Of a DNA stretch of 64,000 bases, positions 1 through 64,000 are shown in pieces. The stretch spans positions 1,801,501 through 1,865,500 of the forward strand of contig NZ_CP108581.1 of the NCBI RefSeq assembly GCF_036010665.1. Direction: 5' to 3'. This DNA is from Microbispora sp. NBC_01189 (GTDB lineage Bacteria; Actinomycetota; Actinomycetes; Streptosporangiales; Streptosporangiaceae). Every line of letters begins with the position of its first letter. The stretch's first letter is position 1. The notes under the pieces are model-generated. The model had not been told where the DNA came from, did no database searches, and saw only the letters and a list, made by a program, of their open reading frames with translations. Position numbers and translations under genes: made by a program.

Positions 1-711
1 TGGGACACTGCCTGGGACGCGCCCTGGGGACGCGGGCTGCCGAGCCGCGACATCGAGTGCTCGGCGACGCCACTGCGGTTCCTCGGGCCGCGCTTCGAGC
101 TCTACGTCGGTGGTGAGGGCCTGTGCTCCCCGCACCACGAGAGGGTGCGGGCCCAGTCGAACGCCGCCACCGGCGAAGAGGCGGCCGCCCACTGGGCGCA
201 CGCCGGACGCCTGCTGTTCGAGGGCCGGCCGGTGGACGATTACGACGACTCCAATGGCGGCTCCAGTGACGGCTCTCCCGGCACATTTCCTGGCGGCTCT
301 CCTGGCAGCGCTTTCGGCGGCGCTCCCGGTGGCGCCGACGCCGTGACGCCGGCCCGTGTGGCCGCGGCCGGGCTCGACCCCCTGGCCGTACGGCTGGCCC
401 TGCTGCGGCACCCTTACCGGCAGCAGATGGACCTCACCTGGGACAGCCTCAAGACGGCCGACGCGGAACTACGCCGCCTGCGGCGGCGCGTGGCCGAGTG
501 GGCGGAGTCGTCCAGCCGACCGATCGACGCCACGTACGCCGGGCGCGTCCAGAACGCGCTGGACTCCGATCTCGACACTCCACGGGCCCTGCGCCTGCTC
601 GGCGACCTGGAAACGGACGAGTCGGTTACGCCGGGGGCCAAGTTCGAGACCTTCCTCCACTTCGACCACGTGCTCGCCCTCGACCTGCCCGCCGACATCG
701 GCAAGGCCTGA
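1..711 (+). CDS. CysRS/MshC-like class I ligase paralogue (3' part)
   Basis: The reading frame is open from base 1, so the N-terminus lies outside the window. The visible part matches the second half of cysteinyl-tRNA synthetase / mycothiol ligase MshC. It has an IECSA segment and an SPHHE segment that supply the Cys, His and Glu zinc ligands known in this family, then the helical region with VRLALLRHPYR and a DLDTPRAL motif. The KMSKS loop, expected shortly after the PHHE segment and used for adenylate formation, is absent. In its place is a Gly/Ser/Asp-rich insert of about 40 residues (bases about 226-345). It may bind a cysteine-like substrate or Zn without normal ligase activity. Whether the HIGH motif exists cannot be seen. 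It is unlikely to be the housekeeping CysS; a degenerate or specialised paralogue is inferred. Confidence 0.75.
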   Translation, partial: WDTAWDAPWGRGLPSRDIECSATPLRFLGPRFELYVGGEGLCSPHHERVRAQSNAATGEEAAAHWAHAGRLLFEGRPVDDYDDSNGGSSDGSPGTFPGGSPGSAFGGAPGGADAVTPARVAAAGLDPLAVRLALLRHPYRQQMDLTWDSLKTADAELRRLRRRVAEWAESSSRPIDATYAGRVQNALDSDLDTPRALRLLGDLETDESVTPGAKFETFLHFDHVLALDLPADIGKA

Positions 712-1256
712 CGTTCGAGTGCCTCGGCGGCAGATCTCCCGCGCTCCCAGGAGGCTGAGTTCCGAACGCCCTGCCGGCTGAGTTCCAAGCGTCCCGGCGG
801 CGGTCCGAGAGCGCTGCCGGCGGCGACAAACCGCACACCTCGTGCGGCGGCGATCGCGCCTTCGGCGGTCATGTTCCGTCCCATCGCCTTCGCGGCAACA
901 TTGCGTCACACAGACGAATGCCGCCGCGTTCCCCTGCTCGCGAACCACTCCGGAGCCCTCGCCTGGCGCGCGCGGTCGGCACATGGGGTCGGTCTCACCG
1001 CAGGTCGGCGGGGCCATTGCGGGTCCGCAGTGCGTCCGCAGCGGGTCCGCCGCGGGTCCGCCGCGGGCGAGCCGGAAACCGCAGGCGACAACGCGCTGCA
1101 CATCTGGCGCTCCCTAGCGACAAATAACTCGATAAACGGCTGAAACGCATGAGCTGACCGCCGACGTGTGATCCCAACTAATCGCCGCACAGGGGTGTTC
1201 ACGGCCCGCTGGCATGGGAGAATTGCTACAGGCTTTCGAATTGATGGGGAGGCGTA
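712..1256. other. 545-bp intergenic region without a convincing gene
   Basis: No frame here has a start, ribosome site and family-like protein. Two imperfect copies of a CTGAGTTCC-AACG/AGCG element occur at about 756-800. GGGTCCGCCGC-like repeats occur at about 1020-1075. The last 140 bases are less GC-rich and end in TTGATGGGGAGGCGTAATG, so the promoter and ribosome site of the DUF222/HNH gene lie at the right-hand end. Confidence 0.6.
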
Positions 1257-3642
1257 ATGGATCTGTTCGACTCTGACCCTGCACACCCTCATCGTTCGAA
1301 CGATAACGGTGATGGCGACTGGTGGGATCAGCTCACCGCCAACTCGCCCCTTTGGTCTTCCGAGGGTGCGCTTGCCCGTGAATATGTGCCGATCGTCGAG
1401 CCCGGAGCGCGAAAGCACGCGAGCCGGTTCCACGAATCGGCAGAATCGCCCCACTCTGCCCGTCCATTCGATTCTCATCGCGGCCACGCACCCGATGCTG
1501 AACACACCCGTGAAGCGACCGCGAATGGTGTCCCTTCTGACGGCGTTTCTCCTGACGGTGTCTCCTCTCGCAGTGTCCCTAATGCGGGCCGTGGCCCCGA
1601 AGCCGACCGGGATCGGGATGATCGGGACGTCGGCGGCTCGCCTGGCAGCGCCTCCGGTGGTGCCTCCGGTGGTGCCTCTGACGGTGGCCTTGGCGGTGCT
1701 TCCGGTGGTGCTTCCGGCTCGGGGTCGCCGTCATGGGCGGTGGTGGCGGCTCTTGTCGAGGCGGCGCGGGTGGTGGCGTTGGTGCCGGTGCCTGAGGACG
1801 CGGGTGTGTGTCTGGCCGAGGCGGAGGAGTTGCTTGCGGTCCGTGATCGGATCACGTCGGCGTTGGCGGCCCGGGTGGGTCGTGTCCATCGGGCGGGGGA
1901 GGCGAGGAATCATGGGCATGCCTCCACCAGGTTGTGGTTGCGGTCTGCCGGGGGGATGACGCCTGCGGGGGCCGGCCGGTTGGTGACGATGAGCGCGGAG
2001 TTGGATCGTCTGCCGGAGGTGCGTCGCCTGTTCGCGGAGGGTGGTCTGGCGGAGGGGGGTCGTGGAGGCGATCTGCACGGCCACCGCGGGGTTGACCGAT
2101 GAGCAGGCGGCGACGGCCGAGCGGATTCTGTTGGAGTTGGCGAAGTCGGCGGGTGCGGCGGAGGTGGCGAAGGCGGGGCGGTATCTGCGGGCCGTGCTGG
2201 ACCCCGACGGGCATGAGAAGGATGAGCAGGCGGATTTCGATCGCCGGTTCTTCCGGGTGCGCCGGCGGAGGGGCGGCGGGTTGGAGGGGGAGTTCTATCT
2301 GCCGGTGGAGGTGGCGGCGCGGTTGCGGCACATGCTGGACGTCTATGCCAAGCCGAAGGCGGAGGGTGATGACCGGCCGTTGAGTGTGCGGAACGCGGAT
2401 GCGTTGATCGCGTTCTTGGAGAACAAGATCGTGACTGAGCTTCTGGTGCTGGTCAACGGCGAATCCCTCCCCGACGACCCCCCGAGTCGCACTCCGTGCG
2501 ACGACACCGACCCCGCAGGCACCGCCCCCACAGCCGACCCCGCTGGCAAGGACCGCGCAGCCGACCAGCCCGCCGCGGACCCCGCTGGCAAGGACCGCGC
2601 AGCCGACCAGCCGTCCGGCACGGAACCCTCAGGCGACAGTGATCGCCCCACCAACCCGGACACCACCGCGAGCGGCCCCGGCAGCGAGCACTTCACCAGC
2701 GACACGCTCGTCCCTCATGGCGAGCACCTGGACACTTTCCACTCCCCGGCCGCTCCCGGCGGCGAACCCCGCGCCGGTGATGCGGCGGGGGGTGAAAGTG
2801 CGCACCGCGAGAGCGACGCGGCGGTGTGCGATGGCGGGCGGTTCGGGAACGATGCGCCGATGGACGGCGATGAGCACCGGGCCACCGGCTTCGTCGGCGA
2901 GAACCCCGCCACGGAGGCTTCCGCTTCCTGCGGGGAGTGCGCCGCTCCCGACCGCCCTACCGCTGCCGAGCAAGACGAGCCCGACAGGCAAGGACCCTCA
3001 GCGTGGGGAGGCGACACCTGGCCGGGAGATACGCCCTGGTCGGGAGGTGAGGCCTGGGCGGGGCTGGGAGCCGACGCTCCGCCGGGTGCAGAACACGGCG
3101 GTTCACCGTGGGCGGGCGGCAGCGCCTGGCCGGGAGGTGAGGCCTGCGCGGGGGTGGGAGCCGACGCTCCGCCGGGGAGCAGTCCGCCGTGGGCGGGAGG
3201 CGAAAACATCCCGCCGGGGGTGTGGTTGCGGGGGTTGCCGGGGCTGATCCTGGCGACCGGGCACCTGCTGCCCGCCTCCGGCGTGCACCGGCTGGCCCGC
3301 ACCAGCACCCTGGTGAGGATCGTGATGAACGCCGCCGGGCAGGTCCTGGACATGGGCCGCAAGGTCCGCCTGGCCACCCCGGCCCAGCGCCGGGCGGTCT
3401 TCGCCCGGTACGCCACCTGCTGGGTCGACGGCTGCCCGCTACCCGCCACCATGTGCCAGATCGATCATTGCGACAACTGGTGCAGCGGCGGGCTGACCGA
3501 CCTCAAGCTGCTCGGGCCGGCCTGCCAGTTCCACAACCGCGACCGCTACCGCCACCCCACCCGCTACACCCGCCGAAAGATCGGCGACGACCGCTGGGCC
3601 TTCACCTACCGCAACCCCCGAACCAGCCGACTGCGGGTATAG
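1257..3642 (+). pseudogene. DUF222/HNH endonuclease-like gene, frameshifted
   Basis: Actinobacterial DUF222-HNH family member, usually of unknown role and often near mobile DNA. The first frame (1257-2102) starts at ATG 12 bases after GGGGAGG and carries a disordered N-terminus followed by the DUF222 helical domain. The second frame (open from 2041 to 3642) continues it without loss: the DUF222 strand ending LAEG (upstream frame) is followed by VVEAICTATAG (downstream frame). The switch falls in a run of six G at 2054-2059; removing one G restores a single protein of about 794 codons. A disordered middle contains a 39-bp tandem duplication (about 2532-2612) and Trp/Gly/Pro-rich repeats (about 3040-3200). 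The C-terminal HNH domain keeps CWVDGC, QIDH and CQFHNRDRY, so the nuclease core looks intact. It is either a recent pseudogene, a phase-variable G tract or a sequencing error. Confidence 0.8.
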
Positions 3643-3688
3643 AGGCGGGCGCGCGGGAACCGGGCTGGCTGGCAGACGGCAGTGCCGG

Positions 3689-4171
3689 TCAGAGGTGGAG
3701 GCGGGCGGAGGCGACGAGGATGCCGTCCTCGTCGCTGTAGAGCCACTCGCCCGGGACGAAGGTGACCTCTCCGAAGGAGACCGGGACGTCGACCTCCCCG
3801 AGGCCGGTCTTGGCGCTCTTGCGGGGATTGGAACCAAGGGCCTTGATGCCGAGGTCCAGGCCGGTCAGCGCCACCGTGTCGCGTACGGCGCCGTTGACGA
3901 CGACGCCCGCCCAGCCGTGCTTCACCGCCGAGGCCGCGATCAGATCGCCGAGCAGCGCCGTACGCAGCGATCCGCCGCCGTCGACCACCAGCACCCTTCC
4001 CTCGCCCGGCGTCCCGAGGAGCTGCCTGACCAGCGCGTTGTCCTCCAGGCAGCGGATGGTCGAGATCTGGCCGGAGAACCGGGGACGCGAGCCGTACGAA
4101 CGGAACTGGGTGAGGCAACTGCGCAGCGCGTCGCCGTGCGCGTCGTAGAGGTCGGCGGTGGCGAAGCTCAT
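3689..4171 (-). CDS. rraA: RraA family protein
   Basis: RraA-like protein of 160 residues, the normal size for the family. The fold is shared by the RNase E inhibitor RraA and by 4-hydroxy-4-methyl-2-oxoglutarate/oxaloacetate aldolases. Family signatures are [15 protein letters not shown] and the segment [12 protein letters not shown] that contains the conserved Arg-Asp pair of the active site. The start is the ATG of [10 protein letters not shown], which matches family N-termini; upstream codons in the same frame are not family-like. It converges with the HNH gene (46-bp gap) and is followed upstream by the metallo-hydrolase on the same strand (26-bp gap). Aldolase versus ribonuclease-regulator activity cannot be decided from sequence. 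Confidence 0.88.
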
Positions 4172-4197
4172 GCGGGGAATTGTGCCAGCGCGCCTCG

Positions 4198-5205
<1,008 letters not shown>

Positions 5206-5256
5206 GGGGAACTCCCTTCCGCTCTCATGATCCCCACGAGAACGGAAATATTCCTC

Positions 5257-5688
5257 CTACGACCGGCGGATTCGAGTTCTCCCCCACCAGGGACGCAGCC
5301 GGGGATAGCCGCCGTCGTCGAGGTCGGCCATCCGTTCGAAGAGGTTCCACGAACCCGGATGGCCGCACAGGACGAACGAGATCGCCGAGGCGACGAGGTA
5401 CAGAACGACCATCGGCAGGCCGACGCAGACGGCGTACTGCGTGGCGTGGCGCGCCTCGTGGTCGAGCAGCCGGCCTCTGAGATAACCCTCGCCGTGCTTG
5501 GTGAGGATCACGTTGCCGACCGTGAAGGCCCCGGCGACCGGGAACGGGATCCGGTAGCCGTGCGCGTAGACGAGCCCCCGCTCCCCTCTGCACGTGCGCG
5601 CCCGGCCCAGCCTCGCGATCAGCAGGCCGAGAGGCGTGGAGAGATTGGCGTAGTTGACGACCTGCCGGACCCGGTGCGACCGCCGCAT
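5257..5688 (-). CDS. Small membrane-associated protein with HEARH motif
   Basis: A 143-residue protein whose family I do not know for certain. It has a hydrophobic segment at about residues 52-65, an LLDHEARHATQYA segment at about 77-89 that contains HExxH, and a strong transmembrane segment (GLPMVVLYLVASAISFVLC, about 90-108). The HExxH immediately before a membrane helix recalls zinc metallopeptidases, but the protein is short and no third ligand is obvious. ATG at 5688 follows GGGGGAC. It lies between the MBL hydrolase and the DUF6113 gene on the same strand. Confidence 0.6.
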   Translation of the reverse strand: MRRSHRVRQVVNYANLSTPLGLLIARLGRARTCRGERGLVYAHGYRIPFPVAGAFTVGNVILTKHGEGYLRGRLLDHEARHATQYAVCVGLPMVVLYLVASAISFVLCGHPGSWNLFERMADLDDGGYPRLRPWWGRTRIRRS

Positions 5689-5723
5689 GTCCCCAGAATC
5701 GGCGACTCTCCGGCGCCGGGCAA

Positions 5724-5755
5724 GCTACCCGGGCCAGCTACCCGGGCCAGCTACA
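5724..5755. repeat. 13-bp tandem repeat in a gene gap
   Basis: GCTACCCGGGCCA occurs twice in direct succession, followed by a partial third copy, in the 75-bp gap between the DUF6113 stop and the start of the HEARH gene. It is one of several junction repeats in this window. Confidence 0.85.
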
Positions 5756-5763
5756 CAGCGAGC

Positions 5764-6231
5764 TCACGCCCGGTCGTACGACCGCAGCAGCCAGGAGCCG
5801 GTGGAGCGGGTCACGGCCACGGCGGCCGCGACGGCGAGGACGCCGCCGTAGAGGTACCAGTAGCCGGCGGAGTTCCCGGCGATGGCGAGGTCGCCGGCCC
5901 GCTGCGGCGTGGCCAGCACGAACGAGACGAGGAGCCAGCCGGCGGCCGGGACGAACGCGCCCAGCTTGCCGCCCATCATCCTGCCCATCGCGTACGGCAG
6001 GGCGAACAGCACGGCCAGCCACGCGATCGCGGCGATCGGCAGCCTGCCCAGATACCACGCGTGCTGGAAGCCGCCGACGACCCCCAGCACGAGCCCCAGC
6101 AGGAAGAGCATGCCGTAGGCCGCACCGGCCACGGCCCCAGCCACAGGACCGGCCACAGGACCAGCCGCAGAGCCGGCTGCAGAGCCGGCTGCAGAGCCGG
6201 CCTGCGTCTCCTCGGTCTCCTGGGTCACCAC
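5764..6231 (-). CDS. DUF6113-type membrane protein
   Basis: A 155-residue integral membrane protein with four predicted helices (about residues 33-57, 64-84, 90-107 and 124-143). Such proteins are commonly found next to mshB in actinobacteria; their function is unknown. The N-terminus is Ala/Gly-rich and built from tandem GSAA then GPVA units, encoded by a 12-bp DNA repeat at about 6125-6205, so its length may vary. Two in-frame GTG codons (6231 and 6228) compete as start. It begins 6 bp after the mshB stop, so it is probably co-transcribed with mshB. Confidence 0.8.
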   Translation of the reverse strand: MVTQETEETQAGSAAGSAAGSAAGPVAGPVAGAVAGAAYGMLFLLGLVLGVVGGFQHAWYLGRLPIAAIAWLAVLFALPYAMGRMMGGKLGAFVPAAGWLLVSFVLATPQRAGDLAIAGNSAGYWYLYGGVLAVAAAVAVTRSTGSWLLRSYDRA

Positions 6232-6237
6232 ATCAAC

Positions 6238-7143
6238 CTAACCGATGCCGGCGAACAGGTCGCTCTCGCGGTTGTAGGGCTCGCCGATGCCTCCCGCCTC
6301 GGGCGGCACGCCGATGCCGGGCGGCCCGGGCACCCCCGCGCGCAGGATGTAGTGCTCGACCCCGAGGATCTGCTGGCCGATGTTGTTCGACAACGCGAAC
6401 CAGGGCGCGTCGACCGCGATCTGGGTCGCGTGCGCCCGCATCGCGTCGATCTTCGCCTCGACGTACGGCCGGGCGTCGATCTCGGTCGTCACGTCCTCGT
6501 CGGGGCACGCCGGCAGGTCCTCGACCGAGTCTGGCACCCAGAAGCCGACGCGGGCCTCGCGCATCGTCTCCGCCGTCCGCCGCAGCACGGACCTGGGCAT
6601 CGCGGTGCAGTAGAACTTGGCGACGCGCCACGGCTGCCCGCCGGGGTGCTCCGGATCGGCGGCCAGCTCGAAGGCCCGCCGGGAGACGCGGTGCGCCTGG
6701 ATGTGGTCGGGGTGGCCGTAGAAGCCGTTCTCGTCGTAGGTGACGAGCACCTGCGGCCGGACCTCCCGGATCACCTTGACCAGCTCGGCCGCGGCCTCGT
6801 CGAGGCCGGCCCGCCAGAAGCAGCCGGGGCGGTCGTTGGCCGCCCCGCCCATCATCCCCGAGTCGCGCCAGCGGCCGGCGCCGCCGAGGAACCGGTGATC
6901 GGTGACGCCGAGCGCCTTGCACGCCGCCGTGAGCTCGCCGATGCGGTATGGGCCGAGAGTGTCGTCCCGGTCGCCGGCATGGTGGGCGAGCTCCGGGGGG
7001 ATCACCTCGCCCTCCTCGCCGAGGGTGCAGGTCACGAGCGTCACGTGAGCGCCCTCGGTGGCGTACTTGGCCATGGTCGCGCCGGTGCCGATGGTCTCGT
7101 CGTCGGGGTGGGCGTGCACGAGCAGCAGACGGCGGTCAGTCAT
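6238..7143 (-). CDS. mshB: Mycothiol biosynthesis deacetylase MshB
   Basis: Removes the acetyl group from N-acetylglucosaminyl-inositol in the second enzymatic stage of mycothiol synthesis, a cytosolic zinc-dependent LmbE-family reaction. AHPDDE (residues 11-16) gives two zinc ligands and the catalytic Asp, and GHPDH (about residue 142-146) gives the third ligand. Length (301 residues) matches characterised MshB. The ATG at 7143 begins [16 protein letters not shown] and is right for the family; the frame stays open further upstream only as antisense to the S9 peptidase. The start is divergent from the S9 peptidase with 42 bp between them. Mycothiol conjugate amidase is a close relative, but the KxxAxxxHxSQ-type tail expected of it is not evident. 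Confidence 0.93.
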
Positions 7144-7185
7144 GCCTCCGAGGGTAGTGCCCTCCTGCTGGCAGTATGAGGAGCT

Positions 7186-9303
7186 ATGACGGAGAGCTTC
7201 CCACGGTTGCATGCCAGGACCCGGCGGTTCACCCTCGGGGTGCCGCGCGGCTTCACGATCTCCCCCGACGGGGGTCGTGTGGTCTTCCTCAGGACGAGGT
7301 CGGGCACCGATCCGGTGACGTGCCTGTGGGAGCTGGACGTGCTGTCCGACGGCGCGACCGGCGCCGAGCGGCTGGTCGTCGACCCGCTCGCGCTCGGCGC
7401 GGCCGACGAGGACCTGCCCCCGGAGGAGCGCGCCCGCCGTGAGCGGTCGCGGGAGTCGGCGGGCGGCGTCGTCGCGTACGCGACCGACCGGGAGGCACGG
7501 CTCGCCGTCTTCGCGCTGTCGGGTGAGCTGTACCTCGCCGAACTCGCCACGGGCGAGGTCACGGGAGAGGTGCGGCGACTCCCGGCGGCCGGGCCGGTCA
7601 TCGACCCCCGGCTCGACCCCACGGGCACACGGGTGGCGTACGTGACGGGCGGCGCCCTGCACGTGCTGGAGATCGGCAGTGGGACCGACACCGGAGCAGA
7701 CAGCACGCTGGCCGAGCCGGAGAGCGACACCGTCACCTACGGCCTCGCGGAGTTCATCGCGGCCGAGGAGATGGACCGGATGCGCGGCTACTGGTGGTCG
7801 CCCTCGGGTGACCGCCTGCTCGTGGCCCGGGTGGACGAGGCGCCGGTCACGCTCTGGCACATCGCCGACCCGGCCAACCCCTCCCGCGAGCCCGTCCCCC
7901 AGCGCTACCCCGCCGCCGGCACCGCCAACGCCGAGGTCACGCTCTGGGTCATCGGCCTGGACGGCACGCGTACGGAGGTGCCGTTCGAGCAGGAGTACCT
8001 GGCGACGGCCGTGTGGGACGCCCACGGCCTCGCGCTCGTGACGCTCTCGCGCGACCAGAGGAGCATGCGCCTGCTGTCGGCGGACCCGGACACGGGCGAG
8101 ACGACGATCCTGCGTGAGGACACCGATCCGGCCTGGGTGGAGATCGTTCCCGGCGTGCCGGCGCGTCTTTCCGGCGGGACGCTCGTCTGGGTGGCCGACG
8201 CCGACGGCGGGCGCCGCCTCGTGGTCGGCTCCGAGCCGGTCACGCCGCCGTCGCTGCAGGTCCGCGCGGTGCTCGACGTCGACGGCGACACCGTGCTCTT
8301 CCAGGCGAGCGGCGACTCCACCGAGATCCACCTGTGGACGTACCGCGACGGCACCCTCAGCCCGGTGACCACCGAACCGGGCGTCCATTCGGGCCGCCGG
8401 GCGGGCGGGACGACGCTCGTCACCCGGCAGAGCCTCGACACCGAGGGCGTCGCCGTCTCGGTCAGAGCAGCGTCAGTAGGGGGATCTTCGATCAGGTCGC
8501 TGGCGGAGCGGCCCGGGCTGGAGCCGCGTGTCTCGCTGGTCCGCGCGGGCGAGCGCGAACTGGCCGCGGCGGTCCTGCTGCCGTCCTGGCACGTACCCGG
8601 CTCGGGTCCGCTGCCCGTCCTGATGGACCCGTACGGCGGGCCGCACGCGCAGCGGGTGCTGTCCGCCCGGCGGATGTTCCTGGAGTCCCAGTGGTGGGCC
8701 GAGCAGGGCTTCGCGGTGATCGTGGCCGACGGGCGGGGCACGCCGGGACGCGGCCCGGCCTTCGAGCGGGAGATGCTGCACGACTTCACGATCTCCCTGC
8801 AGGACCAGGTGGACGCCCTCCAGGGCGTCGCGGCCCTGCACCCGGGCGATCTCGACCTGTCGCGGGTGGCGATCCGGGGCTGGTCGTTCGGCGGCTACCT
8901 CGCCGCGCTCGCGGTGCTGCGCCGCCCGGACGTGTTCCACGCCGCCGTCGCGGGAGCGCCGGTCACCGACTGGCGGCTGTACGACACCTGCTACACCGAG
9001 CGCTACCTCGGCCATCCCGACGAGGGCCACTACGAGCGGTCGTCCCTCCTGGGCGACGCCGAAAAGAGCGCCGGGAGTGAGACCGGGAAGCTGGAGCGCC
9101 CGCTGCTGCTGATCCACGGCCTGGCCGACGACAACGTGGTCGCCGCGCACACGCTGCGGCTGTCGTCGGCCCTGCTCGCGGCGGGCCGCCCGCACACCGT
9201 GCTTCCGCTGTCGGGCGTCACCCACATGACCCCGCAGGAGGTCGTCGCCGAGAACCTGCTGCTCCTGCAGCTCGACTTCCTGAAGAAGTCGCTCGCCGGG
9301 TGA
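7186..9303 (+). CDS. S9 family prolyl oligopeptidase / dipeptidyl peptidase IV-like
   Basis: Serine peptidase of 705 residues with an N-terminal beta-propeller (about 1-430) and a C-terminal alpha/beta hydrolase domain. The nucleophile is Ser567 in GWSFGGYLA; the Asp lies in GLADDNV and the His in GVTHMT near the C-terminus. [15 protein letters not shown] in the propeller resembles the double-Glu motif (xEExxRxxGxWW) that binds the peptide N-terminus in the S9B DPP-IV branch, so removal of N-terminal dipeptides is likely. No signal peptide is seen, so it is probably cytosolic. ATG follows TGAGGAGCT. It ends 13 bp before the convergent ABC exporter gene. Confidence 0.92.
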
Positions 9304-9316
9304 GCTACCGGGCGGA

Positions 9317-11065
9317 TTACCGGGCGGTGCCGTGCCAGCTGTCCCACAGCGCGGCGTAGGCGCCGCCCGCCGCCACCAGTTCGTCATGGGAGCCCAGCTC
9401 GGTGATCCGGCCGTCCTCCACGACGGCCACCCGGTCGGCGTCGTGCGCCGTGTGCAGCCGGTGCGCGATGGCGATCACCGTACGGCCCTCCAGCACGGCG
9501 GCGAGCGAGCGCTCCAGGTGGCGGGCGGCGCGCGGGTCGATCAGCGAGGTGGCCTCGTCCAGCACGAGCGTGTGCGGGTCGGCCAGGACCAGCCGCGCGA
9601 GCGCGAGCTGCTGCGCCTGGGCCGGCGAGATGGCCGTGCCGCCCGAGCCCACGGTCGTGTCCAGGCTCCGCGGCAGCGCGGCCACCCACTCCCAGGCGTC
9701 GACGGCCTCCAGAGCCCGGCGTACGTCCGGGTCGGCGGCGTCCGGACGGGCGATCAGCAGGTTGTCGCGCAGCGTGCCCCGGAACACGTGGTGTTCCTGG
9801 GTGACCAACGCGACGTGCCCGCGCAGCTCGCCGAGCGGCAGCTCGACCAGCGGGACCCCGCCGACCGTGACCGACCCGGTCCGCGGGCCGTGCACCCCGG
9901 CGAGCAGCCGGCCGAGCGTGGACTTGCCCGCACCGGACGGTCCGACCATGGCCAGCCGCTCCCCCTGGCGTACGTCGAGGTCGACGCCGTGCAGCACGTC
10001 GTGGCCGGGACGGTAGGCGTACCGCACGGCGTCCGCCCTCAGCTCCTCCCCCGCCGGCCGGGCGGTCCCGGCCGGGCGGTCGTCGGGGACGCCGCCGACG
10101 CCGAGGAGCCGGGCCATCGAGGCACCGCCGACCTGCAGCTCGTCCGTCCACGACAGCAGCCGGTCGAGCGGGTCGATGAGCTGCTGGACGTACAGCGTGG
10201 CGGTGGTCACCTGGGCCACCGACACCCAGCCCTCGATGTGGAACAGCCCGCCGGCGAGCAGGGTCGCCACGATCGGGACGACATAGCCGAACTCGACGGT
10301 GGGGAACCACACCATGCGCAGGCCGAGGGTGTAGCGCTCGGCCGCGAACGACCGGGCGATGTCGCGGTCGGTCCGCTCGCGGCGGCGGTCCCGCAGGCCC
10401 AGCGCCTCGATGGTGCGCGCGCCCTCGACCGTCTCGGCGAGGCCCTCGGTCATGTCGGCGTACGCCGCGTTCTCGCGCAGGTAGCCGTCCCTGGCGCGGG
10501 TGAGGTACCACTTCGTGGAGATCCACAGCAGCGGTGCGGCGATCAGCGACGGCACCGCCATGAGCGGCCCGACGAGGACCACGGCGCCGACGACGAAGGC
10601 CCCGGTCACGACCGCGATCAGGGTCTCCGGCACGGCGTGCCGCACGGTGCGCGACAGCGCGTCCACGTCGCGGGAGGTGCGGGTGAGCAGGTCGCCGGCG
10701 CCGGCCCGCTCGACCGTCGACAGCGGCAGCGCGAGCACCCGGCCGACGAACTCCTCCCGCAGTTCGGCCAGGACCTTCTCGCCCAGCAGGGAGGAGGCGT
10801 ACACCGCGAACCTGATCAGCACCGCCTGCGCGGCCACGAACGCGGCGATGGACAGGGCGACGGCGTCGACGCGCAGGCCGGCCCTGCCCTCGGCGAGGCC
10901 CTCCACCAGGCCGCCGAGCATCCGGGGGGCGACCAGGCCCGCGACGGCCGCGAGGGCGTGCAGGGCCAGCGCCAGGCCCAGCTCGCGCGGATACTTCAGG
11001 GTCAGCCGGCGCGCGTAGGCGCGCACCTGCGCCCGGTCGGCGACCGGCAGGATCTCGCGGGCCAT
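9317..11065 (-). CDS. ABC exporter half-transporter with intact Walker motifs, degenerate signature
   Basis: Type IV (exporter) ABC half-transporter of 582 residues: six transmembrane helices (about 1-310) and a nucleotide-binding domain (about 335-575). Walker A is GPSGAGKST (about residue 375), Walker B is TLVLDEATS and the H-loop is IAIAHR, all canonical. The ABC signature, normally LSGGQ, reads ISPAQ (about residue 478). It is the downstream gene of a pair; the upstream gene has the opposite defects, so the two are expected to form a heterodimer with one working ATP site. The substrate is unknown. Upstream of its ATG lie three tandem copies of an SD-like GGAGAGGACTGA unit. Confidence 0.93.
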   Translation of the reverse strand: MAREILPVADRAQVRAYARRLTLKYPRELGLALALHALAAVAGLVAPRMLGGLVEGLAEGRAGLRVDAVALSIAAFVAAQAVLIRFAVYASSLLGEKVLAELREEFVGRVLALPLSTVERAGAGDLLTRTSRDVDALSRTVRHAVPETLIAVVTGAFVVGAVVLVGPLMAVPSLIAAPLLWISTKWYLTRARDGYLRENAAYADMTEGLAETVEGARTIEALGLRDRRRERTDRDIARSFAAERYTLGLRMVWFPTVEFGYVVPIVATLLAGGLFHIEGWVSVAQVTTATLYVQQLIDPLDRLLSWTDELQVGGASMARLLGVGGVPDDRPAGTARPAGEELRADAVRYAYRPGHDVLHGVDLDVRQGERLAMVGPSGAGKSTLGRLLAGVHGPRTGSVTVGGVPLVELPLGELRGHVALVTQEHHVFRGTLRDNLLIARPDAADPDVRRALEAVDAWEWVAALPRSLDTTVGSGGTAISPAQAQQLALARLVLADPHTLVLDEATSLIDPRAARHLERSLAAVLEGRTVIAIAHRLHTAHDADRVAVVEDGRITELGSHDELVAAGGAYAALWDSWHGTAR

Positions 11066-11073
11066 CGTCGAAC

Positions 11074-11108
11074 CTCTCAGTCCTCTCCTCAGTCCTCTCC
11101 TCAGTCCT
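11074..11108. repeat. 12-bp tandem repeat carrying stop and SD sequences
   Basis: AGTCCTCTCCTC is repeated in tandem between the two exporter genes. On the coding (minus) strand every unit reads GGAGAGGACTGA, so the stop codon of the upstream gene and the purine-rich ribosome site of the downstream gene are multiplied. Confidence 0.85.
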
Positions 11109-12795
11109 CACCGCGGGTGACGGCCGAGCGGTAACCGGGCGACGCGCCGAGCAGCGTACGGTGGCCGCCCTCGGCCCGGACCACGCCGCCCTCGACGTAC
11201 AGCACGTGGTCGGCCCGGTCGAGCACGAGCGGGCTGGTCGTGCAGACGAGGGTCGTCCGGCCGGCCCGCGCCTTGCCCAGCCGCTCGGCGACGCGCGCCT
11301 CGGTGTGGGCGTCGACGGCGCTGGTGGGCTCGACCAGGATCAGGACCTCGGGGTCGGCGAGCAACGCCCGGGCCAGGCGCAGCCGCTGCTGCTGGCCGCC
11401 GGAGAACTCCCGGCCCGACTCGGCCACGTACGCGTCGAGCCCTTCGGGCAGGGCCGCCACGATGTCCTCGGCGCAGGCCGCGTACAGCGCCTGGCCGATC
11501 TCCTCGTCACCGGCCGCGCCACGCACGTCGAGTTCGTCGCGCAGCCGTCCGGAGAACAGCCGCGCGCCGTTGTCGGCGACCACGATGTGCTCCCTGACCT
11601 CGGCGAGCGGCAGGTCCGCCAGCGGCGCGCCGCCGAGCGTCACGTCGCCGGGGGCGAAGGCGCCCAGGCGGTCGGCGACGGCGATCGCGTCCTCGGGTGA
11701 GGCCGAGGCGAGCGCGGTCAGCCGTCCGGGCCGGACCTCGACGCCCGACTCGCCGTCGCGGAGTGTGCCCTCGCCGGCGGAGAAGCGGGCGTCGCCACCC
11801 GTGATCTCGGGCTCCAGCGACAGGATCCGGCAGACCCGGCGGGCCGCCACGTGCCCCTTGGTGAGCTTGTCGGCGGCCTCGGTCAGCGTGCGCAGCGGCG
11901 CGATCAGGAAGACCGCGTAACCATAGAAGGCCACGAGCTGGCCGGGGGTGATGCGGCCGTCGAGCGCGAAGTGCGCGCCGAGCCCGGTCACGCACGCGAT
12001 CAGCACGCCGGGCAGCAGGATCTGGGCGCCTTCGAGCAGGGACTCCACCGAGGCCACCCGGACGCCGGCGTGGCGTACGCGCTGCGACTCCTCGCGGTAG
12101 CGCGCGGCGAAGACCTGCTCACCGCCGACGCCCCGCAGCACCCGCAGGCCCGCCACGATGTCGGCGGCGCGGGTGGCGAGGTCGCCCTGCAGGTCGCGCT
12201 GCTCGTGCTGGCGCCGGTGCAGCGGCCTGAGCAGGGGACCCACGGCGGCCGCCATCAAGGGCACGCCGATCAGCACGACCAGGCCGAGCGGGACCGAGGT
12301 GGCGATGAGGATCACCGTCACCGCGACGATCGAGACGACCGCCCCGGCGCCGCGCAGGAGGATGTCCATCGCGTTGCCAATGTGCGCGATGTCGGAGTTG
12401 CCCACGCTGACGACCTCGCCCGTGGACAGGCGCTTGGGCAGCGTCGCCCCCAGCCGCGCGGCCTGCCGCACGGTGACCTGCACCGTGCGGTACGCCGCCG
12501 ACAGCCAGGTGAAGACGGCGAAGCGGTGGCGCAGCACACCGGTGACCGCCTGGACCACGCCGAGCCCGAGCAGCACCGCCGACCAGGCGACGAGCGTCCC
12601 CGAGTCGGCCGCGGTGACGGCGTCGATCGCCCGGCCGAGCGCGGACGGCACCAGCGCCTGGCCCAGCCACCACAGCACCGACAGGCCCATTCCGGCCAGC
12701 AGCGGGGCGGCCTGGGCGCGCGCCACCCACCACAGATACCGCAGTGGCCCGCGGGCGTCGGGAGTGCCGGGATCGGTCACTGGAAGAGAGCGCAT
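11101..12795 (-). CDS. ABC exporter half-transporter with non-catalytic NBD
   Basis: Partner half-transporter, 564 residues from ATG 12795 (MRSLPVTDPG). A TTG 39 bases upstream is an alternative start with a better purine tract. It has six transmembrane helices (about 20-300) and an NBD. The Walker A region reads ASASPEDAIAV (about residue 362), with no GxxGxGKS/T. Walker B reads LILVEPTSAVD, losing the Mg-coordinating Asp but keeping the Glu, and the H-loop His is replaced (CTTSP). The signature SGGQQQR (about residue 464) is perfect. It should therefore provide only the signature motif for ATP bound by the partner. Downstream partner start is 35 bp away; the two genes form an operon. Confidence 0.92.
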   Translation of the reverse strand: MRSLPVTDPGTPDARGPLRYLWWVARAQAAPLLAGMGLSVLWWLGQALVPSALGRAIDAVTAADSGTLVAWSAVLLGLGVVQAVTGVLRHRFAVFTWLSAAYRTVQVTVRQAARLGATLPKRLSTGEVVSVGNSDIAHIGNAMDILLRGAGAVVSIVAVTVILIATSVPLGLVVLIGVPLMAAAVGPLLRPLHRRQHEQRDLQGDLATRAADIVAGLRVLRGVGGEQVFAARYREESQRVRHAGVRVASVESLLEGAQILLPGVLIACVTGLGAHFALDGRITPGQLVAFYGYAVFLIAPLRTLTEAADKLTKGHVAARRVCRILSLEPEITGGDARFSAGEGTLRDGESGVEVRPGRLTALASASPEDAIAVADRLGAFAPGDVTLGGAPLADLPLAEVREHIVVADNGARLFSGRLRDELDVRGAAGDEEIGQALYAACAEDIVAALPEGLDAYVAESGREFSGGQQQRLRLARALLADPEVLILVEPTSAVDAHTEARVAERLGKARAGRTTLVCTTSPLVLDRADHVLYVEGGVVRAEGGHRTLLGASPGYRSAVTRGED

Positions 12796-12889
12796 GGTCG
12801 TTCCAGCGTCGCAAGATCGCAGGTCGGGGGGCAAACCGTTTTCCCGCCGACGGTTCCGCCCGCCGGACCGGCTGGCCAGTCGGTCGTGA

Positions 12890-13240
12890 TCAGTCAGTCA
12901 CGCTGGCGAGCGCGTCGGGAAGGGTCTCGTAGATGGAGAAGGCGGCGTACAGACCGGTCACCGTGAGGATCCTGCGGAAGGCGCCGTCCACTCCGGCCAT
13001 CTTCAGGAAGCCGCCCGCCTCGACGGCGCGGTCGTGCGTCTCCAGCAGCAGCCGCAGCCCCATGGAGTCGCAGAACCCGAGCCCGGTGGCGTCCAGGACG
13101 AGCCGGGTGTGGCCCTCGTCGAGAAGCTTGTCGAGCGCGGGACGCAGCCGCTCGCCGGAGATCACGTCGAGCTCGCCGGTCAGGGTGACGAGAGTGTGCG
13201 TCGCCTCATGGCGCACCGTGACGGCAAGTCTCGTCGTCAT
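12890..13240 (-). CDS. STAS-domain anti-anti-sigma factor-like protein
   Basis: A single STAS domain of 116 residues, as in SpoIIAA/RsbV anti-sigma antagonists that are switched by serine phosphorylation. The loop GLGFCDSMGLRLLL carries the conserved Asp-Ser pair where the phosphorylatable Ser sits (about residue 59). ATG at 13240 begins MTTRLAVTV. A second STAS gene lies 147 bp upstream on the same strand. No anti-sigma kinase or sigma factor is encoded nearby. The SpoIIE-type phosphatase at 24.2 kb could act on such proteins, but that link is only an inference. Confidence 0.9.
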   Translation of the reverse strand: MTTRLAVTVRHEATHTLVTLTGELDVISGERLRPALDKLLDEGHTRLVLDATGLGFCDSMGLRLLLETHDRAVEAGGFLKMAGVDGAFRRILTVTGLYAAFSIYETLPDALASVTD

Positions 13241-13387
13241 CGCCTGTCCTCAGCCTGGAAAGATCTACAGAGAAGCTACACCTCTGAGCATCCCACGGCG
13301 ACAGGGACAGGCAAGGCGGTGATGCCGGTGGCTTCCGCTCGCGCGGGGCGCCTGATCACCCCGCCGGGACACCCGGCACGACGGCCG

Positions 13388-13819
13388 TCAGCGGTCGCCC
13401 GCGATCTCGTACAGGCCGCCCATCTCCGGGCCGCGGGGCTGCCGGGGTCCCGCGTCCGACGCACCGGCGAGCGCCTCCTCGACCGTCGCGTGCTGCTCGA
13501 AGACCTTGCGCAGGCCTGTGATCGTGAGCACGCGGCGCAGCACGCCCTGCACGCCGGTCAGGATCAGCCGGACATTCGCGGCCTGACCCCGCTGGAGCGC
13601 GGAGATCAGCTCGCTCAGCCCCCGTGAATCGCAGAACATCACCTCGGCGACGTCGATGACGAGAACGGAGGTCGTGGACGACTCCCAGACCTGCCGCAGC
13701 TCCTCCCGCAGCAGGTGGGCGGTGCCGGCGTCCAGGTCTCCCTGCATGCGCACGACGAGAGCGTCGCCTCGCGAGACGGACGCGACCTTCAGGGTCGAAC
13801 GGGGACCGGACACGGACAT
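13388..13819 (-). CDS. STAS-domain anti-anti-sigma factor-like protein (second copy)
   Basis: A 143-residue protein made of a STAS domain (about 10-110) and a Pro/Gly-containing C-terminal tail. The phospho-site loop is EVMFCDSRGLSELI, again with Asp-Ser. It is only moderately similar to the neighbouring STAS protein, so the pair looks like old paralogues rather than a recent duplication. AGGGA 6 bases upstream selects ATG 13819 over the GTG at 13825. Its partners are not in the window. Confidence 0.88.
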   Translation of the reverse strand: MSVSGPRSTLKVASVSRGDALVVRMQGDLDAGTAHLLREELRQVWESSTTSVLVIDVAEVMFCDSRGLSELISALQRGQAANVRLILTGVQGVLRRVLTITGLRKVFEQHATVEEALAGASDAGPRQPRGPEMGGLYEIAGDR

Positions 13820-13959
13820 GCACACTCCCTCGTCTGCGGGTTCACGGCAGACGTGTTACGCCAACACAAATCACACGTTACCCGGGAGCAGGGGAGGTTA
13901 TGTGCCCGGACACCGGAACTCCACCCCCTGACGCGACTTCGGACTTGCCCGTGATCCCT

Positions 13960-13985
13960 GTTGGCGGTATACCCATAATACCAAC
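13960..13985. promoter_or_regulatory. Nested inverted repeat before the ABC importer operon
   Basis: GTTGG-CGGTAT-ACCCATA-ATACC-AAC: outer arms GTTGG/CCAAC and inner arms GGTAT/ATACC flank an AT-rich centre, about 30 bp before the first gene. CATAAT at 13974-13979 within it resembles a -10 element. A repressor operator over the promoter is a reasonable guess; no regulator is encoded beside it. Confidence 0.4.
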
Positions 13986-14014
13986 ATGTTTAATAGGGAA
14001 TGCCGAGGTTCCGG

Positions 14015-15703
14015 ATGCGCAAGCGCGGCACCGCACGTATGAGCACCGCACGTATGAGCACCGCACGTATGAGCACCGCACGTATGAGCACCGCCATATT
14101 GATCACGGGCCTGTTCCTGACCGGGTGTGGTTCCGGCTCGGCGTCGGGCTCCGGAAGCGGCTCCGGAAGCGGCTCCGGAAGCGGCTCCGGAAGCACGGTC
14201 ATAATCGGCACCACCGACAAGGTGTACGCCCTGGACCCGGCGGGGTCGTTCGACGCCGGTTCGGGAACGGTGATCGGTCAGACGTTCGCGACACTGCTCG
14301 ACCACCCGGCGGGCAGCGCTCAACTGCGGCCGAACCTGGCGGAGTCGGCCGAGTTCGCCGCTCCGAAGAAATACAAGGTGACGCTCAAGCCGGGCCTGAA
14401 GTTCGCCAACGGCGACCCGCTGACCTCCGCGGACGTGAAGTTCAGCTTCGACCGGCAGCTCAGGATCGCCTCCCCTAACGGCCCGTCCGCGCTGCTCTAC
14501 AACCTGGCGAAGGTCGAGACGCCCGACGACAGGACCGTGCTGTTCCATCTCAAGGCCGCCGACGACCAGGTGTTCCCGCAGGTCCTGGCCAGCGGCGCCG
14601 GTGAGATCGTGGACCACGCGGTGTTCTCGCCGACGGAGGTGACGCCGGACGCGACGATCGTCGAGAGGAAGCCGTTCTCCGGGCCCTACTCCATCACCGC
14701 GTACCAGGCCAACCAACTGGCCGAGTTCCGGGCCAACCCCAACTATCGGGGCGTGCTGGGCACGCCGTCGTTCTCCACGGTGCATCTGAAGTACTACGCG
14801 TCCGAGGACAACCTCAAGCTGGACCTCCAGCAGGGAGAGCTCGACCTGGCCAGCCGCACTCTGTCGATCACCGCCCTGGAGTCGCTCGGCAGACAGCAGG
14901 GGCTCACGGTCTACAACGGCGCGGCGACCGGCATCCAGTACATCGTGTTCAACTTCAGGACCCAGACGTACGGGACCGGAGCCTCCGACGCCGACCCCGG
15001 CAAGGCACTGGCGGTGCGCCAGGCGGTCGCCGACTCGATCGACCGGCAGGCCATCGCCACCCAGGTGTACAAGGGCACCTACCAGCCGCTCTACACGTTC
15101 CTGCCGGACGGCGTGCCGAGCGGCGTACCGGTGCTGAGGTCTCTCTACGGCGACGGCAACGGAGGCGCCGACCCGGTCAAGGCCGCCGGGAGGCTGAAGG
15201 CCGCCGGCGTGACCACCCCGGTCACCCTCCGGCTGCAGTACAACACCGACCACTACGGTGCCTCCAGCACGGACGCGTTCGCCCTGGTCAAGAGCCAGCT
15301 GGAGGCGACCGGCCTGTTCCGCGTCGACCTGCAGTCCACCGAGTGGACGCAGTACGCGAAGCAGCGGGTCGCCGACGCCTACCCCGCGTTCCAGCTCGGC
15401 TGGTACGCCGACTATCTGGACGCCCAGGACTTCTTCCAACCGCTGTACGGTGGGAACGGCTTCATCGCCAACCACTACGACGACCGGGATCTGGTCGCGC
15501 TGATCGACAAACAGGCCACCACCCCGGGAGACGACGTCCGGGCCGGCCTGTCCGCCGAGATTCAGCGGAAGCTCGCCGCGGCGCTGCCGATCGTGCCGCT
15601 GCTGCAGAGCTCGGCCAGCGTGGTCGCCAACGGCAGGGTCGGCGGCGTGCGGGAGGCGCTGGCGACGGGTGGCCTCCCCTTCGGCGCCTTAAAGGCCCAG
15701 TGA
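14015..15703 (+). CDS. Oligopeptide-type ABC transporter substrate-binding lipoprotein
   Basis: Family 5 extracellular solute-binding protein (DppA/OppA type), 562 residues, predicted to be lipid-anchored outside the membrane. It has a charged MRKR start, an unusual n-region of repeated STARM units, a hydrophobic core, and the lipobox LTGC followed by a Gly-Ser linker of tandem repeats. The mature part shows family signatures such as LKPGLKFANGDPLTSADVKFSFDR. ATG 14015 has GAGG at 14005-14008 with 6-base spacing; ATG 14000 has no usable spacing, and four more in-frame ATGs follow inside the repeat. Its stop overlaps the GTG of the permease gene. The substrate could be peptides, nickel or another small ligand. 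Confidence 0.92.
   Translation: MRKRGTARMSTARMSTARMSTARMSTAILITGLFLTGCGSGSASGSGSGSGSGSGSGSGSTVIIGTTDKVYALDPAGSFDAGSGTVIGQTFATLLDHPAGSAQLRPNLAESAEFAAPKKYKVTLKPGLKFANGDPLTSADVKFSFDRQLRIASPNGPSALLYNLAKVETPDDRTVLFHLKAADDQVFPQVLASGAGEIVDHAVFSPTEVTPDATIVERKPFSGPYSITAYQANQLAEFRANPNYRGVLGTPSFSTVHLKYYASEDNLKLDLQQGELDLASRTLSITALESLGRQQGLTVYNGAATGIQYIVFNFRTQTYGTGASDADPGKALAVRQAVADSIDRQAIATQVYKGTYQPLYTFLPDGVPSGVPVLRSLYGDGNGGADPVKAAGRLKAAGVTTPVTLRLQYNTDHYGASSTDAFALVKSQLEATGLFRVDLQSTEWTQYAKQRVADAYPAFQLGWYADYLDAQDFFQPLYGGNGFIANHYDDRDLVALIDKQATTPGDDVRAGLSAEIQRKLAAALPIVPLLQSSASVVANGRVGGVREALATGGLPFGALKAQ
14027..14095 (+). repeat. 15-bp tandem repeat that multiplies in-frame start codons
   Basis: GAGCACCGCACGTAT is repeated at 14041, 14056 and 14071 with partial copies on both sides. 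Each unit spells STARM, so every copy brings another in-frame ATG (14039, 14054, 14069, 14084) and a further Arg in the signal-peptide n-region. Confidence 0.95.
14147..14194 (+). repeat. 12-bp tandem repeat encoding a Gly-Ser linker
   Basis: Four perfect copies of GGCTCCGGAAGC directly after the lipobox cysteine encode a GSGS-type flexible tether between membrane anchor and binding domain. Confidence 0.95.
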
Positions 15704-15731
15704 CAAGCCCAGTGACAAGCCCAGTGAAAAG
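15696..15731 (+). repeat. 12-bp tandem repeat with GTG start codons
   Basis: CCCAGTGACAAG occurs three times (the last copy has AAAAG). Every unit offers a GTG in the permease frame (15700, 15712, 15724). The first GTG overlaps the TGA of the preceding gene. Confidence 0.95.
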
Positions 15732-16800
15732 CCCGGCGACCGGCCCGGTGATCGACCGGGCCGGGCCCGGCCTGGGCGGCATCGGGCTGGGCCGCTACGT
15801 GCTGGTCAGGTTCCTGCTGATCCTCCCGACGGTCTTCGTCCTGACCACGCTGGTGTTCTTCCTCATGCGGGTGATCGGCGACCCGATCACCGCCGCCTTC
15901 GGCGGCCGCCTCGGCGCCGCCGAGCTGAGCCGGCGCGTCCACGCCGCCGGTTACGACCGTCCCGTCCTCGCGCAGTACGCCGAGTATCTCGGCCAGGTCG
16001 CCCGCGGCGACTTCGGCGCCGCCCTCACCGACCACCAGCCGATCGGCGTGATCCTGCGCACGTACGGCGCGGCCACCCTCGAACTGGTCGCCTACTCGCT
16101 GGTGGTGGCGTTGGCGCTGAGTCCCGCGCTGGGGATCGTCGCGGCGCGGCTGCGTGACCGCGGCGCCGACGCCGGCCTCAGGGTGCTGGCGATCCTGGGC
16201 TACACCGCGCCGGTGTTCTTCGTCGGCCTGCTGCTCAAGCTCGTCTTCGCGATCCGGCTCGGGTGGCTGCCGGTGAACGGCAGGCTCAGCACCGTCAACG
16301 AGATCGGGCTCCAGGAGCGCGGCCTGGAGTCCGGGATCTACCTGCTCGACGCGATCCGGGCGGGCAGCGGCTCCATGATCGCCGACGTGCTGCGGCACGC
16401 GGTGCTGCCCGCGGTCGCGCTGGGCCTGCTGAGCACGGGGATCTTCCTGCGGCTGTTCCGCACGAGCCTGATCGGCACTCTCGGCAGCGACTATGTGCTG
16501 GCCGGCCGCTCGCGCGGCGTGAGCGAGCTCAGGCTGACGACCCGGCACGCCCTGCGTCCGGCGCTCGTGCCCATCATGACGGTGATGGGGTTGCAGGTCG
16601 CCTCGCTCCTGTCGGGAGCCGTCCTCACCGAGACCACCTTCGAGTGGAAGGGCCTCGGCTTCGAGCTCACGCGGTATCTCCAGGCCCGCGACTACGTCGC
16701 CGTGCAGGGGGTCGTCATGGCCCTCGCGGTGATCGTCGCGGTGGTCAACTTCCTCGTCGACGTCGTCGCCGCCCTCATCGACCCCAGGATCCGGTACTGA
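15700..16800 (+). CDS. Oligopeptide-type ABC transporter permease (DppB-like)
   Basis: Inner-membrane permease of about 366 residues with the DppB layout: first helix after GRYVLVRFLLILP, a periplasmic loop, and five further helices. The EAA-type coupling loop is seen as SDYVLAGRSRGVSELRL. The start is ambiguous because GTG codons recur in the tandem repeat at 15696-15731; GTG 15700 overlaps the binding-protein stop by 4 bases (GTGA), which suggests coupled translation. The stop codon is followed directly by the ATG of the next gene with no spacer. Confidence 0.92.
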   Translation: MTSPVTSPVKSPATGPVIDRAGPGLGGIGLGRYVLVRFLLILPTVFVLTTLVFFLMRVIGDPITAAFGGRLGAAELSRRVHAAGYDRPVLAQYAEYLGQVARGDFGAALTDHQPIGVILRTYGAATLELVAYSLVVALALSPALGIVAARLRDRGADAGLRVLAILGYTAPVFFVGLLLKLVFAIRLGWLPVNGRLSTVNEIGLQERGLESGIYLLDAIRAGSGSMIADVLRHAVLPAVALGLLSTGIFLRLFRTSLIGTLGSDYVLAGRSRGVSELRLTTRHALRPALVPIMTVMGLQVASLLSGAVLTETTFEWKGLGFELTRYLQARDYVAVQGVVMALAVIVAVVNFLVDVVAALIDPRIRY

Positions 16801-19434
16801 ATGACGCCGATCTCCTCCTCCAGGTTCCCACTGACGCGGCTGACGCGGCTGACAGGGCTGACGCGGCTGGTGGCCCGGGGTCACGGCTACCAGCGCGGAA
16901 TGCTGCTCACCGGCGCCGCTCTCACCGCGCTGGTCGTGGCCGTCGCGGTGCTCGCGCCGCTGCTCTCCCCGTACGGCTTCGCCCAGTTGCGGGACGGGCA
17001 CGGGTACTTCGGCGCGCAGCGGCCTCCGTCGGCCGAGCACTGGCTGGGCACCACCGTCGGCGGTTACGACGTGCTGTCCCGGGTGGTCTGGGGCGCGCGG
17101 GCCGCACTCGAGGTGATCGTCGCCGGCACCGTCGCCGCCCTCCTGCTCGGCACGGTCATCGGCCTCGTGGCCGGATACCTGGGCGGCTGGCTGGACGGAG
17201 TCGCCGTGATCGTGGCGGACGCGACCTACGCGTTCCCGTCGCTGCTGCTGGCGATCGTGATGTCCATCGTGATCAGCGGCGGGGCGTCGGGGCACTGGAC
17301 GGGCATCCTGGCCACGGCGGCGACCGTGACCGTGCTGTTCACCCCGCAGTACTTCCGCGTCGTACGGGCCGAGACGCTGCGGCTCAGGCACGAGCCGTTC
17401 GTGGAGTCCGCCCGGGTGATCGGCGTGCCCAGGACCCGCGTCCTCACCCGGCACGTGCTCGTCAACGCCACCCGCACGCTGCCGCTGGTCGTCACGCTGA
17501 ACGCCGCCGGCGCGGTCGGCACCCTGGCCGGGCTGGGCTTCGTGGGGTTCGGCATCGAGCCGACCTCCGCCGCCGAATGGGGCTACGACCTCAACCGGGC
17601 CCAGTCGGACGTCGCGGCGGGCATCTGGTGGACCGCCGTCTTCCCCGGCCTCGCGATCGTCCTCACGGTCCTCGGCCTGACGCTGCTCGGGGAGGGCCTC
17701 GACGATGTCCGGGACCCCCGCCTGCGCTCCCGGCGCACGCGACGTACGCGCCGTGCGACCGGCTCTCCCGATGTCCCCAACGGCGGCATGGAGGCCGTGC
17801 CGCTGAGCGTGGAGCGCCTGTCGGTCTCCTTCGCCACCGACTCCGGCGTCGTGCCCGCCGTGGAGGACGTGACGCTCACGGTGCGCCCCGGGGAGATCCT
17901 GGCGATCGTCGGCGAGTCCGGTTCGGGCAAGACCGTCACCGCGCGCACCGCGCTGCGGCTGCTGCCGGACACCGCGGACGCCTCCGGGCGGGTGCGGGTC
18001 GCGGGCCGGGACGTGCTGTCCGCCCGCCCCCGCCAGCTGAGACGGCTACGCGGCCGCGACGTCGCGATGATCTTCCAGGAGCCGTCCGCCGCGCTGAACC
18101 CGGTCTACCCCGTCGGCTGGCAGATCGCCGAGGGCATCCGCGCGCACACGCGGACCGGCCGGCGGCGGGCCCGGCAACGCGCGGTCGAGCTGCTCGCCAT
18201 GGTCGGCATCCCCGATCCCGGACGCCGGGTGGACCACTACCCGCACCAGTTCTCCGGCGGGCAGCAACAGCGCGTCGTGATCGCCGCCGCGCTCGCCTCC
18301 GGGGCGCCGCTGGTCATCGCCGACGAGCCCACCACCTCGCTCGACGTCACCGTCCAGGCCGGGATCCTGGACCTGCTGCGCGACCTGCGCGACACCCGTG
18401 GCACCGCGATCGTGCTGATCACCCACAACCTGGGGGTGGTCGCCGAGCTCGCCGACCGGGTCGCGGTGATGCGCGAGGGGCGGGTGGTCGAGGAGGCCGA
18501 CGTCCGCACCCTGTTCGGGGAGCCGCGCGAGGAGTACACCCGGCGGCTGCTGCGGGCCGTACCCCGCCTGCCCCGGCCGGGCGATCCGGGGCCGCCCCGC
18601 CCGGGCGGCACGGGCGGCACAGAGGACACAGCTGTCGTGGAGGCCAGGGGCCTGGTGGTCGACCATCGCGGACGGCTGGGACAGCGGCCGTTCCGCGCGG
18701 TGAACGGCGTGGACCTGCGCATCGCCCACGGCGAGGTGGTGGGGCTGGTCGGCGAGTCGGGTTCGGGGAAGACCACCATCGCCCGCGCCGTCGCCGGCCT
18801 GGTACCCGCCACGGCCGGGAGTTTGCGCGTGCTCGGCACCGAGTTGTCCGGCGCACGCGAGCGGGCCGTACGGCCCATCCGCCCGCATCTCGGCTTCGTC
18901 TTCCAGGACCCGTCGGCCTCGTTCAACCCGAGACGGACCATCGGCGAGAGCATCGCCGAACCGCTGCTCACCCACCGGAAAGAACACGGGAAGGAGCTGG
19001 ACCGGGCGGAGGTGCGGCGGCGGGTGGCCGGCATCCTCGACGCCGTCCATCTCGGCTCCGCCTACGCCGGCCGGTTCCCGCACGAGCTGTCCGGCGGGCA
19101 GCGCCAGCGGGCCGGTCTGGCCCGCGCCCTCGTCACCCGGCCCCGGCTGCTGATCGCGGACGAGCCCACCAGCGCACTGGACGTCTCGGTGCAGGAACGC
19201 GTGCTGGAGCTGTTCCTGCGGCTCCAGCGCGAGCTGGGCTTCGCCATGCTGTTCATCAGCCACGACCTCGCCGTCGTCAACGTGCTCGCGCACCGCGTCG
19301 GCGTCCTGCACCGGGGAACCCTGGTCGAGGAGGGTGATCGGGAGCAGGTGCTGACCGCCCCCGCCCACGAGTACACCCGCCGCCTCGTGGCGGCGTCCCC
19401 CGGGTCGCGCTACCTGGAGGCCGACCTGAGGTAG
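16801..19434 (+). CDS. Fused ABC permease (DppC-like) with two ATPase domains (DppD-DppF-like)
   Basis: An 877-residue protein combining three subunits that are usually separate. The second permease covers about residues 35-310, with coupling loop [16 protein letters not shown]. The first ATPase covers about 335-600, with Walker [10 protein letters not shown], signature FSGGQQQR and Walker [11 protein letters not shown]. The second covers about 625-870, with [17 protein letters not shown] and [10 protein letters not shown]. Both sites look catalytic, each followed by the oligopeptide-specific C-terminal extension (EYTRRL). The N-terminus has a 9-bp repeat giving [13 protein letters not shown]. 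With the binding protein and DppB-like gene this completes an importer. The 3' end overlaps the convergent sdhB by 25 bp. Confidence 0.93.
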
Positions 19435-20146
19435 TCGGCGTTCATCTGGGCGATCGTGTCGAACGGGATGCCCTTGGGGCACACGGCCGTGCACTCGCCG
19501 GTGTTGGTGCAGCCGCCGAAGCCCTCGGCGTCCATCTGCTCGACCATCGCCCTCGCCCGGGAGTCGCGCTCCGGCTGCCCCTGCGGCAGCAGGCCGAGGT
19601 GGGTGATCTTCGCGGCGGTGAACAGCGAGGCCGAGCCGTTGGGACAGGCCGCGACGCAGGCGCCGCAGCCGATGCAGGTCGCGGCGTCGAAGGCGGCGTC
19701 CGCGTCCTCCTTGGGCACCGGGACGGCATGGGCGTCGGGCGCGGACCCGGCGGGGACGGAGACGAACCCGCCCGCCTGGATGATCCGGTCGAACGACGAC
19801 CGGTCCACCACCAGGTCCTTGATCACCGGGAAGGGCGCGGCCCGCCACGGCTCGATGGTGATGACGGCGCCGTCCTCGAAGTGCCGCATGTGCAGCTGGC
19901 AGGTGGTGGTCGCGCGCTGCTCGCCGTGCGCCACCCCGTTGATGACCATGCCGCACATGCCGCAGATGCCCTCGCGGCAGTCATGGTCGAAGGCGACCGG
20001 GTCGTCGCCCTCCAGGATCAGTCTCTCGTTCAGCACGTCGAGCATCTCCAGGAACGACATGTCCGGGGAGACGTCCTCGACCCGGTAGGTCACCATCCGC
20101 CCCTTGTCGGAGGAGCCGGACTGGCGCCAGATCTTCAGGGTCAGGT

Positions 20147-20150
<4 letters not shown>
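19410..20150 (-). CDS. sdhB: Succinate dehydrogenase/fumarate reductase iron-sulfur subunit
   Basis: Electron-transfer subunit, 246 residues, linking the flavoprotein to the membrane cytochrome. The [2Fe-2S] domain has [10 protein letters not shown] followed by a fourth Cys (TTTCQLHM). The C-terminal domain carries [14 protein letters not shown] and [15 protein letters not shown], the ligands for the [4Fe-4S] and third clusters. The GTG start overlaps the sdhA stop (GTGA), so translation is coupled. It is the last gene of sdhC-A-B. The type resembles the cytochrome b558 SDHs of Bacillus and actinobacteria (menaquinone-linked, inferred). Confidence 0.94.
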
Positions 20151-22137
<1,987 letters not shown>

Positions 22138-22141
<4 letters not shown>

Positions 22142-22968
22142 TTGACCACTCCGATCATGATGCAGACGGGCGCCGCGACGAATCCGATCACGAGTACGGC
22201 GGAGACCACGGCGGCGCCCGCCCTGAGCGCGTTCCGGACGCGGGGGCGGCGGGCGAGGCCGAGCGACTGGAACGCGCTCCACAGGCCGTGCCGCAGGTGC
22301 AGGCCGACCATGACCATGGCGACCAGGTAGAACAATCCCACCCACCAGCGGCCGGGCTGGAAGCCGGCGATCATGCGGTCGTACGGCGTGGCGTCGCCGC
22401 CTCCAGGGTTCACCGTGCCGAAGGTCATGTCGAGCAGGTGCCAGATCACGAACAGCACGATGATCACGCCGCCCCACCGCATGGTGTGCGTGGCGTACCC
22501 ACCGGCCTGCGACTTCCGCTTGGCCGCGTACTTGACGGGCCGCGCCCTGGCCGCGCGGCGGGCGAGCGACACGGCCGCCCACATGTGCAGCGCGACGGCG
22601 AGCACGAGCGCGATCTCGGTGATCGTCAGCAGGGTCCGGTCGGGCAGCGCGGGCGAGCCCACGGTGCGCAGCCAGTCGGCGTAGTGGTTGAAGGAGCCGG
22701 CGCCCAGGAAGATCTTGAGGTTGCCGAGCATGTGGCCGACCAGGAAGAGCACGAGCACGGCGCCCGTGACGGCCATGACGGCCTTCCGGCCGGCGGAGGT
22801 GCCGAACAGGCCGCGCCGGGCGGGCGTACGCGGGCCGGGGCGGGCCGGCTCACGCGGCACGTCCCGCCGGGGAACCGGCGCCGTCGCCGAACCACGCCCC
22901 ACAGAACCGTGATCTACAGAACCGCGCCCCGAAACATGATCGACAGAGTGGTCAATGGTGGCAGTCAC
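22138..22968 (-). CDS. sdhC: Succinate dehydrogenase cytochrome b558 subunit
   Basis: Single-polypeptide membrane anchor with five predicted helices (first at about residues 63-88) and several helix His residues (GHML, LHMW, WHLL, LHLRHG) positioned to bind two hemes, as in the B. subtilis-type subunit. The first 60 residues form a hydrophilic extension with repeated [12 protein letters not shown]-like units. The GTG start has no Shine-Dalgarno. A TTGGAC-N18-TAGCGT promoter ends 8 bases before it, so the mRNA is probably leaderless. It is first in sdhCAB and divergent from the LysR gene. Confidence 0.93.
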
Positions 22969-22976
22969 GTAGGGAC

Positions 22977-23006
22977 ACGCTAGGTTCGCTTTTTTCAGGC
23001 GTCCAA
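22977..23006 (-). promoter_or_regulatory. sdhCAB promoter, predicted leaderless
   Basis: On the minus strand TTGGAC (23001-23006), an 18-base spacer and TAGCGT (22977-22982) form a good actinobacterial sigma-70-type promoter. Transcription should begin at about 22970, within 2 bases of the GTG start of sdhC. Confidence 0.6.
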
Positions 23007-23027
23007 GTCATCGCGGTTCTGGTTTCG

Positions 23028-23042
23028 ATAGCCGGGGGCTAT
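23028..23042. promoter_or_regulatory. LysR-type box 1 (ATAGCC-N3-GGCTAT)
   Basis: Perfect inverted repeat with the T-N11-A form recognised by LysR-type regulators. Its centre (23035) lies about 65 bp upstream of the predicted sdhC start point, the classic position of a LysR recognition site. Confidence 0.7.
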
Positions 23043-23135
23043 GCGCTCTGCGCCGTACGGATGCCGGGCCGGGAAGGCGCCCGGCGGGTGCGACCAAACT
23101 CACAATCCGGGGGCCGCATCGGGCGGCCGGCGACC

Positions 23136-23150
23136 ATAGCCGTAGGCTAT
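23136..23150. promoter_or_regulatory. LysR-type box 2 at the lysR start
   Basis: A second perfect ATAGCC-N3-GGCTAT with the same arms and different centre, ending 5 bases before the GTG of the LysR gene. It is suited to autorepression, since a bound protein would cover the start region. Confidence 0.7.
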
Positions 23151-23155
23151 CGAGC

Positions 23156-24082
23156 GTGCAGCTCCAGCAACTGGCCTACTTCACGGCCGTAGCGGAGACG
23201 CGGCACTTCACCCAGGCCGCCGAGCGGATGCGGGTCGCCCAGCCGTCGCTGAGCAAGCAGATCAAGAGCCTTGAGACGGAGCTGGGAGCCCCGCTGTTCA
23301 GCCGGGCGCGGGGGAACGTCACGCTCACCCCGGCGGGTGAGGCGCTGCTCCCGCTCGCCCGCCGCATCCTGGCCGACGCCGACACGGCCCGGCGCGAGGT
23401 CGCCGAGCTCGCGGGGCTGCGGCGGGGGCGGGTCCGCCTCGGGGCGACCCCCTCCCTCTGCGCCGGGTTGCTGGCCGACGCGCTGGCCCGTTTCCACCGC
23501 GACTACCCGGGCGTGGAGTTGCGGGTCGAGGAGGGCGGGTCGCGCGACCTGGTGCGGGACCTCGCCCGCGGCCAGCTCGACCTGGCGCTGATCATCCTGC
23601 CGCTGCAGAGCAGCGATCCGTCCCTGGTCACCCAGGAGATCCTGAGCGAGAACCTCGTCGTGGCCTCCGGGGGCGACCGGGGGCGCAAGCCGTACATGCG
23701 GATCGAGGACCTGCGCGGACGGCCCCTGGTGATGTTCCGCCGGGGATACGACGTGCGGGAGGCGACGCTCGCCGCCTGCCGTCAGGCGGGTTTCGAGCCG
23801 CGCTTCGCGGTGGAGGGCGGGGAGATGGACGCGGTGCTGCGGTTCGTCGAGGCGGGGCTCGGCATCGCCGTGGTGCCGTCGATGGTGCTGGAGAACCGGC
23901 CGGGGCTGGTGGGCACGCCGCTGGTGCCGGGGCTCCGCCGTACGGTCGCCCTCGCCCACCGCAAGGACGTGGAGCCGACGCGGGCCGCGCAGGCCTTCCG
24001 CTCGACGCTGCTGTCGTTCCTGAGCGAGGCCGCGCACGACGGGACCCTCGCCCCCGGAATCGAGGCCCTCGTCGCCATGTGA
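23156..24082 (+). CDS. LysR-family transcriptional regulator
   Basis: A 308-residue LTTR: an N-terminal winged helix-turn-helix (HFTQAAERMRVAQPSLSKQIKSLE split across residues 18-41, cited only as a region) and a C-terminal two-lobed ligand-binding domain (about 90-300). GTG at 23156 gives the normal MQLQQLAYF family start; no Shine-Dalgarno is visible, so the mRNA may be leaderless. It is divergent from sdhCAB, and two identical-arm LysR boxes occupy the shared 187-bp region. It probably controls sdhCAB and itself. The co-inducer is unknown; a C4-dicarboxylate would be a natural candidate. Confidence 0.93.
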   Translation: MQLQQLAYFTAVAETRHFTQAAERMRVAQPSLSKQIKSLETELGAPLFSRARGNVTLTPAGEALLPLARRILADADTARREVAELAGLRRGRVRLGATPSLCAGLLADALARFHRDYPGVELRVEEGGSRDLVRDLARGQLDLALIILPLQSSDPSLVTQEILSENLVVASGGDRGRKPYMRIEDLRGRPLVMFRRGYDVREATLAACRQAGFEPRFAVEGGEMDAVLRFVEAGLGIAVVPSMVLENRPGLVGTPLVPGLRRTVALAHRKDVEPTRAAQAFRSTLLSFLSEAAHDGTLAPGIEALVAM

Positions 24083-24175
24083 GTCCTCTATAGGTAGGCA
24101 TGTGAGCCGCGCCCAGCCTTCCCCTGACGATAAGTTTGTCCCCACGATGCTGCCGACGCTGACCGAGAGGCGTTC

Positions 24176-25408
24176 GTGACCCCCGTCCCACCTGACCTGC
24201 CCGATCCGCTGACGCTCCTGCTGATCGAGGACGACGCCGGCGACGCGTTCCTCGTCGAGGAGCTGCTGGCGGGCGCCGACAGGCCACCGAAGATCACCTG
24301 GGCGCGGACGCTGTCCGAGGGGCGCGAGCGGCTGACCGACGACGTCCAGTGCGTGGTCGTCGACCTCTCCCTGCCCGACGCCACCGGGCTGGAGGCGCTG
24401 GAGCAGGTCATCGCCATGGCCCCCGACACGGCCGTGCTGGTGCTCACCGGCCTCGGCGACACGCACGCCGGCATCGAGGCGGTCGCCGCCGGAGCCCAGG
24501 ACTTCCTGGTCAAGCAGGACGTCGACGCCCGCCTGCTGATCCGCGCGATCCGCTACGCGATCGAGCGCAAGCGCGCCGACCTCGCCATGCGCGAACTGCT
24601 CCAGGAACGCATCGTCAGCAAGGAGAACTCCCGGCTCGAACGCGGCCTGCTGCCCGTCCCGCTGCTCGACCCCGCGCTGCTGCAGCACCAGGCCCGCTAT
24701 CTTCCGGGCCGTACGGGCGGGCTGCTGGCGGGCGACTTCTGGGACACCGTCCAGACGCCCGACGGCGCGGTGCACGTGCTGATCGGCGACGTGTGCGGGC
24801 ACGGGCCCGACGAGGCCGCGCTCGGCACGGCGCTGCGCATCGCCTGGCGCACGCTCGTCCTCGCCGGGCAGACCGGCAACGACGTGCTGCGGACGCTGGA
24901 CACGCTGCTGCGGCACGAGCGCAAGTCTCCGGAGATCTTCACCACGATGTGCAGCGCGGCCATCAGCCCGGACCTGACCACCGCCCGCCTGCACGTCATC
25001 GGCCATCCGCCGCCACTGCTGCTGCGCGACGGCGTGCTCGGGGTGGTCACCGAGACGCCGTCCGGCCCACCGCTCGGGATCTTCCCGGACATCGTGTGGA
25101 CGCCCATCGACGTCACGCTGGGCGACCAGTGGTCGCTGCTGCTCTACACCGACGGGCTGATCGAGGCCACGGTCGGCGAGAACCGGGACCTGCTCGGCAC
25201 CGAGGGGCTGGCGAACCTGATCCGCGCCCAGGGGGGCATCGACCTCGACCGCATCATCGCCAGTCTCGACGGCGCCATGCACGACGACGTCGCCGCCGTC
25301 CTCGTCTCCCGCGGCAAGGCGAGCCTGACGGATATCCCAGGCATCACGGGTATCCCAGGCATCCCAGGCATCCCAGGCATCACGGGCGCAGAGGAGGGCA
25401 GGGCATGA
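24176..25408 (+). CDS. Response regulator with SpoIIE/PP2C phosphatase output
   Basis: A 410-residue RsbU/RssB-like protein. The receiver domain (about 12-130) has IEDDAGDAF, the phospho-acceptor Asp in VVVDLSLPD and a conserved Lys in LVKQD. A coiled linker leads to a SpoIIE-type phosphatase domain (about 175-385) with metal-binding GDFWD, GDVCGHG, LYTDGL and DDVAAV. It likely dephosphorylates a STAS-type anti-sigma antagonist when phosphorylated. The C-terminus ends in a GIPGIPGI-type repeat (DNA 25331-25386). GTG follows GAGAGG by 5 bases. The stop overlaps the kinase ATG (ATGA). Confidence 0.92.
   Translation: MTPVPPDLPDPLTLLLIEDDAGDAFLVEELLAGADRPPKITWARTLSEGRERLTDDVQCVVVDLSLPDATGLEALEQVIAMAPDTAVLVLTGLGDTHAGIEAVAAGAQDFLVKQDVDARLLIRAIRYAIERKRADLAMRELLQERIVSKENSRLERGLLPVPLLDPALLQHQARYLPGRTGGLLAGDFWDTVQTPDGAVHVLIGDVCGHGPDEAALGTALRIAWRTLVLAGQTGNDVLRTLDTLLRHERKSPEIFTTMCSAAISPDLTTARLHVIGHPPPLLLRDGVLGVVTETPSGPPLGIFPDIVWTPIDVTLGDQWSLLLYTDGLIEATVGENRDLLGTEGLANLIRAQGGIDLDRIIASLDGAMHDDVAAVLVSRGKASLTDIPGITGIPGIPGIPGITGAEEGRA
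25331..25386 (+). repeat. 9-bp tandem repeat at the 3' end of the phosphatase gene
   Basis: ATCCCAGGC-type units in tandem, interrupted by ATCACGGG variants, encode a GIPGI collagen-like tail about 20 bases before the next gene starts. Confidence 0.9.
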
Positions 25409-27048
25409 CGACCACACCGGAGACGAGGACCGAGGAGACGAGCATGCCGGAGACGGACGCGCCGCCGCCCCTCGCCGGCCCGCCCCCGCTCAGCCCTCCC
25501 CCGCTCACCCCGCCCGCGCTGGACTCCCGCCTGACCGTCAGCCGCTGGTTCCTGCTCACCGGCGCGGGCGTGCTGGTCGTCTTCCTGATCGCCCTGAGCG
25601 CGACCCTGCTCGCGCTCGTGCAGGCACAGGACGCCCGGCAGACCCTCGTCGACGCGGTCGACCCGGCCGCCCTCCACACGCTGCGGGTGGCCACCGCCGT
25701 GCAGGCGCAGGAGGGGGCGATCCGCGGCTTCGGGCTCACCGGGGAGCAGCAGTACCTCGACGCCTACCACAAGGGCGTCTCCGACGAGCGGTCGGCGAAG
25801 GACGACATCGCCAGGCTCGTCTCCCGGCTGCCCCAGGGCTACGGCGTACGCGGCCAGATCCTCGCCCTCACCGAGGCCACCGACGCCTGGCGGCGCGACT
25901 ACGCCGAGGCGGTCATCGCCAGGACGCTCGACCAGGGTCCCGGCTCGCTCGCCGGCCTGGCCAAACCCAACCTCCAGCGCTTCGCGGCCGTCAAGACCGC
26001 GCTCGACCGGCAGCAGTCGGCCCTGGGCCGGCTGCACGACACCGCGCGGGACCGGCTCTACTCCGCCTGGACGACCATCTACGCGGCGATCGCGGTGCTG
26101 GGCGGCGCGATGGCGCTGGCCATCGTCGTCTGCGCGCTGATCGTGCGCCGCGCCGTCGTCGGTCCGGTCGCGCGGCTGACCCGGCAGGTGCGGGCGGTCG
26201 CCGCGGGCGACTTCGACCACGAGCTCGGCGTCGCCCGGCCGGCCGAGCTGTGGGAGCTGTCCGGGCACATCGACGGCATGCGCCGCCGGATCATGGCCGA
26301 GTGGCAGTCGTCCGTCGAGGCCCGCCAGCAGCTCGCGAACCAGGCCGAGGAGCTCCGGCGCTCCAACCGGGAGCTGGAGCAGTTCGCGTACGTGGCGAGC
26401 CACGACCTGCAGGAGCCGCTGCGCAAGGTGGCGAGCTTCACCCAGATGCTGGAGCAGCGCTACGCCGACCGGCTCGACGACCGCGCCCGGCAGTACATCT
26501 CCTTCGCGGTGGACGGCGCCCGGCGCATGCAGCTGCTCATCAACGACCTGCTCGACTTCTCCCGGGTCGGCCGGGTGAGCGACGAGCGGACGGAGATGAA
26601 CAGCGGCGACGCGCTGGCCGCCGCGCTGCGCAACCTCGACGCCCGGCTCACCGACACCGGGGCGACGGTCACGCACGACGACATGCCGAGGGTCCTCGGC
26701 AACCGGACCCTGCTCACCCAGCTCTTCCAGAACCTCGTCGGCAACGCGCTCAAGTTCCGCTCCGAGGAGCCGCCCCGCGTCCACGTCGGCGTACGACGGG
26801 ACGGCGACGTGTGGGAGTTCAGCTGCGCGGACAACGGGATCGGCGTCGAGCCGAAGTACGCCGACCGGATCTTCCTGATCTTCCAGCGGCTGCATTCGCG
26901 GGACGTCTATCCCGGTACGGGCATCGGGCTGGCCCTGTGCCGCAAGATTGTCGAATATCATGGCGGCCGGATCTGGCTCGACACCGGCGGGAATGCCGGG
27001 GCCACGTTCCGCTGGACGTTGCCGGCCCTGGGAGACCCTGTTGAGTGA
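25405..27048 (+). CDS. Membrane histidine kinase with extracellular CHASE3-like sensor and HAMP
   Basis: Sensor kinase of 547 residues. A Pro-rich cytoplasmic N-terminus is followed by helix 1 (about 48-70), an extracellular helical sensor resembling CHASE3 (about 72-212), helix 2 (about 218-242) and a HAMP domain. A phytochrome-type HisKA carries the phospho-His in [11 protein letters not shown], and the ATPase has [14 protein letters not shown] and GTGIGL. This kinase branch typically signals to single-domain Rcp1-like receivers, and one follows directly. The ATG overlaps the upstream stop. The signal is unknown. Confidence 0.92.
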
Positions 27049-27478
27049 GTTCCGCCCGATCGAGGTTCTCCTGGTGGAGGACGACCCCGGCGACGTGCTG
27101 CTCTGCCGGGAGGCGTTCTCGCACAACAAGGTCGGCAACAACCTCCACGTGGTCCACGACGGTGAGCAGGCGATGGCCTTCCTGCGCGGCGAGGGGCCGC
27201 ACGGCTCGGCGCCGCGGCCCGACCTCGTGCTGCTCGACCTGAACCTGCCCCGGGTGAACGGCTTCGAGGTTCTGCAGGAGGTCAAGGCCGACCCCGCCCT
27301 GCGGAGCATCCCGGTGGTGATCCTGACCACTTCGGAGGCCGAGCAGGATATCCTTCGGGGATACAACCTGCACGCCAACGCGTACATCACGAAGCCCGTC
27401 GACTTCGACCAGTTCACCCGAGTGGTGCGGCAGATCGACGAATTCTTCGTCACTGTGGTCAAACTCCCGGGGAAGTGA
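27041..27478 (+). CDS. Rcp1-like single-domain response regulator
   Basis: A 145-residue receiver with no output domain. Phospho-acceptor Asp in [13 protein letters not shown], acidic pocket VEDDPGD, and conserved Thr/Lys in ILTTSE and ITKPVDF. The only plausible start is TTG 27041, 6 bases after GGGAG and overlapping the kinase stop by 8 bases, so it should be translated with the kinase. Rcp1-type proteins receive phosphate from phytochrome-like kinases. The route to the phosphatase-type regulator two genes upstream is inferred from the operon. Confidence 0.92.
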
Positions 27479-27489
27479 CCGAGATCACA
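27474..27489. promoter_or_regulatory. CRP/GlxR-like box 1
   Basis: AGTGA-CCGAGA-TCACA matches the CRP/GlxR consensus TGTGA-N6-TCACA with one mismatch. It overlaps the stop codon of the receiver gene and lies upstream of the sdh1-type operon. Confidence 0.55.
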
Positions 27490-27498
27490 GCGGGGAGG

Positions 27499-27514
27499 AG
27501 TGACCCTCCTCACA
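27499..27514. promoter_or_regulatory. CRP/GlxR-like box 2
   Basis: AGTGA-CCCTCC-TCACA has exactly the same arms as box 1 and lies 25 bp further on. TAATGT at 27534-27539 could be the -10 element of the operon promoter, which would place this box near -40. Confidence 0.55.
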
Positions 27515-27673
27515 GTTCGTGATGTGCTCGTCGTAATGTGTGCCCCACCAATAACGCGCACGGCCTGAGCAGCAGGGTCGGCACGGCCCGAGCAGCACGG
27601 CCCGAGCGACGCCGGCCCGAGCACGCGCGGCCGCTCCGGCGTGCGCGGAGTCAGTGAGGGTGGAAGGTCTCCG

Positions 27674-28477
27674 ATGACCCAGACAACGGCCGAGAGCGCG
27701 GCACGGAAACAACGCGCGCAGATCAGGGTGCGCACTCTGCGCACCGATCGATGGTGGCTTGCTCCGGTGCTCACGTTCGCCGGGCTCTTCTTGTTCCTGA
27801 TTTACGGCTTCTGGGCGATGTTCGACCTGAGCATGCTCGCCGGGTCGTACATCGCCCCCTTCTCGTCGCCCTGCCTGGCGGCGGCGACATGTCCGGAAGG
27901 GGCCCGGCTGTTCGGGTTCGCACCGTTCGGCGACTGGTACCGACTCCCGCCGGGACTGCTGATTCTCGCCTTCCCGGGCGGGTTCCGGTTCACCTGCTAC
28001 TACTACCGGAAGTCGTACTACCGCTCGTGGTGGATGTCGCCGCCGGCGTGCTCGGTGGCCGAGCCGCACAGCAAGTACACGGGCGAGTCGCGCCTGCCGC
28101 TGATCCTGCAGAACGTCCACCGCTACTTCTTCTACGTCGCCGCGATCATCGGTCTGATCCTGACGTACGACGCGGTGCTGTCCTTCCGCGACGCGGACGG
28201 CAACTGGGGACACGTCGGCCTCGGCACGGTCATCCTCGTGGTGAACGCGGTCCTGGTCCTGTGCTACACGTTCGGCTGCCACTCCTGCCGCCACATCACC
28301 GCCGGGCGCCTGAACCACTTCTCCAGGCACCCGCTGCGCTACAAGGCGTGGACCCTGGTCTCGAAGCTCAACGCGCGGCACCAGCAGTTCGCCTGGGCGT
28401 CCATGGTCTCGATCGTGGTCGCGGACCTGTACGTCCGGCTCGTCGCCAAGGGCGTCATCAACTTCCCGTTCGCTTAA
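27674..28477 (+). CDS. Succinate dehydrogenase membrane anchor, Mtb Sdh1 type
   Basis: A 267-residue membrane protein with about five helices (first at about 32-52), resembling the anchor encoded with mycobacterial Sdh1 (Rv0249c) rather than a cytochrome b558. A Cys-rich cytoplasmic stretch (FTCYYYRKSYYRSWW) and GCHSCRH are notable, and helix His residues (NVHRYFFY) are potential heme or quinone ligands. ATG 27674 was chosen as the family-like start (MTQTTAES). The gene lies 27 bp before the flavoprotein gene. The quinone and direction of reaction are not shown by sequence. Confidence 0.87.
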   Translation: MTQTTAESAARKQRAQIRVRTLRTDRWWLAPVLTFAGLFLFLIYGFWAMFDLSMLAGSYIAPFSSPCLAAATCPEGARLFGFAPFGDWYRLPPGLLILAFPGGFRFTCYYYRKSYYRSWWMSPPACSVAEPHSKYTGESRLPLILQNVHRYFFYVAAIIGLILTYDAVLSFRDADGNWGHVGLGTVILVVNAVLVLCYTFGCHSCRHITAGRLNHFSRHPLRYKAWTLVSKLNARHQQFAWASMVSIVVADLYVRLVAKGVINFPFA

Positions 28478-28504
28478 GCAGCACGTCGTTGTAAGGATCT
28501 CAAG

Positions 28505-30397
28505 GTGGAGCGTCACGAATACGACGTCGTCGTCATCGGAGCCGGCGGAGCGGGGCTCCGCGCGGCGATCGAGGCGCGGCAGCAGGGCAAGCGGACGGCC
28601 ATCGTCTGCAAGTCGCTCTTCGGCAAGGCCCACACGGTCATGGCCGAGGGCGGCGCCGCCGCCGCGATGGGCAACGTCAACCCGAACGACAACTGGATGG
28701 TGCACTTCCGCGACACCATGCGCGGAGGCAAGTTCCTCAACAACTGGCGCATGGCGGAACTGCACGCCAAGGAGGCGCCGGACCGGGTCTGGGAGCTGGA
28801 GGCCTGGGGCGCGCTGTTCGACCGCACCAAGGACGGCAAGATCAGCCAGCGCAACTTCGGCGGTCACGAGTACCCGCGGCTCGCCCACGTCGGCGACCGT
28901 ACGGGCCTGGAGATGATCCGCACCCTGCAGCAGCGCGTCGTCGCCCTGCAGCAGGAGGACGAGAAGCTGCACGGCGACCCCGAGGCGTACATCAAGGTCT
29001 TCGCCGAGTGCACGATCACCCGGCTGCTGAAGGACGGGGACGCCGTCGCGGGTGCCTTCGGCTACTGGCGGGAGACCGGTGACTTCATCGTCTTCGACGC
29101 CCCGGCCGTGGTGCTGGCCACCGGCGGCATCGGCAAGTCGTTCGTCGTCACGTCGAACTCCTGGGAGTACACGGGCGACGGGCACGCGCTGGCCATGCTC
29201 GCCGGCGCGAACCTCATCAACATGGAGTTCATCCAGTTCCACCCGACGGGCATGGTCTGGCCGCCGTCGGTGCGCGGCATCCTGGTGACGGAGTCGGTTC
29301 GCGGCGACGGGGGCGTCCTGCGCAACTCCGAGGGCCGCCGGTTCATGTTCGACTACATCCCGGACGTGTTCAAGGACAAGTACGCCACGACCGAGGAGGA
29401 GGCGGACCGCTGGTACGACGACCAGGCGGGCAACCGCCGCCCGCCCGAGCTGCTGCCCCGTGACGAGGTGGCCCGGGCGATCAACGCCGAGGTCAAGGAG
29501 GGACGCGGCTCACCGCAGGGCGGCGTGTTCCTGGACGTGTCGACCCGGCTGCCCGCCACCGAGATCATCCGGCGGCTGCCGTCGATGCACCACCAGTTCA
29601 AGGAGCTGGCGGACGTCGACATCACCAAGGAGCCCATGCAGGTCGGCCCGACCTGCCACTACGTCATGGGCGGCGTGGAGGTGGACGCCGACACCGGCGC
29701 CGCCTCGGTGCCCGGCCTGTTCGCGGCCGGCGAGGTCTCCGGCGGCATGCACGGCTCCAACCGCCTCGGGGGCAACAGCCTCTCGGACCTGCTGGTGTTC
29801 GGCCGCCGGGCCGGCGCGGGCGCCGCGGCGTACGTCGACGGCCTGGCGAGGCGGCCGGCGGCGGCCGCCGGGCTGGTCGAGGAGGCCAGGGCGGAGGCGC
29901 TGGCGCCGCTGGAGCGGACCGGCGGGGAGAACCCGTACGAGGTGCACCACGAACTCCAGCGCACGATGAACGACCTGGTCGGCATCATCCGCAAGTCGGC
30001 GGAGATCAGCGAGGCCGTCCAGGTCATCGAGAAGCTCAAGGAGCGGGCCCGGCACACCGCGTCCGCGGGCAGCCGGATCTACAACCCCGGCTGGCACCTC
30101 GCGATCGACCTGCGCAACATGCTGCTTGTGAGCGAGGCTGTGGCGAAGGCCGCACTGCTGCGTGAGGAGAGCCGTGGCGGGCACACCCGGGACGACTACC
30201 CCGGCATGTCGCCGGAGTGGCGCAGGAGGCTGCTGCGCGTGACGCTGACGCCGGACGAGTCGGGCGTGAACGTCGAGGAGAGGGTCCAGCCGTCCATGCG
30301 CTCCGACCTGATCAGTCTGTTCGAGCGCGGCGAGCTGGAGAAGTACCTCACCGAAGAAGAGCTGGCGGAGTACGACGCCGCCGTCAAGGAGTCGTGA
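28505..30397 (+). CDS. sdhA: Succinate dehydrogenase/fumarate reductase flavoprotein, Sdh1 type
   Basis: Catalytic flavoprotein of 630 residues, clearly different in sequence from the SdhA at 20.1 kb. FAD motif GAGGAGLRAAIEARQ lies at the N-terminus. The flavinylation region is KAHTVMAEGGAAAA, and the active site has FIQFHPTGM, a conserved Arg in VTESVRGDGG, and NRLGGNSLSDLL. GTG 28505 begins VERHEYDVVVIGAGG. The stop TGA overlaps the ATG of sdhB by one base (TGATG). It is the middle gene of the anchor-flavoprotein-iron-sulfur operon. Confidence 0.94.
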   Translation: MERHEYDVVVIGAGGAGLRAAIEARQQGKRTAIVCKSLFGKAHTVMAEGGAAAAMGNVNPNDNWMVHFRDTMRGGKFLNNWRMAELHAKEAPDRVWELEAWGALFDRTKDGKISQRNFGGHEYPRLAHVGDRTGLEMIRTLQQRVVALQQEDEKLHGDPEAYIKVFAECTITRLLKDGDAVAGAFGYWRETGDFIVFDAPAVVLATGGIGKSFVVTSNSWEYTGDGHALAMLAGANLINMEFIQFHPTGMVWPPSVRGILVTESVRGDGGVLRNSEGRRFMFDYIPDVFKDKYATTEEEADRWYDDQAGNRRPPELLPRDEVARAINAEVKEGRGSPQGGVFLDVSTRLPATEIIRRLPSMHHQFKELADVDITKEPMQVGPTCHYVMGGVEVDADTGAASVPGLFAAGEVSGGMHGSNRLGGNSLSDLLVFGRRAGAGAAAYVDGLARRPAAAAGLVEEARAEALAPLERTGGENPYEVHHELQRTMNDLVGIIRKSAEISEAVQVIEKLKERARHTASAGSRIYNPGWHLAIDLRNMLLVSEAVAKAALLREESRGGHTRDDYPGMSPEWRRRLLRVTLTPDESGVNVEERVQPSMRSDLISLFERGELEKYLTEEELAEYDAAVKES

Positions 30398-31149
30398 TGG
30401 GATACAAGGCGAAGTTCCGCGTCTGGCGCGGTGAGGGCGGCGAGGGCAGGCTTGAGGACTTCACCGTCGAGGTGAACGAGGGCGAGGTCGTCCTCGACGT
30501 CATCCACCGGCTCCAGGCCACCCAGACGCCCGACCTCGCGGTCCGCTGGAACTGCAAGGCCGGCAAGTGCGGCTCGTGCTCGATGGAGATCAACGGCAGG
30601 CCGCGCCTGGGCTGCATGACCCGGATGTCCACCTTCGAGGAGGACGAGACCATCACGGTCACGCCGCTGCGGACGTTCCCGGTCATCAAGGACCTGGTGA
30701 CGGACGTGTCGTTCAACTACCAGAAGGCCCGTGAGGTCCCGTCGTTCACGCCGCCGGCCGACGTGAAGCCGGGCGAATACCGCATGCAGCAGATCGACGT
30801 CGAGCGGTCGCAGGAGTTCCGCAAGTGCATCGAGTGCTTCATGTGCCAGAACGTCTGTCACGTGATCCGCGACCACGAGGAGAACAAGCCGAACTTCTCC
30901 GGCCCGCGCTACTTCATCCGGATCGCCGAACTCGACATGCACCCGTACGACGTGGCGGATCGCAAGGAGCCGGCGCAGGACGAGCACGGCCTCGGCTACT
31001 GCAACATCACCAAGTGCTGCACCGAGGTCTGTCCCGAGCACATCAAGATCACTGACAACGCGATCATCCCGATGAAGGAGCGCGTGGTCGACCGGAAGTA
31101 CGACCCGCTGGTCTGGCTGGGCTCGAAGATCTTCAAGCGCCAGCGCTGA
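30397..31149 (+). CDS. sdhB: Succinate dehydrogenase iron-sulfur subunit, Sdh1 type
   Basis: A 250-residue electron-transfer subunit. The [2Fe-2S] ligands are in CKAGKCGSCSMEI with a later CMTRM. The C-terminal clusters are bound by CIECFMCQNVCHV and CNITKCCTEVCPEHI. It starts at ATG 30397, sharing one base with the sdhA stop. A strong stem-loop 12 bp after its stop ends the operon. With 27674-30397 it forms a second full complex, the type that in mycobacteria is used for succinate oxidation during normal aerobic growth (knowledge of family, not shown here). Confidence 0.94.
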   Translation: MGYKAKFRVWRGEGGEGRLEDFTVEVNEGEVVLDVIHRLQATQTPDLAVRWNCKAGKCGSCSMEINGRPRLGCMTRMSTFEEDETITVTPLRTFPVIKDLVTDVSFNYQKAREVPSFTPPADVKPGEYRMQQIDVERSQEFRKCIECFMCQNVCHVIRDHEENKPNFSGPRYFIRIAELDMHPYDVADRKEPAQDEHGLGYCNITKCCTEVCPEHIKITDNAIIPMKERVVDRKYDPLVWLGSKIFKRQR

Positions 31150-31160
31150 CCTGCGCGTGA

Positions 31161-31204
31161 CACGAGAGGCGCCGCCCGGGCTCATCCGGGCGGCGCCTCT
31201 CGTG
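31161..31204. terminator. Bidirectional terminator hairpin
   Basis: A perfect 19-bp stem (31161-31179 with 31186-31204) and a 6-base loop lies between the convergent sdhB and proline-rich membrane protein genes. It is followed by TGTTCTGCTCTT. Confidence 0.92.
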
Positions 31205-31235
31205 TGTTCTGCTCTTAAGTGTCTACTGCCGGTCT

Positions 31236-32231
31236 CTACGGCCGGGGCTGGGCGTCGGGGGCCTCGTCGGGCACGCCGCCCTGCTGCGCCGGCGCCTGCC
31301 CCTGCGCCTGTGCTGCGGGGTCCGCGGCCGGGTAGCCGTACGGCTGGGCGTACCCGTACGGCACGGCATAGCCGTAGGGCTGCTGCGGATAGGGCATGGC
31401 GTACTGCTGGGGGTAGGGCTGCTGGGGGTAGGGCTGCTGCGCGTACGGCTGGACCGGCACGAAGCCGACCATCGGGGCGTAGCCGGAACCCGCCGGATAG
31501 GCGGCCGGCGTCTCCGGCGCGACCGGCATGGCGGCGACCGGGCCACCCCGCCGTACGGCGGCGGCGTGGGCCATCCGCCGGAGCCTGCCCTCGAAGATCA
31601 GCCAGGCGATCAGCGCGATGCCGAGCAGCACGCCGGCGGGGATCGCGAGCCGGTGGGCCAGGGACGCCTTGTCGTACTCGGGCGAGGCGTTGCGGATCTC
31701 GTACGGCACCGTGTCGGGCGCGGGCTCCTCGAACGACGCGGCCGCGGTGGGAGTCTGGGGGGTCTCCGGCGTCGTGGCCGGCGGCAGGCTCACCTGCCCC
31801 TCGCTCTCCGGGGTGGGGGTGGTGGACGGGCCGTCGGCCCCGGTGGGAACGTCGGTCGTCGAGGGGAACTGCTCCGTGGTCGCGGGAGGCTGCTGGCCCT
31901 GCTGGCCCTGCTCGCCCTGCTGTCCGCCGGTCGACGAGGGCGGGGTGGTGGCGTGGGTCGGCGTGGGCTTGGTGGTGGTGTGCTTGGGCGTCGGGGTGAC
32001 GGTGATGGTCTTCGTCACCACCGGCTCGGCGGTCGGGCTGGGCGAGACCGGCGGCGTCTGCGTGACGGTGACCGTGACGACGTCACACTCGTCGCCCTGA
32101 GTGGGGTCGCACGGCTTCACCGGGTCGGCGGTCGCGCCGAGCACCGGGCTGATGACCACGACCGCCAGCGTGGCGATTGCCAGCGACGCGGCGGCCGAGG
32201 ACGCGGCCCTGATGTATGCGCGTCCGATCAC
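31236..32231 (-). CDS. Proline/threonine-rich exported membrane protein
   Basis: A 331-residue protein of no recognised family. The N-terminal hydrophobic segment (about 10-33, ending near ATA) looks like a signal peptide. A long Thr/Pro/Ser-rich extracellular region follows (about 40-175, with repeated TPTP and QQG units and two nearby Cys), then one transmembrane helix (LAIPAGVLLGIALIAWLIF, about 192-210), and a cytoplasmic tail built of PYPQQPY/PYGYA repeats. GTG 32231 is fixed by AGGAGG six bases upstream. It looks like a wall-spanning surface protein with a Pro/Tyr-rich cytoplasmic tail; its function is unknown. Confidence 0.8.
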   Translation of the reverse strand: MIGRAYIRAASSAAASLAIATLAVVVISPVLGATADPVKPCDPTQGDECDVVTVTVTQTPPVSPSPTAEPVVTKTITVTPTPKHTTTKPTPTHATTPPSSTGGQQGEQGQQGQQPPATTEQFPSTTDVPTGADGPSTTPTPESEGQVSLPPATTPETPQTPTAAASFEEPAPDTVPYEIRNASPEYDKASLAHRLAIPAGVLLGIALIAWLIFEGRLRRMAHAAAVRRGGPVAAMPVAPETPAAYPAGSGYAPMVGFVPVQPYAQQPYPQQPYPQQYAMPYPQQPYGYAVPYGYAQPYGYPAADPAAQAQGQAPAQQGGVPDEAPDAQPRP

Positions 32232-32323
32232 CGATCGCCTCCTGTCAGCGTGTGCGAGGTCAACACCGATTGTAGTTCGGTCCACGGGACCGCAAAGCCG
32301 GTCTCAGGGCACGATTCCGCGTC

Positions 32324-32368
32324 CTATCCGGAAAACAGCTATCCGGGCAACAGCTATCCGGGCAACAG
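32324..32368. repeat. 15-bp tandem repeat that multiplies a stop codon
   Basis: CTATCCGGGCAACAG occurs three times (first copy with GAAAACAG). On the coding strand each unit reads CTGTTGCCCGGATAG, the last codons and stop of the NUDIX gene, so the stop exists in triplicate in frame. Confidence 0.92.
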
Positions 32369-32743
32369 CGTCTCGATCGCGGCGACCACCGGCAGATCCG
32401 CGGGCAGCCAGGCGACGTCGTACAGCTCGTGCGGCTCCAGCCAGCGCAACGCGAGGTGCTCGATCGGCCGGGGGACGCCCGCGGCGAGCCCGGCGAGCCA
32501 GACGTGCATCACATGGCCGTTCGGCAACGGCCAGTCCCCGCCGACGCGACGCGAGACCACGATGTCGACGCCGAGCTCCTCGGCGCACTCGCGCACCAGC
32601 GCGGCGCGCTCGTCCTCCCCTGGGTCGACCTTCCCGCCGGGGAACTCCCAGCCGCCGCGCAGTTCCGGCGGAGCGGACCGCTGGGCGGCCAGGAGCCGGC
32701 CGTCCGCCACGATCGCGGCGCCCACGACCAGCCTGCCGGTCAC
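32354..32743 (-). CDS. NUDIX hydrolase (MutT-like)
   Basis: A 129-residue pyrophosphohydrolase with a complete NUDIX box: GGKVDPGEDERAALVRECAEELG (residue region about 38-60, Gx5Ex7REUxEExGU). Size and the GGWEFPGGK entry suggest the MutT/8-oxo-dGTP or CTP pyrophosphohydrolase type that cleans nucleotide pools. GTG 32743 overlaps the stop of the transglycosylase/NlpC gene (GTGA), which ties its expression to the secretion-like operon although no functional link is obvious. Confidence 0.88.
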   Translation of the reverse strand: MTGRLVVGAAIVADGRLLAAQRSAPPELRGGWEFPGGKVDPGEDERAALVRECAEELGVDIVVSRRVGGDWPLPNGHVMHVWLAGLAAGVPRPIEHLALRWLEPHELYDVAWLPADLPVVAAIETLLPG

Positions 32744-33885
32744 GTCTGGGCCCGCTTGAGCTGCGCCAGCACGGTGTCGTTGCGGAGCGGCCGGGTGAAG
32801 CCGACGATGTTCGGCCGGTCGCGGTAGGTCGTCACCTTGATCGGCCCGCAGAGGGTGCACCTCGCCTCGATCATCGTTCCGGGCGAGACGACCATCCCGA
32901 CGTGCCCGGGGTTGTCCTTGGACGTGCCGGGCCCGGCGTCGAAGAAGACGAGGTCGCCGGGCTGCTCCTCGCCCTGTTCGATCCGCGTGCCGAAGGGCCA
33001 CTGGCCGAAGGTCGTCCGCGGGATGCTCAGACCGGCGTTCCGGTAGGCCATGTAGATGATCCCCGAGCAGTCGAAGGCGTCCGGGCCGGTGCCACCCCAT
33101 CGGTACGGCTTGCCCCGCTGCGCCAGAGCGTATTGGAGGATCTGGCGGACGACGTCGTCGGGGGCGCTGTCGACGAACCCCGAGTCGCAGGCGGGGTCGG
33201 CCTCGGCGGGCAGGCCGATCTCCCCCGTCGCGGCGTAGCGCTTGGCGATCTCCAGGACCTGGTCGACGTACCAGGTGGCGCGGTTGTAGACGAAGATCGC
33301 CTTTCTGAGGTCGTCGGGGGCGCCGTTGCGCTTGAGCATCTTGGCCGCGCCGAGGATGGCGTCCGCCGGGTTGTAGACATCGCCGAAGCCGTCCCCGTCG
33401 CCGTCCGAGGCGTAGCCGTTGACGCCCGGCTCGATCTTCATCTTGGCCTGGCCGCCCCAGGTGCTGATGAGGAACTGCATCGGGCCCGCGGCGCCTGCGT
33501 AGTTGGTGCCGCTGCGCACGCCCGGCAGCGAGGACCGGCCGTGGTTCGTCTCCCGCTTGCCGATGGCGGCCAGCACGTTCCACTGCACGCCGATCTGCTT
33601 GCCGAACTTCTTGTAGAGCTCCAGGTAGTCCTCGGGAATGTCGCTCCGCGCCGTCTTGGAGAGATCCGTCCCGGGCGTCCCGGCGCCGGGTCCCGTGGCG
33701 GCCTCGGCGCAGTTCCCGGACACGCCGCCGCCGAGGAGCATCGACGGGCTCGGGGTCATGAGGATGATCGAGGCGAAGAGCGTGATCGGCACGATCACGA
33801 CGAGGGCCACGGCGATCAACCGCCAGGACCGCCCTCCCGAGGCGAGCCGGCGGACTGCCGAGGTGCCGCGCGGCGGGACGGTCAC
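32740..33885 (-). CDS. Lytic transglycosylase plus NlpC/P60 peptidoglycan hydrolase (TcpG/VirB1-like)
   Basis: A 381-residue exported wall hydrolase with an N-terminal membrane anchor (about 22-45). A transglycosylase-like domain follows (about 80-220), with catalytic Glu in GKRETNHGR and the AGPMQFL and YNPADAI motifs. A C-terminal NlpC/P60 endopeptidase has its nucleophile Cys in FDCSGIIY, His in PGHVGMV and PYRWGG before it. This two-enzyme design is what Gram-positive conjugation systems use to open the wall (TcpG, CwlT). GTG 33885 overlaps the upstream stop by 4 bases. It belongs to the secretion-like operon. Confidence 0.92.
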   Translation of the reverse strand: MTVPPRGTSAVRRLASGGRSWRLIAVALVVIVPITLFASIILMTPSPSMLLGGGVSGNCAEAATGPGAGTPGTDLSKTARSDIPEDYLELYKKFGKQIGVQWNVLAAIGKRETNHGRSSLPGVRSGTNYAGAAGPMQFLISTWGGQAKMKIEPGVNGYASDGDGDGFGDVYNPADAILGAAKMLKRNGAPDDLRKAIFVYNRATWYVDQVLEIAKRYAATGEIGLPAEADPACDSGFVDSAPDDVVRQILQYALAQRGKPYRWGGTGPDAFDCSGIIYMAYRNAGLSIPRTTFGQWPFGTRIEQGEEQPGDLVFFDAGPGTSKDNPGHVGMVVSPGTMIEARCTLCGPIKVTTYRDRPNIVGFTRPLRNDTVLAQLKRAQT

Positions 33886-34544
33886 GGCGAGGTGTCCCCG
33901 TCCTGGCCGGAGTCGGCCAGTTGCAGGTCGTACACCCGCCAGTCGGTGCCCGACTTGACGACCGTCACGGCGAACCGCTCGGGCACGTCCTTCTGGCCGC
34001 TCCGGTCCGTCACGTGCCGGGTGGAGTCGACGACGAACACCACCTGGGCGCCCGTCATGTCGCGGATCGACGCCACCTTCGCCGCCCCCTTCGAGACCAC
34101 CTGGTCGGCCTCGTTCTGGTCCGCCACGGCGGGATCGGTGACGGTCCTGGTGAGCTGGGCCGCGAACTCGGTGGTCGCGAACGCCGTGAGCCGCTCGGCG
34201 CGGGCCGCCGCCTCCTCGTCGTACGAGAAGGTGCCGTACGCCTCGGTGAAGCGGCGGGCGAGGTCGGCCGCCGCGCCGATCTCCTCCCTCGACAGCGGCA
34301 GGTACGCGTACACGTCGAAGGCGCCGGGAGTGGTGGCGACCGGGCCGGGCTCCCGCGCCCCCGTGGGCGCCCGTCCCGTGGCCGCCCGCCCGGTGGCCGC
34401 CGACCGCCCCACCGACTGCTGTCTCGCCTGCTCGTCGCCGTCCGAGGGCGGGCTCATGGTGAGGTAGACGCCGACGGCGGCGAGCACCACCACGGCCGCC
34501 CCGAAGGCGAGCCCCTTGCCCCGGTCGCTGTTCCGGCTTCTCAT
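33882..34544 (-). CDS. Small bitopic protein of the T4SS-like operon (VirB8-like)
   Basis: A 220-residue protein with a short cytoplasmic start, one transmembrane helix (about 12-32), a linker with ATGRA repeats and an extracellular alpha/beta domain (about 75-215). The outline matches NTF2-like VirB8/TcpC C-terminal domains, but no diagnostic motif is visible, so the family call is tentative. ATG 34544 lies 19 bp after the stop of the VirB6-like gene. The stop overlaps the transglycosylase start (GTGA). It probably docks the wall hydrolase to the membrane complex (inference from position). Confidence 0.65.
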   Translation of the reverse strand: MRSRNSDRGKGLAFGAAVVVLAAVGVYLTMSPPSDGDEQARQQSVGRSAATGRAATGRAPTGAREPGPVATTPGAFDVYAYLPLSREEIGAAADLARRFTEAYGTFSYDEEAAARAERLTAFATTEFAAQLTRTVTDPAVADQNEADQVVSKGAAKVASIRDMTGAQVVFVVDSTRHVTDRSGQKDVPERFAVTVVKSGTDWRVYDLQLADSGQDGDTSP

Positions 34545-34563
34545 GGCCTCGTCGGTGGTCCCG

Positions 34564-37158
34564 TCACTCGCCGGAGTCGCGGTCGGCCGGCTTGGTCCAG
34601 AACGGGGCCGGGGCGTCACCCTCGCGGCGCGTGCTCTCCCCCCGGCTCGGCAGCCAGAGCGGGGGCGGCTCGGCCGGACGCGAACGCCCGGCGGACGACC
34701 CCGAGTCACGCGAGTCACGTGGCGGCGGCGCCGGACGGGAGCGGCCCGTGTCACCCCGGCGGGACGAGCCGCCGAACAGGCCGCCCGAGCCTCCCGAACC
34801 ACCCGAGCGGCCCGAGCCGCCGCCGAACAGGCTCCCCGGCCCGCCACCTGAGGAGCCACGCGGCGAGCGGCCCGAGCCGCCGCCGAAGATGCTGCCCGAC
34901 CCGCCACCTGAGCCGCCAGAGCCGCCGGAGCCGCGCGGGGACGACGGCCGGGAGGCCCAGCCGCCGGACCGGCCGCTGAACCAGCCGCCACCTGACCCGC
35001 CACCGGCCCCGCCCGTGGGAGCTGCGGAGGGAGGCGCGGAGGGAGCGGAGGAGGCGGAGACGCCGGTGACCGCGGCTCCCGTCACCCGCCGCGGCGGCGC
35101 GGACGGAGCCGAGGGCCCGGACGGCCGTGACGGCGCCGCCCCGCCTCCCGTGACCCGTCCAGGTGTCCGTCCCTGCGCAGGGCCGCTCGCAGAGCCGTTG
35201 GCCGGGCCCCGGGCCCCGGCCGGCCGTACGCCGGACAGGTTCAGCGGCGGGGCGGTGCCGGGACGTACGGCGGCGACCCCGGCCTTGCGGCGGCCCGCCT
35301 GCCCGTCGGCGTCGAGCGGCGCGGGTTGTGCCCCCGCGCGCGCGCCGGCCTGGGCCGGGACGTTGCCCGCGCCCTCCTCTCCGCGCACCCGGCCCTGGGC
35401 CACGGAGGAGGCGGCAGCGGCGGCGGCGCCCGCGCCGCTCGCCATCGCGGCGGCGCCGATGACGGGCTCGGCCTTGCGCAGGCCCCACCGGCCCGCCCGG
35501 GCCGCCGCGACCGGCGGCAGCACGGAGGCGGCCCGGGAGAGGGTCGGCGCGGTCGCGGCCTCGCCGAGCATCCGCGTGGCGAGCGTGTGCCCGTCCATCG
35601 AGGCGAACAGATGCTGGAACGGCCGGCGGTAGAAGAAGACCGCGATCGTCATCAGCGCCATGAAGAGGATCTGCATGCCCCATGGCAGGTTGGTCGAGAT
35701 GATCAGCGCGTAGCCGTACACGAGAATGCCCAGCACCAGCGCGAGCACGGCCTGGCGGAGCAGCGTGCCGACCAGCATCTCCAGCCACCGCATGGCGATG
35801 ATCCGTCCCGAGCCGGGATGCACGCCGATCAGCAGGAAGACCGGCGCGAGCATCAGCAGCAGCAGGAAGCCGACCTTCAGCACGAGCAGCGACACCGCGA
35901 CGAGGAAGATGAGCAGACCGGCGACCATCGCCGCGATGAACGCCCCGATGGCGATGCCGAGGCGGCTGGTCCAGTCCTTGCCCTGGAAGAGGAAGAACAC
36001 CGGAGTGCTCTGCAGCGGCTTGGCGACCTCCTCCTCGAACCGCTGCTGGTGCGAGTCGGAGGCCGGAGTCTGCTTGGCGGCCAGTTCCTGGGCGTCGATC
36101 GCCTGGAGGTCGAGGACCTTCTGGCCGAGGCCCTTCACGAGACCGGCGTTGGGGTCGGCCGTGGCGAACTCACCCATCAGCCACGGCTTGCAGACGAGGA
36201 TCGACCACAGCGCGTCGGCGTTCTGGGCCACGCCGGGGGTGCCCTGCCGGCCGTAGCCGCCCGCCGTGGGCTCGCCCGGCACCTCGCCCGGCTCGGTCGC
36301 CTTCATGGGCAGACAGGACGCACCGCCCGCTCCCGGCAGGCCGGAGAACGCCGAGTTGACGATCTCGCCGGTCTTGTCGGTCACGGTCTTGCCGAGGCCG
36401 GTGAAGTCTCCCGGGCGGCTGAAGAACCAGATCGCGACCGTGACCGCGAGGACCATCCAGACGACGCCCTCGGTGGTCGTCGTCGCGCGTTTGCGGATGA
36501 GGCCGTACCAGGCCAGCCAGATCGCGCCGAGGATGACGACCGGCCGCAGGTACGGCCAGTACATCGCGTCGGCGAGGTTCTTGACGATGTCGTCGGCGAC
36601 TTCCTTGATGGGCTGCAGCGGGCCCTCGGTGGCCGCCGCCTGGTACGTGCTGATCGTCAGCCGGTCGACGGCCTTGGCCCAGGAGAAGACCGTGTTGGCC
36701 CACGCGTTTCCGAGGACGGCGGTGACGTCGGAGCACCCGAGGCCGTAGGTGTGCCAGAACTGCCCGGCCATGCCGTACCGCTCGTAGTTGGTGAGCGGCT
36801 CCTTCGGCGCCGTGCCCCCCGCCGTGCCCCCCGCCGAGCCGTCCGCAGCACCCCCGGCACCGTCCGTCGCGCCGGTGGGCGGCTTGCCGGTGGTGGCGGC
36901 CGTCGCGTCCTCCGGCGCCGGGGGCCGCACCAGGCCGTCGACGCCGCCGCCCACGATCTCGGGGGCGAGTTTGGGCGACAGCTCGCAGATCCCGTCGGCG
37001 CTCGCCGTGCCGGCCGGGAAGACCAGCGGCAGCGTCACGAACGCCGCGAAGGCGACGAACAGCAGGGCGAGGCTCCGCCGGAGCCTCCCGCCGCGTCTGC
37101 CGCCCTCTTTTGCGCCCTCTCTGGTGCGGCCTCTGGGACCGTTCCTGCGCACGCTCAC
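34564..37158 (-). CDS. Polytopic channel protein of T4SS type (VirB6/TrbL/TcpH-like)
   Basis: An 864-residue membrane protein: signal-like first helix (about 28-52), a long external region with one Cys near each end, then helices at about 205-222, 233-247, 402-450 and 465-520 in the pattern of TrbL/VirB6 channel subunits. The final 280 residues are a disordered cytoplasmic tail rich in Gly, Ser, Arg and Pro with GGGSGRS/LFGG repeats. TcpH of pCW3 has a comparable layout. GTG 37158 overlaps the VirB4-like stop (GTGA). It is the presumed translocation pore of the system. Confidence 0.82.
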   Translation of the reverse strand: MSVRRNGPRGRTREGAKEGGRRGGRLRRSLALLFVAFAAFVTLPLVFPAGTASADGICELSPKLAPEIVGGGVDGLVRPPAPEDATAATTGKPPTGATDGAGGAADGSAGGTAGGTAPKEPLTNYERYGMAGQFWHTYGLGCSDVTAVLGNAWANTVFSWAKAVDRLTISTYQAAATEGPLQPIKEVADDIVKNLADAMYWPYLRPVVILGAIWLAWYGLIRKRATTTTEGVVWMVLAVTVAIWFFSRPGDFTGLGKTVTDKTGEIVNSAFSGLPGAGGASCLPMKATEPGEVPGEPTAGGYGRQGTPGVAQNADALWSILVCKPWLMGEFATADPNAGLVKGLGQKVLDLQAIDAQELAAKQTPASDSHQQRFEEEVAKPLQSTPVFFLFQGKDWTSRLGIAIGAFIAAMVAGLLIFLVAVSLLVLKVGFLLLLMLAPVFLLIGVHPGSGRIIAMRWLEMLVGTLLRQAVLALVLGILVYGYALIISTNLPWGMQILFMALMTIAVFFYRRPFQHLFASMDGHTLATRMLGEAATAPTLSRAASVLPPVAAARAGRWGLRKAEPVIGAAAMASGAGAAAAAASSVAQGRVRGEEGAGNVPAQAGARAGAQPAPLDADGQAGRRKAGVAAVRPGTAPPLNLSGVRPAGARGPANGSASGPAQGRTPGRVTGGGAAPSRPSGPSAPSAPPRRVTGAAVTGVSASSAPSAPPSAAPTGGAGGGSGGGWFSGRSGGWASRPSSPRGSGGSGGSGGGSGSIFGGGSGRSPRGSSGGGPGSLFGGGSGRSGGSGGSGGLFGGSSRRGDTGRSRPAPPPRDSRDSGSSAGRSRPAEPPPLWLPSRGESTRREGDAPAPFWTKPADRDSGE

Positions 37159-39632
37159 GATCGCACCTCCTGCGCGACCCCCGACCGACCGGAGCCCCCG
37201 TCAAAGAGATCATGCATGTTCTCGCCGGGTTTGTCGTGTGTCGGATTGGTGTCAAGCCAGCGCAGCAGCTCTTCGGAGATAAGGTCCACCCCGATACGGC
37301 CGGCCCGGCCGTCCAGATCCCGGAAGACGCACTCCCCGTTGCCCAGGGAGCGCAACACGCCCTTGTGATCCTCCGACGGGTCCACGCCGAGAAGCTCCAT
37401 CACGTGCTCGACCTCCACCCGCTCGGTGGACCGGAACGCGAACACCGACGATAGGCAGTTGGTGACCTGCTCGTTGAGCAGGTCACCGGCGTTCTGCGAG
37501 ACCAGGACGAGCGCCGTGTTGCGTGAACGGCCCATCCGGGAGACCTCGGGCACGAGCTTGGCGCCCTCCGGGGTGGACGTGATCGCCCACGCCTCGTCGA
37601 GGAAGATGGCCTTCGGCGTGCGCCGGTCGAGCCCGTTCATCAGGCGGCGGGCGAACTGCGACACCAGGTAGAGCAGCGCCACCGACAGCCGCTGCTCGTA
37701 GGAGTAGTCGTCCCTGACCGTCGCCACGTCGGGAAGCGTGAGGCCGCCGAGCGTGAACACCGTCGTCCAGCCCGCGGTGTCGATCTGCTCGCCGCCGTAG
37801 GCGTCGAAGCAGAGCCGGGCGAGGTGCATCTCCGACATCGAGCGCAGCACGGCCCCGAGGTTCTTGGACGCGGGGTCGGACGACTGCTCCAGGTGGCCGA
37901 CCACCTTCCCCAGTGAGGGGTCGGGCTCGTTCGACACCGCCGCGACCGCCTGGATCATGGCGGACTCGCGCTCCTCCGACATCCTCGGCAGCAGCAGCCG
38001 CAGGGTCTCGGTGGCCATCGTCTTCTTCGCCGCGATGTCGTCGCCGAACGCGAACGGGTCGAGCAGGCCCGGCGCGGCCGACCCCAGCGGGATGACCCTC
38101 GCCTTGCGGCCCCGCGCCCGCAGCAGCCGTACGAGCGACTCGGCGTCGCCCTTGGGGTCGATCACCGCGATCGTGACGCCGCGCAGCGCCATCTGGTAGA
38201 TCAGCAGCAGCGCCAGCGTGGTCTTGCCGCCGCCGGGCTCACCGGTGATCGCGATGGCCGTCGGGCGGTTGCGCGCCGCCGCGACGAGCGGGTCGAAGTG
38301 GACGATGCTGCGCGCCCGGCCCAGGGTTTCCCCGACGTACGGCCCGATCCACCCGGCGTTCGACTCGTCGACCCGGTCGCCGATCTCGACGGTCGCGGTG
38401 GCCATGCCGCCCGCGATCGTCCGCAGCGGCTGCCGCTGGGCGTACGCGTTGACCCGCAGCCGCTCCCCCGGCAGCGCCTCGCAGAACAGCGAGAACTGGT
38501 CGCCGGTGGAGTTGACGACGTCGACGCCGAGGTCGCGGAAGTGCTCGACGATAGCCTCGACCCGCTGGACGCACATCTCCTCGGTCGGCGCGCTGACGCT
38601 CAGCCGGTGCCAGCCGTAGACGAAGGGCAGCCGCTCCTTGGTGATGCCGTGCTCCAGCATGCGGGCGGCGTCGATCTGCTCGGCCAGCGCCAGCGGGGCC
38701 TCGGCTCCCGCCTCGCGGATGTGGATGTCCATGTCACGGGCGTGGGCGAGCTTGCGCGCCACGTCCTTGCTGGCCCGTACGGGGGGGATCAGCCGCATCC
38801 GGCTGGAGATCTCGACGGGGAAGGGAAGCTGGTCGGCGAAGTGCAGCCACGGCTCGCCGTCGGGAAACGGCATGAGATCGGGGAACCGGGCGAACGACAG
38901 GTGCGCGACGTAGGCCTCGCCGGCCGGCTGCTGGATGCGCAGCAGCGACCTGCCGTTGTGGATCTGACCCTCGACCAGCGCCTCGATCTCGCCCTTGCCC
39001 CATCTGCGGCGGGGCGACGCCGAGGGCATCGGCTCGCCGAGACCGGCCGCCGCGGCGTGCTGGAACAACCAGGCGATCTCGGTCGAGGTGGCGTGGCGGG
39101 CGTAGAGCGCGCTGGAGCCCAGCGCCCGGCCGAGCCGCTCGGCGGCCTCGGTCCACCGGGCGATCTCCCGGTCCGGCACGTGGTCGTCCTCGATGCCCAG
39201 CTTCTTCTCACCGCGCTGGTAGAAGCCGAACATCTGGGCCAGGACGCCGGTGCCGAGCTGGGCGCCGCGCGGGCCGAGCCGTACGCCGAGGTAGACCTCC
39301 TTGCTCCAGAAGTCCTTGGCCCAGACGTGGCGGTACAGCTCCTCCAGGTACTCCCGCCACCCGGGGCCCTCGTCGGAGGTCGCGTTGAGGGCCATCGCCC
39401 ACTCCGCGGCGGGATACGCCCGGTGCGCGACCCGAAGGTGCACCTCGGCGTCGGGCATCCTGATCGCGGCCAGCGCGATCGTGACGTTGGTGGCCAGCGC
39501 CTCGCGCTCCTCGGGGGTGAGGAACTCGTAGCTCACCGTCGGCAGGCGGAAGTAGGCCCAGGCCGCCGAGTCGGTGAGCAGAACCCGATCATCGAAGTAC
39601 CGCACCGCCAGGCGACTGCGCGCCCTGCTCAT
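37155..39632 (-). CDS. VirB4/TcpF-like ATPase of the T4SS-like operon
   Basis: An 825-residue cytoplasmic AAA-type ATPase. The N-terminal half carries the VirB4-type domain (about 1-420). The motor domain has Walker A TGEPGGGKTT (about residue 465), a following IDPKGDAE strand, Walker B KAIFLDEAW (about residue 680) and a QNAGDLL arginine-finger-side motif. Both nucleotide motifs look active, in contrast to the MinD-like domain upstream. ATG 39632 overlaps the stop of a 30-codon ORF. It energises assembly or substrate transfer in conjugation-type systems. Confidence 0.9.
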   Translation of the reverse strand: MSRARSRLAVRYFDDRVLLTDSAAWAYFRLPTVSYEFLTPEEREALATNVTIALAAIRMPDAEVHLRVAHRAYPAAEWAMALNATSDEGPGWREYLEELYRHVWAKDFWSKEVYLGVRLGPRGAQLGTGVLAQMFGFYQRGEKKLGIEDDHVPDREIARWTEAAERLGRALGSSALYARHATSTEIAWLFQHAAAAGLGEPMPSASPRRRWGKGEIEALVEGQIHNGRSLLRIQQPAGEAYVAHLSFARFPDLMPFPDGEPWLHFADQLPFPVEISSRMRLIPPVRASKDVARKLAHARDMDIHIREAGAEAPLALAEQIDAARMLEHGITKERLPFVYGWHRLSVSAPTEEMCVQRVEAIVEHFRDLGVDVVNSTGDQFSLFCEALPGERLRVNAYAQRQPLRTIAGGMATATVEIGDRVDESNAGWIGPYVGETLGRARSIVHFDPLVAAARNRPTAIAITGEPGGGKTTLALLLIYQMALRGVTIAVIDPKGDAESLVRLLRARGRKARVIPLGSAAPGLLDPFAFGDDIAAKKTMATETLRLLLPRMSEERESAMIQAVAAVSNEPDPSLGKVVGHLEQSSDPASKNLGAVLRSMSEMHLARLCFDAYGGEQIDTAGWTTVFTLGGLTLPDVATVRDDYSYEQRLSVALLYLVSQFARRLMNGLDRRTPKAIFLDEAWAITSTPEGAKLVPEVSRMGRSRNTALVLVSQNAGDLLNEQVTNCLSSVFAFRSTERVEVEHVMELLGVDPSEDHKGVLRSLGNGECVFRDLDGRAGRIGVDLISEELLRWLDTNPTHDKPGENMHDLFDGGSGRSGVAQEVRS

Positions 39633-39721
39633 CGACCTTTCACCAGCTCTCCTGATCGCACGTCCCGGGACCCGTCGGACCCGCGCGACCGCCCTCGCCG
39701 CGGCCCGCGTCCGGCGTTCAT
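39629..39721 (-). CDS. 30-residue basic ORF linking two T4SS genes
   Basis: The ATG shares ATGA with the stop of the TcpE-MinD gene and its TGA shares ATGA with the VirB4 start, so it fills the 85-bp gap perfectly. The product, beginning MNAGRGPRRGRSRG, has eight Arg and one Lys in 30 residues and no hydrophobic segment. It could be a real small protein or only a device that carries ribosomes from one gene to the next. Family unknown. Confidence 0.5.
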   Translation of the reverse strand: MNAGRGPRRGRSRGSDGSRDVRSGELVKGR

Positions 39722-42700
39722 CTCGCCACCTCCTGCTTGGCCTGGGCCGCCGCCAGGCCGTTCACGATCACTCCCGCGAGCGCGACGTACGCCCTGCGGC
39801 CGCCTGTCCGGAGATGGGTGATGTCGACCGGTCCCGGCCGTCCGGGCGCCAGCTCGTCCTCCCAGGGGATGCGGACGATCGCCCGGCACCGGCCGCTGGC
39901 GACCGCCTCCGCCTGCTCCACGTCGGGGAGGCTGCGGCGGCTCACTCCGTTGATCACCATGACCGCCCGCCGCCGCAGGTCGGAGCAGCCGTGGCCGTCG
40001 AGCCACTCGTACGTCATGGCGACCGCCTCGGAGGCGTCCTCGCTCGCGGGGGCGACCAGCACGAGCTGGTCGGCGTACGGCAGGAGGCGGGCGGCCAGCG
40101 CGGCCGCGGGGTCGATGACGGTCAGGCGATAGTGCCGGTCGAGCGCGGCGAGCGTCCGGCGCCAGTCGGCCAGGAACGCGCGTTCCGCGAGGCGCTGGGT
40201 CACCCGGTCGTCGGTGTCCGCTCCGACGACCTCCAGCCCCGACTCGCAGCGCGTCGTGTAGGACCGCATGCCGAGGTAGCCGCTCACCTCCTCGGAGCCC
40301 TCCAGCAGCGAGCTCAGCGTCTCCGGCGACTCGGCGGCGATCCTCGTCGTCAGCGTGCCCTCGCCGGTGTTCGCGTCGAGCGCGAGCACCCGGTCGTCTC
40401 GGTATCGGGCCAGCGTGTGGCCCAGCATTAAGGCCGTGGTCGTCTGCCCGGCGCCGCCCGTGCAGCCGAGCACCATGATCCGCCTGCTGCTGGTCAGCGG
40501 GACACGGGCGCGCGCCTCGTCGACCTCCATGCCGTCCGTACGGCTGCCGCCCACGACCACCTGGGCCAGGCGCCGCCAGCCGCCGGAGGGGTCGCGGCCC
40601 ACCACCGCCTCGACCCGGCGCAGCCTCGGCGGCTCCTCGTGCCCCGGACGGCCGGTCGCGGGCCTGGCGGCCGGCAGCGCGGGACGGGCGCCGGACGGGG
40701 CCGCGTGGCGGGGCACCGCCGGGACCGTCCGGATCGGCATTCCGGTGGGACCCGCCGGAGGCGTGACGCTCCCCTTGCCCGCCGGACCGGGCGATCCCGC
40801 CGCGTCACCGGGCTGGGCATCCCCGGTCTGGACGCCGGGCGGCTGCGGCTCGGAGCGGTGCGCGGCGGGGGGCTGTGAATAGGGCGGCCTGATCCTGATC
40901 GGCTGCGCGGCCGGGGCAGGCACCTCACGGGCCCGGTCCGCGTCCGCGTCGGGGTTGGCCTTGGGGTTGGGGTTGTCCTTGGGGTTGGCCTTGTCCTTGG
41001 GGTTGGCGTTGGGGTTGGGGTTGTCCTTGGGGTTGGCCTTGTCCTTGGGGTTGGCGTTGGGGTTGGGGTTGTCCTTGGGGTTGGCGTTGGCGTCCGAGGG
41101 ACCGGCAGCCGCCGTCGGGCCGATCCGGACCGGCCCGATGACCGTCACGCCCGCGGGCTCGGCGTTCTCCGGGACGTCCCCGGTGTCCCCGATGTCATTG
41201 GCGTCCGCGATGTCCGCGGGCCGATCGGGCGAGGTCTGGGCATGGACCGTCGCGGGAATGACCTCTCCCCACGCGCCGCCCTCCTCACGGGGTCGCACCA
41301 GCCGAGGCGGCCGCCCCCTGCGGTGCTGCGCGAGGACATCGGCGTCGTCGGGCCGCGTGGGGGCTTCACTCCTCCCGCCGCCGCCCTGGTCCCGCTCGTC
41401 GTGGTCCCGCTCATCCTGGTTGCGCTCGTCGTCCGCCCGCCCGGCGGCGGCTTCGGAGGCAGCCTGGGGAGCGCCGGGCTCGGCTCCGCCAGGCGCGGTC
41501 GCGTCCTGTCGCGCGGCCTCGTCGCGGTCGGAAGCTGTCCTCGGCGCGAATTCCTGGACGGCTTCCTGGACGGCTTCCGGGGCGGTGTCTGCGGTGGTTT
41601 CCAGAACGGCCGGTGCGGCCGGGAGGTCCGCGGCCCGCTCGTCATCCGCATCGTGTCGATCCGGGGTCGAGAAGGCCGGGGCGGCGGGCCGTACGGCGCG
41701 GGGTTCGGAGGACGCGGCGAGCCTGCGCAGGCGGCGCAGCGTCTCCGTGCCGATGGGCGGCACGGGATGGGTCTCGGAAGAGGACTCGGCCCGGGGCTCG
41801 GAATGCGTCTCCGAGTTGGCCTCGGAATGGGCCTCGGAGCGGGCCTCGGAGTGGGCCTCGGAGTGGGCCTCGGAGTGGGCCTCGGAGGCGGCGGTGGGGC
41901 TCGCGCCGGGGGCCCGCCTGTCCGAGCCCCGGTCCCGCGGCTCCGCGTCGTGGCCCGTGCTGCCAAGGCCCGTGCTGCTGTGGACCGTGCTGTCGTGGCC
42001 CGTGCTGCCTAGGACTGTGCTGCTGTGGGCAGCGCCGTCGTCCCGTCCGGCGGGTGGCCCGTCGGTGCGACGGTCCCGCACGGGATCGTCCGTGCGGGCG
42101 GGGCTCACCGGCGCGGGTGGGTGCGGCAGGGAGTAGACCCGCTCACCCGTGACGTCGCCCGTCGTGTCACGCTTGGCGGCGGCCGCGGCGCCGCTCCAGG
42201 GGAGCGGGGCGGGGCTGCCGGTGGTGACCGGCACGGCCGCGGCGGCAGCGGCGGCCACCGCGGGGCGCACGACGCGGGACGGGTCGAGCGGCGGCCCGCC
42301 CGCCCGCGCCGCGGCGGCCCGTGCGGCGCCTGCGGGGTGCGCGGTCTCCGGACCGGCGGCGACCTTGACCGAGATCGGGCGACGCGCCCTGGCTCTGACC
42401 CCGCGGGAGACGGCTCCGCCGTTGCCGGTGGGGGCGGGCGGGGTGGCCCGCCAGACGCGCCCGGTGAGGGCGATCTCGTCCGGCTCGTCGAACGGAGCCA
42501 TCCGGCACCAGGTCTTGGGCTCGGCCATGTAGCGAACCTGCGACTGGAGAAGCTCGGTGAGACGCTTGTTCTCGATGACCGGACGGGTGGACAGCCAGGT
42601 GAGCACGCCGGGAGGAACCAGGTAGACGACGTGCCACGGCGCCTCCAGCGGCAGCCTCACCAGGAGGAGGAAGAGCCACCAGGGTACGGAGACACCCACG

Positions 42701-42807
42701 AACACACCGATCCAGACGACTGGAAGCGGCATCGGCAGCCGTAGGTCGTACAGCTTGTACAGCCGCTTCTCGATACGCCAGATATTGGTATATGTGGGCA
42801 GATCCAC
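39718..42807 (-). CDS. TcpE/VirB3-like membrane domain fused to a MinD/ParA-like domain with defective P-loop
   Basis: A 1029-residue fusion. The N-terminus (about 1-110) has MDLPTYTNIWRIEKRLYKLYD and two adjacent helices, typical of TcpE/VirB3-like conjugation proteins. Residues about 150-740 are disordered, with EAHSEAHSE and NANPKDKANPKDNPNP repeats. The C-terminal 255 residues have the MinD/ParA fold pattern, with LALDANTGEG and a Walker B-like TVIDPAAAL. The P-loop reads CTGGAGQTTT (residues 782-791): both the signature Lys and the catalytic Lys of KGGxGKTT are replaced (Thr, and Gln788). ATP hydrolysis is doubtful. The C-terminal domain may act as a scaffold that positions the secretion apparatus. 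It overlaps the 30-codon ORF downstream. Confidence 0.85.
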   Translation of the reverse strand: MDLPTYTNIWRIEKRLYKLYDLRLPMPLPVVWIGVFVGVSVPWWLFLLLVRLPLEAPWHVVYLVPPGVLTWLSTRPVIENKRLTELLQSQVRYMAEPKTWCRMAPFDEPDEIALTGRVWRATPPAPTGNGGAVSRGVRARARRPISVKVAAGPETAHPAGAARAAAARAGGPPLDPSRVVRPAVAAAAAAAVPVTTGSPAPLPWSGAAAAAKRDTTGDVTGERVYSLPHPPAPVSPARTDDPVRDRRTDGPPAGRDDGAAHSSTVLGSTGHDSTVHSSTGLGSTGHDAEPRDRGSDRRAPGASPTAASEAHSEAHSEAHSEARSEAHSEANSETHSEPRAESSSETHPVPPIGTETLRRLRRLAASSEPRAVRPAAPAFSTPDRHDADDERAADLPAAPAVLETTADTAPEAVQEAVQEFAPRTASDRDEAARQDATAPGGAEPGAPQAASEAAAGRADDERNQDERDHDERDQGGGGRSEAPTRPDDADVLAQHRRGRPPRLVRPREEGGAWGEVIPATVHAQTSPDRPADIADANDIGDTGDVPENAEPAGVTVIGPVRIGPTAAAGPSDANANPKDNPNPNANPKDKANPKDNPNPNANPKDKANPKDNPNPKANPDADADRAREVPAPAAQPIRIRPPYSQPPAAHRSEPQPPGVQTGDAQPGDAAGSPGPAGKGSVTPPAGPTGMPIRTVPAVPRHAAPSGARPALPAARPATGRPGHEEPPRLRRVEAVVGRDPSGGWRRLAQVVVGGSRTDGMEVDEARARVPLTSSRRIMVLGCTGGAGQTTTALMLGHTLARYRDDRVLALDANTGEGTLTTRIAAESPETLSSLLEGSEEVSGYLGMRSYTTRCESGLEVVGADTDDRVTQRLAERAFLADWRRTLAALDRHYRLTVIDPAAALAARLLPYADQLVLVAPASEDASEAVAMTYEWLDGHGCSDLRRRAVMVINGVSRRSLPDVEQAEAVASGRCRAIVRIPWEDELAPGRPGPVDITHLRTGGRRAYVALAGVIVNGLAAAQAKQEVAR
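40951..41093. repeat. 48-bp tandem repeat, G-quadruplex prone
   Basis: A 48-bp unit of TTGGGGTTGGGGTTGTCC-type sequence is repeated about 2.6 times. It encodes a 16-residue NANPKD/KANPKD unit on the minus strand, while the plus strand carries closely spaced GGGG runs. Confidence 0.93.
41795..41895. repeat. 12-bp tandem repeat encoding EAHS units
   Basis: GCCTCGGAGTGG and near copies run in tandem in the disordered linker of the TcpE-MinD fusion, encoding repeated Glu-Ala-His/Arg/Asn-Ser. Confidence 0.92.
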
Positions 42808-42829
42808 CCCGAACCTCCTCTCCGCCCGA

Positions 42830-43120
42830 TCACTTGATCCCGAGCGCGCCCGCGATGGCCTTCGCTGTCACCTCGATGATGTTGGGAACATAGAAGATCA
42901 CACCGATCGCGATCGCCAGGATGATGAACTGCACGAACCTGGTGATCTCGCGGGTGAAGAGGAAGAAGATCGCCACGACGGAGACGACCGCGAGGAACAG
43001 CGGGGCGAAGAACTTCCTGAGGAAATCAGCGAGACCTTCGGTGTTGATGCCCGTCACCGGCGCCGGTGACGACGGTGCGGCCAGATCAAGGAAATGATCC
43101 GCGATGGTCTTCACAATCAA
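42830..43120 (-). CDS. Small two-helix membrane protein (TcpD/VirB2-like position)
   Basis: A 96-residue protein with two transmembrane segments (about 36-56 and 62-85), a short polar N-terminus and an amphipathic end. Gene order after TcpC and before TcpE corresponds to TcpD of pCW3, and size and topology also fit a pilin-like VirB2; sequence alone does not distinguish these. The start is TTG 43120: GGGAGGG lies 6 bases upstream, while the next candidate GTG (43114) is too far from it. The TcpE-MinD gene starts 22 bp downstream. Confidence 0.75.
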   Translation of the reverse strand: MIVKTIADHFLDLAAPSSPAPVTGINTEGLADFLRKFFAPLFLAVVSVVAIFFLFTREITRFVQFIILAIAIGVIFYVPNIIEVTAKAIAGALGIK

Positions 43121-43170
43121 CTCTCGCCCTCCCGGGGGTGTGGATCAGCGATGTCTGTACCGGGCATGCG

Positions 43171-44172
43171 CTACCCCACGGACCGGTTCGCACCCTGGAT
43201 GTCCTTGACGAACCACTTGCCGCCCTGCTTCTCAACCGTCAGCTCGTAGGCCTGCTCGAGGCCCCCCGGCTCGCCGGCCGGGTCCTGGGACGGACTCGGC
43301 GCCGCCGCGTCCCCGGACGCCACTGCCCACACCACCACCGCGGTCACCTTCCTGCTGTCGGCACCACCTGGTGGCACGAACATCTTCTTGAGCTCTGCGA
43401 AGGTGAACCTGCCGTTGAAGCCCTCGATCGTCACGCCGTTCGCGACGTATCGCTGCAGATCCGCCTGGTTACCCGCCGCGTACGCCTTGAAGAAGCCTTC
43501 GAGCGGGGGACGCAGTTCGGCCTCGGTGGCGGAGTCGCTGTCGGGCTCGGGAAGCTGGGGCAGACCGGCCGGGCCGGGGTCGGGCAGCAGGGCGGGCTGC
43601 GCCGAGACAACGAACCTGCCGCCGTCGTAGTAGACCGGCACGGACAGCAGGCCACGGGAGTCCCCGGACTGGTACGACACGCTCACCCGGGCATTGCGGT
43701 CGTCGATCACGTCGATCCCCGCGTACTGGAAGGCTCCGGCGGACATGCGCCCGTAGCCGTTCCAGCCGAACTGCGCGTCGGCGCCCTCCGGCAGGAACGC
43801 CTTCAGCCGTTCCGCACGCTGCTGGGGATTGGCCGCGTCGTAGTTGAGGTAAACCGCCGCGAACTGGTCCGCGAAGGCCGCCGCCCGCGTCGTCGGGAAG
43901 GCGGACACGGCCGTCTCGGCCGGAGCGGTGCCGGTGTCCTGCATGGAGCGCTCGAACAGGGCCCGGACGCCGTTGACCACGATCACGATGATCAGAGCCC
44001 AGAGGATCGCCCGCCCGGCCCAGACGAGCCAGCGGCCTCCGCCGCCGCTCCATCCCCTGCGCCGGGGGGCGGTGCCGTGAGGGGCTGCCGACCGGTCGAA
44101 GCCCTCCGGAGGGTACAGCTCAGGGTCGCCAGCGATCCGAGGATCCTGCTGGACGTCTGACCTGCGAGCCAT
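43171..44172 (-). CDS. TcpC/VirB8-like conjugation-type assembly protein
   Basis: A 333-residue bitopic protein with a cytoplasmic N-terminus, a transmembrane helix (about 49-70) and two consecutive NTF2-like domains outside the membrane (about 90-205 and 220-330), the arrangement known from TcpC and Orf13 of Gram-positive conjugative elements. YELTVEKQGGKWFVKDI near the C-terminus is typical of the second domain. ATG 44172 is preferred over GTG 44175 by the spacing from GGAGG. It is the first gene of the minus-strand T4SS-like operon, 50 bp ahead of the small two-helix gene. Confidence 0.87.
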   Translation of the reverse strand: MARRSDVQQDPRIAGDPELYPPEGFDRSAAPHGTAPRRRGWSGGGGRWLVWAGRAILWALIIVIVVNGVRALFERSMQDTGTAPAETAVSAFPTTRAAAFADQFAAVYLNYDAANPQQRAERLKAFLPEGADAQFGWNGYGRMSAGAFQYAGIDVIDDRNARVSVSYQSGDSRGLLSVPVYYDGGRFVVSAQPALLPDPGPAGLPQLPEPDSDSATEAELRPPLEGFFKAYAAGNQADLQRYVANGVTIEGFNGRFTFAELKKMFVPPGGADSRKVTAVVVWAVASGDAAAPSPSQDPAGEPGGLEQAYELTVEKQGGKWFVKDIQGANRSVG

Positions 44173-44548
44173 CACGCCTCCGCTCGCGCCGATCCATCCG
44201 GCTGGCGCGGTTTCCTCTTGCTCTCGTTCCGGTTAGCCGCATTGAAGTATTCACCCTAGCGGTCTAGCCAATTCTTCCAGGTAAGCCACGCCCATGGTGC
44301 AAGCATCGCCGCGAGCGAGCAAACCAGGTCTACATCGCGTTGCGGGGCGCCAAGCCTATCCACTCTGCGGAAAAGTGCGTTATGCCTGGCCAGCGGGGCT
44401 GGCGATTACCTAACCGCCATCTATTGGTGTCTTCACAGCCTGGAGAGATGGCGGTGCGGACGTACCGCTCGGAGCCGGCCCCCGCACGCGAGGGTCCCGC
44501 ACGCGGCACGTGCGGGACCCTCTCCGATCGGTCGTGCGCGCTCTCCCG
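44173..44548. other. 376-bp intergenic region ahead of the T4SS-like operon
   Basis: No gene-like frame is seen. The region is distinctly less GC-rich between about 44215 and 44450 than its surroundings and should hold the promoter of the minus-strand operon. A terminator for the upstream secreted-protein gene sits at 44491-44521. Confidence 0.6.
44491..44521. terminator. Terminator hairpin after the secreted-protein gene
   Basis: A perfect 13-bp stem (44491-44503 with 44509-44521) with a 5-base loop. It separates the secreted protein gene from the T4SS-like operon, which must therefore have its own promoter. Confidence 0.88.
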
Positions 44549-45112
44549 TCACTCGCAGGAGGACGAGTAGGGCGCGCTCTCCTGCCCGAGGCTCGACTCC
44601 TCCTCCTGGTACGACGACCGCTGCGCCGACTCCAGCGAGGACTGCTCGGCCGACTCCAGGGACGACTCCGGCGAGGACGGGAGCGAGGACGACTCGCTCG
44701 GCAGCTGCGCCGTGGCGTCGCTCGCCAGCTGCTGGATGCGCTGCTGGGCGCTCGCAGCCTCGTCCCTGATGCGCCGCATGGCGCCGGCGGCCTCCGCGTT
44801 GATGTCGGCCCGCGCCTGCTCCATCGCGCCGCTCAGGCCGCTCATGCCGGCGATCGCCCGCGGCATCGCCATCAGGGGGGCGGGCAGTTCCGGTACGGCG
44901 ATCGTGGAGATGACCGGCGCTTCGGCGACCGTGCTCAGCGACGGCTCCAGGACGGTGGTGTAGGCCACCGAGCGGGCCGATCCGCCCGGCACCCTTTCCT
45001 GCGGCGCGATCGTGGCGGCGGAGGCCGCGCCGCTCGCCAGAGCGACCCCTCCGGCCGTGAGCGTCGCGGCGATGATCGCCGAGAGAGCGAGCTGTCCGGA
45101 CTTCCAGTGCAT
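44549..45112 (-). CDS. Secreted Ser/Glu-rich protein of unknown function
   Basis: A 187-residue protein. A signal peptide (about 1-33, ending ASA-A) is followed by a hydrophobic/Pro middle, a helical and probably coiled-coil region (about 95-140, with regularly spaced Ala, Arg and Gln) and a tail of SSLESAEQSSLESAQRSS-like repeats ending in Cys-Glu. No family is recognised. AAGGAGGGACC precedes ATG 45112. It lies immediately upstream of the T4SS-like operon but is separated by a terminator. A substrate or surface partner of that apparatus is conceivable, but only its position suggests it. Confidence 0.75.
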   Translation of the reverse strand: MHWKSGQLALSAIIAATLTAGGVALASGAASAATIAPQERVPGGSARSVAYTTVLEPSLSTVAEAPVISTIAVPELPAPLMAMPRAIAGMSGLSGAMEQARADINAEAAGAMRRIRDEAASAQQRIQQLASDATAQLPSESSSLPSSPESSLESAEQSSLESAQRSSYQEEESSLGQESAPYSSSCE

Positions 45113-45488
45113 GGTCCCTCCTTGGGCCCGTATCGGGCCGCACAGGTCGAGCCACCTGGGCTTTTCCCCGGTTCCCGAATTGCGCCGCGGGCGTCTCCCT
45201 CTCCCCGATCAAGCCGACATACAGCCGAAATGGGATCAATTACTGAAAAGGGAGGGTTCACCTGACGAGTCGCCACCCAACGGCCTCAATTCGATGCTCA
45301 GTGGAGCGTCCCGAGGGCGTCCAGGGCATTTGATACAAGCGTTTCCGCAGGCCATGGAGGATCTGACCGATGGGAGAACCGCGACGGATGTTACCGGCAC
45401 GCGTCTTGAGACCGGCTTGTACGGAAGGGGACTCCGAGGTGGGAGGAGGAGTGAGGAGACCGATGGCCGTTGGCCGCCGGCCCCGGCG
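45113..45488. other. 376-bp intergenic region
   Basis: No supported gene. It is the 5' region of the secreted-protein gene and the 3' region of the globin fusion gene. A relatively AT-rich patch at about 45225-45265 is the likeliest promoter area; no clear terminator was found. Confidence 0.5.
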
Positions 45489-46238
45489 TCAGGGCTGGTA
45501 GGGCGGCATGACGCCCCAGCCCCAGCGCGGCACCGGCTCCTCGCCCGGCGGCGTGGCTCCCGGCTGCGAGAAGTGGACGGCCAGACGGGTGCCCCACTCG
45601 ACGTAACCCGCGAACGCCGCCCTGAACTCCGGGTCGGCGGGCAGCCCCACCTCGTCGGCCGCGTCCATGAGCAGGCTCACCCACCTGCGGCGCTGCTGCT
45701 CCGTGATGCCCTTGCCGAGGTGGTGGGAGACCATGTGCGAGTGACCGCCGCGCTCCTCGCTGTAGCGGGCCGGGCCGCCGAAGACCTCGCCGAGCCACAT
45801 CGCCACGTACGCGGGATGGCGGCTGTCCATGTGCGCGAAGAGCGGTCCGACCAGGTCGTCGTCCTTGACCCGCCCGTAGAACGCCTCGGTCAGCCGCTCC
45901 AGCGCCCGCGCGCCTCCCGCCCACTCGAACAGCGTGGGCTCGGTCTTCTCGATCACCTTCTCGTAGTGCCGCATCTCCTCGATGTCCGACACGTACGGCT
46001 TGATCTCGGCGAAGAACTCCCGGAAGTGCTCGCTGCCGCGGAAGCCCTCAAGGTGGTCGCGGGCCGAGGTCCAGGTGATCCGCAGGATGTAGCACGCGGG
46101 CTCGTCCACGCAGCGGGACAGTTCGTAGTCGAGGCACTGCGGCGTCCGCCCGAGCGGCACGACGGCGCGCCGGTAGGCGGCCTCGAACTCCTCCCCGTCG
46201 GGGACCCGGTAACGGATGTATTCGACGATCACCAGCAT
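45489..46238 (-). CDS. Antibiotic-biosynthesis-monooxygenase domain fused to truncated hemoglobin
   Basis: A 249-residue two-domain protein. Residues about 1-100 form an ABM ferredoxin-like domain (VIVEYIRYRV, ITWTSARDHLEGF). Residues about 105-235 form a group II-type truncated globin, with heme-side segments LFEWAGG, GHSHMVSHHLG (the proximal His is probably in SHHLG) and QRRRWVSLL. I recall the same fusion being described in Streptomyces. A role in oxygen- or NO-related oxidation of a small substrate is plausible; the substrate is unknown. ATG 46238 begins MLVIVEY. Confidence 0.88.
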   Translation of the reverse strand: MLVIVEYIRYRVPDGEEFEAAYRRAVVPLGRTPQCLDYELSRCVDEPACYILRITWTSARDHLEGFRGSEHFREFFAEIKPYVSDIEEMRHYEKVIEKTEPTLFEWAGGARALERLTEAFYGRVKDDDLVGPLFAHMDSRHPAYVAMWLGEVFGGPARYSEERGGHSHMVSHHLGKGITEQQRRRWVSLLMDAADEVGLPADPEFRAAFAGYVEWGTRLAVHFSQPGATPPGEEPVPRWGWGVMPPYQP

Positions 46239-46246
46239 CCACCCTT

Positions 46247-46260
46247 TGTAATTATGTAAT
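46247..46260. promoter_or_regulatory. AT-rich direct repeat before the globin fusion gene
   Basis: TGTAAT-TA-TGTAAT, an unusually AT-rich 14-mer for this DNA, lies 9 bases before the start codon. It could be a -10 region or the site of a regulator. Confidence 0.35.
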
Positions 46261-46293
46261 CAAGAGCAAAGCTACCCCTCCACAACGAAACGA

Positions 46294-47235
46294 TCAATGG
46301 ATGCGGTCGAGACCCGTCAGTCCGGCCGAGAGCGCCCAGAGACGGGCCGCCGCGCCGTCGTCCGCCGGGCCGTCTCCGGTGACGCGGCAGTCGGCGCAGT
46401 AGTCACCGCCGCGCCCGTCGAGCTCGCGTGACGTGGCGGCCCAGACCGGCGTCGCCGCACCCCGCTCGGGTGCCCTGAACAGGCCGGGCGCCGCGTTGCC
46501 CGCGGCGTCGATCCAGCCGGCGGCGACCATCTCGCCGGCCGTGAGGTGTCGCTGCAGCGGAGTGCGGATCCAGCCGGGGTTGACCGAGAACGCGTGGACC
46601 CCGTACGGACCTCCCAGCTGATCCAGGTGGCGGGCGAACAGGATGTTCGCGAGCTTCGACTGGCCGTAGGCCGCCCACTTGTCGTAGCCGCGGGTGAACT
46701 GCGGGTCGTCCCACCGGATGCGCCAGTCCGCGTCGTACCCGGAGGAGACCGAGACGACGCGGGCCGCGCCGGCGGCCGTGAGGGCGGGCCACAGCAGGTG
46801 CGTCAGCGCGTAGTGGCCCAGGTGGTTGACGGCGAACTGCGCCTCCCAGCCGGGCCCCACCCGGGTCTCGGGGCAGGCCATGATCCCGGCGCCGGCGATC
46901 AGGATGCCGAGGGGAGCCCGCCGGCGCAGGAACCGTTCGGCGAACGCCCGTACGGAATCAAGGTCGGCGAGGTCGAGTCGCTCGACCTCGGCCCTGTCGA
47001 CGCCGGCGAGTGCCTGCCGCGCCGTCTCGGGCCGGCGAGCCGGGACGACGACGCGCGCCCCGGCCCCGGCGAGCGCGCGGGTCGCCGCGAGACCCAGGCC
47101 GGAGTATCCGCCGGTGACGACCGCGGTCCTGCCGGTCAGGTCGATCCCCGCGAGAACCTCGGCGGCCGTGCTGCCGGGGCCGAACCCGCCGTGTCTGGTG
47201 TCCTGCCCTGTGTCACCCGTCATGTCGCTGGTCAT
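46294..47235 (-). CDS. Short-chain dehydrogenase/reductase
   Basis: A 313-residue NAD(P)-dependent oxidoreductase of the retinol-dehydrogenase-like SDR group. The cofactor motif is TGGYSGLG (about residue 41), NHLGHY follows the NAG-equivalent AGAG, and the catalytic Ser (VSVSSG), Tyr and Lys (YGQSK) are all present. DCRVTGDG near the C-terminus is common in this group. The start ATG 47235 has no Shine-Dalgarno; a promoter with a 19-base spacer ends 7 bases ahead, so the mRNA is probably leaderless. It is divergent from a MerR gene that likely controls it. Confidence 0.92.
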   Translation of the reverse strand: MTSDMTGDTGQDTRHGGFGPGSTAAEVLAGIDLTGRTAVVTGGYSGLGLAATRALAGAGARVVVPARRPETARQALAGVDRAEVERLDLADLDSVRAFAERFLRRRAPLGILIAGAGIMACPETRVGPGWEAQFAVNHLGHYALTHLLWPALTAAGAARVVSVSSGYDADWRIRWDDPQFTRGYDKWAAYGQSKLANILFARHLDQLGGPYGVHAFSVNPGWIRTPLQRHLTAGEMVAAGWIDAAGNAAPGLFRAPERGAATPVWAATSRELDGRGGDYCADCRVTGDGPADDGAAARLWALSAGLTGLDRIH

Positions 47236-47242
47236 GGCGCAG

Positions 47243-47273
47243 ACGCTAGGTGTTCGACCGAGGTCTAGGTCAA
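47243..47273 (-). promoter_or_regulatory. MerR-type promoter with 19-base spacer
   Basis: On the minus strand TTGACC, a 19-base spacer and TAGCGT precede the SDR gene. The spacer contains GACC-TC-GGTC. Overlong spacers with a dyad between -35 and -10 are the hallmark of MerR-activated promoters. A weaker plus-strand -10 (TACGAT, 47279-47284) could serve the MerR gene. Confidence 0.6.
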
Positions 47274-47290
47274 CCGGTTACGATCACCGC

Positions 47291-47746
47291 GTGACGGCTG
47301 AGGTCCTGCATATCGGCGAGGTGGCCAGGCGCACCGGCCTGAGCGTGCACACGCTGCGGCTGTACGAGCGTGCAGGGCTGCTCACGGGCGAGGTGCGGCG
47401 TGACGAGGCCGGGCGGCGGGTCTACAGCGCCTGGGATGTCGAGTGGCTGGGCAACTGCGTGAAGTTCCGGGCCTCCGGCATGCCGCTGGCCACGATCAGC
47501 CGGCTGGCCCGGCTCGTGCGCGAGGGCACCGGCAACGAAGCGGAACGGCTCGAGGTGCTGCGCGAGCACCAGAGCCGTGTCACCGAGCGGCTCGCACAGC
47601 TGCGGGACTGCCTGGATCTCATCGACGGCAAGGTGTCCGCCTACGAGCGGCACCTCGCGGCCGACGGCACCGGAGAGCCCTGGCAACGGCAGCCGGATCA
47701 GACGTTGAAGCGGAACTCCACGACGTCGCCGTCGCGCATGACGTAG
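47291..47746 (+). CDS. MerR-family transcriptional regulator
   Basis: A 151-residue regulator. The N-terminal MerR helix-turn-helix begins VLHIGEVARRTGLSVHTLRLYERAGLL and is followed by a dimerisation helix (about 80-125). No Cys cluster is present, so it senses an organic ligand rather than a metal. GTG 47291 is the family-like start and lies 6 bases after a -10-like TACGAT. It is divergent from the SDR gene. Its last 49 bases overlap the 3' end of ychF on the other strand, so the C-terminal tail (TLKRNSTTSPSRMT) is antisense to conserved YchF sequence. Confidence 0.9.
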   Translation: MTAEVLHIGEVARRTGLSVHTLRLYERAGLLTGEVRRDEAGRRVYSAWDVEWLGNCVKFRASGMPLATISRLARLVREGTGNEAERLEVLREHQSRVTERLAQLRDCLDLIDGKVSAYERHLAADGTGEPWQRQPDQTLKRNSTTSPSRMT

Positions 47747-48786
47747 TCCTTGCCCTCGATGCGGGCCTTGCCGGCGGCCCTGGCGGCGGTCATCGAGCCC
47801 GCCTCGACCAGGTCGCCGAACGAGATGACCTCGGCCTTGATGAACCCGCGCTGGAAGTCGGTGTGGATGACCCCGGCGGCCTCGGGGGCGGTGGCGCCCC
47901 TGCGGATCGTCCAGGCCCGCGCCTCCTTGGGCCCGGCCGTCAGGTAGGTCTGCAGGCCCAGCGTCTCGAACCCGACCCGGGCGAGCTGGGCGAGACCCGA
48001 CTCCTCCTGGCCGACGGACTGCAGCAGCTCCAGCGCCTCGTCGTCGGGCAGCTCCACCAGCTCCGACTCGATCTTGGCGTCGAGGAACACGGCCTCGGCC
48101 GGGGCCACCAGCGCCGAGAGCTTGGCCCGCAGGTCGTCGTCGGTCAGCTCGTCCGCGTCGAGGTTGAAGACGTACAGGAACGGCTTGGCCGTGAGGAGGT
48201 GCAGCTCACGCAGGTCGGCGAGGTCGATGCCGGCGCCCCTGCCCCCGGCGTACAGGGTCGTGCCGGTGTCGAGGAGCTTCGCCGCGGCCTCGGCCGCCTC
48301 CAGCAGGACCTTGCGGTCCTTGTTGGTGCGCGCCTCCTTCTGCAGGCGGGGCACCGCCTTCTCGATCGTCTGCAGGTCGGCGAGGATCAGTTCGGTGTTG
48401 ATGGTCTCGATGTCGCGCCGCGGCGACACCTCGCCGTCCACGTGGGTCACGTCGGGGTCGGAGAAGACCCGGATCACCTGGCAGATCGCGTCGGTCTCGC
48501 GGATGTTGGCGAGGAACTGGTTGCCCCGGCCCTGCCCCTCGGAGGCGCCCTTCACCAGTCCGGCGATGTCGACGAACTCCACCTTGGCGGGCAGGATGCG
48601 GGCGGAGTTGAAGATCTCCCCCAGCGTGTCCAGCCGCGCGTCCGGGACGCCGACGATGCCGACGTTCGGCTCGATCGTGGCGAACGGGTAGTTGGCCGCC
48701 AGGGCGTTCCCGCTCTTGGTCAGCGCGTTGAAAAGCGTGGACTTACCGACGTTGGGAAGGCCGACGATGCCGATGCTCAGGCTCAC
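47698..48786 (-). CDS. ychF: Redox-regulated ATPase/GTPase YchF (OLA1-like)
   Basis: A 362-residue Obg-family P-loop protein, the standard YchF length, that prefers ATP and associates with ribosomes. G1 is GLPNVGKST at the N-terminus, G3 is DIAGLVKGAS, and NLDADE replaces the usual NKxD, as is typical for YchF. The C-terminal TGS domain ends GDVVEFRFNV. GTG 48786 was chosen because YchF starts MSLSIGIVG. Its neighbours DUF6542 and ispH are conserved around Rv1112 in M. tuberculosis. Confidence 0.95.
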   Translation of the reverse strand: MSLSIGIVGLPNVGKSTLFNALTKSGNALAANYPFATIEPNVGIVGVPDARLDTLGEIFNSARILPAKVEFVDIAGLVKGASEGQGRGNQFLANIRETDAICQVIRVFSDPDVTHVDGEVSPRRDIETINTELILADLQTIEKAVPRLQKEARTNKDRKVLLEAAEAAAKLLDTGTTLYAGGRGAGIDLADLRELHLLTAKPFLYVFNLDADELTDDDLRAKLSALVAPAEAVFLDAKIESELVELPDDEALELLQSVGQEESGLAQLARVGFETLGLQTYLTAGPKEARAWTIRRGATAPEAAGVIHTDFQRGFIKAEVISFGDLVEAGSMTAARAAGKARIEGKDYVMRDGDVVEFRFNV

Positions 48787-48895
48787 GTACCACGAGTTTA
48801 GGGGTCTCGGCGGGTGCGCCGGACATCGGCGGCCTCGGCCCCCTCCTGGGCGCGCCTCCCCGTTTGGCACGCCAACGCCTGAAATCATCCAGACC

Positions 48896-50197
48896 GTGGA
48901 TGTCGTGGCGCTCGTACTGGGGCTCGCCGTCGGCCTGGTGACCGGTCGGGCGCTCGCCGGAATGCGGACCGCGGGCCGTACGGCCGAGGCCGCCGCCCGG
49001 GTGGCGGAGGCCGAGGCGAGGACGCGCGCGGCGGAGGACAAGGTCGGCTACGTCGAGAACCAGCTCACCGAGCGGTTCCAGGCCATCTCGGCGCACGCTC
49101 TCGACGTCGCCAACCTGCGTTTCCTCGAACTGGCCGAGAACCGGCTCAACACCACGAGGGCGGAGGCGGCGGGCGACCTCGACCAGCGCCGCCAGGCGGT
49201 CGAGAACCTGGTCGCGCCGCTGCGCGAGACGCTCGCCAAGGTGGAGAGCCAGCTCAGGGAGAGCGAGTCGGGCACCCGCGCCGCCCGGGCCGAGCTGAGC
49301 AAGCAGATGGAGTTCGTACGGGAGAGCTCCGAACGGCTGAAGGCCCAGACGGACGCGCTGGTGCGGGCGCTGCAGCGGCCGGAGGCCCGGGGACGCTGGG
49401 GAGAGCTGCAGCTCCGGCGGGTGGCGGAGATCGCCGGGATGGCCCGGTTCTGCGACTTCGACGAGCAGGTGAGCGCCATGACCCGAGATGGGATGGTCCG
49501 TCCCGACATGGTGGTGCGGCTCAGCGGCGGCAAGAACGTCATCGTGGACGCGAAGGTCTCGCTCGCGGCCTATCTGGAGGCGGCCGAGACCGCCGATCCC
49601 TCGTTCGCCTCGACCCGGCTCGACGCGCACGCGCGGCACCTGCGCGAGCACGTGGACCGGCTTGCGGCCAAGGCGTACTGGCAGGCGTTCAGCCCGTCGC
49701 CCGAGTTCGTGGTGCTGTTCATCCCCGGCGAGGCCTTCCTCGCGCCCGCGCTGGAGCGTGATCCCGGGTTACTCGAGTACGCGATGCGGCGGCGCGTGCA
49801 CATCGCCACCCCGACGACGCTCGTGACGATGCTGCGCACCGCGCAGTACGCCTGGCAGCAGGCGGCGGTCAGCGAGAACGCCAAGGCGGTGTTCGACCTG
49901 GGCAAGGAGCTGTACGACCGGCTCGGCAACCTCGGGCGGCACGTGGACACCCTGGGCAGGGCGCTGACCCGGGCGGTCACCGCGTACAACCAGACGGTCG
50001 GCAGCCTGGAGAGCCGCGTCCTGGTCAGCGCGCGGAGGATGAACGATCTCGGTCTCGTGGACTACTCGCTCGACGCCCCGGCGGCGGTGGAGGAGGTCCC
50101 CCGGCCGGTCGCGATCCCCGAACTCGAAGGTGAAGAGCGGGTAAGCTCCCCTCCCCCGCATCGTCAGAACGGTAAATTGGCGCGAGACTTGTCGTGA
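48896..50197 (+). CDS. rmuC: DNA recombination protein RmuC
   Basis: A 433-residue RmuC protein. A short hydrophobic start (VDVVALVLGLAVGLVTG) is followed by a coiled coil (about 25-155) and a PD-(D/E)XK-like nuclease domain with GRWGELQLRR, VDAKVSL and FIPGEAFL. It limits inversion events at short repeats and is thought to cut DNA structures. GTG 48896 was taken as start because it precedes the hydrophobic segment directly; no strong Shine-Dalgarno is visible. Confidence 0.92.
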   Translation: MDVVALVLGLAVGLVTGRALAGMRTAGRTAEAAARVAEAEARTRAAEDKVGYVENQLTERFQAISAHALDVANLRFLELAENRLNTTRAEAAGDLDQRRQAVENLVAPLRETLAKVESQLRESESGTRAARAELSKQMEFVRESSERLKAQTDALVRALQRPEARGRWGELQLRRVAEIAGMARFCDFDEQVSAMTRDGMVRPDMVVRLSGGKNVIVDAKVSLAAYLEAAETADPSFASTRLDAHARHLREHVDRLAAKAYWQAFSPSPEFVVLFIPGEAFLAPALERDPGLLEYAMRRRVHIATPTTLVTMLRTAQYAWQQAAVSENAKAVFDLGKELYDRLGNLGRHVDTLGRALTRAVTAYNQTVGSLESRVLVSARRMNDLGLVDYSLDAPAAVEEVPRPVAIPELEGEERVSSPPPHRQNGKLARDLS

Positions 50198-50207
50198 GGG
50201 GGGCCCG

Positions 50208-50756
50208 ATGACAGGCACCGGTCGAGCGGGGCTGCGGCTGACCGCTCGGGGGGCGATCGTCATGCTCTTCGTGATCACTGTGGTGGGTCTCCTGCCGAAG
50301 CTGCCCGGGCCCGCGTTCGTGGCCGGCTGCCTCGCGGCCGTCCTGCTCGTACGGCCCCGCGACCTGCTGCCGCTGGTGGTGACGCCCCCGCTGGTCTTCT
50401 TCCTCGCGGCCCTGCTGGTGGAGCTGCTGCGGTCGCTCGGGTCCGGCTCGATGCTCCCGACGTTCGGGCTCGGCATTTTCACGACGCTGTCGTCGGCGGC
50501 CCCGTGGCTGTTCGCCGGCTCGGCGCTGGCGCTGGGCGTCGCCTGGGCGCGCGGCCTGCCCGCGAACGTCAGGGAACTGCGTACGGGCGCCGCGCCCGAA
50601 CCCGCCGCCGCGAGGGCCGGCACGGCGGCCGGAGCGGCCCGCGCCACCGCGCCCGGCCGTGCCCGCAGGGGCCGTGGGGGCCGTGGCCAGGCCTTCGACC
50701 CCGAGCCCGAGGGTTACTTCGAACCCCGCGTGTACGGCAAGGCGGCCGACGAATAG
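50208..50756 (+). CDS. DUF6542-type membrane protein
   Basis: A 182-residue protein with four helices in the first 115 residues and a basic Arg/Gly/Ala-rich cytoplasmic tail with GRGGRG. It corresponds in position to Rv1111c, between ychF and ispH, and has no known function. ATG 50208 follows GAGGGGGGCCCG. It is 10 bp downstream of rmuC, so probably in the same transcript. Confidence 0.85.
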   Translation: MTGTGRAGLRLTARGAIVMLFVITVVGLLPKLPGPAFVAGCLAAVLLVRPRDLLPLVVTPPLVFFLAALLVELLRSLGSGSMLPTFGLGIFTTLSSAAPWLFAGSALALGVAWARGLPANVRELRTGAAPEPAAARAGTAAGAARATAPGRARRGRGGRGQAFDPEPEGYFEPRVYGKAADE

Positions 50757-50771
50757 GCCGTACGCACGGCC
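50756..50771. terminator. Weak hairpin between convergent genes
   Basis: GGCCGT-ACGC-ACGGCC, a 6-bp stem at the DUF6542 stop, faces the convergent ispH. It may help end transcription from the left. Confidence 0.4.
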
Positions 50772-50817
50772 GGTCGTGTCGTCTGTATGGAGCGCGTGTA
50801 GGGGGGCGCGGCCTCGT

Positions 50818-51783
50818 TCACCCGGCTCGGAGGTCGCGGCGCAGTTCGTGGGGCAGGGCGAAGCGCATGCTCTCGTGCACCGACTCGACCTCCTCGACGT
50901 CGGTGAAGCCGAGGCCGGCGAGCTTGGCGAGCACTCCCTCCACCAGCTCCTCCGGCACCGACGCGCCGCTGGTGAGGCCGACCGTGCGCACGCCCTCCAG
51001 CCACTCCTCCCGTACGAAGGAGGCGTCGTCGACGAGGTGGGCGGCGGCGGCGCCGTAGTCCTTGGCCACCTCGACCAGCCGCTTGGAGTTGGACGAGTTG
51101 GCCGAGCCGACGACGATGACCAGGTCGGACTCCGCGGCGATCGCCTTGACGGCCGTCTGCCGGTTGGAGGTGGCGTAGCAGATGTCGTCGCTCGGCGGGT
51201 CGATGAGGTTCGGGAAACGCGTGCGCAGCCGGGCGACGGTCTCGGTCGTCTCGTCCACCGACAGGGTCGTCTGGGAGAGCCAGACCACCCTCTCCGGGTC
51301 CCGCACGGACACCTCGCCGACGCCGTCGAGGCCGTCGACGAGCTGGATGTGCTCGGGGGCCTCCCCGGCGGTGCCCTCGACCTCCTCGTGCCCCTCGTGC
51401 CCGATGAGCAGGATGTCGTAGTCCTTGGCCGCGAACCTCTTGGCCTCGTTGTGCACCTTGGTGACCAGCGGGCACGTGGCGTCGATGGTCTTCAGTCGGC
51501 GGCCGGCGGCCTCCTCGTGGACGGCGGGGGCGACGCCGTGCGCGGAGAACACGACGATCGCGCCCTCGGGAACCTCCTCGGTCTCCTCCACGAAGACGGC
51601 GCCGCGCTCCTCCAGCGTCCTCACGACGTGGGTGTTGTGCACGATCTGCTTGCGTACGTAAACGGGTGCGCCGTACTGCTCCAGCGCCCGCTCCACCGCC
51701 TGCACCGCGCGGTCGACGCCCGCGCAGTAGCCGCGGGGCTTGGCGACCAGGACACGGCGGTTCGCTGAGGTCTGCACGTCCAT
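50818..51783 (-). CDS. ispH: 4-hydroxy-3-methylbut-2-enyl diphosphate reductase IspH
   Basis: Last enzyme of the MEP isoprenoid pathway, converting HMBPP to IPP and DMAPP with a [4Fe-4S] cluster, cytosolic. The three cluster ligands are Cys20 (RGYCAGV), the Cys of DATCPLV (about 104) and the Cys of [10 protein letters not shown] (about 203). The proton-relay Glu lies in [11 protein letters not shown]. The 321-residue length is normal. The same neighbour order is seen at Rv1110 in M. tuberculosis. ATG 51783. Confidence 0.96.
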
Positions 51784-51871
51784 GTTCCTATGCTATGTGG
51801 AACGCGAGCCGCCTCTTGACCCTGGTCTTGCGAGACTGGGTGTACCTATACACATCTCCCCGGGAGCCGAA

Positions 51872-52720
51872 ATGTCCGTCCTTAGGGCTATAACAAAACC
51901 TCTTCGCGACGCAATGGAGAGTGGGGAACGGCTGCGGGCGCTGCCAGTGCTCATGCTCCAGACCGCTCTGAACGGCGTCGGCCAGGCGCTGCTGATCGGC
52001 GACAAGGTCAGGTCGCGGATCAAGCGCCTGGTCGTGGGTGAGGAGGAGGGCCCCGAGAAGGCCGAGGCCCCGGACGCCGCCACCCGCGACGAGCAGGCCG
52101 CGGAACCGGCCACGCGCAGGGAACCCGTCATCTTCGCGCCCCGCCCGAGCAAGGCGGAGCGGGACGGCGAGAAGGACGGCGAGAAGACGGCCGCGAGCGC
52201 ACCGGCTCCCACCGCCGCTCCTACCACCGCTCCCACTGTCACTCCTACGCCCGCTCCGGCGGAGACGGAAGCGGACGCGGTGCCGGCTTCCGAGGCGAAG
52301 GTCCAGGAATCCCTCGGCGCCCCCAAGCCCGAGACCGCACCCGAAGCCGTGGCACCCAAGCCCGCACCCGAGACCGCGCCCGAGACCGCGCCGGTGGCTC
52401 CCGCGAAGAAGCCACGCGCCCGCCGCAAGCCCGTCACCGAGACCACTGCCGCGAAGACACCGGAAAGCGCCGTCGAGGAAACCGGCTCGGCGGCCGGCGG
52501 CGAGGGCGCCGCCGTGAGCGAGGGCGGGGGCGGAGGTGAGCAGGCGGAGCCGCTGCCGGGTTACGCAAACCTCACCTTCGCGTCGCTGCGGTCGAGGCTG
52601 CGCGGCAAGTCGGCCGAGCAGGTGCACGCGCTGCTCGACTACGAGAAGGCGCACGCGAACCGTCCCGAGGTGGTCCGCATGTTCCAGAACCGGCTGTCGA
52701 AGCTCCAGTCCGAGTCCTGA
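51872..52720 (+). CDS. Lipid droplet-associated protein (Rv1109c-like)
   Basis: A 282-residue protein with a conserved amphipathic N-terminus (MSVLRAITKPLRDAME, about 1-45), a long Ala/Pro/Glu/Lys-rich disordered middle (about 50-225), and a conserved C-terminus beginning LPGYANLTFASLRSRLRG. The position between ispH and xseA equals that of Rv1109c, whose family is associated with lipid droplets. ATG 51872 has GGGAG five bases upstream; earlier codons in the frame belong to the divergent ispH promoter region. Confidence 0.83.
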   Translation: MSVLRAITKPLRDAMESGERLRALPVLMLQTALNGVGQALLIGDKVRSRIKRLVVGEEEGPEKAEAPDAATRDEQAAEPATRREPVIFAPRPSKAERDGEKDGEKTAASAPAPTAAPTTAPTVTPTPAPAETEADAVPASEAKVQESLGAPKPETAPEAVAPKPAPETAPETAPVAPAKKPRARRKPVTETTAAKTPESAVEETGSAAGGEGAAVSEGGGGGEQAEPLPGYANLTFASLRSRLRGKSAEQVHALLDYEKAHANRPEVVRMFQNRLSKLQSES

Positions 52721-52779
52721 GCGTCGGCCTCGCCCCGAGCACAGGGCACGTCCCGAGTCGCGCACCGGTCGGGGCCGCC

Positions 52780-52839
52780 GGGCCCGGAACTGTCGGGCCC
52801 GGAACTGTCGGGCCCGGAACTGTCGGGCCCGGAACTGTC
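52780..52839. repeat. Four perfect 15-bp tandem repeats
   Basis: GGGCCCGGAACTGTC is repeated four times without a mismatch in the 250-bp gap between the lipid-droplet gene and xseA. A looser repeat of GCGATGACCGTGGGCGA follows at about 52884-52935. Confidence 0.97.
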
Positions 52840-52970
52840 GGGCGCTGTGGCTAGCCTGCGAGTGTGGCACGGCGAGCGTACGGTGAGCGATGACCGTGGG
52901 CGAGAAGCGTGGGCGATGACCGTGGGCGATGAGGTGGCGATGGCCGCCGGGCCCGGGCGAGGAGGACTGG

Positions 52971-54188
52971 TTGAGCGCGAAGACGTCTCCGGAGGCGCCC
53001 CTGCCGATCAGGTCGGTGCTGCAGATGGTCGCCCAGTGGATCGGCAAGCTGGGCACCGTCTGGGTCGAGGGGCAGATCACCGAGCTGACGGCACGTGGCG
53101 GCACCGTCTTCCTGACCCTGCGGGACCCGGTGGCGAACGTCTCGGCGCGGGTCACCTGCGCCCGGGGCGTCTACGAGGCGAGCGTGCCGCGCCCGGTGGA
53201 CGGCGCACGCGTGGTGGTGCACGTCAAGCCGGACTTCTGGGTCAACAGAGGATCGTTCGCCTTCACCGCTCTGGAGATCCGCCCAGTCGGGATCGGCGAG
53301 CTGCTGGCCCGGCTCGAACGGCTGCGGCAGGTGCTCGCGGGCGAGGGCCTGTTCAACGTGGACCGGAAGAGACGGCTGCCGTTCCTGCCTGGCACGGTCG
53401 GGCTCATCTGCGGGCGCGACTCCGCCGCCGAGCGTGACGTGCTGGAGAACGCCCGCCGCCGCTGGCCCGCCGTACGGTTCCGGGTGGAGCAGGTCGCCGT
53501 GCAGGGGCCGTACGCGGTGGGCGAGGTGACCGAGGCGCTGCGCGGGCTGGACGCCGACCACGAGGTCGACGTGATCGTCATCGCCAGGGGCGGCGGCTCG
53601 CTGGAGGACCTGCTGCCCTTCTCCGACGAGTCGCTGGTGCGGGCCGTGGCGGCCTGCCGTACGCCCGTGGTGAGCGCGATCGGCCACGAGCAGGACAGCC
53701 CGCTGCTGGATCTCGTGGCCGACGTGCGCGCCTCCACCCCGACGGACGCGGCCAAGAAGGTCGTGCCCGACGTGGGCGAGCAGCTCACCCTGGTCCACCA
53801 GCTGAGGGACCGGGGCCGCCGGGTGCTGCGCGGCTGGGTCGAGCGGGAGCTGTCCTGGCTGGAGTCCGTACGCTCGCGGCCGTCGCTCGCCGATCCGGTG
53901 CGGGAGCTCGACCGGCGGGCCGAGCAGGTCGACGCGCTGCGCGAGCGGTCCCGGCGATGTCTTTCCTCGTCACTCGACCGCTCGGCCGACTCGCTCGAAC
54001 ACCTCAGGGCCCGGCTCGTAACGCTCTCTCCCGCCGCGACCCTGGAACGCGGTTACGCCATCGCGCAGCGCCCGTCGGGCGAGGTCGTCCGCCTGGCGGC
54101 GGACGTCAAGCCGGGCGACGGGCTGACCATCCGCTTCTCCGACGACCGCGTCACCGTGACCGCCGACCCCGACGGCCCACCCGCCTGA
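52971..54188 (+). CDS. xseA: Exodeoxyribonuclease VII large subunit
   Basis: Catalytic subunit of exonuclease VII, 405 residues, with an N-terminal OB-fold (about 20-120), a catalytic domain with [11 protein letters not shown] and [14 protein letters not shown], then helical repeats and a C-terminal segment (LERGYAI) that binds XseB. TTG 52971 is the start chosen: GGAGG lies 5 bases upstream, and the protein then begins at the usual distance from PIRSVLQM. The small-subunit gene is 2 kb downstream, separated by asnB on the other strand. Confidence 0.94.
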
Positions 54189-54217
54189 GGGCAGGCGGGC
54201 GGGCGGGCGAGCAGGTG

Positions 54218-56059
54218 TCAGAGGGCGAGCCGGACGCCGTACGCGTCGAGCCACGCGTTCACCTGGAGCAGCCCTTCGAGAGCCGTACGGGAGCCCTGGA
54301 GGCTGACGGCGCCCACCGGCTGAGCGAGGATGCTCCGCACCTTGCCGGTGTCGATCAGGCAGCCGATGGCCGGCTCTCCGCTCAGCAGGTCGGCCACGGC
54401 GGCGCGCAGCGCGTGCTCGTACGCCGGGTCCTGGGTGGAGGGATAGGGCACCTTGCGCCGTTCGACCACCGACCGGGGCAACTCGTCGGCCGTCGCGGCG
54501 CGCAGCAGGCTCTTCTCGTGGCCGTCGAAGGTCTTCATGGCCCAGGGGGCGTTGAAGACGTACTCGACCAGGCGGTGGTCGCAGAACGGCACGCGGACCT
54601 CCAGCCCCACGGCCATGCTCATGCGGTCCTTGCGGTCCAGCAGAATCTGCACGAACCGGGTCAGGTGCAGGTAGCTGATCTCCCGCATCCGCTTCTGCAG
54701 CCCGGTCTCCCCCGGCACCCGCGGCACCTCGGCCAGCGCCCGCTGGTAGCTGTCGGCCCGGTAGGCCGGGACGTCGAGCTTGCGCAGCAGTTCCTCGTTC
54801 AGGAACTCGCCCCGGGTGGTCAGGCCGGTCTGGGTCTGCGTGGCGAGCCACGGGAAGGTGTGCGCGCCGACCGTCTCCGGTTCGTGGAACCACCGGTATC
54901 CGCCGAACACCTCGTCGGCGGACTCCCCCGACAACGCGACCGTCGAGCGCTCCCTGATCGCCTTGAAGAGCAGGTAGAGCGAGGTGTCCATGTCTCCGAT
55001 GCCGAGCGGGACGTCCCTCGCCCGCAGCACGGCCGCGCGCACGGCCGGGTCCATCAGGTCGGCCGAGTCCAGCACGATGTCCGTGTGGTCGGAGCTCACG
55101 TGCCGCACCACGTCGTGCACGTACGGCGTGTCGGGGGTGTCGCGCATGTCGTCGGGCTGGAAGTTCTCGGTGTAGCCGCTGAAGTCGACCGAGAACGACC
55201 GCACCGTGCCCCGGCCGCGCAGCGCGCGGGCCGCGAGGGCGGTGACCGCGCTGGAGTCGAGACCGCCGGACAGCAGCGTGCACAGCGGTACGTCGGAGAT
55301 GAGCTGCCGCGCGACGATGTCGTCGAGCAGTTCGCGGATGGTCCGGATGGTCGCCGGCAGGTCGTCGGTGTGCTCGCGGGCCTCCAGCCGCCAGTAGCGG
55401 CGCTTGCTCAGCCCCTCGCGGCGCACCTTCACCACTTGGCCGGGCCGCACCTCGTGCATGCCGCGGAAGACCGCGTTCTCCGGGGTCTTCACGAAGGCGA
55501 GGATCTCCCGCAGGCCGTCGGCGTCGACGACCCGCTCGGCGAGCGGGTTGGCCAGGATCGCCTTGGGCTCCGAACCGAACAGCACCCCGTCGGGCGTCGG
55601 GTAGTAGTACAGCGGCTTGATGCCCATGCGGTCGCGCACGAGAAGCAGTTCCTCGCGGCGGGTGTCCCAGATCGCGAAGGCGTACATGCCGTTGAGCCGG
55701 GAGACGAAGTCGTCGCCCCATTCGAGGTACGCCCGCAGGACGACCTCGGTGTCGCTCCTGGTCCGGAAGGCGTGGCCGAGCCGTACGAGCTCGTCGCGCA
55801 GCTCCCGGAAGTTGTAGACCTCGCCGCTGTAGGTGAGGGCGGCCAGGACCTCGCCGCCGGCTTCGGCGGTCATCGGCTGGCGTCCGCCCTCGATGTCGAT
55901 GATGGCGAGCCGCCGGTGGCCGAACGCGACGTGCGGCGCGAGCCAGGCCCCCTCTGCGTCCGGCCCCCGGCACGCCATCGTGTCCGTCATCGCCTGGACG
56001 GTCTGCCGCTCCTCCCGGAGATCGCGTCCGTAGTCCACCCAGCCACTGATTCCGCACAT
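54218..56059 (-). CDS. asnB: Asparagine synthetase, glutamine-hydrolysing
   Basis: A 613-residue AsnB that makes asparagine from aspartate, ATP and glutamine. The glutaminase domain starts at Cys2 of MCGISGW (the nucleophile) and includes RRLAIID and SGEVYNF. The synthetase domain has the PP-loop SGGLDSSAV (about residue 266) and LSGESADEVFGGY. ATG 56059 is required so that Cys2 is N-terminal; upstream Met codons would bury it. It is inserted between xseA and xseB in opposite orientation. A 6-bp inverted repeat sits 36 bases before the start. Confidence 0.95.
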   Translation of the reverse strand: MCGISGWVDYGRDLREERQTVQAMTDTMACRGPDAEGAWLAPHVAFGHRRLAIIDIEGGRQPMTAEAGGEVLAALTYSGEVYNFRELRDELVRLGHAFRTRSDTEVVLRAYLEWGDDFVSRLNGMYAFAIWDTRREELLLVRDRMGIKPLYYYPTPDGVLFGSEPKAILANPLAERVVDADGLREILAFVKTPENAVFRGMHEVRPGQVVKVRREGLSKRRYWRLEAREHTDDLPATIRTIRELLDDIVARQLISDVPLCTLLSGGLDSSAVTALAARALRGRGTVRSFSVDFSGYTENFQPDDMRDTPDTPYVHDVVRHVSSDHTDIVLDSADLMDPAVRAAVLRARDVPLGIGDMDTSLYLLFKAIRERSTVALSGESADEVFGGYRWFHEPETVGAHTFPWLATQTQTGLTTRGEFLNEELLRKLDVPAYRADSYQRALAEVPRVPGETGLQKRMREISYLHLTRFVQILLDRKDRMSMAVGLEVRVPFCDHRLVEYVFNAPWAMKTFDGHEKSLLRAATADELPRSVVERRKVPYPSTQDPAYEHALRAAVADLLSGEPAIGCLIDTGKVRSILAQPVGAVSLQGSRTALEGLLQVNAWLDAYGVRLAL

Positions 56060-56094
56060 CGAGATGACCCCCCGGTTCATCACTCCCGCAGATG

Positions 56095-56113
56095 GTTAGT
56101 ACACCTAACTAAC
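56095..56113. promoter_or_regulatory. Inverted repeat before asnB
   Basis: GTTAGT-N7-ACTAAC, AT-richer than its surroundings, lies in the divergent region between asnB and xseB. The form suits a dimeric repressor of TetR, GntR or MarR type. Confidence 0.5.
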
Positions 56114-56194
56114 ATACCAATCAGGACTTTTATGCCCAAATCGGGCATCGCTATGAGGCCGCGAAGTGTCGGTCCCGGCCTCTAAGGTGGAGAC

Positions 56195-56497
56195 GTGAGC
56201 GAGGACAGGCAGACTCCCCCGCAGGACAAGCAGGCTTCCCGGCAGGACGGACAGGCTTCCGCGCGGGACGGGCAGACTCCGTCGTACGAACAGGCCCGTG
56301 AGCAGCTGACCGACGTGGTGCGGCGACTGGAGAACGGCGGGCTCACGCTGGAGCAGTCGATCGAGCTGTGGGAACGGGGCGAGAGACTCGCCGCGGTCTG
56401 CGAGGAGTGGCTCCAGGGCGCGCGGGCCAAGCTCGCCGCCGCGATGGCCCAGCGGCAGGAGCCCCAGCCCAGCGGCCCCGAGGCCGCCCCCTTCTGA
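56195..56497 (+). CDS. xseB: Exodeoxyribonuclease VII small subunit
   Basis: A 100-residue protein that wraps the XseA C-terminal helices. The conserved core SYEQAREQLTDVVRRLENGGLTLEQSIELWERGE is at about residues 30-63. An N-terminal extension of about 28 residues consists of QDKQAS/QDGQAS-type repeats and is unusual for this family. GTG 56195 follows AAGGTGGAGAC. It is no longer adjacent to xseA because asnB lies between. Confidence 0.93.
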   Translation: MSEDRQTPPQDKQASRQDGQASARDGQTPSYEQAREQLTDVVRRLENGGLTLEQSIELWERGERLAAVCEEWLQGARAKLAAAMAQRQEPQPSGPEAAPF

Positions 56498-56547
56498 CTC
56501 CGAGCGGGCGGTGACCAACGGCCGTCCCGACCGGCGGACGCGGTCGC

Positions 56548-56599
56548 GGAACCAGCGGTCGCGGCGCCAGCGGTCGCGGCACCAGCGGTCGTGGCGCTA
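56548..56599. repeat. 15-bp imperfect tandem repeat after xseB
   Basis: CCAGCGGTCGCGGCA/G-type units occur about three and a half times up to the stop codon of the FAD monooxygenase gene. Confidence 0.85.
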
Positions 56600-57742
56600 G
56601 GCGTGCCAGAGGGCGGCGAGTTGCCGGCTGGCCAGCCGGGACGGTACGGCCCGCAGCAACGTGTCGCGCAGCCACGCGGCGACGCCGGTCCGGGAGGTCA
56701 GCCGCGACTGCCGGGACGCCGCCAGCATCATGCGGCTGGCGCGGGGCCTGCGTTCGGCGTCGTAGCGCAGGAACCGCTGGGCGACGTCCGCCGGCTCGGC
56801 GCCGGCCAGGTGGCCGCACAGCGCGGCCGCGTCCTCGAATGCCTGACTGGCGCCCTGACCGAGGTCGGGCGACATGGCGTGCGCGGCGTCACCGAGGAAC
56901 GCGATCCGGCCGGCCGCGAACGAGGGCAGGGGTTCGGCCAGGCAGGTGATCGGATCGACGTAGACGGCGCCGGGCGGGGTGGCCTCGATCAGGGTCGTGA
57001 CGAGGGGGTGCCAGTCGGCCATCAGGGACAGCACCTGCCGGCGCGCCTCGTCCGCTCTGGGCGGTGGACCGTGCAGGGGCGAGTCGGTGAACCAGTAGAG
57101 GCGGTCCGCACCGACGGGGAACAGGCCGAACATCGCCCCGCTGCGGCGGTCGACGAGTTGACTGGCGAGCAGCTCCGTGGCCAGGCCGGACGGGCGCGGC
57201 AGCATGCCGCGCAGGTCCATCCGGCCGGTTCGCCGCAGCCCGGGGTGGGTGGGGAAGACCTGTGCGCGCAGCGTGCTGCCGAGGCCGTCGGCCGCGATCA
57301 CGGCGTCCGCTCCCACCACGGGGCTTCCATCGCTGATCACGGTCACTCCGGTGGGGCCGGGCTCCAGGCGCTCGACCGGGGTCGCGGTCCGCACCAGCTC
57401 GGACGGCAGCGGGGCGCGCAGCGCCCGGTGCAGTTCCGCTCGATCGATCATGGCGGGCAGCGCGACCTCCCGCCGCGCCCGGGTCAGGTCCGTGACCAGC
57501 AGCGGCCGTCCGAGCCGGTCCCGCAGTCCGCCGCGGGCCGTGTGCACGACGTGACCGCGAACGTCCTCACCCAGCCCCAGCGCGTCCAGCGCGCGAAGCC
57601 CGTTGGGCATGACCACGATCCCTGTGCCCGCCTCCCGGAGCCTGGCGCCCCGTTCGAGGAGTGTCACCTCGTGACCCAGGCGATGCAGCCCCACCGCCGC
57701 CGCCACGCCGCCAAGCCCGGCGCCGACTACCGCGATCCGCAC
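56597..57742 (-). CDS. FAD-dependent aromatic-type monooxygenase
   Basis: A 381-residue group A flavoprotein hydroxylase (PHBH/UbiH fold). Dinucleotide motif GAGLGGVAAAVGL at the N-terminus, DGLGSTLR in the middle and GDAAHAMSPDLGQGASQAFEDA near residue 285 (FAD ribityl and pyrophosphate contacts) are all typical. The substrate is unknown. It is on the same strand as, and 51 bp downstream of, the DUF4245 gene, which follows the tetR gene, so TetR could control all three. Confidence 0.9.
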   Translation of the reverse strand: MRIAVVGAGLGGVAAAVGLHRLGHEVTLLERGARLREAGTGIVVMPNGLRALDALGLGEDVRGHVVHTARGGLRDRLGRPLLVTDLTRARREVALPAMIDRAELHRALRAPLPSELVRTATPVERLEPGPTGVTVISDGSPVVGADAVIAADGLGSTLRAQVFPTHPGLRRTGRMDLRGMLPRPSGLATELLASQLVDRRSGAMFGLFPVGADRLYWFTDSPLHGPPPRADEARRQVLSLMADWHPLVTTLIEATPPGAVYVDPITCLAEPLPSFAAGRIAFLGDAAHAMSPDLGQGASQAFEDAAALCGHLAGAEPADVAQRFLRYDAERRPRASRMMLAASRQSRLTSRTGVAAWLRDTLLRAVPSRLASRQLAALWHA

Positions 57743-57793
57743 GTGACCTCCTCCGAATTCACCACGGTCGTACTGCTACGGCACCGGAACATG

Positions 57794-58342
57794 TCAGCCG
57801 GCCGACGGAGCGGGAGAGGGTTTGACCTGGGGGGCGAGGGTGTGGACGAGTGCGCTCAGCTCGTCCCAGCCGGCCGTTCCGGTGACGACCACCGCGTGAT
57901 CGGGGAGAACGCGGACCAGCGACCGCTGGTTCTTGTCCTCCCGCACCCGCTCCTCCCAGATCGCGCCGTCGATCTGGCGGCTTCCGCCGGGCTTGTCGGT
58001 GTTGGTCATCCGGTTGACGAACCCCGCGATCGGGCGTTCGTCACTCTGGGCGACCATGGCGTGCTCCCGCTCGCCGGTCGCGAATCCCAGCCGCCACGTC
58101 ACGACGCCGCCGTCCTGGGTCAGTCGCGAGCTGTTGGGCACCCAGTTCGCCGGGACCTGGCTGGGCGCCACGACCTCGTACGGAGCCGCGCGGACCGCGT
58201 TGGCCTGGTCGATGCCGTACTGCACCCGGGGGATGTGCTCGGTGCGGCTCTGCGGGGTGACGAGCAGGAACAATCCCACGCCCGCGAGGCAGACAAGGAG
58301 CGCGAACGCGTAGCCGAAGAAACCCTGGGTGAATCGTCCCAC
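57794..58342 (-). CDS. DUF4245 membrane-anchored protein
   Basis: A 182-residue protein with one N-terminal helix (about 8-30) and an extracytoplasmic domain with conserved Trp residues (VPANWVPNSSR, VTWRLGF). DUF4245 proteins sit near glpX and xseB in many actinobacteria (Rv1100 in M. tuberculosis); function unknown. GTG 58342 is the start that places the helix at the N-terminus. Confidence 0.88.
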   Translation of the reverse strand: MGRFTQGFFGYAFALLVCLAGVGLFLLVTPQSRTEHIPRVQYGIDQANAVRAAPYEVVAPSQVPANWVPNSSRLTQDGGVVTWRLGFATGEREHAMVAQSDERPIAGFVNRMTNTDKPGGSRQIDGAIWEERVREDKNQRSLVRVLPDHAVVVTGTAGWDELSALVHTLAPQVKPSPAPSAG

Positions 58343-58388
58343 GTCACGTCAGATTAGCCGTCAGGGTGGCCGCCCTCCGTACCGGCGG

Positions 58389-58994
58389 TCAGGGATGCCG
58401 GATATTGCCAATGATGCGAAGAGCGTCCCCAGCCATCCTCCGGGCCGCCTCCGGGTCGTCGGACAAGGTCACCTCCTGCACGACCGCCGCGAGGGCGCCG
58501 GTGACGACCAGGACCAGCGCGTCCTCGTGCTCGAACAGGGCGGCGGTGCGCCTGGCCCACTGCCGGAGCCGTTCCCGCATGACGACCTCGAACCCGGGCG
58601 GCGCGTCACCCCGCAGGAAGAGCGCGGCGAGGTCGCGCTCAGCGAGGCAGCCCTCCAGGTAGGCGCGGGCGGCGGCGAGGAACTGGGGCATGGGGTCGGT
58701 CTCCCCCGCCGCCCTCGCCTCCTGCACGGCCTGCCGGGTGCGCTGGGCCTGACGCTTCTGGAACTCCTCGAACAGTGTGAGATAGAGGTCGGCCTTGCCC
58801 GAGAAGTGGTGGTAGAGGCTGCCGACGCTGGCACCGGCCCGGGCCACGACCTCGGTCACGCAGGCCTCCGCGAAGCCGCTGGTGACGAAGGTCTCCTTGG
58901 CGGCGTCCAGGAGCACGACCCTCGTCGCCGCCCCGCGGTCCGACGTACGCGTCGCCAGAGGCCGTACGGGTGCTCGTCCGGTGTCGCCGCTCAA
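58389..58994 (-). CDS. TetR-family regulator with 5' end altered by a TnpB element
   Basis: A 201-residue TetR-type repressor. The helix-turn-helix lies at about residues 25-70 (VTEVVARAGASVGSLYHHFSGK region) and the ligand domain has a C-terminal helix bundle. The only start in the current sequence is TTG 58994, with GGAGG six bases upstream supplied by the left end of the IS605-type element. If the element is removed at the TCAA flank, the frame continues to a GTG at 60421-60423, adding ten codons (beginning [10 protein letters not shown]). The present gene may thus be translated from a transposon-provided site. Its likely targets are its own operon with DUF4245 and the FAD monooxygenase. 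Confidence 0.85.
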   Translation of the reverse strand: MSGDTGRAPVRPLATRTSDRGAATRVVLLDAAKETFVTSGFAEACVTEVVARAGASVGSLYHHFSGKADLYLTLFEEFQKRQAQRTRQAVQEARAAGETDPMPQFLAAARAYLEGCLAERDLAALFLRGDAPPGFEVVMRERLRQWARRTAALFEHEDALVLVVTGALAAVVQEVTLSDDPEAARRMAGDALRIIGNIRHP

Positions 58995-60393
58995 TCAAAG
59001 CCTCCGAGGAAACCCTCGCCTTCGGGCGGGGGAGGAATCGGACTCCCTGCGGAGCAGGGCGGGGATAGGCGGTTCACCGGAAGGCGAACCGCGTACGAAT
59101 TTACGCGATCCTCGATTGAGCGGGTGGCATGATGTGCGGCGTGGCGCAGACGGTGAAGCGGGCCTACAAGTACCGCTTCTATCCCACCCCCGAGCAGGCG
59201 TGTGAGCTTGCCCGGACGTTCGGATGCGTGCGCCTGGTCTACAACAAGGCCCTTGAAGAACGCACCCGCGCCTACACCCGGGAAGGCGCCCGCGTCTCCT
59301 ACGCGGAGTCCTCCGCCTTGCTGACGGCGTGGAAGCGCACCGAAGAGCTGGCGTTCCTGAACGAGGTGTCCAGTGTGCTGCTCCAGCAGGCGTTGCGGCA
59401 CCTGCAGGCCGCCTTCGCCCACTTCTTTGCCAAGCGGTCCAAATACCCCACCTTCAAGTCGCGTAAGAAGTCCCGGGCGTCGGCCGAGTACACCCGCTCG
59501 GCGTTCCGCTACCGCAACGGGCAGCTCACGCTGGCGAAGATGGACGCCCCGCTGGACATCGTGTGGTCGCGTCCACTCCCGCAAGGGGCGCAGCCGTCCA
59601 CGGTGACCGTGAGCAAGGATCCGGCCGGGCGATGGTTCGTGTCCCTCCTGGTCGAGGAGACGATCCACCCCCTCACCCCCATAGGGGACGTGGTCGGCCT
59701 GGACGCCGGGATCACCAGCCTGGTGGCCCTGTCCCGCCCGATCCCCGGAGTGACCGACCAGGACGGCAAGGTCGCCAACCCCCGGCATGAGCGCACAGAC
59801 CGGCGCAGACTGGCCAAGGCCCAGCGCTCGCTGGCCCGCAAAGCGGCGGTCAGCGCGAACCGGGCCAAGGCCCGGCTCAAGGTCGCCCGCGCCCACGCCC
59901 GCATCAGCGACCGGCGCCGGGACTTCCTGCACAAGCTGACCACCTCGCTCGTCCGTGAAAACCAAACGGTCGTGATCGAGGACCTCACCGTCCGCCACAT
60001 GGTCAAGAACCACTCCCTCGCCCGCGCCATCTCCGACGCCTCCTGGCGGGAACTCCGCTCGATGCTGGCGTACAAAGCGCAGTGGCACGGGCGTGAACTC
60101 GTGGTGATCGACCGGTGGTTTCCCAGCTCGAAACTGTGCTCGGCCTGCGGGACCCTGCAAGACGTGATGCCGTTGCACGTCCGGACCTGGGAATGCGCCT
60201 GCGGCGCGGTCCACGACCGGGACGTCAACGCCGCCAGGAACATCCTCGCCGCCGGGCTGGCGGAGAGGTAAAACGCCTGTGGAGCTGGTGTAAGACCTCA
60301 ACGGAGTCCTCCGAGCGGGCAACCGGCAGCGAAACAGGAAGACCAACCTGTGAGGGTTGGAACCCCCTCCCTTCAGGGAGGGGAGGATGCCAA
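58995..60393 (+). mobile_element. TnpB-only IS200/IS605-type element
   Basis: The left end follows TCAA (58991-58994 or 58995-58998) and contains a subterminal hairpin CCCTCGCC-TTCG-GGCGGGGG (59013-59032). The right end has CCCCTCCC-TTCA-GGGAGGGG (60364-60383) and finishes at GATGCCAA (60393), comparable with the left TCAA cleavage sequence. Only tnpB is present, so movement would need TnpA supplied elsewhere. It lies between glpX and the tetR gene. Confidence 0.82.
59129..60271 (+). CDS. tnpB: RNA-guided nuclease TnpB (IS605 OrfB family)
   Basis: A 380-residue TnpB. The RuvC catalytic residues are intact: Asp192 (GLDAGI), Glu284 (VIEDL) and Asp365 (DRDVNAARNI). The zinc ribbon CSACG...CACG lies between the last two. 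The N-terminus KRAYKYRFYPT is typical. TnpB uses an RNA from its own 3' region to cut DNA at a transposon-adjacent motif and helps element retention. Start ATG 59129 has alternatives at 59132 and GTG 59141. No tnpA is adjacent. Confidence 0.95.
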   Translation: MMCGVAQTVKRAYKYRFYPTPEQACELARTFGCVRLVYNKALEERTRAYTREGARVSYAESSALLTAWKRTEELAFLNEVSSVLLQQALRHLQAAFAHFFAKRSKYPTFKSRKKSRASAEYTRSAFRYRNGQLTLAKMDAPLDIVWSRPLPQGAQPSTVTVSKDPAGRWFVSLLVEETIHPLTPIGDVVGLDAGITSLVALSRPIPGVTDQDGKVANPRHERTDRRRLAKAQRSLARKAAVSANRAKARLKVARAHARISDRRRDFLHKLTTSLVRENQTVVIEDLTVRHMVKNHSLARAISDASWRELRSMLAYKAQWHGRELVVIDRWFPSSKLCSACGTLQDVMPLHVRTWECACGAVHDRDVNAARNILAAGLAER

Positions 60394-60413
60394 GCGGTGA
60401 CGATATCCCCGCC
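60230..60413 (+). ncRNA. Candidate omega/reRNA of the TnpB element
   Basis: By analogy with characterised TnpB systems, the guide RNA should cover the tnpB 3' end, the 120-bp tail with the right-end hairpin, and about 20 bases beyond the element end (from 60394), which form the guide. Ends are estimates. Confidence 0.5.
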
Positions 60414-60553
60414 CGTCATCCACGGCCCCCGATTCCCGTGGCGCAGCCCGGGAACGGCCTGCGACCTGGCCCGACAGGTTCAGACCAATCGGACAAGGGC
60501 ACTCTTCGCACACTACGATCGCCCATAGCGGAGCTTGCGACGTGAGGGGATCA

Positions 60554-61582
60554 ATGGCTGATCACGTACCGGCGGCACTGGCGGCGGGAGAACGCGCGCC
60601 CGACCGCAACCTGGCTCTCGAACTGGTGAGGGTGACCGAGGCGGCGGCGATGGCCGCGGCCCGCTGGGTGGGGCGCGGGGAGAAGAACGGCGCGGACGGC
60701 GCCGCCGTCAACGCCATGCGCCAGCTGATCAACACGGTCTCGATGAAGGGCGCCGTGGTGATCGGCGAGGGCGAGAAGGACAACGCCCCGATGCTGTACA
60801 ACGGCGAGCGGGTCGGCGACGGGACCGGGCCCGAGTGCGACGTGGCCGTGGACCCGATCGACGGCACCCGCCTGTGCGCGCTCGGCATGAACAACGCGAT
60901 CTCCGTGATCGCGGTGAGCGAGCGCGGCTCGATGTACGACCCCTCCGCCGTCTTCTACATGGAGAAGCTCGTCACCGGCCCGGAGGCGGCCGGGCAGGTG
61001 AACATCGACGCTCCGGTGGCCGACAACATCCGGGCCGTGGCGCGGGCCAAGGGCGCCAAGCCGTCCGACGTGACCGTGGTGATCCTGGACCGGCCCCGGC
61101 ACGAGCGCGTCGTCAAGGAGATCCGGGAGACCGGGGCCCGCATCCGCTTCATCACCGACGGCGACGTGGCCGGAGCGATCATGGCCGCCCGCACCGGCAC
61201 GGGCGTCGACCTCATGCTGGGCATCGGCGGCACCCCGGAGGGCATCGTCGCCGCCTGCGCGCTCAAGTGCATGGGCGGGGTGATCCAGGGCAAGCTGTGG
61301 CCGCGCGACGACGACGAGCGCCGCCGGGCCCTCGACGCCGGGCTCGACCTGGACCAGGTGCTCACCACCGACGACCTCGTACGCTCCGACGACGTGTTCT
61401 TCGCCGCCACGGGCATCACCGACGGCGAGCTGATGCACGGCGTGCGGTTCCAGGGCGGCGCGGCGGTGACGCACTCCCTCGTGATGCGGGGCCGTTCCGG
61501 GACGATCCGGAAGATCGAGAGCGAACACCAGCTCTGGAAGCTCGGCGCCTACAGCGCGATCAACTTCGACACGGCCGTCTAG
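60554..61582 (+). CDS. glpX: Class II fructose-1,6-bisphosphatase GlpX
   Basis: A 342-residue metal-dependent FBPase for gluconeogenesis, cytosolic. Family motifs are [11 protein letters not shown], the metal site [17 protein letters not shown] and [15 protein letters not shown] 60554 is preferred because GAGGGG lies 4 bases upstream and the protein then begins MADHVPAAL. It corresponds to Rv1099c and flanks the DUF4245/xse block, from which it is now separated by the TnpB element. Confidence 0.95.
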
Positions 61583-61590
61583 GGCCGCGC

Positions 61591-62253
61591 TCACCGGCCG
61601 AACAGGCGGCGGCGGGGGGGTTTCGGCGAACGGGCGACGACCTTGCCGCCGAGGACGAACCCGGCGAGCTCGATCACGGGCGCGTCCGGCGCGTGGCCGG
61701 TCGCGCCCGGCGGGAGCCGTACATCGTTCCGGAAGGACCGGACGCGGGCGGTGGGGGCGGTCACGATCCGCACGCCCTCAGGAACGAGCAGCGTGACCGT
61801 GCCGGCCATGACGGCGAGCTGGACCACCACGTGCCGCGACTGGAGGAGCGCCTCGCACAGGTCCATCGAGACCGTGCCGCCCAGCGACGTCACCGGGATC
61901 TGCGAGGGCACCACCCACCGGCCGCCGCGCGTCTCCGTACGGAAGAAGGCGGTGACGGGACGGTTGTCCATGCGGAACGGCTGGCTCTCCGGCGGCAGCA
62001 GGTCCGCGGTCAGCTCGGCCAGCTCGCCGAGGGTCCGGGCGGCCCAGACGCGCTCCACCCGTTCCTCGTGCTCCAGCGGGGTCAGGCGCCCGTCGACGAC
62101 GGCGTCCGTCAGCGCCGTGACGACCCGTTCCCGGTCGGCGTCCGACGCGCGCATCAGCCCGGGATCGGGCGTGGCGGGACCGCCCGGGGCGCCGGGAGCG
62201 CGCGACGCGAGGAAGGTGGCGATCCATTTCGCGGCTGAGGACTCGCTGCTCAC
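61591..62253 (-). CDS. DUF1707-containing protein
   Basis: A 220-residue protein. A DUF1707 domain (about 34-86, LMRASDADRERVV and DGRLTPLEHEERV) of a kind frequent in actinobacterial SHOCT-like adaptor proteins is followed by a C-terminal beta-rich domain (about 95-205) resembling the DUF2154/LiaF type. No transmembrane helix is seen. GTG 62253 is the likely start; a start 19 codons further upstream is possible. It converges with glpX (8-bp gap). Confidence 0.82.
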   Translation of the reverse strand: MSSESSAAKWIATFLASRAPGAPGGPATPDPGLMRASDADRERVVTALTDAVVDGRLTPLEHEERVERVWAARTLGELAELTADLLPPESQPFRMDNRPVTAFFRTETRGGRWVVPSQIPVTSLGGTVSMDLCEALLQSRHVVVQLAVMAGTVTLLVPEGVRIVTAPTARVRSFRNDVRLPPGATGHAPDAPVIELAGFVLGGKVVARSPKPPRRRLFGR

Positions 62254-62378
62254 ATCTTCGAGGGTATTCGGTCCGCGGCGCGCCTCACAGTCTCCCGCCG
62301 TTCCGGCCATTGACCGAGCGCGGCGCGGCTCCTAGGCTGGCGAAAACCTGAATCATCCTCATGTTCCAGGAGGCCGCG

Positions 62379-62456
62379 ATGTCCGTAAGGGTCGCCGTCC
62401 GCGGGACTCGCCGCCTTCGGGGGCATGGCTGGGGGTACGGTGCCCACGCCGCGTGA
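62379..62456 (+). CDS. Possible 25-codon leader ORF before the MFS gene
   Basis: ATG 62379 has an ideal AGGAGG five bases upstream, but the frame is short (MSVRVAVRGTRRLRGHGWG...) and stops inside the start of the MFS gene, which itself lacks a good ribosome site. It may be a translated leader that controls or feeds translation of the transporter. Confidence 0.4.
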   Translation: MSVRVAVRGTRRLRGHGWGYGAHAA

Positions 62457-63639
62457 CCGGCGGGCACGGCTGGCCGCCTTCGCGGTGTTCGCCGTCCAGG
62501 GCCTCACCTTCGCCACGCTGCTCACCCAGGTGGCCACGCTGCAGCGCAGGCATGGTCTCACCGACGGCGAGCTGTCCATCCTGCTCCTGGTCGTGCCGGT
62601 GATCGCGGGCGCCGGGAGCATGCTCGCGGGCGCCGCCGCCTCCCGGTACGGCAGCCGCCTGGTGCTGCGCCTCGCGCAGCCGCTCGCCTGCGCCGCCGTG
62701 GTGCTCGCCGGGCTCGCGCCGAACATCCCCGCGCTCGTCGCGGCGAACGTCCTGTTCGGCCTCGGCCTCGGCGGGGTGGACGCGGGCATGAACATGCAGG
62801 GCGTGGCGGTCGAGCGGGAGTACGGCCGGGCGGTGCTCACCGGATTCCACGCGCTGTGGAGCGCGGCGGCGGTCGCCGGCGCGGTCTGGGCGTCGGCGGC
62901 GGCCGGGCTCGGCCTCGGGCTGCCCCCCACCTTCGCGATCGCCCTCGTCCCGGCCGTCGCCGTCGCGCTGGCCGCCTCGGCCTGGCTCTACCTGCCGGGC
63001 GAGGAGCACCGCCACCGGGCCGGCTCCCCGGCGGAGCCGACGGCCGGGGCGAAGGTGGCGTGGCGTCCCATCATCCCCCTCTGCCTCGCGATGGCGTTCC
63101 TCTACGTGGGCGACTCGTCGATCTCCAACTTCGGCTCCGTCTTCATGGACCGGGTCGTGCACGCCGCCACGCCCGTGATCCCGCTGGCCCTCGGGGCGTA
63201 CCAGCTCACGACGTTCCTCGTCCGCGTCGGGGGCGACCTCGCGGTGCGCAGGTTCGGCTCCGCGGCGATCGTGCGCGCGGGCGGCGCCGTCGCGACGCTG
63301 GGCTTCGCCGCGATCGTGGCGGCCCCCTCGGCGCCCGCGGCCATCGCGGGCTTCGCCCTCACCGGGATCGGCCTGTCGGTGGTCGCCCCGCAGTCGTTCA
63401 GCGCGGCCGGCCGCCTCGACCCGGCGGGCACGGGCGTGGCCATCGCCCGGGTCAACATGTTCAACTACGTGGGGTTCGTCGTCGGCGCCGCCCTCGTCGG
63501 CGGCATCGCCGACGCCTCCGGCTACCAGGTCGCCTTCGCCGCGCCGCTCGTGCTGGCCGCCGCGATCATCCTGCTCGCCCGGGGCTTCCAGCCGCGTACG
63601 GCCGGGAACGCCGCCACGACGGCCCCTATCGCGTCCTGA
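62425..63639 (+). CDS. MFS transporter
   Basis: A 404-residue major facilitator with twelve predicted helices, resembling YbjJ/fucose-permease-like members (LGGVDAGMNMQGVAVEREYGR after helix 4, HALWSAAAV). The substrate is unknown; such proteins are often labelled efflux transporters. ATG 62425 or GTG 62437 could be the start. Both lie inside the 25-codon leader frame that carries the only good Shine-Dalgarno. Its 3' end overlaps the convergent MocR-type gene by 14 bp. Confidence 0.88.
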   Translation: MAGGTVPTPRDRRARLAAFAVFAVQGLTFATLLTQVATLQRRHGLTDGELSILLLVVPVIAGAGSMLAGAAASRYGSRLVLRLAQPLACAAVVLAGLAPNIPALVAANVLFGLGLGGVDAGMNMQGVAVEREYGRAVLTGFHALWSAAAVAGAVWASAAAGLGLGLPPTFAIALVPAVAVALAASAWLYLPGEEHRHRAGSPAEPTAGAKVAWRPIIPLCLAMAFLYVGDSSISNFGSVFMDRVVHAATPVIPLALGAYQLTTFLVRVGGDLAVRRFGSAAIVRAGGAVATLGFAAIVAAPSAPAAIAGFALTGIGLSVVAPQSFSAAGRLDPAGTGVAIARVNMFNYVGFVVGAALVGGIADASGYQVAFAAPLVLAAAIILLARGFQPRTAGNAATTAPIAS

Positions 63640-64000
63640 CGCCCTCGGCCATGGCGCGTACGGCCTCCCGGACGCGGTGGGCGGGCAGGCGCGCGAACCC
63701 GATCACGAGCCCCGCCGGCCGCCCTTCCGCCGTTCCGAGGGCCGGGGTCGCGACCTCGGCCGAGAGGCCGGCCGCCCGGGCCGCCCCGGCCAGGCCGGAC
63801 GCGTCCGTCCCGGCACCGGCCTTGGGATCCGGCACCGCGTAGAGGTGCAGCCCGGCCGAGATGCCGCGTACGGCGAGCCGGGGCAGGTGCTCGGCGAGCG
63901 CGCCGACGAGCGCGTCCCTGCGCCGCCGGTATTCTCTCCGCATCCGGCGCAGGTGCCGGTCGTACGCACCGCCGGCGATCAGGTGCGCGAGCGCGTACTG
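63626..64000 (-). CDS. MocR/PdxR-type GntR-aminotransferase regulator (C-terminal part)
   Basis: The 124 visible residues run off the right edge. They match the end of the fold-type I aminotransferase domain of MocR regulators: a helix HLRRMRREYRRRRDALVGALAEHLP followed (residues about 20-45) by GISAGLHLY and a final strand VIGFARLP. In MocR proteins this domain binds PLP and senses a ligand for an N-terminal GntR DNA-binding domain, which would lie outside the window. A plain aminotransferase is the alternative. Confidence 0.8.
   Translation of the reverse strand, partial: QYALAHLIAGGAYDRHLRRMRREYRRRRDALVGALAEHLPRLAVRGISAGLHLYAVPDPKAGAGTDASGLAGAARAAGLSAEVATPALGTAEGRPAGLVIGFARLPAHRVREAVRAMAEGVRTR

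Follow-up and report, generated by a model that had tools for sequence, protein, structure and literature searches.

The window, as we call the whole 64,000-nucleotide stretch analysed from Microbispora sp. NBC_01189, contains a run of eight tightly coupled genes on the minus strand (32354-44172). The run encodes the apparatus parts TcpC, a small membrane protein, a TcpE-linker-ParA/MinD fusion, VirB4 and VirB6, together with a second VirB8, an SLT-NlpC/P60 hydrolase and a NUDIX enzyme. The tcpC gene (43171-44172) codes for a VirB8-like wall-complex protein of 333 aa that matches PF12642 (8.1e-18) and has, by hydropathy, one N-terminal hydrophobic segment. The small membrane protein (42830-43120; 94-96 aa, depending on whether the start is TTG 43120 or GTG 43114) has two hydrophobic segments, also by hydropathy, and a dN/dS of 0.05-0.09, and is TcpD/VirB2-like by position only. 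The fusion gene (39718-42807) has a TcpE (VirB3-like) N-terminus (PF12648, 6.4e-22) and a C-terminus with a ParA/MinD fold. The next gene, virB4 (37155-39632), encodes a TcpF-like ATPase of 825 aa (AAA_10, 9.7e-68; TcpF, 1.1e-69) whose Walker A (GEPGGGKTT) and DEAW motifs were each conserved in 116/116 copies, and is followed by a virB6-like membrane protein gene (34564-37158; PF04610, 2e-7; NF046089, 7.4e-21), the product of which carries a Gly/Ala/Ser/Pro tail of ~300 aa. The second VirB8-like protein (33882-34544; 220 aa) consists of a membrane helix and one NTF2-like domain, and its predicted model has a VirB8 fold according to VIA-align, a re-alignment of Foldseek's best 1000 chains that we applied to the models of this protein and of the ParA/MinD domain. 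Profile comparison with TcpC returned only a 35-column match (probability 41). A VirB1/TcpG-type wall hydrolase (32740-33885) combines SLT (SLT_2) and NlpC/P60 domains; its DCSG motif is intact in all but one of 73 copies, and that copy lacks the HVG motif as well. The run ends with the NUDIX hydrolase (32354-32743; PF00293, 7e-18).

With a VirB4 carrying Walker motifs, VirB3/TcpE, VirB6, VirB8-type proteins and a VirB1-type hydrolase, the run has the parts of a Gram-positive conjugation-type type IV secretion system (T4SS). The Pfam and HMM matches to TcpC, TcpE, VirB4, VirB6 and the hydrolase confirm the order of the Gram-positive conjugation core that a first-pass annotation had read from the minus-strand genes. 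Some of the features that it had considered unusual need qualification. Two VirB8-like proteins are not exceptional, as pCF10 is described as also having two, PrgD and PrgL (PMC12857230). The NUDIX gene is present in 60 of the 63 complete loci (those with all seven core genes), but its occurrence in only one of the five loci of other genera covering that position indicates that it is an accessory of the machine.

The truly odd part is the TcpE-MinD fusion, and it is odder than first noted, since every copy that could be read has a degenerate P-loop. An Ala/Pro/Arg/Gly-rich linker of ~645 aa separates TcpE from the ParA/MinD domain (residues 771-1014; 39766-40497, minus strand), and 67 of the 71 complete reading frames span both ends, the exceptions being L011, L051, L128 and L134. 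The domain has the ParA/MinD (SIMIBI) fold and lacks the deviant Walker A signature with its P-loop lysines, its own P-loop reading LGCTGGAGQTT. Both lysines were gone in 107/107 readable copies, the first position being T (106) or A (1) and the second Q (107). These copies come from 113 frames of the loci examined, six of which had no readable P-loop and were left out, in a family of ~345 genomes; one genome recurs among them (locus L083 being the window), and they are therefore not a count of independent genomes. Asp67 and Asp155 were invariant across 30 aligned rows. Loss of the lysines would lower nucleotide binding yet does not, by itself, exclude it. Proteins of the ParA/MinD type are known to work with T4SSs, as reported for VirC1 and the gonococcal ParA (PMC8716806). 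These are, however, described as separate proteins, and the gonococcal one as requiring its Walker A box (PMC8716806), whereas the present domain has neither lysine and is held to TcpE by the linker. A search of titles and abstracts returned no paper describing a TcpE-MinD pairing or a T4SS of such kind in these bacteria.

A conserved promoter-proximal element of 120 bp (44173-44292, minus strand) lies upstream of tcpC. In 65 loci, 79 of its 120 columns were at least 90% identical, compared with 14 of 120 in the region upstream of a proline-rich gene (58 loci); the sdhA control, which covers coding DNA upstream of that gene, gave 87 of 120 columns in 18 loci and did not serve as background. 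The core pattern of the element occurs at a single site in the whole genome. We rejected a structured RNA, as four of five sequences folded no better than their shuffles (z 0.85 to 1.74); the fifth folded slightly better (z -0.91, with 37 of 200 shuffles equally good). Since no Rfam family matched the 120 bp and no clear RNA fold emerged, we treated the element as promoter DNA, in which no site for a developmental regulator was identified. We inspected a short reading frame inside it by eye and did not retain it. On the other side of the run, the proline-rich membrane protein gene (31236-32231, minus strand; two hydrophobic segments, no family above the cut-off) is probably not part of the machine. 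Chromosomal anchors flank the cluster: ychF upstream (47698-48786, minus strand; PF06071, 3.5e-38) and sdhA/sdhB downstream (28505-31149, plus strand).

The Streptosporangiaceae are mycelial bacteria, and the cluster is nearly universal among them. VirB4 was present in 41/41 family genomes drawn (77-100% identity; next best 31%), and TcpE in 324/341, all 17 misses being drafts. Across the class, TcpE was found in 41 of 394 genomes, 40 of them within Streptosporangiaceae; the class-wide absences come from initial screens that scored only a handful of candidates per genome (two in the VirB4 search, four in the CmdB search). Gene order was identical, on a single strand, in 63/63 loci with all seven core genes, a count that excludes 23 of 86 loci missing at least one core gene in the stretch examined. 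In these complete loci ychF lay upstream on the same strand in 49/63, and sdhB followed in order past the cluster, encoded on the other strand, in 46/63. The VirB4 tree tracks genera, with 25 changes for 26 genus labels, the smallest number possible, and dN/dS was well below 1 for the cluster genes. The cluster is thus syntenic rather than patchy across relatives: comparative genomics shows that the predicted translocon (VirB4, TcpE, VirB6), wall complex (TcpC, second VirB8) and wall hydrolase have stayed side by side at one constant location in the chromosome, under purifying selection. The proposal of a resident machine rather than a mobile element is supported, having withstood most of the objections that the first-pass annotation had itself raised, with a family-wide, syntenic distribution and a tree that follows genera.

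Components for handling DNA were, by contrast, conspicuous among plasmid relatives of the cluster and absent from our matches here. No relaxase (PF03432 and PF08751, the two models tried) or VirD4 coupling protein (PF02534) was matched across the single-contig genome, no integrase was matched among 50 window frames, and the window has no tRNA. Two of these models do detect the relaxase (PF08751, 9.8e-46) and coupling protein (PF02534, 1.2e-15) of a sister plasmid. We examined two of three Nocardiopsis plasmids (NZ_CP099838 and NZ_CP080600), whose VirB4 proteins are 73.5% and 70% identical to that of the window and which share homologues of TcpC, TcpE, VirB6, the small membrane protein (64% identical over 86 residues on both), the SLT hydrolase and MinD. 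In these plasmids TcpE and MinD are separate genes and MinD retains an intact KGGVGKTT, whereas the chromosomal version is fused and reads TGGAGQ. The plasmids also encode a MobF relaxase, a VirD4-type protein and an integrase (Pfam check on NZ_CP099838 only). The relaxase and VirD4 that accompany these comparable plasmid clusters count against the proposal of a resident machine. As judged from their gene content, however, the plasmid clusters show the conjugative state and not a decay of the chromosomal cluster. The plasmid VirB4 falls within the family tree and chromosomal monophyly was not rejected (p-AU 0.188), which is compatible with plasmids having seeded the chromosome or the reverse. 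Gram-positive conjugation systems of the TcpE/TcpF class (pCW3, ICEBs1, Tn916 and ICESt3), as this class is described in PMC12857230, share with the cluster a wall hydrolase of two domains as well as TcpC, TcpE, VirB6 and VirB4/TcpF. The cluster differs from them in its degenerate MinD fold joined to TcpE, its second VirB8 and its family-wide core distribution, and in that neither the relaxase models tried nor the VirD4 model found a match in the genome. The cluster may well be a conjugation T4SS of this Gram-positive class that was domesticated early in Streptosporangiaceae and has since been passed on vertically as an envelope machine.

The machine could also be a resident protein secretion system that delivers effectors or toxins, encoded elsewhere, into neighbouring cells, a possibility that we consider real though doubtful. 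T4SSs without a relaxase are described in other clades as often being protein exporters (PMC3158045), and relaxase-less monoderm systems are reported as widespread in Patescibacteria (PMC12102498). The latter resemble the cluster in being mostly relaxase-less, chromosomal, lineage-wide, of monoderm type and judged co-opted; they are, however, described as MPF-FATA-related and belong to epibionts (PMC12102498), in contrast to an actinobacterial cluster with TcpE/TcpF-type parts and a pseudo-ParA fusion. Against secretion, the genome has no PF02534-type coupling protein, and no conserved cargo gene was seen in the cluster: a secreted 187-aa neighbour (44549-45112) was matched in just 7 of the 64 named loci covering that flank (6 Microbispora, 1 Sphaerimonospora). 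Less likely still is a working machine for DNA transfer or release with a motor of the FtsK/TraB type, by which plasmids or the chromosome would be mobilised in trans. The relaxase and VirD4 of the plasmid sisters would fit such a role, as would a Nonomuraea plasmid T4SS in which an FtsK/SpoIIIE gene adjoins the hydrolase gene and the transfer of dsDNA by FtsK-like TraB reported in actinomycetes (PMC12857230). Yet the window frames tested gave no FtsK-domain match, the MinD partner is degenerate, and deletion of the analogous cmd genes in S. coelicolor is reported to have left transfer of an SLP2-derived plasmid unaltered (data not shown there; PMC2782261).

Deletions in that Streptomyces operon, cmdABCDEF (SCO4126-4131), are reported to cause sporulation, branching and segregation defects (PMC2782261), and orthology with it would mean that the function of the cluster is already known. 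Both are chromosomal VirB4-type operons fixed in lineages of filamentous spore formers. Published primers for cmdB mutagenesis, which matched L113-L115 with 4-6 mismatches in 31, served to identify CmdB, and we found it in 121/121 genomes of a genus taken as Streptomyces because the cmdB primers match there; cmd is genus-wide and, like the cluster, a chromosomal membrane operon. In profile comparison CmdB and VirB4 align. CmdB is nonetheless short (475 aa, against 825 aa for the window VirB4), and its best match in the window genome, that same VirB4, is 22% identical (E 1.2e-4), while the best family match by E-value in the class search is 28% identical (9.4e-19). The CmdB-bearing genome G018 had no TcpE match, and the gene after CmdB gave a weak VirD4-type signal below the cut-off (TraG-D_C, 6.6e-4). 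Four other comparisons between Cmd and cluster proteins, with Cmd profiles of 2-3 sequences and CmdA and CmdF left out, gave nothing convincing (best probability 11). We therefore rejected orthology as very improbable; on the proteins compared, the Cmd complex is the closest characterised analogue and not an orthologue. Finally, decay of an integrative element or plasmid remnant, which the missing relaxase, VirD4 and integrase matches might suggest, is scarcely credible for core genes that are ordered on one strand in every complete locus, near-universal in the family, under purifying selection and preceded by a conserved promoter region.

Returning to a domesticated conjugation apparatus, the seeming loss of DNA-handling parts from a cluster kept by nearly all relatives makes a household role probable, for example wall-spanning assembly in growing hyphae. 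The ancestral MinD may have recruited relaxase-bound DNA to the channel in the manner of VirC1, and could have become an ATP-insensitive docking or positioning arm on TcpE once the DNA cargo was lost. VirB4 would then drive the export of a protein destined for the wall or the assembly of a complex that spans it, with the wall hydrolase clearing the way. The machine would most likely act at the tips or septa of developing hyphae, a role that can also be imagined for the Cmd complex despite the lack of orthology. More speculatively, mycelial bacteria might have turned the conjugation apparatus into a developmental organelle. The ATP-driven MinD that once delivered DNA to the channel would then survive as a pseudo-ParA permanently attached to VirB3, anchoring the machine at the nucleoid, the pole or the septum and keeping the opening of the wall in step with where the chromosome is placed. 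Streptomyces (cmd) could have undergone a comparable conversion independently, and so perhaps could a third family, where a VirB4-type cluster adjoins folP in the two genomes examined (L119 and L120).

T4SSs have been reported as few in actinobacteria (PMC3158045). Relaxase-less systems are already known, and the present cluster is one in the core genome of a whole mycelial family. A screening rule described in PMC9513070, under which a T4SS without relaxase, coupling protein or integrase is a defective ICE, would misfile it. The conjugative plasmid sisters show what the chromosomal cluster lost, so that two questions become testable in these bacteria: what a T4SS does once DNA has been removed from its task, and how a ParA/MinD switch may turn into a pseudo-enzyme inside a secretion machine.

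We identified in this cluster a family-level core type IV secretion system (T4SS) machine with no detected relaxase or VirD4 and with a conserved pseudo-ParA-VirB3 fusion. We found no published description of such a T4SS, in a literature search that covered few subscription papers. The host genome (G000), a Microbispora chromosome, is a single contig of 7,371,534 bases, with the window at C1:1801501-1865500, and its closest named relatives by VirB4 are Microbispora amethystogenes and M. triticiradicis (99% identity). The cluster runs on the minus strand from 44172 to 32354 as tcpC, a small membrane protein gene, a TcpE-linker-ParA/MinD fusion, virB4, virB6, a second virB8 (virB8b), an SLT-NlpC/P60 hydrolase gene and a NUDIX gene. 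We count eight genes and not the nine of the first-pass annotation, with 4-bp overlaps at the virB4/virB6, virB8b/hydrolase and hydrolase/NUDIX junctions. TcpE and AAA_10 each have one match genome-wide, and the window flanks include ychF, ispH, xseA, xseB, glpX and sdhAB. The window also encodes an IS605-type OrfB transposase with a Cas12f1-like TNB domain (59129-60271, plus strand) and an antibiotic-biosynthesis-monooxygenase domain fused to a bacterial globin (45489-46238, minus strand).

The cluster is a core gene cluster of the Streptosporangiaceae. Among 394 genomes drawn from the Actinomycetes, the window VirB4 matched all 41 of the family (77-100% identity); the next best matches were at 31%, and no family genome stood at the top of the non-match list, unlike in the TcpE and CmdB class searches. 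TcpE (PF12648) was present in 324 of 341 family genomes (275 of the 283 good ones; 66 of 68 genera). The 17 genomes without a match are draft assemblies (80 to 830 contigs), and one of them (G131) does carry the VirB4. Class-wide, TcpE matched 41 of the 394 genomes, 40 of them in the family and the single outsider below the cut-off. All seven core genes are contained in 63 of the 86 examined loci, and their order and strand are identical in 63/63. NUDIX is present in 60 of these complete loci, sdhB lies beyond it in 46, and ychF is upstream on the same strand in 49; it was not found in the other 14 within the stretch examined. Four loci of other family genera (L125, L127, L128 and L130) also have ychF upstream. 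One genome of the family also encodes another VirB4, distantly related and immediately preceded by a weak TcpE match (L131, G241:C1:2728500-2748000); this one probably belongs to a separate element.

The cluster is also under selection and vertically inherited. Against three Microbispora relatives, dN/dS values were as follows: small membrane protein, 0.05-0.09; VirB4, 0.09-0.13; SLT-NlpC/P60 hydrolase, about 0.20; TcpC, 0.24-0.30; VirB6, 0.25-0.34; second VirB8, 0.33-0.40; NUDIX, 0.19-0.45; and TcpE fusion including its linker, 0.42-0.47. GEPGGGKTT and the DEAW Walker B were kept in 116/116 VirB4 copies. Vertical inheritance agrees with the VirB4 tree (FastTree, 92 rows), on which 26 genus labels can be placed with 25 changes, the smallest number possible, compared with 58.2 when the labels are shuffled; near-copies among the rows favour such genus clustering. 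Taken singly, Nonomuraea, Microtetraspora and Planomonospora need two changes each. Upstream of tcpC, 79 of 120 columns were at least 90% identical (120 bp, 65 loci), compared with only 14 of 120 in the region upstream of the proline-rich gene (58 loci).

The relaxase and VirD4 models tried (PF03432, PF08751 and PF02534) had no match anywhere in the single-contig genome. PF08751 and PF02534 are suitable probes because they match the relaxase and coupling protein, respectively, of a sister plasmid. VirB4 matches occurred in 828 plasmid records: 824 fell below 60% identity, one reached 88.5% (an 11.85-Mb Nonomuraea record, the size of a chromosome) and three, all Nocardiopsis plasmids, 70-73.5%. 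We examined two of the three (NZ_CP099838 and NZ_CP080600); the third matches the second in identity and almost in length. Each encodes TcpC, VirB4, VirB6, an SLT hydrolase and the small membrane protein, and each record annotates a MobF relaxase, a VirD4-type protein and a tyrosine recombinase/integrase (N. exhalans plasmid, Pfam: TrwC, 9.8e-46; T4SS-DNA_transf, 1.2e-15). PLSDB/MOB-suite types the two (L143, L144, L146-L150) as non-mobilizable despite the annotated relaxase and VirD4-type protein. A Nonomuraea plasmid (NZ_CP107854, L145) carries a distant T4SS (VirB4 28.5%) with two ParA genes upstream and an FtsK/SpoIIIE gene directly 3' of its C40 peptidase gene.

The plasmid VirB4s group with one family sub-clade (SH-aLRT 100, 18 rows; 96, 4 rows, second tree). 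This grouping would place both plasmids inside the family, and the starred branches force the same in both trees; constraining all chromosomal VirB4 rows together cost just 0.89 log units (p-AU 0.188). On the plasmids TcpE is free and MinD, intact, has its own gene, whereas on the chromosomes MinD is degenerate and fused, in the window to TcpE through a linker. Because of this difference, the sequences are most simply read as a plasmid-like state that came first, with module exchange as a possible alternative.

Streptomyces carry another chromosomal operon with a VirB4-like ATPase, cmdABCDEF. Its deletion led to aberrant branching, poor septation, early actinorhodin and anucleate spores (8% and 6% vs 0.1%), with transfer of an SLP2-derived plasmid unchanged, stated there as data not shown (PMC2782261). 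A later mutant screen classes cmdBCDEF among DNA transaction genes and gives tgdA, cmdBCDEF and SCO5677 mutants raised antibiotic output in common and a role in aerial hyphae formation (PMC6585502). CmdB, identified via the published cmdB primers, was present in 121/121 genomes of the primer-matching genus, taken as Streptomyces. With four candidates scored per genome, the class search returned close copies in family f18 (39 genomes) and in a single further genome (G007, 78%); the best match by E-value in the window's family had 28% identity. Orthology was rejected on this identity and because, of the profile pairs compared, only CmdB and VirB4 align (probability 82, E 1.1e-5), four other comparisons yielding nothing convincing. 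We read cmd and the window machine as probable analogues fixed in two lineages. Among the published cmdB primers (PMC2782261), the K404A pair falls on the Walker A lysine (K90 in L113, 9312-10739) and the K90A pair on a later lysine; their names seem swapped. A 'defective ICE' near the chromosome middle in all 11 Streptomyces strains, described in PMC9513070, may be a misfiled cmd cluster. A third candidate is a chromosomal VirB4-type cluster in the two family f37 genomes that were examined (L119, 4031-12573; L120, 4174-12271). It adjoins the pterin-binding gene folP and an M23 peptidase gene, and its full-length VirB4 shares about 31% identity with that of the window.

Judging from the roles described for homologues in PMC12857230, VirB4, TcpE and VirB6 would make up the motor and channel in the membrane, the wall would be spanned by TcpC together with the second VirB8, and the SLT-NlpC/P60 hydrolase would open the peptidoglycan. 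The pseudo-ParA arm would hang from TcpE into the cytosol. ParA/MinD partners of other T4SSs, such as VirC1, direct the DNA substrate, and gonococcal ParA requires its Walker A box (PMC8716806). Since DNA processing is apparently gone and both P-loop lysines are missing, the most plausible reading of the arm is passive docking to a cell landmark or to cargo. By analogy with cmd, the machine may act at hyphal tips or septa.
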